Positions 1 to 64,000 of a stretch of DNA of 64,000 nucleotides are shown one piece after another; positions within the stretch are counted from its first letter, which is position 1; the number at the start of each line of letters is the position of its first letter. The translations under genes were made by a program, and so were the position numbers. The notes beneath the pieces were generated by a model, which saw only the letters and a program-made list of their open reading frames with translations, did not search any database and had not been told where the DNA came from. Source of the DNA: Bolinopsis microptera (taxonomy: Eukaryota; Ctenophora; Tentaculata; Lobata; Bolinopsidae); assembly GCF_026151205.1 (NCBI RefSeq), contig NC_087074.1, positions 16,255,962 through 16,319,961 on the forward strand. The letters are read 5' to 3'.

Positions 1-758
1 CAGTATAGGTAGGCACTAGGCATGATTCCCCAATGTTATGCCTTTTTAAATGAGATGGGTCTGAGCTCTGACTTGGTTGTCGTTGACGATATCTTTTCTG
101 AAGAACGAATATGAATACAAGATGTTGACTATTCCAGCAAGCTGCAGCTTGCGACGATAAAGTATATTATATTATGATAGCGCTGCATAATTTATAATAA
201 TTTGCTCGAATCGTAACCCTCAAATCCTTCCACAGCCAGGGAGTGCCTTCAAAAATTGACCATATTTAAGTTACCAAATATATGGTTATTCACCATGTAT
301 GACATAATTACTGTCACCTATTACAATTGTACTTTGAAAAAACCGGCTCAGTTCGGGAATACAGCCTATTATAATTGCCGCATTGAGCCGCGTTTGGCTG
401 CCTGACGCTGTTTTACATGGTTAGAAAGCGAAGATACAAATTTCACTTTAGCCACACAGAAATCGCGACAGATTGTGTCTTAGTAGTACATGTTGCACAG
501 TTTATTTTCCAATTTAATACGCCATATTATTATAATACTATATATAGTATATATACTATATATTATTATAATTATGATCATACCTTTACCGATAAAACAG
601 ATTTTAATTCTAAGATTACAAGTTAAGTTTTAATATTAAAGCTCAGTAATGTAATTTCAATACTTAAATAAAACCATTATATCGGACTATTATACTATTA
701 TATCGGACTATTATATCGGACAACAAGTAAGACAGTTTCCTGATTTATAGAGATCCTT
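1..758. other. Gene-free AT-rich leader
   Basis: No exon-like segment or recognisable protein could be supported. The stretch is AT-rich with short TA runs near 540-570 and a short repeat of a TATATCGGACTATTA-type word near 678-720. The 69-codon frame at 417-626 has no recognisable domain and is probably chance. Confidence 0.5.
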
Positions 759-1598
759 GATATCTAGCTTTGCTGGGTGGGGTGTGTGATACTCTGTTAA
801 CAATGTTTCATACAGATATCTAGCTTTGCTGGGTGGGGTGTGTGATACTCTGTTAACAATGTTTCATACAGATATCTAGCTTTGCTGGGTGGGGTGTGTG
901 ATACTCTGTTAACAATGTTTCATACAGATATCTAGCTTTGTTGGGTGGGGTGTGTGAAACTCTGTTAACAATGTTTCATACAGATATCTAGCTTTGCTGG
1001 GTGGGGTGTGTGATACTCTGTTAACAATGTTTCATACAGATATCTAGCTTTGCTGGGTGGGGTGTGTGATACTCTGTTAACAATGTTTCATACAGATATC
1101 TAGCTTTGCTGGGTGGGGTGTGTGATACTCTGTTAACAATGTTTCATACAGATATCTAGCTTTGCTGGGTGGGGTGTGTGATACTCTGTTAACAATGTTT
1201 CATACAGATATCTAGCTTTGCTGGGTGGGGTGTGTGATACTCTGTTAACAATGTTTCATACAGATATCTAGCTTTGCTGTGTGTGGTGTGTGATACTCTG
1301 TTAACAATGTTTCATACAGATATCTAGCTTTGCTGGGTGGGGTGTGTGATACTCTGTTAACAATGTTTCATACAGATATCTAGCTTTGCTGGGTGGGGTG
1401 TGTGATACTCTGTTAACAATGTTTCATACAGATATCTAGCTTTGCTGGGTGGGGTGTGTGATACTCTGTTAACAATGTTTCATACAGATATCTAGCTTTG
1501 CTGTGTGGGGTGTGTGATACTCTGTTAACAATGTTTCATACAGATATCTAGCTTTGCTGGGTGGGGTGTGTGATACTCTGTTAACAATGTTTCATACA
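759..1598. repeat. 56-bp tandem satellite, 15 copies
   Basis: The unit starts GATATCTAGCTTTGCTGGGT and ends in TTTCATACA. It repeats every 56 bp (759, 815, 871 and so on to 1543), giving exactly 15 units. Copies are almost identical. Only the units at 927, 1263 and 1487 carry a few substitutions, which implies recent expansion or homogenisation. Each unit contains one GTTAAC and one GATATC palindrome. No reading frame of note runs through it. Confidence 0.95.
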
Positions 1599-3169
1599 GC
1601 CTTAATCACACTCCCATCACAGTTACAGCCAGTATTAGATTTCAATGTGTCCTTGAAAATCGATGAAAGATAAGTTTATCTGGGTAATTGAATAAGGTTA
1701 TGAGCAACTGTAAGGACCGGTGTGTATCAACACGTCTAACTTTATTTTAACTTCATAGTTCACACTATACACTCGTCTGGTACCTATTTGTCTCACCCCA
1801 TTCCGGCTACATTTTGCCTTGTTGTGTGTTGAACCTTTATCAAATCATTGTATTTATTGCTGGGTCTTGCCTGTCCAGTGCTGTGACAGTTATGTCACAC
1901 ATTTCTGTCACTCACTTATGTCGTACTTCTGATCTACTGTGACACTACTTCTGATACTGTGACACTACTTGGTCACTGGTCCGTCAGTCGTCACGTTCAC
2001 TGCTGAGTTACTGCGGCGTCACTATCCTGTCACTGCATGGCCTACAGGGCCTATAAGCCTGGTGTGCTGTCACTGTTTTTGCATTATTGCGGCACTTCTG
2101 TCATATTATATTACTTTTTATATTGTGCTACGCTAATTAAAAATATATAATATAATATTATATTATATTTGCCTTAGCATGAGAGTTTGCACGAGAGAAA
2201 GGTATTAAAAATCTGGATTAGATAATTAGCGGAATGGTTCAAAGACTTGGTAACTATCAATTAGTTGATTGGTTCTTGTGTGCCTACATTTAACTGTACT
2301 TCCATACTCTAGAACACGTGTCGCTTTAGATAACGATCATTTCTAACGTCTCATCAAAGAAGCATTGGTTTGTCAGAATGGTAAAATTTCATATTTCAAT
2401 TTGTTAGCAGAAATTAATATAAAAAGTCGGCACCGCATTGACATCATTAACAGTTACTTTTAGCTTATCTGTACCTTCTTATCTTACAAGTAAGAGCAGG
2501 GGTTGTGAACTGTTTCCTACTGAGGCTAACTGTTTACTGTTCCACATGTAGATCTTCACTTCTTGCCGACTCACCAACAGAGTCCGTCTTGCCACATACC
2601 TATGATCCTAAAGAAGTGTCCTGCCACGATATTCTGCTGAAGTGCACATGCAGAAAAACAGCAGCCCTAAAATCAATTAATACGTTTTGCCGAAGAGCCT
2701 TACTTCAAACTGATATGATGACACTAAACGGAGATTTCATCAAAATCCTAGCCTAATTCTCCGAGAGAAAACCACGAGGTCTCTTCTCAAGAGGGCTACC
2801 TTTATACTGTATACCACAGATCTGTATACCACAGATCAGCAGTAAGATGTTTGTCCTCCCTAGTTTACTGTTTGTGTGTAATTTAAAGCTTGTCTTAGGG
2901 AGTTGGAGCTGTTAGTGTCACAGTTTTCTGGTTGAAACGTCAGACATCGTATTAGAGAGTTGGAGGGACATAATATGTAAATAGCCCTAAATGCTATTTC
3001 ACTGTATAACCCTGCCATGATTGCGTCGGTCTTTTAAATATTCTAAAAATAACTTCGCAGTTGAAATGCCATGAGCACAAAGAGCAAATGGAGGTTCTGT
3101 CTGGGATCACAGCATTCGTTGTTTGATTGCCATGCGGGAAACATTGATCTTGATCGCAGCAGGATTATT
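1599..3169. other. Intergenic DNA, no gene seen
   Basis: I see no exon with a credible protein. Low-complexity patches occur at 1910-2000 (repeated GTGACACTACTT-like words) and at 2135-2170 (TA-rich). A 12-bp word, TCTGTATACCAC, is directly repeated near 2810-2835. The 83-codon frame at 2505-2756 has no recognisable domain. Confidence 0.45.
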
Positions 3170-3190
3170 GGGGGGGGGGGGGGGGGGGGG
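3170..3190. repeat. Poly-G tract, 21 bases
   Basis: An uninterrupted run of 21 G. It lies between CATGCGGG (near 3132) and CCCGCATG (near 3213), which are inverted copies, so the tract may sit in the loop of a small degenerate inverted-repeat element. Confidence 0.8.
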
Positions 3191-3780
3191 ATCAGGTACT
3201 AATTGTATGATCCCCCGCATGTTTGAGGATTATTGCAGTTGTAAAACCACCAGGATACAGGTCTGTGAAGGACAATCATCATGTACTTACGTGTTCATTA
3301 TCTTAGACCCTAGTACTGTACAATATATCTTCACACCCACTTAACATGCTAATCCGTTTATTCTGAAGACGTAATATCCTCTTTGGAACGTTTATAAAAC
3401 ATGGTGAATCTTGTTTTACTTTTGTCTCCCGAGATTATCTTTATCTGGCTGTTTCCAGCAAAGGTTTGGCTGTGACTACTGACCATAAGCATTCTAAACC
3501 ATTTCATCCCTCTACAGTAATTCTTTAATTGTCAAGCTAATTCCTGATGATGTCATACGTCTCAAATAGACCGCTAAAACCAGAATGTCACGCACGCATA
3601 CCCCGAATACCCGGAGAAATTCCACACATTTTGACACATCCACAAAATGGACATTCCAACGGGATACATGTGTCAATAGTTCATGATACAGACAAGATGT
3701 GTAAATTTAATATGACCTGCTAAGTATTGGGAGTAATAGCGCGGTCTAAGTATGGCTGAACACTAAACAGCTGCATCACC

Positions 3781-4212
3781 ATGTGCCATTACATGTGCCA
3801 TTACATGTGCCATTACATGTGCCATTACATGTGCCATTACATGTGCCATTACATGTGCCATTACATGTGCCATTACATGTGCCATTACATGTGCCATTAC
3901 ATGTGTTATTACATGTGCCATTACATGTGCCATTACATGTGTTATTACATGTGCCATTACATGTGCCATTACATGTGCCATTACATGTGCCATTACATGT
4001 GCCATTACATGTGCCATTACATGTGCCATTACATGTGCCATTACATGTGCCATTACATGTGCCATTACATGTGCCATTACATGTGCCATTACATGTGCCA
4101 TTACATGTGCCATTACATGTGCCATTACATGTGCCATTACATGTGCCATTACATGTGCCATTACATGTGCCATTACATGTGCCATTACATGTGCCATTAC
4201 ATGTGCCATTAC
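3781..4212. repeat. 12-bp minisatellite, 36 copies
   Basis: The unit ATGTGCCATTAC is repeated 36 times in perfect register. A few units are changed in the same way, to ATGTGTTATTAC (3901 and 3937). Because 12 is a multiple of 3 and the unit has no stop codon in several frames, long artificial open frames appear on both strands (MCHY, PLHV, MAHV and CNGT repeats). I do not call these genes. Confidence 0.97.
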
Positions 4213-5640
4213 ATATTATATGGCATGTCTCCTCAAAAATACGTCTCCTCACTGCGTATTTAATGGATGCTAAGATGGCCCACCATGTGGTATAAGTGAT
4301 AAAGTGGGATCCTAACACCAAGGTGGGTAGTTGGTGGCTGTTAAGTGAGGGCGGTGTCAATGTGTGTGGCTGAGCCGGCTTCTCCAGACTTATCTGTGTG
4401 GTTTTTAAAAATCTTGTCCATATTTGTTCTGGAAGTAAAATTTAGTTGCTATAGTCAAGATGATGTCATGGTCTTCTCATGCTGCGTATTGAAAAGTAGT
4501 CCTGACTTTCTGCTGGATAACCCTAGTTTTGATATTATTAATGTCTCCAGGTCTACGTCAGTAATAGTTTTGATTTTAAGTAGTATGTTACGAACCATAA
4601 TTTAGAAAAAGAAGTACATGTGCAGTATGCACTCAAAGAATGTCTAATATGTAATGAGTGGTGATATTTTAAATATTTTAAATCAACGATTTTATCTTGC
4701 AATCGTTAGAGCATTGACGTAGACTACAGTCGTTGTCAGTCTTTTAAAGGTTTGTCAACAGACACTTTTAGAATCGTTTTTATGGCATTTTCTGTAATGA
4801 ATTTGTATATTCTAGATTGTAGGAGCGCAGTCTTGTCTTCACAATGTTTCAGTTTTATTGTTTTGCTATTTTTATATATCAGTATAGTTACCTAGTTACC
4901 TAGTTATTTATACTCGGTTACTAAGTTGATGTATTTTTGAAACGCTGAAAATTCCATTCTTTGTAGTTACATTCTATGACAACTGATTATAGAGGACAAA
5001 CTGATAGGCCACTAATGACAACGTTTTACAACTCCAGCAGATCCATATGTTGGCTGAAACACCTGTCATTCAAAGGGCTAATGTTAGGGCTAATACTGAG
5101 GTGACCGGGTCCCAGAACTTGACATGATCTTCAACATAGCAGCTGCATGTCTAAAATTGCTGCACTATTACGTACGATGAAATACACTGTAATATGTGTA
5201 TACTTGTGCTCCTAGTTCCAACTTATATATGTTACAAAATCTTCGCTAATAACGAGAATTCTATGTATATTATAACGTAATTATGATTTATAACTATGTC
5301 TTGGTACTGATGATTTGTTTGCTAAGTCATTTCAGGACGATAGGCTCACAAATAGTTCGTCACAGTAGCTTATCGTTAAGTGCTGTTTTGTGGTCACAGT
5401 TGCGCACCAGGACAACGCAAATTCTTGTCATAGTTTCCATAACTCTGAAGCTTTGTAGCGTACTATCCGTAATACGGTGCGCGCAAAACTTGTGGAATAT
5501 AGCTCCACATTGTACACCCTCAGTAAGACGAATGATTCAGCTTGATGTATTTATATTTCATATTTAAACATATGTATATTTTATAAACTTTCACTCTTTA
5601 TAACTCCTCTCTGCTCCTCTCAAGGTATGTAACAGTGCTA
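4213..5640. other. Intergenic DNA upstream of gene A
   Basis: No exon with a recognisable product. The short frames at 4345-4605 and 5283-5567 have no domain, no flanking splice sites that extend them and no relation to gene A. Confidence 0.45.
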
Positions 5641-5662
5641 TGTTCACATGTGTCCCTCATAA

Positions 5663-5713
5663 TACCACGTGATATGACGTCACAACGCTCCTTATAAGGA
5701 AGGTCACGTGGTA
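5663..5713 (+). promoter_or_regulatory. Putative proximal promoter of gene A: CRE flanked by inverted E-boxes
   Basis: About 16 to 66 bp before the gene A start codon, a 10-bp sequence TACCACGTGA (5663-5672) is mirrored by TCACGTGGTA (5704-5713). Each arm contains the E-box CACGTG. Between them lie a perfect cAMP-response-type palindrome TGACGTCA (5675-5682) and a TATAAGGA sequence (near 5693). CACGTG is bound by bHLH-ZIP factors and TGACGTCA by CREB/ATF factors in animals. The promoter role is inferred from position only. Confidence 0.45.
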
Positions 5714-5728
5714 ATACCTTCTCCAGTT

Positions 5729-8700
5729 ATGGCGGAGACCTGTCATGGTATGTTCCCCTTCTTTTTGTTGGTAAAATTCCTTCTTTTTGTTGGTCAGATA
5801 CTGTTGCTTGCTATGTTGGTCTCCGGTATTTACACCAGCAGCTCGCTCAGCTTGTCAACATAGTATTTGGAACTCGGCCGTTTATTTTTAGATTATATAA
5901 TAGCGTACGGTAAGTGTTTTACAATGAGCAGAGGTAAAAACTAAACAGTAAACTCTAGCTAAATCCTGACTAAACACTAAATACCTCGACGTTTCCATTA
6001 TTATTCGTGGCTCTCTGGGAAATTTGATTACAGCACATTTTAAATGTGAGATGTAAGATGTTGTGCCCTGAAGTTAGATTGTGTTTCAGAGTTGTACAAG
6101 TGTGTGGTGGAGTTGGAACAGGCGGAGAAGGAATACGGTACTCAGCTGGGTATTCTGTCAGATTTATTCATTCCACATCTCAAGTAAGTAGTGTTCTAAC
6201 ACGGTTAATTCCTGAGATTAAATAGTCGAAATCTTTCCTTATATTGTATTGACATTCTGGAAATGCTAATTAATAATCATTAAAATTAATATATATAATG
6301 GGATCTTGGAAGTATGCAAGATTTGACGTACGTAACCCTTGCTGTATGTGGATTGTAGCTGGTCTAGTATAACCATGAGAATTTTGCAAAAATCCAAATT
6401 AAATTATTGAAAACCAGTCCAATCCAAGGAAAATTATACTTTTTCTTTTAAATAACAGATGATCACCTCTAGCTACTTAAACAATTCGGCCCCAACATTT
6501 ATCGTCAATTCTGTCTGTTTTCACCTATTCCGTAAACCGTTGACCGTTCTATTTTCTTTGGAAGATTTTTATAAAATCCCCTACCACATTACCAGTTTGA
6601 TAGTCTACCACATTAACAGTTTGATATGACCTTTGGGTCGAAAATGGAAAGTTGCCAAAAAATGTGAAATTAACTTTTTTGACATATTTTGTCCTTATCT
6701 TATAAACTGAACATTGAGATGGAACTATAACGGCTTCATGTATATTATATACAGAGGGTGCAATTATTGGAACATGTCTACATTAATACGGGTCATTTTA
6801 TTCATTATATTCAACTAATGACTTCTCAGGAAACCCCATAAAATAGATGGTGATCCAAACAGGTAAAGCAGCCCTTCCTCCGCCGCAAAGTTATTTTAGT
6901 GCGAAATCCTTCGTTAAGCACCTTGTTTGATTGATTTGTCTTAGCATATTTTAAGCACTCTTATAAATTCACGTTCTAAAAAAGTCTCATTTTCTTTAAG
7001 CTGTTTCTAACTTTTATACAAAGTAAGAAGACAATGTCATACATTTAGTCCGCTCACAATGTCGTAATTTTAGTTCTTATACACTACTTCAGTATTAAGT
7101 TCTGCTAAATATGAATCAGAAGTTAAATTTAGGATGAAATGAATTATAAATTAAAATTAACCGCCGGTCCCTGCTCAGCTCATGCCCCGTTTATTACCTA
7201 ATACTTAAAACACTTCTGACTTCTGGCTTTATTTATTGTGGACTGCACAGCAAACATCCTAACCTGACGTCATTGTTAAAATATATTCATGCTATGAATA
7301 AATTAGCAAATGCTGGCTTTCGTCTAGCCATTCAGTAGTATTTACATATTTACGAAACGACTAAACGTTAAGATTCTGAATATAGAAGCCTAAAATTTGA
7401 TCTATAGCCAGAAAAGAAGCATAGTTTATGCGCTACGTGTAGCAAAGAAGCTACATGTTGTTGGGCGCTAGGTTGGCTGTTCCCAGGGTAGCGATGGACT
7501 ACATGTGCTCTAAATTTATCCTAGGGGACAGATTTTTGCTTTTGTGGAGCAGAGAGGATTCATTTTGCAAGTTTGCAGTGAGAAAAGGGTCGCCAACTAA
7601 CAAACATGTGTAAATTATTGTGCATAATGCTCGCATTTAATGTCACTCGTTTAGTCCTTACGTATATAGATTTTACGAGTATTATTTCTTTTACAATTAA
7701 TAATCCGGACGATGGCTGGCATGTTTGGGCATGTTTACAGATGTAATGATGAAACGTAGATTTAAACAACGTTTGTTCCCCGTACCTTTAGGATTAATGA
7801 ATCGTGAAGAGGCAGTAGAAGGGAAACGTGCGTTACCAAGTACCAGAGTTTTTGTGATTAATTTATCCGTCTTCCTGGCTGTCTTTGTAGTCTGGGCCGT
7901 TAATGTCTACATGTTCTCTACACACCATATACGCCTGTAATCTCCGCGGGAACAATCTGTAGGTGGGTCCCTTGTTTTAAAAGTATGGAGTAAATAAAGA
8001 TGAAGTTTTATGATTTATGGTTTTAAAATAGGTCTCATCCCAGACGAAAGTACTAGAATCCCTGTCCATCATTTACCTGTCTCCTTCAGGTAACAGTGAA
8101 TCTAGGAAGAGTGTGTTTAAAAGTCAAACTGTCCACATCAAAATATTCCTATTGAGTATTGACATGTCAGATGTCAAACACATAATACACGGTATGGCAG
8201 ATGTTGGTACACTGTCATCAAGTAATAGTAATACCCGGATGTCACTTTTCTGAGTTATGAGACGGCTCTGAAGTCATGCCTTGAATATTTTTAGTTTCAT
8301 CGCTATCTTGGTTCATCTCCGTGCCAGTCAATTGTGAAGGATGGGAGGTTGCTAACGAGAAATTTATGATCACTAAAAGTTACCTTTTTGATTACCCTTC
8401 TCACCAGGCCATGTTTGCTAAAAGTTAGTAGTATCATTCAGGAGAGAGTAGCACTAGATGAATTATGTATAACTTCATCTACCCCATTAAACAACAAGAA
8501 ATGTGGATTTGGGGATGGGGAAAATGGGATGGAACCCCCCACGGATTGTGGTGTGGTTAGAAGTTATTTTGATATACTCCGAACCACAACTCTGAGTCAG
8601 GTTTTAACATGGTGGTTAAACAATTAATGAGGTTCTCATCACATCTTCTGCTAAGCGGTTTTGTTCTCGAGTCAAGGGACGGACAGAAAGTTCTTGGTCA

Positions 8701-11700
8701 GGACCGACTACCGAGGTATCACTATAAGGGCGCAAAATCAGTGCCACTTAAAAAGCCTGCGAACTGTGACCTGCAAATGCGCGGGAACACCGAGTGTAAT
8801 CTTCATCGGTGATCGGCTAATTTCTCGGAGATAACTCAAGTACGATATTACATGATTAACTTGAGTCCTAACAGCTATCACTAATTTAAAACTGTGTGGC
8901 GGTTCTGCCTCAGTGAATTTTAGACACCATACAAAATCTGATCACCTCAATCAGACGTAGACAATTACGACACTTAACAGGAGGGCGCTTTAACTAATTA
9001 TCGATAAAATTAGCACATCGTACCTGCACTAGCTAGCTTTGAGTGCGCGCGCGCCGCGCAATTCGATGCACTCAGTTATTTAATTATGACATTGAGTTTG
9101 CAGAATTTTTCTGATGAACCAGCCAGACCAAGAAAAAGTTGTGTAGGCAATGCAGCATAGCTTGTTAGCTTTTCCTATAGCATTATCGTTTCTGGCAGTT
9201 GGATATCAACTGTTCTCACGTTTGTACTTATGTATTCTCGCTATCCTGAGAGTGAGGTGGTTCCATCGAGTAAGAAATGAAGATGTTTTAAGAAGGGCTT
9301 CAATAACTGCTCTTACTGACATAATAGCAACAAAACGGCTACGTTGGTTTATACATGTCAGTAGAATGCATGAAGATCGGTTACCTAACTATCTACTTGA
9401 ATGGAAACCCAAGCATGGGAAACGATCAAGAGGCAGGCCTAGGAAGAGCTTAAATGATGTATTTATTGAAGATGCTGAGCAGAGATTGGATCGTAATGGA
9501 CTCACGATTGATTGTATGAGAAGATTGGCTGCAGATCGAAAAGGATGGAGAAATATTACCCGCCGAAGTTGTATAATACAAAGTAATGACGCAGATGACG
9601 CAGACTAATCCTTTTGGATGGAGATCTCGCCATGTAACATGTAATATGTATTCTCGCTATAACTGCATCAGTGACTGCATAACGCCATAAGGATTATCGT
9701 AATGTAAATTGTACTGTAATGTAAATCGTACTATAAGGATTATCGTAATGTAAATTGTAATGTACATTGTTGTAATGTAAATTGTACTGGATGGAATTTG
9801 AAGCGGAACACGGGAACAGCTCAGTTTTGGGCCCATTTATTTCCGGGGTATAAGTTTCGATTTGTTTGGAATATGAATAGGTCTGAGACCTGAGTTGGCT
9901 GTCGGAACTTTCCCTGTAGAGAATATGATTCTAACGTCCTTTTTTGCCTTTGAAGCATAGATTTAGACCCTTACTTAGCGGTATATCCCATTTAATTAGG
10001 TCTACAGAAGCATCATGATTGGGGATCATCGCCGATTTGAAATTTTTTATTGAATGATTTTACAATTTACATGTTTTGCAGTTTCGCCTTTTTTTCTCTC
10101 AAAAGGAGATGGGGGCACAGCGGTGAAATAGCCAGCAGGCGCTTCAAATTTAGCCCATTTTAATTTATTGCATTATCCGAATTTTCAATGAAACCTTCTT
10201 TCAGAATATGCGTTGTAACGACCGAGGAAATGGAGCAGATGCTGCTTACAAAGATCAAGGATTTATGTGAAGTCAGTAAAGGTCTCTCAAGCAAGGTTTC
10301 GCAGTATGTCTATGTTACTTCATGTTAACCAGTAAATGACCGGGCTGAAATTTGGCAGGAGATGGGACCGGTCGGTGTTTAGAGTGAAATTCATCGAATT
10401 TTTGAATCAATTGATTGACCATAATTTTCGACTGGGATATTTAAAATTAATTAAATTTAGCACATTTTGAAATGATAGTGAATGAATTATTCGGATCATT
10501 TGAACACCATCGTGTGTTCTAATAATTTCAGCCAAATTGGGAAATTTGGTGGCGCCGGGATCAAAAATCCGATCTGGGCTGCGCCGGTCGATTACTGAAT
10601 ATTATATCGATTAACGAATGCAACCGTTTTTATCTCGTAGCTGATTGTTTTATAATGTGTAATGTGGCACATTCTCACGCTCGAGCCATGTTTCCCAGCT
10701 ATTTCACGTTCAAACTGCATGCAGAAACTAAGTCGGTTTCTGAGAAACTCACCTGTATTCTTTATTTCTTATTCTGAAATCTTTTGCAGCTCAAAGAACG
10801 GCTAAAAGCATGGGATGAAGATAGCTCCCTGATAAGTAAGAATATTTGAGAAAAATTGATCTTTTGTATCATATCAAGTGCATTGTTCGATGTCAATAAA
10901 GATCGCTGAAGCTTTGCAGCTTGTGTTCTCAGATTTCTTAATCCTTTGTTTTTTGTGGTACATAATTTGTTCGTAATTTTCTCTTTTCTGGGGAGCATTA
11001 ACCAAACTATGTGCAGGTGATGTGTTCCTTAAATACCCTGATTTTTGGGACCTATACGGTTACTTCTGTCGCAACATTGACTCCGCTATGAGGTAACATT
11101 TACTTTTAAAAGATTCAACTGTTGTTAAAATTTATGATAGCTATAATAATAGTATATAATAAATTTTGTATATATAATGAATAGTGTTTATACATAAGCT
11201 GATTTTTGTTCTCGTCAAAAAAATTGTCTTATGCTAGAGTTCCCAAAATGAATATTATAGTCTTCCGTATCCCAACTAATGCTGAAAGTTTTGGAGCTAG
11301 CTTATTCAAGAATTTCAGGATTCGAATCACATAGCTAATTAAACCAACAACTAATAACAGACAGATGTAGTTGTCAATGGGTCCGGATGATAGCCATATG
11401 GCTAATCGTGTGTAAGATGTACAAATCGTCCTATTCTTCCTTCTGTTGTAATTGATGGGCCATACTCCTAGGCTAATAATTCACGAAAAGCCTTAGAACC
11501 TTGTCAATTAACTTACGGACAGATGGTCAAAGATTCTTGACTTACAAATCTGTGCGATCCCAAACATAGACTGTCTGACTTGATTCTCATTTCTCTATTT
11601 AGTGAGTTAGCAGTGTGAGGCACCAGTGCAGGCTCTTATATATAATCAATAATTTAATATATAATTGGTAATTTAATATTATATAATTAAAGCAAACAAA

Positions 11701-14524
11701 TGCAATGATTTAATTTACTGCAGCTCGTGGGGCGTTGTCCTGCCTCTGATTAATTTTCATTTGATGCAAAACGATAACGTGCCGTCTAGCAATGTCTTTT
11801 ATAAACGAGATATAAAAACAAAGGTTTCTTGATACTTTGTTTTACTTTCACTTTCACTTTCACTTTCACACTATCATCTTATCACACGTGTTAATTGCCG
11901 CTGTTTTTATCTATGCACAGTGCGCGTTTAAAGTGTGAAAGGTTAAGGACCATGTTTTAATCTCCTATTACTCGCTGGAAACAGCAGAACTTAAAGCAAT
12001 CTTAAACACTATTTCCTGCAGGAGATACGATGAGAAGATGATGAGTCATGATTTCGCGGCGTTAGTTTCCCTCAAGCAGGGGTTCACTAACCCTCCTCTT
12101 AAAGATCTCATCATGTTACCGGCGAGTTCTTCATTGTAATTTATACCGTTTATATTTATCCTGGTTACGCAATAGTATTTTGAAATTTTCATGCAAAAAA
12201 CTGAAACGGGGGGAATTTTTTGTCTTACCCCACGATGACACGTATTTTGAACAGGTTCATCGAATGAAGAAATACAAGGAATTTTTTGAGGTTTTTCTCG
12301 AGAAAACCGTTGGAGCAGATTTCATTTTCAGTCATCCTGATTTCTCCAATATAATGGAATGTAAGAAGCAAGTAGAAAACCTCCTTCCTCCTGATATTGA
12401 TGCTATTGTATCCAGAAACCAGCACGAACAATATCAGAAAATCGAAGCTTCGCTGGGGTCTCTAGCTAACGAATTCACATCTTATATGAAACTCCTGCAC
12501 GAGGAACCGGCAGCAGCAATACCATGGAAGAAGCGTGCCTTCAGGAAATCATTTAACCGGAAGGAACCTCTGAAGGATGAGAGATATGATATCGGAGGTA
12601 AGAAGTATGGGACAACAGATCTCACTCCTGACATTCTCAACGCGATGAAGAAACAGGAAGAGAAGGACGCGATGAGTGGGATGCCATCTCCACGAAGGAA
12701 CGCCAAGAAAACAGCACCCCCAAGTGAGAACTTTGTTGGGAGCGTCTCTAAAGTTAAAGTAAGATGGGAAGATGAGGTTCACACATACAACCTCCTCCTC
12801 TTCAAACAGTGTCTCGTTTTCTCCAAAACACGAAATAGGACTATGAAAATATCACGGATTATCAAGTTAAAGCAGCTGTGGTTGTCCGATTACAAAGATT
12901 CGGTGGTAGGATTCGGTCACGTTGAGAAAGAGGAAAATGCTTGTCTCGGGTCATGGCTGGGCTCCGAGCTGGATCCGGAGCTGTTACATAGAGTTATTTT
13001 TAGTTTCTCTAACAAAGATGCGAGAATGCACTGGTATACGACGATACAGCGACACATTCAGGCAGCCAGGGAGAAAGAGGTTCTACGAGCAGGTCTGATC
13101 AAGGTCTACTTCAAGAAGAGTGACAGTCAGCTATCAGTTCCTGGTGACAACCTCTGGCAAGGCATGTCCTGTCAGGAGATCCAAATAGATCCCACACAAA
13201 CAGTGGATAATGTTATTGAAGATGCTGTTAAGAAATGTCAGATGAAGGATAATTCCTACACACTTTCTTTCATTGTTCTTCAAGACACTAAAATAGCCAT
13301 AGAAGAGCAGCTAATCTGGATGGAGATGCCACTCGTGATCAGAGCGGGGTCAAGAGGATGTTACCGGACCCCAAAAACATGAAAACTATTTACGTGCTGC
13401 AAGAGAACGGGTCTAGTATGTGCTCCAGCGGTAGCTCCAGCAGTCCTCTCCCTACCACCAAACTAAACACTGTGGTCACCTTCTTCAGAGGGAGATCTAA
13501 CTCTGTCTGCAACCTGCGACCAACACCTCCTTCCCAGCACCTCACACCAACAGTAAAGCCTGGTAACAAAGTGTTCGGTGTGTCTCTCTCGGAGTTCATG
13601 GGGGAGAACCCTGATAAGATACCACCAACTCTTCTTGATCTATTTGTGTATCTCTTTAACCATTGCTACAACTGCGAGGGGATTTTCAGAATTCCTGGTT
13701 CCCTTGCCGTCCAAAGAGCTTTTGAAAACCGTCTAGAATCAGGAGAACGGATAGATTGGTCGGCTGAAGAAAAGCAGCAAGACAGGTTCTTTCTCCCAAA
13801 TGTGGCTTCTTCGCTCTTCAAATACTACCTGAGGTCACTTCCAGGAGGCCTCGTGCCCAGCAATCTATTCCCTGAGCTAGAATCCTGGCGGAAGAAGTCT
13901 GATGAGGACAAAAACGTCGAGAAAAGCGTAAGTGAGATGAATATAATCCTCTCTGGCATCCCCGATGCTAACCGTACGCTGCTACGATACACTTTGCACA
14001 CTTTGAAACGTATAGCTGCCTTCAGTACTGTTAACCTGATGGGAGACAAGGTTCTCTCAACCTGTATAGGGCCCAGTCTAATAACCTGGCCGGACGATGC
14101 TAACGCTCTAAGTATCTTGGTGGATCAATACCGTCGCGCGACACCGTGCTACGTGACGGAGTTTCTGTTGAAGCACGTGCGGGAACTGTTGGGAAGTGAG
14201 CCGCGCGATCTGGAGAGAAGGAAGGTGATAGATGACGAGGTGAAGAGCAGAGTAAGTGCGAACAGGGTGGACGAGGTTGAGAGCAGTGATGAGGACACCA
14301 GCAGTGTCTGGCTCATGGTCAGGAGCAGTATCAAGGAACATGACCATAAACCTCTACTTCTAGATCTTGCACCGTTAGATTTGAAGGTTAGTGCACGTGC
14401 GCCAGCTGTTGAGCCAGATTCGCCGACCTGCCTGAAATCTCCAGTAATCCTCACATTTGATGACGCATCAGAGACTTCGACTACAGGCTCCGGACCGAGT
14501 GAAAACTTTGGAACTTTGGTTTAA
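5729..14524 (+). CDS. Gene A: DH-PH-RA-RhoGAP protein (ARHGAP20-like GEF-GAP), 7 exons, one apparent frameshift
   Basis: Exons: 5729-5747, 6090-6183, 10205-10295, 10790-10835, 11017-11092, 12022-12121 and 12255-14524. The product is about 898 aa. Residues 7-165 form a RhoGEF DH domain: the CR1 motif has the conserved Glu in AEKEY, and the CR3 region reads LPVHRMKKY. PH is about 308-410, an RA-like fold about 420-500, and RhoGAP about 580-790 with the arginine finger in GIFRIPGS (AGA 13688-13690). The PH and GAP sequences are closest to ARHGAP20 as I know that family. The catalytic Asn of the usual NLA motif is Val here (14051-14053). The C-terminus is GTLV, a class I PDZ ligand. Intron 6 uses a GC-AG donor. 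Exon 7 changes frame in GGGG 13346-13349; one extra G restores alignment with gene B. It lacks three introns that B has. Domain calls are sure, and exact splice sites are inferred from B. Confidence 0.85.
9245..9608 (+). pseudogene. LINE reverse-transcriptase C-terminal fragment in intron 2 of gene A
   Basis: The frame gives WFHRVRNEDVLRRA, then RLRWFIHVSRMHEDRLPNYL, then GKRSRGRPRKS and DRKGW. This order is typical of the tail that follows the reverse-transcriptase domain in many animal LINE polyproteins (rrlrWfGHv.RM...R..GRP...Dr..W). No catalytic RT motif is present, so it is a 5'-truncated remnant. The open frame begins earlier, at 9150, but the residues before about 9245 are not LINE-like. 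It lies in the same orientation as gene A and is unlikely to be used by it. Confidence 0.7.
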
Positions 14525-15442
14525 GTATTAAAGTAGGAGTAGGGAATAGAAAACCAACTAGTTAAAGCTTTAAACACTGAATTATTCTGGAATGGAAATA
14601 TTCTCGCTAAAGTATATTATGTATAAAGAATGTATAATGCTCAGGACGAAATGAAATCTATATATATTCCGATAATTCTAATATCATAACTAGTTTTAAA
14701 ATTAAAATGCTACCGTATGTATCATGTTTATTGAAAGATTTTTACCCATTCATTGTTTGTTAACATTTTATAAGATTATGCATTACATGCATTTTTAAGG
14801 GATTTGTTATCCAAAGTGTATAATTGAGTTATGAAGGATAAGTCTTTCGGGATTTGCTTTAAATTTTTATGGGTTTCGTTATGTTTTTACACAATCTTTT
14901 AACCTGGATAATCAAAGATTCGTATTCGCAAATGAAAATGATTAGTTTTGAATTGCATGGTGTTTTTCACAACATTTATAAAGCCACAGACACAGTTTGA
15001 ACGATTTTTTTCTTTGAAATGATATATATAAATCCCCGTAAATAATTCTATTGCGCAAATTTTGCAGATTTTAACTAAAACGATAATATATTTACGTCAT
15101 TGTTGATGATGAAACTCAATGTGAGACAGCCCTTGTTTTTTACAAATGTATGTAATCTTGTAGCTCGATCCTGTCAATAATATATCTATATATATGAGTT
15201 TATGAATGTAAGTCTTTCAGGACACGAGAAATTTTATTTGTTGATGATTATTGTCAATTTGCATCAGTCACACCTGGGTCTCTGGGTGTTGTTATTCAAT
15301 TTATTCCAATTCAGACACTTCTGGAATTGTTATTACTTGTTCATTATTTACCTCGATCTTTAAAATGCTGATTATTTTAAAACAGCTTAATAATAATAAT
15401 ACATTGTTGTTAGGGGCATGGGAAGGTGAAATAGGTGAGGTT
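14525..15442. other. Spacer between tandem paralogues A and B
   Basis: It holds the 3' untranslated region of gene A and the promoter region of gene B in about 0.9 kb. It is AT-rich with no coding exon. I could not identify a strong polyadenylation site or core promoter. The frames at 15251-15511 and 15301-15486 overlap each other on opposite strands and show no domain. Confidence 0.5.
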
Positions 15443-18400
15443 ATGGATGACTTATCTGCTGCGCAAGGTACGGCTATTTTATACACATTTTATTCCACCA
15501 CAAGAATTTGAGATGATATAATTATGATAGTCAACAATATTATTTTTTCTGAAACAGCTTTTTTCTTGAAGTTAACACTCAACTAAACCCCATATTTTGC
15601 CAGGAAATGACCAGAGTTTGTACCAATGTGTGTCGGAACTAAAAGCCACAGAAAGGAAGTACCACGAGCAGTTACGCTACTTATCGGACCTCTACATCCT
15701 TCATCTAAAGTAGGTCCCATAGTTTTGGAGTTATGATTATCATCGCCTTGCATCAAATACAGCGTGCTTACATCTTCCGACAGATCTTGCTTTCGTATTT
15801 TTCAGAAAGACCGAACTCATTGAACAACATAGTTTATTTTGTCTTTTTTATATCAGGAGGGGTGTGATATTATTGCATAGGATGCTTGAGGGTCAGTGGT
15901 AGACATTTAATTTTGTGTAAAATATCAAAATCAGGAACTGTTTATAGCATATGCATAAAATCATGTATGAAATGTCTTGTATTAATGCCTTGTTCCTACT
16001 AAGGGTTCACAATCCCCCTCCTCAACTTCTCTTTTACCCCTCCCCCTCTATTCCCAAACCCAACCCTCACCTAAAACAGCATAACCCTGACTTTTAACCA
16101 ACCCCTAAAACTTTTTCCCGCCGTTAAAAACGAGGTCGGGTTAAAAGACCCGTTCCTCCGCAAGTTGGTAAAAATTGTATGCATTCTTAAAACTCCTATC
16201 ATTTTTCATGCATTATTTGTCTTGAATATTTTTTTGCAATGTAAAGATACTGCTATCGATCCTGTCATTATATTTATGCGATGTTTTGGACTTCTGAAAA
16301 ATGTCATGTTATATCGTAATGTTTAGAAAAATCTTCAAAATGAATGACAAATATATCTTTTAAAATTAACCTCCTTGAAGTTTTAAAAAAGTTTAGCCTG
16401 TTTATGAATTTAAGGCTAAGGCCTAATAATATCAATCTTAAAAGTTCACAAAATAACTCGCATAGTGAACACGGTCAAAGGTATCAACAGGAGACGAGCT
16501 CTAAACATAGGTGTGGTGAAGCATGTTCCGGTGATGACGTCACCATTTTCTAGTGATGACGTCACCATTTTCTAGTGATGACGTCACCATTTTCTAGTGA
16601 TGGCCTCTTTTAAAGCTGCCTTGCAATTTATTCTACAGATCCATAATAACTACTAGTACTAGACTGTAGTCACTACTAGTTGTAGTGAACTGTTTTACAC
16701 CGCAGCATTGTCTTGCTGTTGCTCATATTAACACTCTCTAACATTCTTTCGTTTTGGATGGATTATAACTTGCGATTTTGTTGTTGATCATAATAAGCAC
16801 ACTACCAGAAATTGTTATTATGTTTGTGTATTACAGTTTATACTTTTATCTAGTTAAGTTTAGATGTTTTAACTGTATATCGAATCTAATGGGGCTTATT
16901 GCATGGATTTTAGCAGCATAATCGTGTAGTAGTGTATAGTATGCATGTTGTGTTTCCAGTTACTGTATGTTATGATTGTTATCTCTAATTATAAATTGTG
17001 CGGTCTTTATTATGGCTACTAAGGTATCAATTTGTTGCGATACATTGTACAGCGATATACTGAGTACCGCTACATCAGACCTTTAGAACGTGCAGACTGC
17101 AGACTGCAGAATGTACAGAATGTGCAGAACGTGCAAAATGTACAGAAAAAGCTCTAAATGCTTTTACTAGAATATCTAGCTGGTAACGCAATATTTAATC
17201 GCCAGTTATTAATTTAGAAACAGTTTCGTATGATATATAATTACGTTTCCTCAGGACATGTGTCATATCGGTGGAAGAAGTCGAGAAAATGCTCCTCACC
17301 AAAATAAAAGATATGATGGAAATTAGCGTGGTTCTTTACACTGAGGTATAGTATAGTTTTTTTCGTATTCTTTTTTTCTGACATCTTTAATTTGTTGTAA
17401 TGGTAGCAGCATCTTCTTGGATCGTTCTTTAGTTGTACTCAAGTTTTACTTTTCCATTAGTTAGCTGAGCGATTAACAGATTGGGATGAGGAATCTTCTC
17501 AAATAGGTGAGTTAATTAATTATAATGAGATGTTAATGAGTTAATGAGATACTCAAAACAAATTTCTGTTCGCAAATTGCACGATGGTTTTATTTTTATT
17601 TAAGATAACAAATATTATGTGCTTTGTTTAAAAAGAAGTCTAGCTAACTAAGAACAAGGTAATGCATTACAGGGGACCTCTTTCTTGGCAAACCGGACTT
17701 GTGGGATCTGTACGATTACTTCTCCAAAAACTTGGAGTCCGCACTAGGGTTTATACCACTTTTAAACTTTTAAACTTTTAATATGGCATGATAAAGTTGA
17801 TTCATAATAATACGGCATTTTGGGTCATGTATTGAAATCAATTCCATATAATTTACAAGAAGGTTGATTTAATTTAGCTGACGTGAAGGTATGATGTATC
17901 AGAGAATGAAGAACAAGTACAATTTACCTGCACGTACTTCTACAATTTCTTCAAACATTTCTGTTCAGAACCCAAACATTGAGCCTTATTTCAACTCTCT
18001 CAGAACGTACGACGAGAAGATGATGAGTTCTGATTTTGCTGCCCTCGTCTCTTTAAAGCAGGGAATGGATAATATCTCTCTCAAAGATCTTATCTTGCTT
18101 CCTGTAAGTAGTTAATTGAGCTAATTATTTAAAAAGCTAATGCAATATCATGTGGAAGAATTTCGGTTTTCATATTGCGAAATAATAAATAGAATACAAG
18201 CCCTCCCCTTGGACTTAGAAATGATTCAAAAATAAGGGAAACAAACGGATATTTGTTTTACAGTATATATAATCAATGATTCACCTTAATGATAACCGCA
18301 GATCGAACGTCTAAAGTGCTACAAGGAATTCTTCGACACATACCTTGAACGAACGGTGAATTCTGCACATAGTTTCGGTCACCCTGACTTTTCCGACTTT

Positions 18401-21400
18401 ATGCAGTGTAAGAAAAAAGTGGAAAATATGATTCCAACGAACTACGACGAGATCGTGAACAAGAAAAAAGTTGACGACTACAAGAAAATAGAGTCCCTAC
18501 TAGGGGACCAGATGGCTCCAGAGTTCACTGCCTTCATCAAGCACATCCACGAGGAACCTGCTTCGTCGAAGAGTTGGAAGAAAAGATCGTACAAGAAAAC
18601 TCCCAGCAAGTTGATGAAGTCGGAGTCGTCGGACAAGAACTCAAATTATGATCAGGTTGAGATTGGTGGGAGGAAGTTTAAGGAAGAGTCCATTGCGCCT
18701 GATATTTTGAACGCCTTGAGAAAGGATGAGGAAACTCAGGTACTGTAGACTTTTTTGGGCTCTGGAATTATTTAATAACAATAATAAGTATATTATATGT
18801 ATTATATACTGCAGTTATGTACAGTGACCTGGAATTTTTGAAAGGGTGAAACAAGGAGATAAAACGAATTGAAAATCTTTTGAAAATGTTTTTTTCTTTT
18901 TTATGACTATCGTCGTCTATTTTTGAGCTTTTGACCACCTGATTTTACAATTCCAGGTGATGGTGGGGATGGTTTCTCCAAGTCGTCCCACTTCTGAGAG
19001 CAACTCTGCGTGTGACAACTATGTTACTATGGAAGATAAGGTATGTGCTCCCTGTCACTTTTTACTCTATTCAATTACCCAAATCATCGAGTTGCTGATA
19101 TTTAATTTCGGCGATCCTGACTTCTGGGTACAAATACCTAAAAACATAATTTTTCACTTGTAAAACAAACAAACTAACTGATCCCCTGCAGGTGAAAGTA
19201 AGAGGAGATAACGAAGTGCAGTTTCACACCTACACCCTCCTCCTCTTCAATCAGTGCCTCATCTTCTCCAAAGTCCGACCCCGCTCCATGAAGATATCTC
19301 GAATCATAAAACTCCGCAACATGTGGGTATCAGAATACAAGGAAGAGATAGGATTCGGTCAGGTGGAGAAGCAAGAGAACACCTGTATCGGAGGCTGGCT
19401 CGGTACTGAGGGTTGGGAAGACGATGAGTTACTCCAGTTTCACAGGGTTATCTTCCAATTTCCTAACAGCCACGTTAGACGCCACTGGTTTACCTTGATT
19501 CAGAGGTATATTAAACATTCTCGAGATAAGATCCCCGTTACCTCGGGGACTATCAAGGTGTATTTTAAGGGCAGTGACAGCAGGTTGTCCTTGCCAATTG
19601 ACAGTATTTGGATGGGGATGTCTTGTCAGGACCTGCAGATTAATATAACTCAAACTGTCGAGGAGGTCATCAAGAACGCAGTGTCAACTTGTCAAATGAT
19701 AGACAACGTCTCAGCGTACACTCTTACATTTATCATTCTTCAAGACACTAAAATCATGTTTGAGGAACAGTTGTTCCTGATGGAGATGCCACTGATTATT
19801 CAAAACGACACTAAGACTATGTTTTCTGATCAGACTATGGAGCCTATATTCATATTGCGTCACAACATCATCTCCAATGTTTCGGTACCCCCGTCTCGAC
19901 AGCGGGCCAGTACTCTGACTCAGTTTTTTCGGCGCGGTGGGCGCGGCGCTGCCCCAACCCCGTATTCTAGGCTGTCTACGATGTCAGACATGCAAGTAGC
20001 CACAGAGGCTTCCTCCAACAAGATGTTTGGACTAACAATTAGCAAATTTTTTAGTATCAACACCGGATCACAGGAAATACCCACTCCTCTTCTCGATGTC
20101 CTAATTTATATTTATACTGACTGTTTTGTTAGTGAAGGAATATTCAGAAAGCCGGGGTCCAGGGCCGTCCAGAGGCAAATAGAAGCAAAGTTAGACAATG
20201 GCGAAACGATAGACTGGGTCGCTGAACAGATGCAAGCTAAATGCTATCTTCCTAATGTAGCTTCCTCTCTCCTCAAGAACTACTTCAGGTCCATTCCTGA
20301 TGGCCTGTTCCCAAAAGTACTGTTCCCTGAATTTGAGAAATGGAGAACTGATGGAAGTGACGCCGGTGGCATAATGTCCATTCTGGCAAAAATTCCTGAC
20401 CAGAACATGACCGTGATACGGTACACCTTCCACGTTCTGAAGCGTATTGTAGATAACAATGCAGTTAACCTGATGACTGCTGACAATCTGTCCACATGTA
20501 TCGGACCAAGTTTGGTCACGTGGCCGGAGGATGCCAACGCTCTGAGTATTCACGCAGATCAGAACAGAACGCAAACACCTAGTGTGGTGGTAGCTTTCCT
20601 TTTGGAGAGAGTGTTCGAACTGTTCGGACCTATACCTACGGTCCTCTCTAAGAGTGCTGTCAAGGACGAAGAGGTTAGTTTTTAAAGACATTATATTCTT
20701 TAACATTCTTAATAATCATGATCATGCAACATCTTTTTTTTAAATACTGAACCTTAAGAATTTTTCCATTAATTTTTCTGACGACAATTTTGTGTACAGG
20801 TTTCATCAAGAAGAAGCAGGTTGAGTAACGAAGCGAACCAAGATGCGGACAGTAGTGAAGATGAAGGAGAAAAGAGCAACTTGTGGCTTAGAACCCTCCT
20901 TCGGAGCAGTATCAACGAGCACAGCACAAGCAGCTCCATGTTCGTGGAGATCGGATCTCCTCCTCTCCTTTCGTTGGGCAAACGGACGCCGAGTCCTGTT
21001 TTGGCTCCGAGTCCTGTTTCGGCTCCGAGTCCTGTTTTGGCTCCTGTTGTGGTGCCTCAAACTGTTCTCATGGAGCAACCACGCATACTTACTATCCACT
21101 CTCAAGCACTTCAGGTACTAAAAGTAAATACAACTATTTAATATTTCGAAATTTGAGAAAGTTCTTACGCTCGTTAAAGTGCATGTATAATGTATAATGT
21201 ATCATAGCTTAGGCTACAGGATAGGTTAGCAATTTTAATTCTAAATATCAAATCATTCATGTAACATTCCCGTTTTCACAGCAAAAACATTTTCTTTCAG
21301 AGTCCGTTGTCAGTGTCTCCAGAACAATGTGATTTACCTGACACAGACCACACTCCCACCGAATCTAAAACTTTCTTCCGGTTCTCTTCCAAGAAAGGAA

Positions 21401-24400
21401 GGAGCAGCAAATCTTCTTCGGACGTGAGTGGCGGAGGAGGCTGTCCGGAGGTGGTAAGAAAGAAAGGAACTGGTTTGAGAAGATCAAGGAAGACGAAGAA
21501 AGAAGATAAGGAACTTAAGTGCTCTTCTGTTTCTGATATCTCGTCTGAAGAAGAGGTACTGTACAAATTATCCAAAATTGAATTGTTTCAAATTTAAAAA
21601 TTACTGAAAATCGTCAGTTTTTTGGGCTACCACTTCCTTTATTAACGAATTTCTACTTAATACTGAATTTAAACAGATTCACCTTAACCTCAGTACAAGA
21701 AAGACAACGTCTTCACTCGGAACACACGAAGCATCAGAGAGAAAAGTGGAGGAGAAAGTTCGAGAAAACAGCGACCAACGAGAAGTGTCGAGGAAGAGCC
21801 GACACCGACAGAAATCAAGAAGACGGGAAGTTTCTCCTCTGGCAGCAGAGTTGAGGGCAGAGTTAAGAGTTTTATTGAACAAGAAAGAAGTGAAGTACTC
21901 CTGGCTAGGGGGAGTCCTGGGGCAGGTTACAGAGAGCACAGGACTCTCAGTGCTGATGATAAGGATGATATTCAGAAGGTACAATTAGTTTAGGTTTTTA
22001 ATTTTTCTCTCATTTCGTTTTTGTCGGGTCACTCTATAATTGGGGTTTAATTTTTAACATCCCTTATGCAATTGTAGAATCATTCAGTTTTTAAGAGGCT
22101 ATTAATGCTTTTAAAACAAAGTTACAACGAATTCTTCATGTAGTGCATCCTGGGTTTGGACAGGATATGCCCGTTTAAAATATTTCCATCACGTTACATT
22201 ACATAATTCCCAATAAATTTAATAGATTTTTTGTAATTAGTATGTTTCTTCAGATAAAAGAGCACCCTGTGGCGAAACGAGTTTTGGTTAAACACAAATC
22301 GACCAAAGCAGCTGTGTGTGTGCAACATTCATACCCTGAACAGGTATTCTTATTTAAGGTTCTTTTGTCCTTTGTGTTCAAATGTGTATCCATTTATGAC
22401 TGTTTCACTCACCTTCAAACATATGTAAAGGTAATTGTTTATACTTTTATATAATTATACTCTAAACCCCTCACCCCTCAGTCCACGTCTTCGTCCCAGT
22501 CCTATAGTTCTCTGCAGCACTGTACCTCTCTGCACGAAACCCCCTCTCCGGGCCCTGCTAAGGAGGGGCACGACCTCGCACATCTTGTAGAGAGTCTAGA
22601 AAAACTGACCAATCCTCGACTTGCACCCTACCGCAAATTTGGAGGTAATTCCGGTCAATGTTTATACGCTACTGCTTTGAATGTACAGGGTGGGCCAAAA
22701 GTCAGTGGGCATACGTTGGCCTTAATAGCTCAGTCACTGATTGCCAAATTGAAATAATTCTTTCTGGTATGACTTACTACCACCACTGGTTCGAGGAATT
22801 TGTCAAATCGAAAAATATTCGAGATAATTTTTTTCAAATGAAGGTTTATTTTTGCATTTATTTGATAGTTTGGATAGTCGGATCGAACTAAATTTTATTG
22901 AATTTTGTTTGGCCATTCGAATTACGTTTGTCGTTAAAAAATTGGAACTTAGGGCCTGTCGTGATATCATGGATCGCTTAGGTTCCACCAGGATCTGGTA
23001 GTCCTCATAATTCTGCGGCCTCTATGTGTCGTCATCTCGCACAACTCCGAAAAACCGTTGTGAGTTTGGCATGTGAAAATTTGCAGCCCTCCAGACATCG
23101 ATTGGGTTAACGAGTTGTCGTACGTCACCTCAAGATCGGGTGACAGGGGGCTGAACAGGCCAGAACCCAATTGATTGGGTCTGAGGTCACGTGATTATGA
23201 GCCTGAGGTCACGTGACTATGACGTCACCTGAGCTCGTTCTCCGTTTCCCGCTCTTTGGAGCAGGTGAGCTTGCATGCTTGTGAAAGTGGGTTAAGTACA
23301 GCTGTACTGTAGTTACATCCAATTACCCCTAATAGAATGAAGATTTATTTTCTGACAGAAAGCTAGAAATTTACCAAAATATCGACTTTGTTCAAAATGT
23401 ATTTTGATGATCACTCTTAACCTAAAATTGCACGAGAAATCGATTAATAAACTTGGTTTCAGAACTCAACAATGCTTCCTTATGCCTTAAGGGGGGGGGG
23501 GATAGCAGTTAACCAACAAACTAGGACCGGTGTCAACCGAACTTTTGAGGGGTCCCGGACCCCAACCGCCAAACGGTGCCCGCGGGGCAGCCACGCCCAT
23601 ATTTCGTCCAAATCAGGCCCAATTTAGCCAAATACCCTGAACATGCCCAAAACCCTTTTTTTGTAGCTAGTGGTCCCCTGAACTCGTATATGAATTTTCA
23701 TCAAGATTGGACAAAAAATGACTGAGTTATGAGCCAAAAACCATATGACCATATTTGGGCATACGCACCAAATTTGATCGATTTTGGCCCATAAATTGGT
23801 CCAATATCAATATTTTTGAATGAAACCAACTTTATATGGAAGGTAAGCTTATACTACACATTCTCTATGATTATCAGCTCAATATCTACCTAACTGTGGA
23901 TTCTGTGTTCAAATAGTTGCAAAAAATGAACAAAATCGCCCATATATCAGTTCGCGATATTTGCAAAACTGATTTCGCTCAAAACAATAGAACTCAATAG
24001 GGTTTCAATATTTTTTCAATTTTCAGAATCGACGTAGAATCGCCTCATGACCTTAAGTTTTGTATTAGAATTTTGAGTTAGGCCTTTAAAAAAATTTGGC
24101 GGCCAAATTCTGAAAAATGCCCGATATTCTTCAACGGTTGAAAAATTCCGAATCTTATGGTTAAGTAAGAATTTTCATTGTGTCTTATCGAAAGTGAATG
24201 AGAGAAACACTTGTGACAATTTTATTTACTGGTCCTCTTATTTGTAAAGCTATCCTGAAGCTCTGCGCTCTTTTCCTTCTCTCATCCTGCCAGCTCTTCT
24301 ACACAGCAGTTATTGGGAGAATTACGACGTGGCTGCGTTTGTTGTCCAGCAAGTAAGTTTAAAGTTATGGTTGTTAAATTTCCTTGAACTTCTATGTCCT

Positions 24401-27042
24401 ATGATCTTGCCAAAGGCGTAGATATAGCGCGCATATGCCTACCGTATGATCAGCTGTTTGTCGAGACCTCAAAAAGAAATAACAGTCAACCAAATCTGAC
24501 TGAGAAAAACTCGACTACATAGAGCAACTGCAAGGGTGGTGTCTAATTGGTGCGCGTTGGTAGTAATGAAGTTTTGACACATGTCCCTAAAGCGATTTCA
24601 TTTAATGAAGTTTTGATCGAAAGCAAGTCGACCACAAAGAATTACTTAACTCAGGCATGAAGCAATTCGTAACTCAAACTGAGAAATATGCCCGCACGTG
24701 CCACGTTTGTATACTGACCAGTCCACCACAAATGAACACATAAAAGGTGATCTGAAATTGAAACTAGTTTGATTTGCAATCTCTCGGTTCAACAGAAATG
24801 GCGGTCTCGTGATATAAGTTGTTCCGTGCAAAGCACAATTGAACTGCTTCCCGAATCCAACTATAATGAAGTATTTAAACTTGGTCCGTAGTCTTCGTGG
24901 AATTTAGATAGATCTTTATAATTCAATTCGTGGTGGTCCCGTGACCTGTCAAAATGGGTTAGACGGGTTCCTGCTAGTAGACTTGAACCTGTCGACAATA
25001 TTTCAGGAATTATTCCCGCAAGAAATTATATTCCTTATATTCCTTACATTTTATAAAATTCCGATATTCTTCAAAGGTTGAAAAATTCCGAATCTTATGG
25101 TTAAGTAAGAATTTTCATTGTGTCTTATCGAAAGTGAATGAGAGAAACATTTGTGACAATTCTATTTACTGGTCCTCTTATTTGTAAAGCTATCCTCAAT
25201 ACATTCAATGACAAAGTGTGATAACCGTTAAAACAGGGGTCGAATTCACAAAAATAACGTAAACCGTTGATTTAAAGCAATCGCCGCTCCTGTCTCTTGA
25301 TTGCTGATGATGATCAGGAACGCATGACGTATAAATATCATCACGACGATTATTGGTCACTCGAAATCGACCCGTTAAGAATGCAATGTAAGTGCGATGG
25401 TTTTTTTTGTGCATTTGTTACCTGTTACTAATTAATCCACAGGATCAAAATGTTTATTGTATCGATAAAAATGGATTTTAAGGCATAAGGGAGCATTGTT
25501 GAGTTCTGAAACCAAGTTTAATCGATTTCTCGTGCAATTTTAGGTCAGGAGTGGTCATCAAAATAAATTTTGAACTAAGTCGATATTTTGGTAAATTTCT
25601 ATATAGCTTTCTGTCAGAAAATAAATCTTCATTCTATTAGGGGTAATTGGATGTAACTACAGTACAGCTGTACTTACACCCACTTTCACAAGCATGCAAG
25701 CTCACCTGGTCCAAAGAGCGGGAAACGGAGAACGAGCTCTGGTGACGTCATAGTCACGTGACCTCAGGCTCATAATCACGTGACCTCAGACCCAATCAAT
25801 TGGGTTCTGGCCTGTTCAGCCCCCTGTCACCCGATCTTGAGGTGACGTACGACAACTCGTTAACCCAATCGATGTCTGGAGGGCTGCAAATTTTCACATG
25901 CCAAACTCACAACGGTTTTTCGGAGTTGTGCAAGATGACGACACATAGAGGCCGCAGAATTATGAGGACTACCAGATCCTGGTGGAACCTAAGCGATCCA
26001 TGATATCACGACAGGCCCTAATTAGAACTGTAGCTTCTCAGATGACCGAGATATGAAGCATAACGAGTTTATTCATTACGTGTGATCAGGTGATTGGTTT
26101 ACCTAATCACGTGATTAGGTGAACCCGTTAACCACCCCGTTAAACATTATGGGAATTGTTAAGGGTGCCCAATTAAGGTGTCGTGTCACGGTGTCACATA
26201 ATCACCCAATCAATTTTGTTAACGAGATACAGAAAATGCTTGATAACTTCGTCATTTCTAATCTGTTTTGCCTCATCTTTTCAGATCATATGCAACATTA
26301 AATACTCTACCGTCTCTGAAAAAAATTAGGCGTTCAGCATGTTCAGAGAAAACAGTATCATATAGGTGTTTTAATATTGAATGGGCGTGGTCTAAAATAT
26401 TCGAATTTTCAAATTTTGACGACGGAATCCTCGAACCAGTAAGTACAGTATGCCATCTGCAAAGCAACAGCTCTCAAATATAAAACATGGTGGAGCTATT
26501 AATAATGCCAACGTATGCCCACTGACTTTTGGCCCACCCTGTATATTATTGCTTAGGTGCCTTTTTTGATAGAAGCACCTGATGAAATTTTTTCAATTTC
26601 TTTTCCAGTGTTCACTACTTCGGTCACTTGGTATGTCGTCAAGATGTATAGTTCACATTAATTTCCTACAATTCTCTTTTATTAAACATACACAATTAAC
26701 TCATGGGGTATCCAGATCCCAATATCAAGTGATGATGATATGTTATTAATTTTTAAGAATCTGAAAATTTTCATTGTGTTTGTTTTTGTGTTTGTATCGT
26801 TTGATTGTGTGACTTATATCTGTATGTATATATATAATGAAATTAAAATTTTTGTATTTTATTTTTTCTTATCTCAACTTGATGTTAAATGGCAAGTGGC
26901 CTCACTTCTTCGTATTTTGCCATGAGAATATTTTTACCTAAATTATAAACCCCAATTATAAACCCCAGGGTCAATCGGTACGGAGTCAGGGACGAGCTCA
27001 AACGATGATGAGAGTGTCGTGGAACAAGAATCCTACGTTTGA
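15443..27042 (+). CDS. Gene B: DH-PH-RA-RhoGAP protein (ARHGAP20-like GEF-GAP), 15 exons
   Basis: Exons: 15443-15467, 15604-15709, 17255-17345, 17461-17506, 17673-17748, 18004-18103, 18302-18739, 18957-19040, 19192-20673, 20800-21114, 21301-21555, 21694-21978, 22254-22343, 22482-22644 and 26969-27042. All phases agree, giving 1209 aa. The DH domain (residues 9-170) has canonical TERKY and LPIERLKCY motifs. PH is about 323-430, RA-like about 440-525 and RhoGAP about 600-805. Arginine finger GIFRKPGS (AGA 20146-20148), Lys/Arg of LLKNYFRS and catalytic Asn of NLMTADNLS (AAT 20485-20487) are all present, so GAP activity is plausible. Residues 810-1209 are a Ser/Lys/Arg/Pro-rich, probably disordered tail with repeated PSPV motifs, ending ESYV, a class I PDZ ligand. 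Exons 3-6 match gene A in length to the base (91, 46, 76, 100). The last intron contains a 3.86-kb transposon. Exon 12 was placed by frame and splice signals and is the least certain. Confidence 0.88.
16531..16596. repeat. Three 22-bp repeats, each with a perfect CRE palindrome
   Basis: Unit GTGATGACGTCACCATTTTC plus TA, three consecutive identical copies in intron 2 of gene B. Each contains TGACGTCA, the CREB/ATF consensus, so the sites are 22 bp apart, about two helical turns. It could act as an intronic enhancer; that is inference. Confidence 0.85.
22951..23490 (+). repeat. Left 540-bp inverted arm
   Basis: It begins AGGGCCTGTCGTGATATCAT and ends TATGCCTTAA. It is the near-perfect reverse complement of 25478-26019. 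A 67-codon frame (MGSGLFSPL...) is open in both arms only because the arms are copies of each other, so I do not call it a gene. Confidence 0.92.
24121..24256 (+). repeat. 136-bp direct repeat, copy 1
   Basis: Almost identical to 25061-25196. It runs from CCGATATTCTTCAACGG to GTAAAGCTATCCT. Copy 1 leads directly into the exon-like segment at 24250-24352, and contains what looks like the polypyrimidine tract and AG acceptor before it. Confidence 0.93.
24250..24352 (+). pseudogene. Captured exon resembling a PITPNM/RdgB-type (DDHD-region) protein
   Basis: After an AG acceptor (24248-24249), the frame reads YPEALRSFPSLILPALLHSS and then YWENYDVAAFVVQQ, ending at a perfect donor GTAAGT (24353). 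The YPEAL...SYWE..DV.AF...Q pattern resembles, from memory of the family, the DDHD region of membrane-associated phosphatidylinositol transfer proteins (PITPNM/RdgB). No neighbouring exon of such a gene is visible in the window. The segment sits between the transposon arms, so it is best read as a gene fragment picked up by the element. Homology is judged by eye. Confidence 0.5.
25061..25196 (+). repeat. 136-bp direct repeat, copy 2
   Basis: Second copy of the 24121-24256 sequence in the same orientation. It ends after the same TATCCT but then continues into unrelated sequence, so it stops 7 bases into the exon-like segment. The pair encloses about 0.8 kb. Confidence 0.93.
25478..26019 (-). 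repeat. Right 542-bp inverted arm
   Basis: Reverse complement of 22951-23490, with only scattered substitutions and small indels. The near identity means that the insertion, or arm-to-arm gene conversion, is recent. Confidence 0.92.
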
Positions 27043-28508
27043 CCCGTCTGCGAAAGTCTCACAAATGTGCGAATCTCAGCTTCATTCTCATTTCTTTACA
27101 CTTATGCATTAGCTAGAAGCGTTATTGGGTCAACTAATGTGCATGCATCAAACTTGGAAAATAATTTTTCAACGTCAAGAAACCGCGAGGATTCTAAATA
27201 TTCTGCCGATGAATAACTGCAAGAAAGGATAGCGTTTAGGTCACTGATCCAGCCTTGGTGTATAGAAACTGATCAATTTTAAGAACTACCACGCCACCAG
27301 TCACCACTATTGACACCGGCAAGACCACTAATGACTAACTTATTACCTCGTACTGATGACCAAGATTATTGTTAATTACTTAATGGCGGTATAAACTAAA
27401 ACTTACTGGAGTGTGGATTTATATTGACATTGTATTATATTTATAGATAAGTAACATTTTTATTTTTATACTTTTCGTGACTAAACGATGATGACTACTC
27501 AAATTATTTTGATTTTATATTCAACGGAAATTTTCTATTCTAATCTGTTGTTCGTAACATGGTATGTTCTGAATGTTAATTGATGAAGACCCCGACCCCC
27601 CCCCCCCCCCCGGCCCCCGGCCCTCTTAACCATGTATTATAAACTATTTACCCTTGAGATTTATATTGTTTTGATACTAATGCCGTGCTGAGGACATCAG
27701 CCTTGGAGGTGTTCCCAAAGTGACGTCATTCGAGAACGCTCTTTTTACAAAATTAACCTTGAAAATGAGTGATTAAACTACAAATTATTTTTGATAATAA
27801 CTTTCAGGACAGGAAATAAAACGATTCTAAACAAACAAGCGCTTGATTTGATGAAATATAGTTTTAGTTTCACCGGCTCATTCTAGGCCATAATATTTCT
27901 TCTGTTCTTTATTTGATCTCTCATATTTTGCGACGTAATATTAATGAAACGTTTTGTGATACTGATACTGTAAAATATTCAAGGCTGGTTTTCATTTTAT
28001 TAAGTTATTCCATTTCTTAACCATGTAAGACGATTAACTTAACGCTAATTATGCTTTAAGTTAACTAATATAACAACCTTTGCATAACTTAAAATAAGTT
28101 TTTGGAATTGGAAATTATTATTTAGTGCAACTGTGGGATCACTGCTTGGTCCTAAAAGTATTATGCTAAATGTTTAAACTGTATATAATTATGTTGTCCA
28201 CTTACTTGTTACTTGATCCCTTGTTTTGAAAATAATTGCAGACGATTCTAGAAATTTTAATATCATCAGATTGGTTTATATTGTAGTCCGAATTTTTATT
28301 CTTACGACAATTATGATTTAAATATACTCATAGTATTTGTTATATACGTTTGTAAATTACTAATTGAATTTAACTACTACGAAATGACTATCAATGTCTC
28401 CTTGAGTTTAACTTTAAAATATATGAGAGAATTGTGAAAATTCAATGAATTATATTTCATGCCTATCGATTATCGAACCTTTTCTAGTTATTTTTATTTA
28501 TAGGCTAG
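27043..28508. other. 3' flank of gene B, no further gene seen
   Basis: Contains the gene B 3' untranslated region. An AATAAA is present near 27815. A C-rich tract lies at about 27590-27620. The remainder is AT-rich with no supported exon on either strand. Confidence 0.45.
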
Positions 28509-28532
28509 ATTTGACCAAAACCCATACTTACT

Positions 28533-31500
28533 TTACTTTGGGCGATCCTCAATCGAAATCCCATTCACTGTCTGCCTCCACACGTCTCGATCGCACATAA
28601 CAGTTCGAAGGTCGTCTAACTGGAGCCCAGTGTCACGAGCTACTACGTCCAGGAAGGTGAGTGGTCTCCTTCCACGGCCGGATTGGGCAAGTCGCCAGGG
28701 GAGGATAGTGGAGATAACTTGGTCAGAAGCTCTCATGCAATGCCCAGCAAATCTGGAACGCCTCGACGCAACCACTGAGGCAATAGATGGAAGGTTGCCA
28801 TAGATCTGATTGAGGGTTGGATGTTTCTTCCACGAGATGTTCTTGGCCTTCATTAAAAGACGGGTGTAGCATCCGTTGAGGCGCTTCTCAAGCTGCTTGT
28901 TTATGGTCCATGTCTCTGATCCATAGAGCAATACTGGTTCTACACAGGCTCTAAAGAACTTGACTTTCAGTTGTTCGGAAATGCCAGAGGACCAGACTTT
29001 TTGCAGTTTAATACAGGCTGACCAGGCCATTCCTTTCCTTGTGTTGAAATCCTTTCTACTGTCCGCAATGAAAGAGCCGAGGTATTTAAAGTCATCAACC
29101 TGTTTAATCTGGCGGCCTGAGATGGAATGTAAGTCGACAGTGTCAGGGATGTTGATGGTCATGAACTCGGTCTTAGAAGCATTCATAGCAAGACCAACTT
29201 GTGCGGCTGCATTTTCAAGGTCTGTCAGCAGAAGTTGGACTTGCTCTATGGTGTCTGACATTAAGGCCAAATCATCAGCAAAGTCAAGGTCTGTGATTTT
29301 GATCGCAGGCACTCTTCGACTTTTCCTAGGCACGATGGTAAGACCGAATTCTTCACCCATGCAGCTTCTGAGGACATAGTCAAGGACGATGATGAAGAGA
29401 AAGGGTGCTAGAGTGTCCCCTTGGAGAACTCCAATAAGTGTCCTAAAAAAGTCAGTAAGGCCGTCGATGGTCTGGACACGAGAGAACGATGAGTCATATA
29501 GAAGCCTGATAGCATCTACAAGTGGAGCAGGAATACCGTAGAGGGAGAGGATGTGGAAAAGGGCATCCCGGTTAATGCTGTCGAACGCTTTCGAAAAATC
29601 GACAAACACAATTGCGGCTGAGCGATTTCCGATCTTGCATTCCTCGAGTATACGACGTAGGGCAAGGACCTGTGGGAGTGTGGATCTTCCTCTACGGAAA
29701 CCATTTTGGTTTGGACGCAAGAGGGGATCAATGAATGGGTAGATCCGGTTGAGGATGAGCTTGTTAAAAACTTTCGCTGCAACCGGTGCCAGTGAAATGC
29801 CACGGTAGTTTCCTGGATTAGTAAGATCACCTTTTTTGGGGATAGGAATGATAGAGGCCGTTTTCCAGGCTTGAGGGATCACACCATCCATGAGTGCTTT
29901 GTTACAGAATCCGAGGAGGTTTTCACGTAGCTGGGGAAGCTTCCAGACTGAGGGAGGGATGCTATCTAGACCGGGTGACTTGGAGGACTTGGCGGACTTC
30001 AGAACCGTGTCGAGTTCTGACATGCTGAAGGATGAACAGCTGATGGGCAGGGTGTCAGAGACTCGCTGGTTGAAGAAGGGGAGGGTGAGGTCCGGCGGAG
30101 GCTGTTCTGTGCCTAGAAGGGACTTGAAGTGCTCGAACCAGATGTTGAGCCGTTCTTCGGTAGTGCCTCCTGGCACTTTGCAGTATGGCACAGTGTCGGA
30201 AGATGTTAGTTGCCTGATGATGTGCCAGGAACTGCGATGCCTGTGCTCAGGGTTAGTTTTCTCCAGCCGGTCAGTCTGTTGTCGAATGTGCTGTGAAGTA
30301 GCAGCATTATAGGCTTCGTCCAGTTGCTTCTTTGCGTCTTCAAGCTTTTCCTTGGACGAAAAAGAGGGGGAAATCCTGTGACTCAGGGACGCATCCTTTA
30401 GGATATTGCGATGGTGTGCAATATTAGGATCGTTGTAAGGATTTTCCCGTTTCCTCTTCCTCTTTTTTGGCAGCACCTTAAGTGCTGTGCTTGTAACGCT
30501 TTTAACGAGCAGGTCGTAGTCGGACTCGAGCTCTGCTTCCTCTAGGAGTGCACTGTATCTGTTTTTCACTTCCACTGCATACTGGTGTTTCATGATGGAA
30601 TCGTGGATCAGTGGAGTCCAGTCAATGCTCCTAAGAGGGTCCCGTGCTGGAGTTTTGTTGACTCTGTAGCTGGCTTGAACAAAACATGTTACAATCCGGT
30701 GATCTGAACCGACAGTTTGCATGATGTTGTACGCTTGACAGTTCTTCACACTGTTTGCCCACTTCTTACGCCAGAGTACAAAGTCAATTTGATGCTTTGC
30801 TCTTTTGGGGTCTTCATAGGTCCAAATTTTATTAGCCGGTTTCTGGAAACAGCGGTTAGCAACTATCAGCTGGTGTTGGTCTACCAGATCCAGTAGTCGT
30901 TCACCGTTGTCGTTGGTTGACTGATGGTATGTGAAACCGTAGCTATTACTGAGCTTCGCGTTGAAATCACCGCACACTGCTAGCATGTTGTGAGGAGGCA
31001 CCTTAGAGATGATCCTGGTTAGAGCGTTGTAGAATGCAGTTTTATCTTCAATATCACTGCAGTTAGTAGGAGCATAACATGAGAGGACTGTGAGGCGAGG
31101 ATTCCCGTTTACATGGAGCAAGATGATTCTGCTATTAACTTTCTCTACAGATAGGAGAGATTTCTGAATTCTAGGAGATAAAAGAAACCCAACACCACCA
31201 ACTGAAGCATTAACTGAATTCTTCGTAGCAGAAGCAGTGATAAGCTGATATGATAAGATGTTTTCAATTCTTAGGGATTCTTTGTGGTGTTGGCGATGCT
31301 CTTGCAAGGAGATAACATCATTATGATGCAGGAAGGCTGAGTGAGCTAACTCCTGTTTACGTGATACAGGGTTGAGAGTCCTACAGTTGAAGGTGCTAAC
31401 CTGAAAAGGGGTTTTCCTACGAACTAAAAGGGTAGTAACAGGGTTGCTGCAACTATCAGGACCCACCCCTCCCGGGGGTTTTAGGGAGGGCCCGTCATAC

Positions 31501-31565
31501 AGGGAGCTAGCTGCCACTGAGTAGTTAGGGGCTTGAACCCTAGTGCTGTTATCGTGTGTCATCAT
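28533..31565 (-). CDS. Endonuclease-reverse transcriptase polyprotein of an RTE-like LINE, 1010 aa, intact
   Basis: The N-terminal half is an APE-type endonuclease: STFNCRTLN (Asn), ISLQEHR (catalytic Glu), CYAPTN, GDFNAKLS (Asp/Asn), QIDFVLW and GSDHRIV (Asp-His) occur in the expected order, residues about 57-290. The second half is a reverse transcriptase: YRGISLAPVAAKVFNKLI, QNGFRRGRST, VFVDFSKAFDSINR, GVLQGDTLAPFLF and the active-site FADDLALMS, followed by KYLGSFI and the tail motifs ETWTINKQL and FAGHCMRA. One ORF of about 1000 aa, no separate ORF1 visible and a very short 3' UTR all fit RTE-type elements. The frame has no stop or shift, so the copy could be young or active. The clade is assigned by general resemblance. 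Confidence 0.92.
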   Translation of the reverse strand: MMTHDNSTRVQAPNYSVAASSLYDGPSLKPPGGVGPDSCSNPVTTLLVRRKTPFQVSTFNCRTLNPVSRKQELAHSAFLHHNDVISLQEHRQHHKESLRIENILSYQLITASATKNSVNASVGGVGFLLSPRIQKSLLSVEKVNSRIILLHVNGNPRLTVLSCYAPTNCSDIEDKTAFYNALTRIISKVPPHNMLAVCGDFNAKLSNSYGFTYHQSTNDNGERLLDLVDQHQLIVANRCFQKPANKIWTYEDPKRAKHQIDFVLWRKKWANSVKNCQAYNIMQTVGSDHRIVTCFVQASYRVNKTPARDPLRSIDWTPLIHDSIMKHQYAVEVKNRYSALLEEAELESDYDLLVKSVTSTALKVLPKKRKRKRENPYNDPNIAHHRNILKDASLSHRISPSFSSKEKLEDAKKQLDEAYNAATSQHIRQQTDRLEKTNPEHRHRSSWHIIRQLTSSDTVPYCKVPGGTTEERLNIWFEHFKSLLGTEQPPPDLTLPFFNQRVSDTLPISCSSFSMSELDTVLKSAKSSKSPGLDSIPPSVWKLPQLRENLLGFCNKALMDGVIPQAWKTASIIPIPKKGDLTNPGNYRGISLAPVAAKVFNKLILNRIYPFIDPLLRPNQNGFRRGRSTLPQVLALRRILEECKIGNRSAAIVFVDFSKAFDSINRDALFHILSLYGIPAPLVDAIRLLYDSSFSRVQTIDGLTDFFRTLIGVLQGDTLAPFLFIIVLDYVLRSCMGEEFGLTIVPRKSRRVPAIKITDLDFADDLALMSDTIEQVQLLLTDLENAAAQVGLAMNASKTEFMTINIPDTVDLHSISGRQIKQVDDFKYLGSFIADSRKDFNTRKGMAWSACIKLQKVWSSGISEQLKVKFFRACVEPVLLYGSETWTINKQLEKRLNGCYTRLLMKAKNISWKKHPTLNQIYGNLPSIASVVASRRSRFAGHCMRASDQVISTILPWRLAQSGRGRRPLTFLDVVARDTGLQLDDLRTVMCDRDVWRQTVNGISIEDRPK

Positions 31566-31923
31566 AAAAGTGAGGGGGGATTTTGTCTAATGGCTAGACA
31601 TTGTTCCAGGCACGGCGCCACTGCAACCTGGATGTGACACTATAATCCAATACCCTCATCAGTAGGTACAATCACGGGTGCAGGTCTTCATAAACCCGGC
31701 TTGTTTTTCGAGGTATGTGCTCCTCTAGATCCGCCGTGTTTAGTTGACCCAGACAGTCGGATTCTTCAATGACATGCCGGTCTAGCAGGGTCACCTCGTG
31801 CAGGATGTGGCTCTTCACCACGCACGGACGGTCTAAGCTCGATCTAGAGTCTAGACCGAGCCCTGGCCCATATTACAGGACCTTGAAACGGATCAGTTCA
31901 AAATGAAACTGAACATGACCCTC

Positions 31924-32062
31924 CCCATAATCATGGGTAGAGTGGACCGCTGCCAGTGTCTCTCTTTCCCAAACAAAAGGAAATGATATTAATTTGATTG
32001 ACCGTTCTCAAATGCAAAATGATACCGAGAATGAAATCGGTCGCTCGCTTTTCCCATTCATT
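31924..32062. repeat. 5'-leader segment of the RTE, inverted partner of 32257-32395
   Basis: About 139 bp starting CCCATAATCATGGGTAGAGT. It is nearly the exact reverse complement of 32257-32395. On the minus strand it lies in the leader before the polyprotein start. Confidence 0.9.
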
Positions 32063-32256
32063 CACGGCTTTCGAATTGTAATAAGTTTCGATTGATTACA
32101 TCAATCAGATGCTGTAAAAATCTCTTTGGGTTGCGTTCGGGTCGATACCTAGTATTTCGGGGTAAGGGTGGTAGTTACTACTGCTGAAGTTTATTGAATC
32201 TTTATTGCCGAGTACAGCTGCCTTTGGGTAGTTTTTCATAGTCTATTACAATTGTA

Positions 32257-32407
32257 AATGAATGGGAAAAGCGAGCGACCGATTTCATTCTCGGTATCAT
32301 TTTGCATTTGAGAACGGTCAATCAAATTAATATCATTTCCTTTTGTTTGGGAAAGAGAGACACTGGCAGCGGTCCACTCTACCCATGATTATGGGTTTTG
32401 GTCAAAT
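32257..32407 (+). mobile_element. Deletion derivative of the RTE: 5' leader fused to the 3' tail
   Basis: In + orientation this repeats the RTE leader up to CTACCCATGATTATGGG and then passes straight into the RTE 3'-terminal TTTTGGTCAAAT, skipping the whole coding region. The junction is at the shared word ATTATGGG. It looks like a small SINE-like derivative of the neighbouring LINE in head-to-head orientation. Homology to the leader seems to extend weakly upstream to about 32240. Confidence 0.65.
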
Positions 32408-33644
32408 ATCATCTATTTTTGATTATAATGTCAGGGTACTTTATAAAGTCGAAATATAAACTGATATCTTCATTAATAAGGAGGAAGTTTCAACGATTTC
32501 GAAATTTTTCCTTTAAAAACATTTCCTTGTGTTTAGGTAAGCATATCGGTCGATCACTGACTGAATATGCCACTTAATACTCATTCAAGTTGGCATTAAA
32601 TTCATATATAATGACATTAAACTGTCGTGGCAAAGCAGAATTTGTTGGAAATCACGAATGAGCAAAATTCTCACCTTTCGCGCGTGCAAACTTTGAGCGG
32701 ACGTTGCGTGCGCATTCAATATTGAATCGCCGTAAATTTTTGCATGTAATTGTTTTATATATAGTTTGATAAGCATGCAAAGTTTCAAAGTATTTCAAGA
32801 AGAATTGTAATCACAACGGCACTCTAAAGTTGACAGAAAATGACGAAAACAGCAATTTTCAGTGATTTTAGCAATTTTCTATCAATTTGGGCGTGTCCCC
32901 ACGTGTGCAACTTTTCTATTTTCAACTTTAAAACTAGCCTAATGCACAATTTATACCTATAGGAAGCAGAAATGAGCTCCACATCCCAAGGCATGGCCCA
33001 ACACCAGAGAATACTAAATCGCAAAATTGACGTTTTTATAAAATAATTCTTCAAAAAAGCACAAACTTCAATGACGAATATCTTTATGAAGGAGCAAGCT
33101 AGAAAAACTTTCCGGTAGATTTTCAGAATGCTTGAACAATTATCTAAGATGAAAATTTCCTCAGATTTTGAATACAATTACTTTTTAATGGTGTAAAATC
33201 ATTTTTAAAAGTTATTACTTTGTCAAAAATCAAGTTTTAAAAACGGTTAACTTGATGACGTCATCAAAGGGTGTTCATGACGTCAAATAATTTGTTTGTA
33301 CAATGTAAACTAAAGTGTAAACAATTATTTTCAAGACCTGTGGTCGGAAATGGCTGTATCTTTTATACTTTTGAATCTATGGACAATTAAATACAGGCTA
33401 CAATTGACTGGCAAAGCGTCTATCCCTGAATATGTATATATGTATATATCACGACAATCTGTCATAAAACAGGGGTTCTAGAAAACCCACTTCCCGATGT
33501 TCCTGAAACCTGAAACTTTTTTTGCAGTCGATTTGGTCAACGTCTAGACGCCCTGAAAAATTTCAGATCTCTAACTTAATTTTAACATGGTTTTTAAGGC
33601 ACCTGAATATGGCGATTTTGGGTTTTTTACCGAATTTCGTATAA
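32408..33644. other. Unassigned intergenic DNA
   Basis: AT-rich with no supported exon on either strand. The short minus-strand frames at 32585-32788 and 32824-33177 have no recognisable domain. Confidence 0.45.
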
Positions 33645-33995
33645 CAGTGCTGGCGAGTATTTTATGCAAATTTCTTAAAAATCTCAACATAACTATTTTT
33701 TATTCCTGTCATCTTTGACATCAAATTAGAATGTTTTGAACTAAAATAAATCTGCTGAACGACTTCCGATGAGTCTTAATGTCTGAAAAACTCCTGCCGG
33801 AGGCGGCGGCCTTCGGCCGGAGTGCACGCTTCGCGTGCACGTGCACGAAAGAGGCTTGTAAAACGTGTACCAAAGAGGGTATAATAGTAAAGGGGGTATA
33901 ATAGTAAAGGGGGTATAATAGTAAAGGGGGTATAATAGTAAATGGGGTACATAGTATACCCACAATAAATGCAACGGTCGTGCTTGCCAGCACTG
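33645..33995. mobile_element. hAT-type MITE, about 350 bp
   Basis: The ends are CAGTGCTGGC at 33645 and its inverse GCCAGCACTG ending 33995, the form typical of hAT termini. Inside are a GC-rich palindromic stretch (GGCGGCCTTCGGCC; GTGCACGCTTCGCGTGCAC, about 33802-33840) and the tandem repeat listed next. An 8-bp target duplication could not be confirmed. No transposase is encoded. Confidence 0.6.
33874..33941. repeat. 17-bp tandem repeat, 4 copies
   Basis: Unit AGGGGGTATAATAGTAA, four copies inside the hAT-like element. The first copy differs by one base. Confidence 0.88.
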
Positions 33996-35586
33996 TGATA
34001 TCTAGTATCGACCCTAATTTGGATGGACAAACTTTAATCACCATAATCATTAACTTTTTCATCGAATACAGAAGATGTGAGAAAGTGCGTGGCACCGGTA
34101 CCCATTACCAATACCATAAACTATACCATCCGTGGCATTTCCTAATTAAATGTTAAACTATCGTTTCAATTTTTAATAAATCGGTAACTCTTGTTCAGCC
34201 GTTTATTTGACGGTTTTTAATTTTATGCCCTTGAGCTGTCTAGAGTCATGACAGTGTCGAGTTGATTTTGAGGAGCAACTGCAAGTTCACTGAGATCGCA
34301 ATAAATGTTCTCAGTGTGTGTCGTATTTCTATTTCGGTCCGTAAACTGAAATAATGAAAAATTATAATTTTAATGGTTTACTGGTAATTACAACAACAAA
34401 GTTACCACTTAAATCCCTTAAAGTTACCACTTAAATTTACCTCCCAAAGTTACCACTTAAATGTTTTCACGAACAACAGATGAACAACTTCGCATACAAT
34501 TACATGTTATATGTACCCAGCGTTTGTGATTCGTGCTCAATCTTAAATTCGTTCAATTAAACTAGATCAGAGCTCTATATTATTATAAATGAGACACTTA
34601 AAGTATGAGATACTTAAAGTCAAAGCCCTGTAGAAAGAATTAGAATTAAGAATTGAAAATCACCAATATGTCCCCTTTGTGGAAAATAGTCAAATCACAA
34701 TTATACAAGTTTTCTTGGAACTAAATTTCACTGTTTTGGCAGAATTTCTGTCCAGTGACTAATTGTCAAATTAGACTTCGATGGCACAAGAGGTATTGAC
34801 AGTTAAAATTTCGGTAAGAAAAATGGAAGACAACCGAAATTTTAAAGTTTCTGGACACTTTGGGACACTCTCCAATTTCAACTATATACTTTCCTGGATC
34901 ACCTTAATTTCACTTTTTTCTTTATATTCGGATGTAGACTGTGGAGTGATCAAGCATCCAAAAACGCTCGTTTGTTGTGAGAAACGATCGGTGAGAATTT
35001 TGTACTTCTCGGAATTGACATTACCAAGACCGGCATCTATATAATACTCATTGATTTACAACAGATACGAACACTTGAGAAAGTCTGAAATTCAAATTAT
35101 TGCAGTAGTTGTCACTTACAATCGTAAACAAATACTTTACGTTAATCATCGGTAAGAACAATAAATTACAAAAAAGTAGTATTACATTTCAAGTCATGTT
35201 GCCAGAACAAGTCTTCATAATATGTATTAAAAATAGAACGTCATAGGTTGTGACGTAATATGTTGTGACGTCATAGGTTGCAATTTTAACAGAAAATAAC
35301 TGATATTCTTTTCATTTTCAAAGAGATCAAACAACAAATCTTTGTTTTATAAACATAAATATCTATGATCAATAATAAGAAGTAAATTACTACAGACATT
35401 GACAATGAAGTCAGCAAGCTGCATGGTATTATTCGCAACAACGTTCATAACATTAAGTTATCAGCGGAATTCATACGGATTGATATTTCGTCTAAAGTCG
35501 CAAATCTAAAGTACCACCATAATAATTTCATAAAGTCAAATTCGGGTAAGAAGGTACACAAGTTTGTTTGAAACGTTTCAATGATT
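33996..35586. other. Intergenic DNA downstream of the CUEDC1-like gene
   Basis: No gene supported. It contains three AAAGTTACCACTTAAAT-type repeats at about 34398-34460 and repeated TGACGT words near 35240-35280. The 87-codon frame at 34781-35044 has no recognisable domain. Confidence 0.45.
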
Positions 35587-35755
35587 GGGGTCGTTCACAT
35601 ATTACGTAATCAGCTGAGGGGGGGGGGGGGGGGTTCCGAATGATTATGCTAGTGTAATTTTGACACAATAGCTATGTGTAAAACTGATTACGGAGGGGGG
35701 GGGGGGGGGGGTAAAAATGTTCCAAAAAATGATTACGTAATATGTGAACGACTCC
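35587..35755. mobile_element. 169-bp MITE with two long G tracts
   Basis: The termini GGGGTCGTTCACATATTACG (from 35587) and their inverse (ending 35755) match over about 25 bp. The direct flank ATT on both sides may be a 3-bp target duplication. Two runs of about 18 G each lie inside, both on the + strand, so the element is G-rich on one strand. It encodes nothing. Confidence 0.78.
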
Positions 35756-35923
35756 ATTAACGAATTAAGTTGACCCCACCATGATACCCGCGAGTACCTG
35801 CCGATTGTTTAAACGTTGTCACGTCATGTCAAAACAAACTTGTGTCAACTTCTATATACCGTATCAGTACTCAAGTCTACAAGAAGTGTTTCAAATCAGC
35901 CTTCGAGCCTTCAGTCAACCCCA

Positions 35924-38900
35924 TCAAAACTTAATCAAATTATCCTCCTTAGGTCTGAGATTGGTATTTATATTGTCATACCGCTCAGACTCCTCGTCAG
36001 GGAAAGTCCTGATAGGAATGAGATAGCTGCTGGAAAGTGTGGCAGAGTGGATTTCACGATTACGAACATCACAGTCATACACGCTGCTGGTTTCCGACCC
36101 AAGGGTCATGTTACTAACTGTATCCTGGTGCATCTCGTCCGTTGACGCGTATATTGGAGTTGAGGGTCGGTCATTAAACTCATTACTGAGGGGCGAAACC
36201 AGGTCGTCTTCGTAGATATTATCTTTATCGTCTTCAAAGTTGAGAAGAGCTGGTTCGTGGGAAGCACCACCCTGGGAACGTGAGATGTTAGCTTTTCTGG
36301 ATTATTTAATCTATTGCATCAAACAAAATGTTTGCAATTTACCCACTATGAAGCTGCTATTTAGTGTAGTGTACCCCCCCCCCCCCCCTTAGTACTCACA
36401 GCAACTCTAGAATCAGTTAGGGTTCCACTGGTCGAGAAAAAGTCGTCCTGTGACATCTGTGGGATAGAAACAATGAGTATCCTTCATATAAAACCATCCG
36501 GCTAGCTAAGTGTCTACCTTTCTTATAAATAGATTGGCACTGCAGATATTGAAGTTTTTGAACAACTGAACTCTAACATTACAAACATGCACCGTGTAAT
36601 AACCTAACTGAAGCTAATGTAGAAGATATTACATAATGTTACTTACAGTAGATGATGATGAGGGACAGCCAGGAGGAGGAATTGGAGGAGGGGGAGGCCG
36701 CTCACCTCTGAACTGCCTCGCAACAGCATCCCTGGCTCTCTGAATAAGAATCTATCGTAGTGTTAACATCTCAACAGACATTTTGATACATTTGAGGCCG
36801 TGCTCCTAGAATTGAGAAATTCGAGTAATAAATATACCTTAGATACGCTAATTTTACCTGTCTGTTGTCTTCGAACTCTTGGAGAGTGTTCTGTCGGGGA
36901 ATGGTTTTCATTTCCTCTTCCGCTTCTTCCATATCAGAGAATATTAGACCGTCGTCGCCCTGCTCTGAAATTAATGTAACATTTAGTTTTGTGTGCACAA
37001 TTGTCTCTCAGCTACTAGCTATCGTATTTCCATAATGAGCAAACATTGATATTTTCACAGCAAATAATAACGCATCAATACGTCCATTTAACTCATTTGC
37101 AAAGCAGAATATAGCCCCACTATAAAATTTCAAATACAGAGCCTTTGTGATTTAAGATTAGTGTTACATCATTCATCTCACACAAACCGTAAATACTGGA
37201 TCAACACACAGTAGTTTGGTAACTCTCTACTTAGAGGCTTATGTTCCATGAGCTAATAACGTATGGCTACATTGTATACGTTCTTCATGTGCTAAGTTAG
37301 CTTTATGTCTTATGAAGTGTTACTCTTACACGGTTCTAAGTGATGCTTATGTCATTAGGAGTGAAAACAATTGTTACGGTAAATTACAAACTATGTCTAT
37401 GAAATAAAGGAATTTTTGGTGCTGTAAGCCAATTTGATTTAGTTGTATTTTCCAAAAGTTGAAAATGTGGTATAACACATGTGTATGATATCCGATCCTA
37501 AGTTATCAATCAAAATCGTTTGTATGGCGTCATTATGGACCTCCAAGATGACATAAGGGCCCATCTAATATAAAAGAGTTCTCCCTCAGATTACGCATTA
37601 AATTAGTACTTAGCTGGTAGATTAGCTTAGATCATAATCATGCCATTGCATATCAAATCCTAGTTTTTCGCGCGCGCGCAATTGCGCGTTTTTTCGCGCT
37701 ATAAGATTCACAGAATATTTTTTCGCGCCCAGCGCTCCAGTTGATATTTATAATTAGGTTCTGTGAAAATATTGTTGGGGTACACTCTAAATAGGAGAGC
37801 ACGCGTCAATTATGGGCAAAACACTCTTAGAAATCTAAAAATAAATCGGGCATTAGTATTACCAAAACATTTGAGTAGCTTAGGATAAATCTAAAACAAG
37901 TTCCAACCTTCAAACAAAGGAGCTCCCTCCTCGTCATCGTCCTCATTTAGTAATGGTTGTCTTTGTTTACTTGATCTGCAAGATGACACAAGATAATCAT
38001 ACTCAACCATTTACAAATTACAATACGTCTGTGTAATACCGGATATAGGAAGATATGAACACAAATTTATTTACAGAAAATTTTGTCTGTAGATGGTGAT
38101 CTAATCCATATTTCCGGTTAGAAAAGAATAGCTAAATTACTGTACGGAAAGTGAGCACTCAGAAGAACCGCTGAACCAACTTAAGAATAAAACTAGAGAG
38201 GATACTTACTACTGGAAACTAACCAGTTTCGGGTTTGAGAAACGTGAATCTACAAAAATTATTGCATGTTCAAATTTGGAGCACAATTTTTCGTCAATTA
38301 AAAAATATATAATTTAGACACTTCAGATCTCTGTTTTAAGAAGTAACAATGTGAAAGTTGTGTCAGAGCATTAATTTCTTCAGTGGTCTCATATGTGTCA
38401 GCAAGTGTACACTGTACTGTGGGCTATCAGGACACGAGAGTGAACTGTTTAATCCAGCTGATATTTTAGCTGCCGATCTGAACAGTTCTCTCGTATATAG
38501 CATATTAGCATATTAGCAGTGGCCGGGGTTGCAGGACAGCGGACCCTGGTAAATAAGCGGTAGCTGGTAGCTCTTTTGGGTGTTAGGGTGGGATAATAGC
38601 TGGTGGCATATATAAAGAGTATAATATAATATAGTGGTCAGCCGTCAGTGTGCTCACTATACAGTATACATTATACAGTATACACTATACAGTATACATT
38701 ATACAGTATACATTATCAAATAACGGAGTAGTTCGCTGTTTATTAGTCTCATGATTGAAATACTGATATCTGGATATTATCCGGTTGGAAGAGACAAGGA
38801 CAAGTGAAACAAGGAAGTAAGGAGTAAGGGCAAATTTTCTATACTAGTATAGAAGCATTTATTATATACTAACATTTATAACAATTTTAGCCTGAAGATG

Positions 38901-41900
38901 GCGTTGACGCCGAAAATTTGCCCTTACTCCTAACTTCCTTGTTTCACTTGTCCTTGTCTCTTCCAACCGGATAATATCCAGATATCAGTATACATTATCA
39001 GTATACATTATCAGTATACATTATCAGGATATTAGACTATATATAAGTACAAACTAAATGTTGTGTGCTTGTCACAGATTGACTCATTAGTTTTTTTGGT
39101 TAATATTATTCGGCTACAAGACACAAGTACAATGATTTGTTACGATTATAAAAACTGGTCTTTGTTTTTGTGGAAGAAAAGCAAAAGGAAGGCTTGCAAA
39201 ACATTCCGCAGTCGAGTTTTTGTAATTTAATATACAAAGTGGCCCATAATTAACTTTATGAGACTTAAATGTCTAATTGGAACTAAATAACATCTTCAAC
39301 CTGAAGCAAAAGGAAGGCTTACAAAGCATTCTGCAAGGCAAGTTTTTGTAATTTAATATAAAGAGTGCCCCAGAATTAACTGTATAGTGTACAGTGTACA
39401 GTGTTCAGTGTACAGTGTACAGTGTACAGTGTACAGTGTACAGTGTACAGTGTACACATGACACTTATAATGTAAAGTTGAATAATTAAATATTCTTACA
39501 GCTTCATGTTGTGAGAACAGTTAATTCTGGAGTACCCTGATAAGATAAGCTAAGATAAGAGTTGGTTTCCGAATTCCATTAAAAATGCCGCAAATTCCCC
39601 AGAACTAGCCAGAAAACACAGCATCCCTTACCTGTCAGGTACCGTGTCAGGTTTATTTGAGTCTGTCTTGAACGGACTCCTATAATATGTAATCACATGA
39701 TGCAAACTTTCGTCAGTGGCAGGACTATAAACCTCCTTATAAACCACTCTTTACTTTTAACAATCATGATACACTAAGAAATCTTAACTAGATTAACACT
39801 AAATTTCCTGGAACTGACTCGGTCCGGAGTTTAATGTTTTCCTGTATTTAAATATTTAAATGAAAATGTAACTACATGTACTATTAAACTATTTAAATCT
39901 TAAGATTTAAACTAAATAATACGTACCCAGATGAAGTAGATCGTCTCCAGTCAAGTTTGTGCGCTATCTTCAGTAGTTTGGAGCGAGTCGCGCGACCTGT
40001 CTCTGATAAGCGCTGGGCTATTGAACCGTCCTCACTTCTCCGTGAACTACTGCTCGCAGCAACTGCTTCTGAAATAGCAGCTCTGTTAATGATAGTTTTA
40101 AATAACGTTGGTACTTTATGTCATTACTTATTCAGTATCTAGTGATATATCAATATCTACATACAACAATTTTAGATCATCGTATCAATTTGTATGAAAT
40201 AATATTGATCATCTTAGATATTCATATCTCTGCTAAATGCAAATCATGAAAGAATCAAAATTCAAAATGTTAAGTTTTATAAATAATAGCTGTTCTCAGT
40301 CTGGAGTATAAATAACAATTTCAGTCTCAATGTTCAATTTTACATTCACACTACATTTACATTGAACAGATCTGTAGCTATTAAACTTATTGTTGAATGT
40401 TGCTCTTCTTAGAATCTATCACAAGAAGAAGGTAGGAGTACTGGTAGGTATTATCTCTTATCTATAGTATAGCTAGTGAGTAGTGTGGACCAAATTTAAA
40501 GCATTGAGCAGGAAATGTCTAAATTATGTAAATTCTTGACCAGGCTACTGCTACACTATCTAAAGTGTAGCAACTAGTGTATATACATTGTACACTACAT
40601 ACTACTAGTGTATATACATTGTACACTATTATATACACTAGATACTGTAGATACTGTAGAATGTAGATACAATAAAAGCTATTTAGGAGAGCTAGTAGGG
40701 ATTTGAGTTAGAGGAATTCTATTTTGCAACAAATTGTTCGATCATCAATGTCCGAGTGTTGCATATTATTATGTAAAGAAGCATAATATATATCACTAGC
40801 AACAAGAGCTCGTATACCTTAACTTTATACTTTATTTCCCATCAAAATAACAGGAAACGATTATTCCTATTAGTATTACATGTGGACTGTACACTAGTAT
40901 AACGTATGCGCTATTATTGTACAACAGTGGAATTAGCGTTCTTAGTCAACAATCCCGTCTTGCCATGACAATTTAGGTTAGTAATAGTGAACATTCTTAA
41001 AGCGGACGCCGATTTTTTCAATAAACTTGAGAAGGCCGGACGGCTAATCATAAGTTACATAAGTTATAACTTTAATAACTAGGATAAAGATTCGCAAAAT
41101 ATAATAAATATAAAGAAAAGCACGTCGTTAAATTACCTTCTCTGTCGATAGTAGCATATCCGTTAACGTGTAGAGTGACAAAGTCTTGTAGCTTACATAT
41201 CACATATGACTGATGCATGCAGCATCAACTTCGTATACTTAGTATAAAGGAATAAATAGATTGCTATAAAAGATATAATTGTAGAATTAAACAGTAGTAA
41301 ACATAAAGTAAAGATATAATGAGGTTGTAGAATTAAAGAGTAGTAAACATGGCGTCAACAAGAGTATGTGAAATCTTGCAAATAATACCGTCAACTCAGG
41401 AGCAATTCAACTCAGGAGCATGGAGCAATTAAACAACAGCTAGATCGTACACTCGAAATCAGCGGTGGCTACTATTGAGCAAAATGCTCTGTAATACACT
41501 GTGTAGTACCGACAATTGCAAGTAACTGCATGAGGTTACACAGAATTTGAGACGCAATAACATTATTGAAAAATACTACTGATAAGCACTGTAGGATAAA
41601 CACAACTAGACAGTAGACACATAAGTGCACTTTAAACATCTGACACAAGGAAACAAACTACTCCGGGTAGACAAGTCAATAGTAAAGTAATAGCCTTACC
41701 TATATCAGTATATATAATCCTATATCATATACACTCTCAATGACTGGTTACTTAGCAACGCGGACGTACGTAATATAATATAGTGTATTATAACATAAGA
41801 GAGCACCCCTAATGATACGACACAAGATTATTATATATCAAGCATATTTAAGCAGTTTTTAAACTAAGTTGCTAGGATGACAATTATAAGGTGCCTGTTT

Positions 41901-44841
41901 TAAGTGATCTAGAATTTAGAGTACCAGGAAATTGCCACGGTTATTTTCCTGACTGTTTAATTTTCTAGAACGGGGTTTAAATCTATTGGCGGTTAAAAAT
42001 CCGGCCTAAATTAAAAAAACGATTCAGCTTACACCACCACAAGGAGCAGACGTACAAAAAACAATTCTGCTTATAAATTCAAAAGGAGCAGTATAAACCT
42101 AATTAAATTGATGAACAGAATAAACTGAATGTGCAGTACAGTACAGTACAGTAATCAATGTGCAGGGCCGATCAAGCAATTATACTTACTGTGCAGGGCC
42201 GATCAAGCAATTATACTTACTGTGCAGGGCCGATCAAGCAATTTTACTTACTGTGCAGGGCCGATCAAGCAATTATTTCAGTCAAAATGGGCGCTCACCA
42301 TAAGTTTGTCAACTATGAAAGGGACAGACTTATTAACCGAAATAGTGAACAATTAACGAAATGGTAACAGTTTATGCATGTAATGGAGACACCCCAGACT
42401 ATGAGTCGCCACGAGTTTCTGTAACCATGGTAACATATCACGTGTTCAATGGGAGCCAATCATATAACGCGCTGCTTAGGGCTGTAGCTGTGGGTAAGTA
42501 AGCTGATGTTCCTTGCCGTGAGAATTATTAAAACATAGTGTTGAATAATGTGAGATCATCTTAGCGCAATTGTCGAAGCCACATTCCAGATATCCTATCC
42601 AACAACATCAAATTATGCGATGCGGTTAATGGTTATGCAGTGAAAGGAGATTACAAGGGCTACAAAATGCAAATTAAAGCCTCAATGATGTGTATTTTCA
42701 GCGGGCTGGAATCTGACAGGGCCTTTTGCAAGTCGGCTGGAAACTGACAGGGCCTTTTGCAAGTCGGCTGGAAACTGACAGGGCCTTTTGCAAGTCGGCT
42801 GGAATCTGACAGGGCCTTTTGCAAGTCGGCTCCCCTCGCCCGATGTGAAAAAAGAGCTCCCTGGCCTTGGCGGATACGTAATGTAACATATTATACAAAC
42901 TCAAAGTAAAACTAGAGATGCAATGGTTTAACTGGACTACGAATGTAGGAAGATATAATTATCTGTAGGAAGCTATTGTATAAAGTTTGACAGATCATTG
43001 TTTGATTTGTTAGACAAAAATTACACCATTACATATATATATACCTTATATAATAATACCTTAAGAAAGACAAATTTAGTCTCCCATAAATTTAGTCAAA
43101 CTTTTGACTAAAATTGTTGTAAACCAAATTTTATGAGACTAAATTTCAGTAGAGCATATTATATGACATAAATGTTATTGAGCTTACATTATTTATAATT
43201 AATACAATGACATCACTGTTCCTAATGATGAACCACTTTGTTGGGAGGAAAGACTGTTGTGAAACTACGAAGCACAAAACTGTACCAAAGTCCTATTGCA
43301 CTTAAAGGGTTAGAGCTCCTCTTGGACATAACATTTTTAATCGATCCATCCCAACATGTTCTGTTGAAACGGCTGAAGGATCATATCGACATAAACTACG
43401 TCGTACCGACAAAAATGATAAAGTCGAAAAAGGGTGAAAAAGAAACCGAACAGCGTACTGAAGAACTTAGTGATACAGAGTCACAGACTATGGATCTGAT
43501 GTTATTAAAATTCCTGAGTAATGCATTGCACCTTACTCTGTAATGCTCATACGGGTGCTCATCGCCGAATTGATAGATAGAATTTTATTTTACAAATTAT
43601 TTGTTTTATTTCTTTATTGCAACAAATCATTTAATCAACATACATAACGTTAAACTATAAATTCTAACTTTATTTGCGAAATCGAAATAAAAACTAGATA
43701 AATAATGGAAAAAATCAAATAAATAATGGAAAATGGTCTCGAAAAGTCGAAAAATGTGACTAAAACTGTTGTAGACTAAAATTTTACGAAATTTGTGACC
43801 AAAATTATGGTAACCAAATTTATTGTGAACCAAATTTATTGTGAACCAAATTTATTGGCCCTAAGGTAGTTCAATCCTCTCATCATCACACCGGGACTAC
43901 AGTAAGACCAATATTGGGCTTGGACTTTGGAGTTCACTAAGGTCAGACACACATGAACCATGTTGGATAATGTTAAGCTAACAAAACTTTAGAAAACCTA
44001 TCTTCTGCAATTTTGTGTACGTCGGTTTATTTTTAGGAAACGTATTAAATAAATTCGAATCGCATCATTAAGTTACAACTTATTTTCATACTGCGACTTC
44101 TAGACTAGCTGCAGAGTTAGATAATATAAACTGCACTACAAACCCTGAAATGATCTCACACCACTGCAACTTCTAGACTAGTTGCAGAGTTAGATAATAT
44201 AAACTGCACTACAAACTCTGAAATGATCTCACACCACTGCAACTTCTAGACTAGCTGCAGAGTTAGATAATATAAACTGCACTACAAACTCTGAAATGAT
44301 CTCACACCTATCCTGCAACTTCTAGACATGCAAGGAATGTTAACTAACCGGGGGGTTAACTGCAATCATTTAGCGGATCTGATAGTGGCAGTGTAATACA
44401 TGTCTTACACTATACAACTTTATATTTTATATAAATCAAGCCTATATCTTACATGGTACATGTTATATCACGATGTACACAATATATAATATCAAGATAT
44501 CGATGTCAAATGTTTCCTCTGACCCTGCTCTATAATCTGTATAAGATAAGAATATATTGTGCTCGGTAAATAGAAAAATAGAAGCCAGGAATAAAATGAG
44601 ACGGACAGGTAAGGCCACTAGGGCTCATCGCCAATTTTGCAGTATACTATTCAGGATTTCTTAGATAGGAGGCGAAGTGCGAACAAATCAGAGAGATTTT
44701 CGCCGGTAAAAAGCATTCGAAGCTTATATTATATTATATATATATAATATATATTTATTGATATATGACGTCCACCAGACGTGCAACAGAAAATGCCACT
44801 CCTGCTGAGCTTCGAATGCTTTTTACCTGTCCGTCTCATTT

Positions 44842-44872
<31 letters not shown>

Positions 44873-47800
44873 TACACCCCCCGCGCGTGAGGGCACGTTT
44901 TTGCTAGTAATTTGCGACATTACTTTATGGATATCGAATCTCGCGACTTCAACGAACTGCCGGGGACAAGTTTTCAATAATTCATAAACTTTTCAGTTCC
45001 TATCGTTTTAAGCATCGTTAGGGCTTTCCCAGAAACTAACTCTCATCATCCTAGGATAATCATGTGTCGCACAGCACTTGTTTCAGTAGAGAGTGTACTC
45101 GCCTTTACGAAAGAATGACGTGTACGTTTCGGTCACCTGCGGAAAAAGGAAGTGAGATATCGAAAATCTGAGATAAACCCGATCGATAAAATCCTTTCAG
45201 GTAGGTGCTAGTCAAGGTTTCATCTCTTTAGACATTAAGATGGCTTCAAACACCTCACAAAAAGTTTTCAAAAGTAAAATTTACTCGCGACTTACAAAAA
45301 ACCACCATAAACGTGCCCTCATAGATTTTTGAGGGCAAGTTTTTGAGCGCGCCGCTGAGCAACACTCAACAGCAAAAGCTGGTATAGTTACAATCTCGCA
45401 ACTATGAACAGACAAGGAAAATATTGTATGCCAAAGGAATTTAATGTATTTTAACAACTTGTTCTAATAATGCTAATAACTAATCGATGAACCTCATAAA
45501 TGGTCGGCCCGGTGTGAGTGTATAGTATGGATTGTGCTCTGAAATGGGGCGCTGTTATTGGTTAATACAGCGGCCAATCAGGATCGAGCTGGTTTGACTT
45601 TGTGGCTGCAGTCCAAATTTAGGATCATATCTGATTAGGTGCCTATATATAATTAGTGATTATGCACTTTAAAGTAAGATTAACTCGGTATTCACAATCC
45701 ACATGATTAAATCGCTACATTTTGCAAATCAGCTGATATTTGTAACTTTAAAAAATAGTTGTAACTTATATATTTATACAGGTCCCCGGTTTAACAAGCA
45801 TTCAGGATAGAAGAACCAGCAGCGGTTAATGACACTAAAACAGAGGTGGAGAACAGTAAGAACAGCAGAAAGAGTGGAGTGAGATAAATATCTTCTCTTT
45901 TTCTGCACTGGTTTCTGATACTCAACAGTTATTCAAGAAATTCTGGCCCGGGTTATGTTTTAAAATTAGATATAGCCAGGCCCATGTCAGTTTTGTTTAT
46001 GTTCTATTTATCATGAAAAATGATTGTGCTCGGAGTGATCTGGGCAAAAAATTAATGCGAACTTCACGGGGAATCGAACGTGCGACCACTGCGCGAGGAG
46101 TTCGATGCTCTAGCCGTCACGCCAGTCTGGATATACACTGATCAAAATTGTGATGTCTATATAGTGCTTATTTGGCAAAAATTAGTACCGTATACAATCC
46201 TCAATTTTGAGTTTGTTATGATTGTAATTGGGAAGTGGGAACATTAAACAACTCTTCTGCATTTAATTGGAACTGTCTGTACAGTGTACACGATAAAATA
46301 CATTGGGTAATTACGAAGATTGTGTACAGTGCATTCGGGGGCTTTGCTTTTGACTGATTTATTTTCCGGACAGTTCTTGGAAGTTCAATTAAAACCAGTG
46401 CAGTAGAAGAGTAAACTTGCATGAGAGTTAAAATGGTACTATTATAATTTGTGTTGTCAGGTAAGATTTCAGTTTTCACTTTGATACATTGGTATGTGAT
46501 TTATATGCTGATTACAGATTACTGATAAACATTGTTACATGTACAATTCAGAAAAATGTGTACATCAAATGAGAGTCTAACTGTCTTTTCATTTCACCTC
46601 TTAACTGACAAGTGACATGTCAGAAACATGAGTCGTCTTATAATGATACAAACACTATATAGTATATAATAATATGATTTTCACGTTAAGTAGTCAGCTT
46701 GACCTTGATTGGTTGCAGACAATTGTTAATGTGGATTGTGAATACCGAGTTAATCTTACTTTAAAGTGCATAATCACTAATTAGGTACCTTATCAGATAT
46801 GATCCTAAATTTGGACTGCAGCCACAAACCAGCTCGATCCTGATTGGCCGCTGTATTAACCAATAACAGCGCCCCATTTCAGAGCACAATCCATACTATA
46901 CACTCACACCGGGCCGACCATTTATGAGGTTCATCGATTAGTTATTAGCATTATTAGAACAAGTTGTTAAAATACATTAAATTCCTTTGACAGATATTAA
47001 TACAATATTTTCCTTGTCTGTTCATAGTTGCGAGATTGTAACTATACCAGCTTTTGCTGTTGAGTGTTGCTCAGCGGCGCGCTCAAAAACTTGCCCTCAA
47101 AAATCTATGAGGGCACGTTTATGGTGGTTTTTTGTAAGTCGCGAGTAAATTTTACTTTTGAAAACTTTTTGTGAGGTGTTTGAAGCCATCTTAATGTCTA
47201 AAGAGATGAAACCTTGACTAGCACCTACCTGAAAGGATTTTATCGATCGGGTTTATCTCAGATTTTCGATATCTCACTTCCTTTTTCCGCAGGTGACCAA
47301 AACGTACACGTCATTCTTTCGTAAAGGCGAGTACACTCTCTACTGAAACAAGTGCTGTGCGACACATGATTATCCTAGGATGACGAGAGTTAGTTTCTGG
47401 GAAAGCCCTAACGATGCTTAAAACGATAGGAACTGAAAAGTTTATGAATTATTGAAAACTTGTCCCCGGCACTTCGTTGAAGTCGCGAGATTCGATATCC
47501 ATAAAGTAATGTCGCAAATTACTAGCAAAAACGTGCCCTCACGCGCGGGGGGTGATATATATGATGTTTCTTTTGGAGAAATCCAGTTTCAAGAATGCTC
47601 TACCCGGGAGGGGAGCATTGTACAATGAAAACAACGATTCTACAAACTCAAAGTTTCATGCAAATGCAATCATCAGTGTCAGAATAACTTACTAAATTAC
47701 TAAATCCATATTTTCCTTACAAGCTCCTTCATAAAATTAACTTAACTAAACTAAATCAAAAACAAAATCAAACGAAACGAAACGAAAATGAAATACAAGA

Positions 47801-50800
47801 ACAAAAACTAAAATTAAAATAAAATATTCCTAAAAGCATTTCTTCAGCATAAACTTGTTGGTGTGCCTACATTTACTTATGAGTTCCCTCCTCCTATTTA
47901 ATAGATTGCCATCTTTATTTAAAATAATATAAAGTTTTTCAGTAAGGCAGAGATGACAATCTTTCATACTACCCCCTTGTACGGATGAGCATGTTTGATT
48001 ATTTTCCAAGATATTTTATATGGTGTTTGTTTATCTTTCAACTCCCATATTTTCTTAGATAGCTCCGTCTGATTTCGTAGCTTCTCGAGTTTGAAAGAGC
48101 TTGTGTGTGAACTGAAACGGGTCTTAAAAGTGTTTTCAGTAAGCCCAATATATTTGTGCTCTTTCTTTTCCTTTTCCACTGCAATAGTTGCTTCATATAT
48201 CACTGCTGCTTCCAGGCATTGTCCGTTCAGTGGGCACATTTCCGGCTTTCTGCAATTGCACGTTTTCGATTTAATTGTAGGTTCTTTCTGAGCTTGGTGT
48301 CTGGTGCTCGCTAAGATGGATCCTACGTTGGGTAGGCAACTGTATGATAGCTTAATTGTGTTTCTGTTGAACATTTTGTGGAATTGGTGTCCTCTGGGGA
48401 AGTGCTTGTCTAGTAATCGGAGGAAGCTTTTGCCTATGTTTGTTGTTACATTTGAGCTGTATGGGGGCCGGGGGTTGAACCATATGATCTTCCTGGATCT
48501 CTTCCTGTTGGCTCGTGGCAAGGCGGTGCTAGTATCTGTAAACTGTAGTTGGTGGTCGTGGCCGCTTTCTTTAAGTGCTGTTCCGTAAATCCCTTTCGCT
48601 TTGTCAAACTCTTCTTTATTGCAGGAGATGTCCGATAGACGCCGGTTTATCATTTTGGGGAGCTGGTTTATGATTGTTGGTGGTTGGTTTGACTGCTTGT
48701 TGATATATAGCGGTGTGTCATTTGGCTTTCGGAAGGGGAAGTATTTCCCACTGTCAAGATTAAGTGTCACGTCTAGGAAGTCGACTTCAACGAGATTGGT
48801 TTCTATTGTGATCTTTAGTCCTTCCTCCTTGAATATAGCTGTGATCTTTTTCCGGATTAATAATACCTAATGATTAAATGAGACCCGCTAAAGGTACTAA
48901 ATTAACCGGACTGCTAGCGAGGAATCGAGAGTGGGAATAAAATAAAAGCAGAATAAATTCTAAGATAACGAAAAAGTGGTACAGAAAGCTAATGTCCTAA
49001 CACGGAGTCTAGGAAAAACCTGTGAACCAAATAAGCAGAATTTAGGATTATTAATTTTATTGTGTATTAGAGGATCAAGAAATACCTCAAACAAAACTTA
49101 CGAATTATCTAACATGGATGATTTAGAATTTAACTCTTTCGAGTCGAAAGTCAACTAATTTTTCAGTCCCATGGACTGGGTTTTATTTTTGCAATGATGA
49201 TTTTCATAATATATAACCTGTAATACTATTCTGTATATATCTAATTTCGTTAAATTCCAAAAAAAAATTTAGTAATTTAGTAAGTTATTCTGACACTGAT
49301 GATTGCATTTGCATGAAACTTTGAGTTTGTAGAATCGTTGTTTTCATTGTATATATATATATTTTGTAGCTGTACTCCTACACATTAAAAGTCGGTGTTG
49401 ATTAGATCTTCGAAATAAGTCTTTGCATCATTTTATTAAACATCGTTATCTCAAATTATTTGTTATATAGTAGTGTTGAAAGTATTAAAACTGATATATA
49501 TATATCAAATTTAAACTCCTGTTTGATGTACCGTAGTAAACTCGACAAATTACTTATTTGATACTTTCAACACCACTTTGATACTTTCAACACTACTACA
49601 GCCCCCCCCCCCCCCCCCTGTATATATATAACAAATAATGTGAGGTACTCATTACAAAAGAAAATATTTTATACCAATGTTATTTATATTTTTATAAAGA
49701 TTTTATTGGAAGTTTAACACTCATTCAGAGCCTGATTGCGTGAAACATTGATTCTTGTTCATACTTATTTGATCACAATAATTAAAATAATTGTACTTGA
49801 CTAGCTGGGATTTACACAATCTAGAAGATGCAACATAAATTCTCATGTAAATAATAAATTTCGTGAATACTGAATAGCTCTAGATTAGCAAGAAAACTAA
49901 ATCGAGTCTCAGTGATTGCAGACTTTTCAAACCTACTACCATTTTCATCATCGACATCACTTATTGTTTTATCCTTCCTTCTCTTGAGATATCTAAAACT
50001 GGCACTTGTTGTAAACCCCACCTCAGAGGAATCTGCCTCTACATTTTGAGTTATCATTAGGGGGATAAATTACATTAGAGGTTGGACAAAATACCCCATC
50101 TAAATGTTTTGACCGTGTGCTAAAATATTGCTCGGCTCCGCCCGGATATATTAAAGTAAGTAAAGGTTAACTCACCAACAGCACCGGTACTAATCCCACC
50201 CCTCTCAGCCTGGTTTAGAGTTCTCATAAACTCCTGGTTGGATTGCATCTGATCCAAGAAGTCCTCGTTGTGCAGAAGGAGAGCGAACTCTCTGTCCTCC
50301 GACATTTGGGCTGCCTGAAATTACATTATTAATGCAAATATAATGCACTCTAATATGTGAGGGCATCACGAGAAAGCTGACAAAGAATCCATTTAAATGA
50401 ATAAATTCTAGCATCTATAACACGCTTCGACAATGAAAACATACTCCAAAAAGAAATATTCAAGCCATCCAAGGCCCAAGCGTGACATATATAATAATAT
50501 ATTCAGTGTAGAATTTTAATCTGAGCTAATTTAAAAGGTTCAACATTCGATAGAGATCGAGAACAGGGACAAAAGAAAATCGCGATTATTTTGGCTAAAA
50601 ATCGCGATTTCCTTTTGTCCCTGAGAATGATGCTCCAGTTCTACTAAATGAGGTTTATGAACTTTGATTGTAGCAGTCAAAATATAATCTTGTTCAACTT
50701 CCTCTTTGAATATAATCTATAATCCATTAAGTTTGATAGTTCTTTTATGCATCATGGAGCTATTTTATTGAAACATTATGTTTTTTAAATGTTATCAAAT

Positions 50801-51705
50801 ATAACCACAGTAACCATAGTAACCATACCAGCGGAGAGTCCTGAGCAGGTGCAGGAGGTTCAGAAAGTCTCAAGAACTGCTGAGGTAGTGGGTCTACATA
50901 GGGGATCTTGAACTGAACTCCCAAGAAAGTAACAGGCACCTGACCATACTTTTGATGTGGAGGCTGCTGACTGCGTGGAGTTAGAGTCAGATCACCTGGT
51001 GGTAGATGCCTCGAGAGAGTCGGGTACGTCCGAGACCTGTTTAAATATAGTTTGTAAACACAGTCTTGCAAAATTATGAGGAATTAAAATGAAGGCAAGA
51101 AATTGATTGAACAGGATTTTTATCCTTAAAACAAAGTGTTAAATGTAACTGTGTAATGGTCTCCTAAGAATATTTAATAATCAACTCACGCAGATGCAGG
51201 TGCCTGTTGAATTGGGCGCAGTAACTGATTCTGATTATCAATAAGGTTAGACGGTCCTGCACTACTTCTAGGCTGATCCTCTTCAACACAGCTTATTGCT
51301 AGTAGATCATCTATGGTTTGATCGACCATACCATTGTTTCTTCGCAGAACCTGGACAAGATTGGGGCTTGATTTAAAAATTATAAATGTTCAAATCATTT
51401 TACTTTCTTTTGGAGATGAATTTACAAAATTTAGGCATCATATATGAGGGCTTACAACATCAATTATTGATGTGAGAAGCAGTCAAAGCTAGGTGAGGTA
51501 TCTTTAATAGTTTTAGATATTTAAGCACAATATGATTTAAGTTCATGATACATCATGTTAAATATTAAATTTGAAACAAAGTGATTAATATTCAACCAAT
51601 TATATAACATACCTGCTCAATCAAGGAATTCTCCAGGTGAGGAAACATGTTTTTGAAATCCTCCATAGCAGTTTGAAAATTTATTTTCTGTGAAGCCTCA
51701 GCCAT
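35924..51705 (-). CDS. CUEDC1: CUE domain-containing protein 1 (CUEDC1) orthologue, 11 exons, 487 aa
   Basis: Exons in transcript order: 51613-51705, 51190-51350, 50829-51036, 50176-50314, 39927-40068, 39632-39679, 37908-37975, 36858-36964, 36647-36739, 36400-36456 and 35924-36271. All phases close. Residues 10-54 form a CUE ubiquitin-binding domain (AMEDFKNMFPHL, then VLRRNNGMVDQTIDDLLAI), which matches the start of vertebrate CUEDC1. Further matches are PLPQQFLRL (exon 3), DREFALLLHNEDFL (exon 4) and the basic RATRSKLLKIAHKL (exon 5). Exon 7 is acidic (EDDDEE), exon 9 has a proline stretch (RPPPPPIPPPG), and the last exon is an acidic tail with tyrosines at about 392, 413, 437, 455 and 470. 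The protein is roughly 100 aa longer than the vertebrate form as I remember it. Intron 4 (about 9.9 kb) is packed with transposons. A 15-C run lies just after the exon 10 donor. Orthology is firm; the molecular role is poorly known. Confidence 0.9.
38763..38988. repeat. Inverted repeat with 76-bp arms, likely a Penelope-like element remnant
   Basis: The arms 38763-38838 and 38913-38988 are near-perfect inverse copies (CTGATATCTGGATATTATCC at the outer end). The spacer contains a hammerhead-like core. It lies in intron 6 of the CUEDC1-like gene. Flanking TATACAGTATACATTA-type repeats occur at about 38660-38720 and 38988-39030. Confidence 0.75.
38889..38920 (+). ncRNA. Hammerhead ribozyme-like motif
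   Basis: The core CTGAAGA (38892-38898) fits CUGANGA. A 4-bp stem II follows, GGCG and CGCC with loop TTGA, then GAAA (38912-38915). The following AATT could act as a very short self-complementary stem III, and GC on each side can form a minimal stem I. Hammerheads with short stem III are known from Penelope-like elements. Self-cleavage is not shown by sequence alone. Confidence 0.4.
39362..39538. mobile_element. Small MITE with satellite core
   Basis: The termini AGAGTGCCCCAGAATTAACT and the inverse of AGGGTACTCCAGAATTAACT face each other. The centre (about 39388-39455) is a run of TGTACAG heptamers. A related end (GTGGCCCATAATTAACTT) lies just upstream at about 39238, beside a duplicated GCAAAAGGAAGGCTT segment, so an older copy is probably adjacent. 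No coding sequence. Confidence 0.6.
42160..42275. repeat. 31-bp tandem repeat, 4 copies
   Basis: Unit GTGCAGGGCCGATCAAGCAA plus TTATACTTACT, starting at 42160, 42191, 42222 and 42253, in intron 4 of the CUEDC1-like gene. The last copy is incomplete. Confidence 0.92.
42704..42830. repeat. Second, unrelated 31-bp tandem repeat, 4 copies
   Basis: Unit GGCTGGAATCTGACAGGGCC plus TTTTGCAAGTC, repeating every 31 bp from 42704. The copies alternate between GGAATC and GGAAAC. Confidence 0.92.
44096..44314. repeat. 73-bp tandem repeat, 3 copies
   Basis: Units begin ACTTCTAGACTAGCTGCAGA at 44096, 44169 and 44242, almost identical. A broken fourth start is at about 44318. Confidence 0.93.
44592..44843. 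mobile_element. 252-bp MITE with nested palindromes
   Basis: A 21-bp terminal inverted repeat (TAAAATGAGACGGACAGGTA...) runs 44592-44612 and 44823-44843, exact by eye. A second inverted pair, AAAAGCATTCGAAGCT and AGCTTCGAATGCTTTT, lies inside at about 44708 and 44808. No open frame of note. Confidence 0.75.
44875..47554. mobile_element. 2.68-kb fold-back element with 0.83-kb inverted arms
   Basis: The ends are CACCCCCCGCGCGTGAGGGC (44875) and its exact inverse (ending 47554). The left arm is 44875-45703 and the right arm 46730-47554, with only scattered differences. Flanking sequence on both sides is a TATA-type microsatellite, so the element went into a TA-rich site. The 1.03-kb centre encodes no recognised protein, but contains a tRNA-like SINE fragment. 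Non-autonomous; superfamily unknown. Confidence 0.88.
46060..46130 (-). repeat. tRNA-derived SINE head
   Basis: On the minus strand, TGGCGTGACGGCTAGAGCAT resembles a pol III A box, and CACGTTCGATTCCCC further on is a canonical B box at tRNA-like spacing. I could not fold a proper anticodon stem or an intact acceptor stem, so it is a SINE head or tRNA pseudogene and not a functional tRNA. Confidence 0.6.
47633..47690 (-). ncRNA. Hammerhead ribozyme-like motif, sense copy
   Basis: On the minus strand CTGATGA (47676 down to 47670) is followed by a hairpin with TGCA on both sides of a TT loop, then GAAAC. Stem III would be AC/GT closed by TTTGA, and stem I TGT/ACA brackets a GTT cleavage site. 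All conserved core elements (CUGAUGA, GAA, A-U, H17) are present in order. Weak point: stem II is closed by a T-T mismatch. Confidence 0.45.
47964..48870 (-). pseudogene. Penelope-like polyprotein remnant with GIY-YIG endonuclease domain
   Basis: The frame opens inside the polyprotein (VEVDFLDVTLNLDSGKYFPF), where reverse transcriptase normally runs into the linker. It continues through FRKPNDTPLYINKQSNQPP, LPKMINRRLSDISCN and the Cys-rich CNCRKPEMCPLNGQC to a GIY-YIG nuclease: YEATIAV, HKYIGLTENTFKTRFSSH and LSKKIWELKD. The RT catalytic region upstream is missing, so the copy is dead on arrival (5' truncated). The order linker, Cys motif, GIY-YIG is diagnostic of Penelope-like elements. It lies in intron 4 of the CUEDC1-like gene, same strand. 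Confidence 0.85.
49287..49340 (+). ncRNA. Hammerhead ribozyme-like motif, inverted copy
   Basis: Same core as at 47633-47690, on the + strand: CTGATGA (49296-49302), TGCA-TT-TGCA, GAAAC and GTT. It belongs to the inverted terminal copy of the Penelope-like element. Confidence 0.43.
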
Positions 51706-53754
51706 TTTCTACAGCTAAAAATGGAGAGAACAAAGTTAGAAAACTTGTTGTTCTATAGAATATAGAATGTTCAAGAAATTAGACTTGGTTTAAGAATGTT
51801 CTCATGCTCTATAATTCTTAAATCTAACGTCTTGATACTGTAACATGTAGGCATTTCAGGGGATTACGGTTTAAGTTGTGGTTAAGGTTTTGGTTAGCCT
51901 TGGGGGTAGGGTTCTAGGGTTAGGGTTGTTGTTTGGGATTAAATCAAGACCATTTTGTTTGGCTGCACTACAAAAACGATCAAACCAAGTCACGTGGTGA
52001 GAGATAAAATTAAAATGAGATATTTTGGAAAATTTTTAAATAAGATTTTTTCCATTTCCTTGACAAAAATGTCACCCTTCGACTGAATTGTTGATCAGTG
52101 ACTATTCAGTGAGGTTAATCTGATGACACAAGTAACAAGCAGAATGCAAGAAACGGTTGGTATACTGAAATCTAAATTACCAGCAACAACAAAAAAACCT
52201 TTTGTAAACCGACAATCATCAGAATAGCAGGAGACGTTTTGAAACATTTAAAAGTTGAAGCATTTCTGCTGTTTCCTAGAGGTCAGTATGAGTTACACAA
52301 TAGACGATCAAGCTACTAGAAACTGATTATCCATAGAAGACTCAGGTGATTTTTTTAAAATCATGAAAATGTCCTATTACATTAGTAGGACAATTATAAG
52401 TGAGGCAACCTTCACCCTGGCTGTATTCCCAGTGGAATAAATTTTAAATATGACTAGGAATCCAGTTTGGGAAGAAAAAAAGGCTATATATTTTTCGGCC
52501 GCTCTGCGGCCGACTGGACACTGGTCAGCTCTTCTCCGAGGTCAAGATTAGTTTGAAATGCTTAGCGTATCCATTAGAATAATTACCGGATGAATATGCA
52601 ATTGTAAATTTTGAAATTAAATAAAAAATTTCTGAGAATTCTTTGATTTATTTGAAACGCAAGGAAATATTTTTAAAACGCAGTATATAGGCCCCAAACT
52701 TGCATATCAGATAGAGCGCTAAGGCTTAACTATCCTCAACACATTGGACGATTCGCTACTTTAGAAGTGGTTTCGATCCTGTGTTGATACTTTTGAACTG
52801 ACTTTGGATCTGAAGCTTGCTTCTGCCAGGTTATATATACGATGGCAAACTTCGGATTTAAAGCGGGATAAGGATGTATAATGGAGGGGGTTATCTGGCG
52901 TAGATCGGACTTAGTTTCGACATAGTAGTAGTAGTACTGGTAGTAGTAGTAGTTTGACATAGTAATTGACTAGACTACAATTAATCTTAGGGAAAGTATA
53001 CAACTCTAAAACCAAATTGTGAGTATTATTGAAATGCGGAAGCGAGCAAATCAAAAATACAATTTTAAAGTACTGTTTCACACTTGCACTGTACTCTAGA
53101 TGATCTAGGATGTGAAGCTTGCTTAAGCCTAGAACACACGAGTTCCCCTGATATAGTAGCAATGGCTAGATTCACTTCCTTCCCACTTACACTGTTGTTG
53201 ACTTGTAGCTACAATATTAAATTGATCGTGGAAATCGGTCTCGGATGTGAAACTAAAGGAGCCAACTTGAATCCATAAAATTTTGAATGCTAAATTTTAA
53301 AATACCGCTCTATATTTACACCGTTCACCAGTTAATATGGCTGGGAGGATTGGGAGGATTCATAGATTGTCGATTGTTTAAGATTAACTTGATATTTTAG
53401 CGTATCAGAGCTGAAATTTTGCATGACTATTTCACATGACTATTTTACATGACTATTTTTTTCATATTCCGGGAAGTTGAGGAAGCAGGAATGGATAGCG
53501 TGCGTTTTCTGCGCGTTTTTTGGTGTCTGAATGCGCAAAAAATAGTCAAGCAATCTTATAGGTAAGAAATAGTCATGGAATCTAGGAATGCGCTCGATTC
53601 GAACTTCGAGTCTATAAAGTAATGTAACATCGCGTGAGCCCTGAGAGCGATTAATTTTAATTTAATTTTGAATTAATGTGAATATTTTTTGCACAAGAAT
53701 CTTATTTTACCGGTTATCAACAAATTTTGACTAGGTGTTAAATTCCTGGACGCC
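51706..53754. other. Upstream region of the CUEDC1-like gene
   Basis: Contains the presumed promoter and 5' UTR of the CUEDC1-like gene; no core promoter motif was clear. A GGGTTAGGGTT-type patch occurs at about 51895-51930, ending in a AAGTCACGTG word shared with 61390-61410. CAA/TAG-type simple repeats occur at 52925-52952. No exon supported. Confidence 0.45.
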
Positions 53755-54040
53755 TGACTATTTGCCACTGGGGCTGTATTTCTCACATCTGGAGGTATGT
53801 TGAAAGACTGTAAGCACTTTGTCAACAGATTAGCAGATCTTATCGCTAGAAAGAGGAAGGAGAGGTACTGTGATGTAGTTAGGCATGCAAGAACAAGGAT
53901 AAGATTTATTGTTATATATATGGTCAGAACAACTCTTATCGCTCTTCGTGAGTACAGAGGAACGAAGATTGACATCAAACATGAGACCCCTCTATCAGAA
54001 GTCTTGTACAACCTCATCCCTGCCCCGATGATGGAGTAGA
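53755..54040 (+). pseudogene. Transposon-type ORF fragment, family uncertain
   Basis: The frame reads LFATGAVFLTSGGMLKDC, then HFVNRLADLIARKRKERY, then ARTRIRFIVIYMVRTTLIAL and RGTKID, ending at a stop after 54036. The pattern (TGGM...F..RLA..IA.KR...Y......R.RIRF..L...LI.LRG) recurs in repetitive open frames of many invertebrate genomes, as I remember it, but I cannot name its element with certainty. There is no initiation context. It lies directly upstream of an RT fragment in the same direction. Confidence 0.4.
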
Positions 54041-54059
54041 TGATATGTTTTGAAAATAG

Positions 54060-55025
54060 TAAATAATTTAGAGATGCTTCGATCTGCAGTGCAGGACATT
54101 CAAATCAGTCAAAAACTGTTAATATCGCTCCTGATCAAATGGGTTGATAGCAACGGACTCGCTCTCAATCTCAAAAAAAACTCACTTTATGGTATTTAGC
54201 AATCATAGAACGACAACCCTTTCTAACATGAATGTTTCCATAGCTGGAGTAGTGATAGATCAAGTAACTGAGGCACGTTTCCTCGGAGTAATAATCGATG
54301 ATAAATTAACGTGGAACAAACACATACATGCCGTTTGGGCCAGGATGAATAGATACATGGGTATCATGTACAAAATTAAACGGCACTTACCGTTAAAAGT
54401 CCGGCTTCAAATTTATCACAGCTTTGTTCAATCCCACCTCAATTTCTGCTCCCTCGTCTGGGGTTTCGCAACCAAATCACACATTGAGTCACTATTCACA
54501 AAACAGAAACAAGGTGTGAGAATGGTTATGCCAGGTTACGTAAACTATTTCTACAAGGACGGCCAATTGCCTGCACACACAAGGGATAGCTTTAAAGAGT
54601 ATGGAATTCTCACTATTCATGGAATTATAGTGAAGAACGCACTTATATTAATGCACAGGATGAAATACTTCCCTGAAACAGTGCCAAAATCAATCAAAGG
54701 CCTTTTTCCAAGTAATATCCCGACAGTTAACTCCAGCCATGAGACTAGCTCCGACTGGCTTCTTACATACGGTAGTAACACTTTTAGACAATCAGTATTT
54801 TTTAAAGGTCCACTGCTTGCCATCACTGAAACAACCTTAAATATAAATTGTCTTCCCAGCTTATTTTCAATAAACATTTACAAGTCTAATGCAAAACGTG
54901 TGCTATTGGAATACCAATCAAGAGGCAATAACGAGGAAAGCTGGCAAACCTTTTTACTGAATAATATTCCAGGTTTAAGGAAATCTCAACGGTCACAAAA
55001 TCACACACCACACAACATAACTTAG
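54060..55025 (+). pseudogene. CR1/Jockey-type LINE reverse-transcriptase C-terminal fragment
   Basis: The frame LLIKWVDSNGLALNLKK breaks in a run of 8 A (54173-54180) and continues one frame over as THFMVFSNHR, EARFLGVIIDDKLTWNKHI, LQIYHSFVQSHLNFCSLVWG and a C-terminal tail ending at 55022. These are the thumb and connection motifs that follow the FADD active site in CR1/Jockey-like LINEs. The active site itself is missing and one extra A shifts the frame, so it is a dead 5'-truncated copy. Confidence 0.82.
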
Positions 55026-55629
55026 TATTAGTAAACTATCTAAACAACATGAGGCATTCATTCAACAAACTTCTTAGTTACGAAAGCACTTCAAAACTAA
55101 TAATTACCGACCACTTTTGAAATCAGAAAATTTTCACTGCCAGACCTGCTACTAGTTTACTGATAATACTCCTGGCCATCGCTCAATTAAAGCCTTATCA
55201 GCACAACACGCACAATCACATATCATCAACGTAGATGATCTCAACGCATCGTAATAACAACCACGCGCAGTCGCGCACACGCACCCACTTACCACTACAC
55301 AGTACCACACAGAGCCCAGCAATCAATTCAAATAACGCCTAGAGCTGATTTTGATAGAATAACATCGTGATCCAGCGTGATGAATTGTTTTAATTTTAAT
55401 TGAAGTTAAACGGCTGCACCCCTGACTTTTTAACTAAAAGATAAGAGACGTATATATTAGGACATTTGTAATCTGATAAAATTTAAAGTTTTGGTTTGTG
55501 AATTAAAACTTGGTGTGAGAATTAGTGTGGAAATAAAAGAGATTCATTTTATTACATCATATATCTTAATTAAGTGACAGTAGGTATTATTATTTTAACT
55601 ACAGATTATATTAGTTCAGTTAGTATGGA

Positions 55630-56234
55630 CATGAATGTTACGATTTCAGTTTATTTATATACTATATTGTCAATAAACCGGTTTCAAAGCCCTTAAGGGT
55701 GGCCCTCGGGTCTTTAAAACAAACAAAAAACATTGTACTGTGGGCATGAAGGTATGATCTGCACCATAACAGAACCTTATGGCTAACAGTGTCAAAGGCT
55801 TTTTTTATGTCTAAAAATACAATTGCAGGTTTCTTTAGTGATTCTTTAAACATAAATATGTTGTCAAATAAATTGAGCATGAGGAAATGGTTGAATGGTC
55901 TTTCCTGAATCCATACTGATGGTTGGTGAGCAGTTTTTTTTGTTTCAACGTACTCGGTAAGCTGTTGGTTGACAAAGTATTCTAATCATTTTCCAAGTAA
56001 GGGGAGTATGGATATTGGTCGATAATTATTTGGATCATTAGGGTCCCCGTTCTTGAGAATTGGAGTTAATGATGCAATTTTACATGCCATCGGCATTATT
56101 CCACTTTTCATGCTTAGATTTACAATATGAGCTACTGATTCAATAATTTCAGGGATGATATACTTATACATAATATACTTTGATTGGCATAATATTATTA
56201 ACTGATTTATCTGATGGTATAATACTGAGTACAT
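55630..56234 (-). pseudogene. LINE reverse-transcriptase N-terminal fragment
   Basis: On the minus strand: GIMPMACKIASLTPILKNGD, PNNYRPISILPLLGK, a frame change near 55985, then HFLMLNLFDNIFMFKES and AIVFLDIKKAFDTVSHKVLL. These are the fingers and palm motifs (NYRPIS; D.kkAFD) of a CR1/Jockey-like RT. Its end near 55630-55690 runs into non-RT sequence, so it is truncated on both sides and shifted at least once. Confidence 0.78.
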
Positions 56235-56459
56235 ATTATTCTTTGACCTGTTCTACAGTTACCTCTTCAAAACAGAAAGTTTGCACTCTGTTGGAGGTGG
56301 CATATAATTTAGGAAGTTGTTTGAATGATCTTTCGATAAGTGAGTTCACTGTGGATGATACAAGACACGATCTAGAGGTACTGGAAATTAAACTAGATTG
56401 CTGAAAAAAACTTAAGTAAACCGACAACCATCAGAATAGAATAATAGAACCAAAGTTTA

Positions 56460-57680
56460 TTTATTCTTTATATAAACGATTTACCTGACAATGTTAAAAA
56501 TAAGATTAAATTATTTGCAGATGATCTCAAGTTAGTTTGTAATGCAGCTAACCATGGAAGTGTATCTGATGATATTTTAGAACTCGAAATTTGGGAGAGT
56601 TTTTGGCACTTAAACATCAATCCTGCCAAGTGTAAAGTAGTTCATATTAATCTGAATAATAATCCTAACTCGAATTATATTGTAAATGGAGTGGAACTAG
56701 AAGTATCTGCACAGGAAAAAGATTTGGGGGTTATTACCCATAGCTCCTTGCTTTGGAATGAACAGATAAAAGCATGTATTTCTAAAGCAAATCGTATGAT
56801 CTGCTGGATTGTAAGGAACTTAGTTATTAGAGAAAAGGTTGTAATGATATCTATTTATAAAGCTTTGATAAGACCTCATCTTGAGTATTGTGTCCAATTG
56901 TGGAATCCAGTTGCGGCTCATGGAAGTTGGGGGACTGTTTTGGAGCTGGAGGGCGTCCAGAGGCGGTTTACCCGTCTTATTGATGAGGTGGGTACTCTTC
57001 CATACAGCCGTAGACTGGATATACTCAATTTGACAACGCTGGCAGAGCGGCGAATACGTGGGGACCTTATTGAAGCTTTTAAAGTAACTAGTGGTTTGAC
57101 TGAATATGGATCGGGTTTGTTCAGAATGAGCAGATCTGGTCTTAATTTAGTTTCAACCAATAGATGTAGTAAGAGTGTAACTAAAGTCAGGAATATTCAG
57201 TCTTCTTTTCTTCCGGAGCGAGTCATTCCTTATTGGAACAAACTCCCTTCAGATGTCAAGAACTGCTCGACAGTTTTAAGCTTTAAAGTTAGATTGGAAG
57301 GATTTAAGAAAGAAATGATTTCTAAAAACAGTGTAAATGATTCTTATTTTTGGACTGTTTCGAATGAAGTTTTAGGGAAAATTGAAGGACCAAGTTATTT
57401 AAGCAATAAGGAGAGACATAATGAATATCTTTGGTTTCATCCTTTTGTGGCAAAGAAGCGTTTTATAAATCTTTATTCCACTGGGAAGTATTAATGAATT
57501 GTTTATAGATAATGTATTAGATTTTATTAGTTAAAATTGAATTTATTAAATTATTAATGTTGATGGAAAAGTATATTTATTTAAAGTATTTTTCTATTTA
57601 GTGCAATGATATTTTGTAGACACTTGTGATGATGTTATGTCATAATCTTTACTTACTTACTTACTTACTTACTTAATAAA
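56460..57680 (+). pseudogene. LINE reverse-transcriptase 3' fragment with (CTTA)n tail
   Basis: The frame is open from about 56463 to 57494: ILYINDLPDNVKNKIKLFAD with the active-site FADD, LNINPAKCKVVHI, EKDLGVITHSSLLWNEQI, IYKALIRPHLEYCVQLWNP, LEGVQRRFTRLI and RVIPYWNKLPSDVKN. These are standard CR1/Jockey-like C-terminal RT motifs. The fingers region is missing (5' truncation). After the stop there is about 150 bp of AT-rich UTR and a (CTTA)n run at about 57648-57675, probably the element's 3' tail. Confidence 0.85.
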
Positions 57681-57716
57681 CGGTAAACACATAATGTCAC
57701 AATGACCCTATTATAG

Positions 57717-58330
57717 GATACAAGGATACAAGGATACAAGGATACAAAAGTGATAATTATTTTATTGAATTCACAATAGTTATAATTCTGAAATAATTTA
57801 AGGTTACACAATTCTAGTTATTTACAAATGTGTAGGGATAAAATAGAAATGTTTTATAATACTATTTTTGAGGTCCTATAGCATTATGCATTGGCCAGTA
57901 TTTGAGTGGAAATCTGGGCTCTTATAGTAGGCTGTAAAATTTTCGTTCACAGAGAGAATTGAATGGATTGCTCTTGCTGTGGCAGTAAATTTTGTAGGGT
58001 CTAGTGTTTTATCGGATAGCAAACCGGCTAGGTCAGTAATATTTTTGGGATGGAAGTTAAATTTTTCTCTAACTGAGGAGTAGAGTAAACAGTCAGTTAG
58101 AACATGAATTTCGTACTCAATAGGCTTAAGCCCCTTGCTGAAAAAGCAAAAAGTGCACCATCGATGTTCTCTTGGTACTAGGGGGGTTTCGTAACGGCCC
58201 CTCTCAATGTAAAGATTGTGGCAGCTAATACGAAACCTTGTTATGCTTTTCCGAGCATCGGGGATCTTAACCACTCCTAAGTATGTTTCTGGTTCAAAAT
58301 CATGTTTAATTTGATTGTAGAATTTTTTTT
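57717..58330 (-). pseudogene. LINE C-terminal zinc-motif fragment with 8-bp terminal repeats
   Basis: The minus-strand frame from about 58330 to 57876 reads TYLGVVKIPDARKSITRFRI, SCHNLYIERGRYETP and REHRWCTFCFFSKG, then HVLTDCLLY. This is the C-terminal 'LTRFR...GRY...R.CTLC....H.LF.C..Y' module of many CR1-like polyproteins. Its 3' end on the minus strand is a run of TTGTATCC octamers (57717-57747); short 8-bp terminal repeats are characteristic of CR1-type LINEs. 5' truncated. Confidence 0.72.
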
Positions 58331-60440
58331 TTGGACCCCAATGTTAACCTTGCAGCAACTGTGTCAGCCCAATATACTCTAGAAGTATGATCACACTTAT
58401 TTTAATGAACAAAAGACCCATAATTAATATAATCAGATACTCGTCAACAGCAGCAGTTTCCTTACGTGTGATGTGTTGTCCTTCTCCTTTCTGTGTCCCC
58501 GTCGTTTTGTTTTGTGAAATGTATTGTAGTAGTGTTTTAATATTTAAATCGAACGCAACTCAATAGTTAATAATAACAAACACAAATACTATTTTAAATA
58601 ATTGATTAATATCGATTTATATACGAACCAAACATTAATTAATCTTTAATAACCTTTTATATATGTGTTAAACAATCCAGGGCATATCTAAAATTCGATA
58701 ATGAACTTCATATATTATTAGTGCCGCGTGCTGATAAATATTCTGGGAATCAATCCACCCAATTGCAATCGTGGCGATAACATATTTTTGTGCTTGGCCG
58801 GTTTTAGGTTTGAGTTTGTGCTCCAAAAGTGGTAAATCGGGTGCTAGTAAAGCTCTTGCAGGCAACTGGCTCCTTTTGCCAACTGCTTTTGGTTTAAGCG
58901 CTGACTCACATTTGGAACTGGCACTGGTATAATTGTAATATCCTACGAAGTCAGTATGCTATATTATTTTGCAAAACTCGTTTAATATCTTGACAATACA
59001 TAAAGTTTATGTTACCTGAGGACCCCCGCCAATAAAGATTTGGCGGAATGACAGGCTGAGCGCGGCCCAGTAAAGTTTATGGTTTTAGGTTTAGGCGCGG
59101 CGCACGCACCGCTTATATGTTATAGCTCATTCAGCTTCTGTTTTCAGCGCTGTGTTGCTACACACTGTATAGCATGTGGGTCAAGCGCGGTGCCGCGCCT
59201 AAACAGCAAAAGAGTTATTTATTTTAAAATTTATTTTTGTATCTCAAAAATGATGTAAAGTTTTTAATATGACGAAGAATTAAAGCTATTTCCGTATATA
59301 GTACAGCCTAAGTGCTAAGCATGCTCGTTAGAAAAACTATGAACAATGAACATAACATGCTAGCTTTCTTTATTTTGTAAGTCGCGTCGGCTGACATCTT
59401 GGGTTGTACTGGATGTAACAAGTTTATTATCGGATGTCTACTTATATTCATTATTCATTGTAATGGCAATAAAATTTAAATTTTGTTTTAAAAAAAAAAA
59501 AAAAAAAATTCTAACTTAGGTGAGGATGCCTTGGCAGATTTCCAGGTATCCACAAATTCTTCCCTCATGTTGTGACTGATTTGGGTAGAGAGCTTGGATT
59601 TTGAAGAGGATGAGTGGGGAAGTTATATTTGGTGAGAAGATTAGAGATGTTGGTGTACCAAGGAAGGCCCAGCATAATCTGCTCGTGAAATGCAGCGGAG
59701 AGAAGTTCATTTTCAGTGCTTTCAAGACGACTATAGAAATCTATTGCAAGTTTGCAGGCTTCAAAGAAGAGGGGGTGGCGCCCTATTATATAAAAACAAT
59801 CCTACAAAAACTCAATATTTTTTCTTACTCAAATATTGGGAGGAACATTTGAAAATCACTCTTGGCCTTGAGGCTCCAAGTTTTGGAGGACTTCGCCGCT
59901 TTGATCGCTGTTGATGCGCCGCGCAGACTAGCATTTTTGCTTCGACGAACGTTGGGTTAACAAGAAAACAACACATTTTTCAAGAAAACAACAAATTAAT
60001 AAACGGTAAACACATAATAATAACATCGTCAATCAACTCCAAGTTCAAATCTAGTTAAATAATGTTAACAAAACAAACGGTTAAATTTATTACCAATTAT
60101 TCAATCAATACACATCAAAAATTTTAATATATATTGGAAACAATGCGCAAAATGGATGTTTTAAACTATAATTTTGTTGTCACTAATAATCTATTCACTA
60201 TTGACTTTTAAAGTTGAATTTTAGTTAAATATAAAATGCCATCAAAGGTCAAATTATAAAATTGATAAGATTCGATTGCTTTATCATCTATGACTAAAAA
60301 ACGTTTTGTTTTTTTGGAAGTTTTTTAGGTTGAAGCCTTTTTTGTTTTTTCATTTCTTGACCAAAATTTTACCCTTTGAATTACATAAATGACATGTCGT
60401 GTAATTAGATGTAATGATACATAAATTTGAAATTGAATTC
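58331..60440. other. Repeat-rich DNA, no gene seen
   Basis: No exon supported. An A19 run lies at about 59490-59508, possibly the poly(A) end of an unrecognised retroposed sequence lying 5' of it. The segment around 59045-59070 (GGCGGAATGACAGGCTGAGC) recurs with small changes near 62327-62363. The frames at 59601-59852 and 59690-59914 have no domain. Confidence 0.4.
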
Positions 60441-60960
60441 GCGTGACTGTTAAAATAAAATTATTGACTTTAATTTACTTGTTGCTGTTATTTCGCCCCG
60501 GACCCCTGCATCCGGGAATTGCATTGTGCGCGCGCGCGGCGGGTTCACAACGTGTGACAAATATTTACCTGGCACGCCAGCTCGGCAGCTCGATCCTATA
60601 CGCAGCGCTTTTTCAAGCTTCCAGTTCTGTACCTGAGGCGTTCTGTTTTGTATCACGTCGTGACCCCCACGGTCGTTTCACTTTATCGTTATTACGATAC
60701 AGGGGAGCCGCGCACTCGTGCGCGGCGGGTCATACAACGTATGACAAGCTCTTTTCAAGCTTCCTGTACAGAGAAGCGAGCATGAGACTAGAATATATAT
60801 AGCAAGCTAGGTAAATATATGGTATAATATACGCAATCAACGTAATAAAAGCTGAAGTAATCCGTAAACCAGTATAAACTACTTTTAGTTGGTCTTGTGT
60901 CTTGGTTTGTTCAAGGTTATTAACCCAGCGGACCTTACTACATAACAGGGTGATCGCCTC
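60441..60960 (+). other. Possible LTR-like sequence, unproven
   Basis: This GC-richer block contains a duplicated segment (GCGCGGCGGGTTCACAACGT near 60530 and a diverged version near 60720, each followed by TTTTCAAGCTTCC). An AATAAA near 60846 is followed by a GT-rich stretch and TTGTTCAAGGTTATTAACCC. This looks like the R-U5 end of a solitary LTR. I found no second LTR, no TG...CA pair I trust and no target duplication. The 119-codon frame at 60443-60802 lies inside it and has no domain. Confidence 0.25.
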
Positions 60961-61265
60961 TTCACAGCTTGTTGAACTCCGCGCGCGCTTGTTAGTTCAT
61001 TGCATTTGCACGCTTCAATTACAAATTATTCCAAAAATGCAATTGTACCACGTACCACGCGCTCCTTCTAAATCGCTCGCCCAAATTTTAAGAAAATTCT
61101 TTTGAAAAGGCCCTTTGGGCATGAAAGTAATCTAGATCGATATCGGTGTATTTTTGGACGCTGATTCCGAATCACCCCCCATGACATAGGGTTAAAATGC
61201 TTCCCTGGAGAGTTATGGGCAAAAAACCGTTTTGGTCACGTGACAGGCTAGTAAAATACAAATTC

Positions 61266-61420
61266 GATTGTTTAGGGCCCGGGTTAGGGTTAGGGTTGTG
61301 GTAAGGGTTATGGTTAGCTTCGGGGTTATGGTTAGGGTTAGGGTTGGGATTAGGGTTTATGTAAAACCTTCTTGTACGGCTGCTTCACCATAAAAACCAA
61401 AGTCACGTGAAATTTTTGGG
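61266..61420 (+). repeat. Degenerate telomere-like GGGTTA patch within a dispersed repeat
   Basis: GGGTTAGGGTTAGGGTT and variants alternate with GGTTATGGTTAGCTTCGGGG. The patch is followed by GGCTGCTTCACCATAAAAAC and AAAGTCACGTG. The same arrangement, diverged, is at about 51870-52000, so this is a dispersed repeat containing telomere-like DNA, not a chromosome end. Confidence 0.65.
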
Positions 61421-61712
61421 CGAGCGAATTAGTAAAAGCCCGTACCACGTGATACGATTCAGCCAATCAGATAACAAGAATCCGCAAAGTTAAAGCTACG
61501 CAGTTTTATAAGGCCTAAAATATAACTTTTCGCGATAATTCAAAATCTACATTGTTTTGAATTTTCCTTCTGGGGAGGAAACGTTATTTTTACAAGGCAA
61601 ACATTTTGTTGAAAACCAAAAGTTTCTATTTCTTTTGCTTCCGCGGCCCCTAACGGCAAGGTTTCCTGGGAACCTGACTTAAAAATTTGGGTGCCATGAA
61701 AATTAACGCCTT

Positions 61713-61844
61713 AACGGGTGATACTCGTAAAATATCTGTTCCAAATTCATATATTGGACCGTCGACGAGTCCAACTCGGCGCGCGTCCTGGTAGGTTGTA
61801 AACCTACAATATATGGAACAGATATTTTACGAGTATCACCCGTT
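61713..61844. repeat. Perfect 30-bp inverted repeat with 72-bp loop
   Basis: AACGGGTGATACTCGTAAAA... (61713-61742) is exactly mirrored at 61815-61844. The loop contains GTCGACGAGTCCAACTCGG, GCGCGCG and a small inverted pair AGGTTGTAAACCT. It may be a short fold-back MITE. Confidence 0.85.
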
Positions 61845-63660
61845 TAGTTAACTGTTTATACGAAACGAACATTTTGTTTAAAACCAAACGTTTCTATTTC
61901 TTTTATTTTCGAAGTTAGGCCCCTACCAGTAAGGTTTTTTGAGTATAATTGACGGCCGATGTTACCCGTCTAAATTTCTTCGAACTAGCACGCCGCTTTC
62001 TTCTCGAAATCAAGTGCTACGAGGTAGCCGGCGCCTGCATCAGTCCATTAATTGCTCTTGTGAAACAATGGACAAACAATTAATTACGTGTACGCGACCT
62101 TTTGATTGCACCTTACTAGCTGGCTAAGTGCGTCATGTTATTTATAAAAGTGCAATCTTGTTTCATTCAGCGATTTCATGCTAGCGCGCTGCCCTTACGT
62201 TTACCTATTGCACGCGCGCCTGACTGCTGACGCATTCCAAGCTAGCTCCATGTTAAAACAATGGACTTATCTGGAGACCCCTGCATGCCGGCTATAATAA
62301 TGTTCATAAACATAGATAAGAGATTCGGCGGAACGACACTCGACAGGCTGAGCACCGCCCAGTAACAATGAACAAGGTTAAAATACTGTACTCCCCTGGC
62401 AAGATGTCGGCAAAAAACTGTATCGATCACGTGATATGTGATATGACCATTGATCATGATATAGTCGACTCCGACGAGTTTCAGGAAACCTTACTGGCTG
62501 GGGCCTAACTTCGAAAGTAAAAGAGCTAGAGACTTCCGGTTTTTTGCAAAATGTTCGCCTTGTAAAAGTAACGTTACCCCCCGTGCCCCGGCCCAGGAGG
62601 AAAATTAGGGACATTGTAAATTTTGGGTTATCCCGAAATGTATGATTTTGGGCCAAATAAAAGGTCGCAGCTTTATAACTTTGCATTTGCAAATTAATGT
62701 GGTTGTCGTGACTACATATATGGCTGAATTCAGATTGTAAAACGCGTGCGAGCAGCGAGCTTTTCGTCACGCGCGACGACATGAAACATGCTATCGAAAA
62801 ATGATCACCCCTAGCAAGCCCGCCAGGCAGTAAGGTTTCGATCCTGGGTAACTTTGGCGTATCCATGAAGACGGCCTATAATACCCTGCATGCCTAGATA
62901 CTAGAGTCCCTATTTCCCCCTCTGGCCATCGAAGTGGAAGTGGAACTTCCCACCCATGAACCTTAACACCAATTATTATAAACCTTAGCTCTTAAGCTTT
63001 ACAACTTCTTCCCTTTATTGGCTACGCGCCCCAGTTAGTGTTGGAAACCAGTACACTCCTTCTTTCAATTCCACCACCAGCCCTGTTAGGAGACAGAGAG
63101 CCTACCTGCAATATTGTAGGAGCCTTCAGTACCAGGGACCTTTGTGGAATTAGTTAATTGATTTCACAATTCACAGAGTGAACACCCGACCAATTTACCT
63201 AGACCCTAGAGCAGTTCCAGTGATTAATGATCTCAATGTACCTAGACCCTAGATCTGTCCCAGTAATTAAGGATCGTTAACGGCATTCCTGGCGAGTGGC
63301 ACCTCGCGACATTCCTGCAGGCGAGTGGCACTTTGCAGAGAACGGCAACTATTGCTCAGTTCTCGGTTTTGCACATTTGAGCACGGAGTAGCTCCTTAGG
63401 CTTATACTGATAAAGAGTGTTACCATAGTTACAACACTACTGATGAAGGTCACAGAGACATCAATCTACAATGTTAGGAATTAGGATACAGTGAAGCTGT
63501 AATTGGTTTCTTTTGAAATTTATGTTTTGTTGATAATTTATGTTATTTGTTTTATTGAAATTGGAATATGAAACATACTAACTGATAACAGAATGTAATA
63601 TCAATCAGAAATAATCATACACAAATCAGAGTCCAGAAGTAACTCTAAAACTGTCAGACA
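61845..63660. other. Unassigned DNA upstream of the right-edge gene end
   Basis: No supported exon. A sequence around 61865-61935 (AACATTTTGTTTAAAACCAA) recurs directly near 61599-61640 and inverted near 62500-62580, so this is repeat-derived. An ACTGATGAAGGTCACAGAGA word at about 63449 looks like a worn hammerhead/Penelope-type tail, without the GAAA half. An AATAAA on the minus strand near 63550 could serve the adjacent gene. Confidence 0.4.
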
Positions 63661-64000
63661 TTAGTTCATAGTTTGAACATTTAACATTTTTGTTTTGTCC
63701 TTTTTATTTTTCTTCTTCTTGCATATGCAGGTTGGCAAAATATCATTTCCGTTCCACTGTCCTCCCACGCAGGAGAGCTTGCTATCCTTCTTCTTCTTGA
63801 TCTTGCACCTTTTGTCGCACTTGACCGTAGCAGTAGTTCCCTCGACCAGATTATCCCCAGTGCTGAAGGACACCTTTCCCCGGCTCACAGCATTGGTGAT
63901 GTCCCAGCAGGTCCTAGCCCTGCTGCACAGACCTCTAGCTTGAAACGTCAGAGAGCTCTTCATCTTCCAAGCCCCGGTGTTCTTGTTTATCAGCCCGAAT
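63661..64000 (-). CDS. 3' part of a gene with a sushi/CCP module, cut by the window edge
   Basis: The minus-strand frame is open from the window edge (first full codon at 63999) to the TAA at 63661. It reads FGLINKNTGAWKMKSSLTFQ, CSRARTCWDITNAVSRG, KVSFSTGDNLVEGTTATVKC, SKLSCVGGQWNG and ILPTC, then a lysine-rich end. Cys spacing with G.V.F..G....G....V.C...L.C...G.W....P.C is the sushi/CCP pattern of extracellular and complement-like proteins. The preceding CSRARTC may end another module. The lysine-rich tail (KKKKNKKDKTK) is unusual. The start lies outside the window, and a splice acceptor within the segment cannot be excluded. Confidence 0.7.
   Translation of the reverse strand, partial: FGLINKNTGAWKMKSSLTFQARGLCSRARTCWDITNAVSRGKVSFSTGDNLVEGTTATVKCDKRCKIKKKKDSKLSCVGGQWNGNDILPTCICKKKKNKKDKTKMLNVQTMN

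Follow-up and report, generated by a model that had tools for sequence, protein, structure and literature searches.

Two neighbouring genes in a 64,000-nucleotide stretch of Bolinopsis microptera DNA, hereafter called the window, are probably tandem duplicates of a single-chain Rho GEF-GAP gene, as judged by domain architecture and kinship. Each copy would encode a DH domain, a linker, a PH domain of the ARHGAP20 type, an RA-like region, a RhoGAP domain and a tail ending in S/T-x-V. Genes A (5729-14524) and B (15443-27042) lie head to tail, both on the + strand. The gene models were put together from the open frames, their splice signals and exon phases, and the comparison of A with B; in these models, position 5729 is the first base of the start codon of A, and 27042 the last base of the stop codon of B (Table 1). 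Gene B, as spliced in the model, consists of 15 exons that encode 1209 residues with no internal stop, and gene A has 7 exons and a frame that is broken, as assembled, between RA and RhoGAP.

Table 1. Exons of the rebuilt gene models, with positions numbered within the window.
Exon	Content	Position	Strand	Remark
Gene A exon 1	19 nt including the start codon	5729..5747	+	ATG, donor and phase only; weakest exon of A
Gene A exon 2	DH start	6090..6183	+	
Gene A exon 3	DH; 91 nt	10205..10295	+	
Gene A exon 4	DH; 46 nt	10790..10835	+	
Gene A exon 5	DH; 76 nt	11017..11092	+	
Gene A exon 6	DH; 100 nt; GC splice donor	12022..12121	+	
Gene A exon 7	DH end, linker, PH and RA up to 13349; frame broken near 13346-13349; RhoGAP and tail (GTLV) follow in a second frame	12255..14524	+	
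Gene B exon 1	25 nt including the start codon	15443..15467	+	Weak: ATG, donor and phase only
Gene B exon 2	DH start	15604..15709	+	
Gene B exon 3	DH; 91 nt	17255..17345	+	
Gene B exon 4	DH; 46 nt	17461..17506	+	
Gene B exon 5	DH; 76 nt	17673..17748	+	
Gene B exon 6	DH; 100 nt	18004..18103	+	
Gene B exon 7	DH end and linker	18302..18739	+	
Gene B exon 8	Linker leading to PH	18957..19040	+	
Gene B exon 9	PH of the ARHGAP20 type together with the RA-like region and RhoGAP	19192..20673	+	
Gene B exon 10	Tail, similar at its start to the tail of A	20800..21114	+	
Gene B exon 11	Tail	21301..21555	+	Predicted: frame, splice sites and phase only
Gene B exon 12	Tail	21694..21978	+	Predicted only
Gene B exon 13	Tail	22254..22343	+	Predicted only
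Gene B exon 14	Tail	22482..22644	+	Predicted only
Gene B exon 15	Tail end, ESYV and stop	26969..27042	+	Predicted only; agrees in phase (1) with exon 14, the intron between them being 4.3 kb long

A local head-to-tail duplication had been proposed in an earlier note made from the sequence alone, and it was borne out by the tandem arrangement on the + strand and by the similarity of the two copies: the first part of A is 54% identical to B over 521 positions, and its GAP frame, after the break, is 42% identical over 390 positions. The equal lengths of exons 3 to 6 (91, 46, 76, and 100 nt), also pointed out in that note, were found in both genes together with equal phases. No third copy was detected in the window by tblastn with B and A as queries, the lone stray match lying at 24559-24690 with an E-value of 3.9. 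A search for relatives with exon 9 of B confirmed none of 2 pattern stretches in a collection of viral contigs and none of 27 in one of genome contigs; both collections are intended for DNA other than that of animals, and the result therefore does not bear on how the genes are distributed among animals. Two tandem arrays were observed upstream of A, one made of 15 copies of a 56-nt unit (759-1599) and the other of 36 copies of a 12-nt unit (3780-4214).

The rebuilt proteins were searched with hmmscan against Pfam, with cut-offs of 27.6 bits for RhoGEF/DH (PF00621), 27.7 for RHG20_PH (PF22286), 21 for RA (PF00788), and 24.5 for RhoGAP (PF00620). In the spliced proteins, DH scored 65.7 bits in B (8e-18, residues 17-191) and 72.4 bits in A (6.8e-20, residues 12-185). 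RhoGAP scored 93.5 bits in spliced B (1.5e-26) and 95.2 bits in another scan of B, and 92.3 bits in the GAP frame of A (3.6e-26). RHG20_PH was the best-scoring PH model in both genes, just over the cut-off in B (28.0 and 29.7 bits) and under it in every scan of A (23.3 to 25.1 bits). The RA model reached 20.5 and 20.1 bits in the longer scans of A, under the cut-off, but 21.1 bits for the PH-RA piece and 23.9 bits when the region was cut out. In B, it scored 13.7 bits, and 15.5 and 17.8 bits for pieces, under the cut-off in every scan, and it was not listed among the Pfam matches of the full-length protein up to E = 1. The RA regions of A and B are 64% identical. An RA domain thus appears to be supported in A, and it is homology with A that points, weakly, to such a domain in B. 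The order DH-PH-RA-RhoGAP was therefore recovered in both rebuilt proteins, with RA weak in B, and of the likeness to ARHGAP20 claimed beforehand for the PH, RA and GAP parts, the PH part (over the cut-off in B, under it in A) and the GAP part stood, whereas the RA part fell short of the cut-off in B.

The linker between DH and PH is about 130 residues long, and the usual DH-PH tandems have a shorter one, a point against the proposed reading. AlphaFold2 models computed on contiguous window exons with three-row alignments had mean pLDDT values of 33.9 and 44.6, too poor for use. The predicted C-termini of both copies have the form S/T-x-V, with GTLV in the GAP frame of A (14510-14524) and ESYV in B (27028-27042), an ending of the class I PDZ-ligand type. 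The tail of ARHGAP20 carries annexin-like repeats; self-blastp of the tail of B found no internal repeat up to E = 1. In the last intron of B, two 344-nt inverted repeats that are 99% complementary and 2385 nt apart (22949-26021) look like a transposable element.

The exon structure argues that all these domains belong to one protein. In A, a single open stretch (12255-13349) runs from within DH through the linker and PH to RA, and in B, PH, RA, and RhoGAP are all contained in a single exon (19192-20673); taken together, these two exons tie DH to GAP in one chain. The earlier note had placed all the domains in one chain in both genes. This is read directly in B, and in A we infer it across the broken frame. 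A model artefact, in which two genes, one for a DH protein and one akin to ARHGAP20, were joined by hand, draws on the fact that the chain was built from exon models and that the first and tail exons are predictions, but it has to contend with the open stretch of A, with the common exon of B, and with the presence of the same chain, with conserved phases, in the two paralogues, and we give it very little credence. The exons thus provide good genomic evidence that DH, PH, RA, and RhoGAP are probably carried by one chain.

The frame of gene A is broken at a run of G near 13346-13349, between RA and RhoGAP, so that the gene, as assembled, falls into two frames: one of 517 residues with DH, PH and RA, and another of 410 residues, counted from stop to stop, with GAP. 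Moreover, exon 6 of A has a GC donor where B has GT at the equivalent place. Neither the break nor the GC donor had been noticed in the earlier note. GC-AG introns exist naturally, and runs of G are usual sites of read errors. The differences between A and B at codon positions 1, 2 and 3 were 0.357, 0.222, and 0.635 before the break (504 codons), and 0.406, 0.313, and 0.673 after it (278 codons), and 390 codons downstream of the break are free of stops. On this sequence evidence, there is coding constraint on both sides of the break, and the third-position-biased divergence on both sides, together with the stop-free codons, suggests that the break either arose recently or is an error of the assembly.

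A bypass of the break by an intron was also considered. When GT donors were taken between 13255 and 13351, and AG acceptors as far as about 13480, nine candidate introns, 68 to 131 nt long, kept the frame open, and each of them removes sequence in or just after RA that can be aligned with B. A frame break in the coding sequence is therefore likelier than a bypass intron such as 13349-13416. It is possible, though less likely than not, that gene A is a young pseudogene and not a working paralogue: a single gene that carries both a GC donor and the break separating GAP from RA would fit this idea, but the 390 stop-free codons past the break, the third-position bias on both sides, the natural occurrence of GC-AG introns, the proneness of G runs to read errors and the chance of a bypassing intron all speak against it. 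We consider B likely to be the working copy, and A either to work as well, its break being an assembly error, or to have been damaged recently.

Outside the two genes, a LINE-like ORF with endonuclease and reverse transcriptase domains was found at 28533-31586 on the - strand. An Rfam match to SECIS_1 (31446-31507, - strand; 42.7 bits for a cut-off of 35) lies near its 5′ end and is either due to chance or a captured element. A fragment of reverse transcriptase (RVT_1) was detected at 56448-57491 on the + strand, with an E-value of 6e-05 and a score of 23.3 bits, under the cut-off of 29.6. Of ten ORFs of the window scanned with Pfam, nine of them outside both genes and one in the second intron of A, one had a match up to E = 0.01.

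In alignments with structure chains, the catalytic arginine and lysine of RhoGAP are retained in A and B, in columns assigned by the RhoGAP motifs, and the Asn of the GPN motif of p50 is replaced by Ser in both copies, as in ARHGAP20. The catalytic arginine and lysine of RhoGAP domains are named in PMC8305018. Where their DH domains can be aligned, A and B are 56% identical, and both copies keep the Glu found in the first conserved DH stretch. A motif near PIERLKCYKEFF / PVHRMKKYKEFF, which we take to be the third conserved stretch, deviates from the usual pattern in both copies. GEF activity may thus have been lost. In that case, only the RhoGAP half would be enzymatic, and DH would serve as a binding or autoinhibitory module. 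The deviating third stretch in both copies and the retention of the GAP Arg and Lys are consistent with a dead or scaffold DH, but both DH domains score far over the Pfam cut-off, and the identity between them includes the Glu of the first stretch. We consider a GAP with a dead DH unlikely, and retain a dual GEF-GAP protein as our preferred reading.

For such a dual protein, a mechanism can be proposed by analogy. An active GTPase of the Ras/Rap family would bind the RA region, and PH would help membrane targeting. The binding of Ras/Rap would release RhoGAP activity on a Rho-type GTPase, and DH would meanwhile load the same or another Rho-family GTPase, resulting in a reciprocal switch that could be placed at PDZ-scaffolded sites via the S/T-x-V tail. 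The role of the RA-like region as a putative Ras/Rap sensor is drawn from RA-RhoGAP (ARHGAP20): it is named a Rap-activated RhoGAP in the title of Yamada et al. 2005, as cited in PMC6212855 and PMC7281527, and a table row of the latter gives RHOA, RAC1, and CDC42 as its substrates. The gating mechanism taken alone is tentative, and we rate its chances as somewhat below even.

Few animal proteins are known to unite a Rho GEF and a GAP in a single chain. Given a second GEF-GAP architecture, this time with an RA-like region, one could test how a single input controls opposing activities, and also whether ARHGAP20 descends from a dual enzyme. According to a 2020 review, a comprehensive comparison of RhoGAPs with those of basal metazoans had never been made (PMC7600811).

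BCR/ABR resemble A and B in having DH and RhoGAP in one chain, which is seen directly in B and across two frames in A. BCR/ABR also carry a C2 domain. The proteins of the window differ from them by the RA-like region and the ARHGAP20-type PH: as anticipated in the earlier note, no C2 model was found among Pfam matches up to E = 1 in spliced B, in the first part of A or in the GAP frame of A, and A and B thus do not fit BCR/ABR. When solved DH structures were ranked, without a tree, with a profile of the A and B DH domains, two BCR chains came last of 28 (E about 0.006), and the BCR DH was absent among the 19 chains found with the DH of B alone up to E = 1. BCR's own GAP is absent from the listed RhoGAP chains, and the GAP comparison therefore excludes it. 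A GEF-GAP of the BCR/ABR type with a lost or hidden C2 would share the order of DH, PH, and RhoGAP, but with no C2 among the matches up to E = 1, BCR DH chains in last place or absent, and a PH of the ARHGAP20 type, we find this scarcely credible. BCR is described as unique in holding both GEF and GAP in a review (PMC6505627).

The likeness of both DH domains to the Dbl family is clear from scores well above the Pfam cut-off. The nearest solved DH domains were those of P-Rex1, FGD6, P-Rex2, and Vav for the profile of A and B (28 chains), and FGD6 and P-Rex1 led with B alone (19 chains, E up to 1). We know of no RhoGAP domain in P-Rex1, FGD6, P-Rex2 or Vav proteins, and A and B differ from them by the addition of one.

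With regard to the GAP domain, kinship was assessed by ranking against solved structures only, without a tree. ARHGAP20 (3msx) came first with the profile of A and B, at 82.0 bits, followed by p50RhoGAP at 72.6 bits (25 chains, E up to 1e-6), and also with B alone (75.0 versus 61.6 bits for p50RhoGAP; 24 chains). With A alone, p50RhoGAP and ARHGAP20 were nearly tied (60.7 versus 58.6 bits; 30 chains). A and B resemble ARHGAP20 in the order of an RHG20-type PH (over the cut-off in B), a region that is RA-like, weakly so in B, and a RhoGAP domain, with 3msx as the nearest GAP for B and for the joint profile, and differ from it by the DH domain in front (PF00621; 8e-18 and 6.8e-20). Vertebrate ARHGAP20 is, as far as we know, a PH-RA-GAP protein devoid of DH. 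Among the literature matches listed, in their titles and the beginnings of their abstracts, none described a DH domain on ARHGAP20, a weak indication that the architecture may be undescribed so far. A worm protein is written RGA-2/Arhgap20 in PMC13072950. It is conceivable, but in our opinion doubtful, that ARHGAP20 had the order DH-PH-RA-RhoGAP in ancestral animals, as a protein that was gated by Ras/Rap and both loaded and unloaded Rho GTPases, and that its GAP half alone survives in the vertebrate gene. Such an ancestral order with later loss of DH had been suggested in the earlier note, and the literature consulted speaks neither for nor against it. The pair is best filed as a fresh combination of known kinds, a RhoGAP resembling ARHGAP20 and preceded by a GEF domain of the Dbl type.
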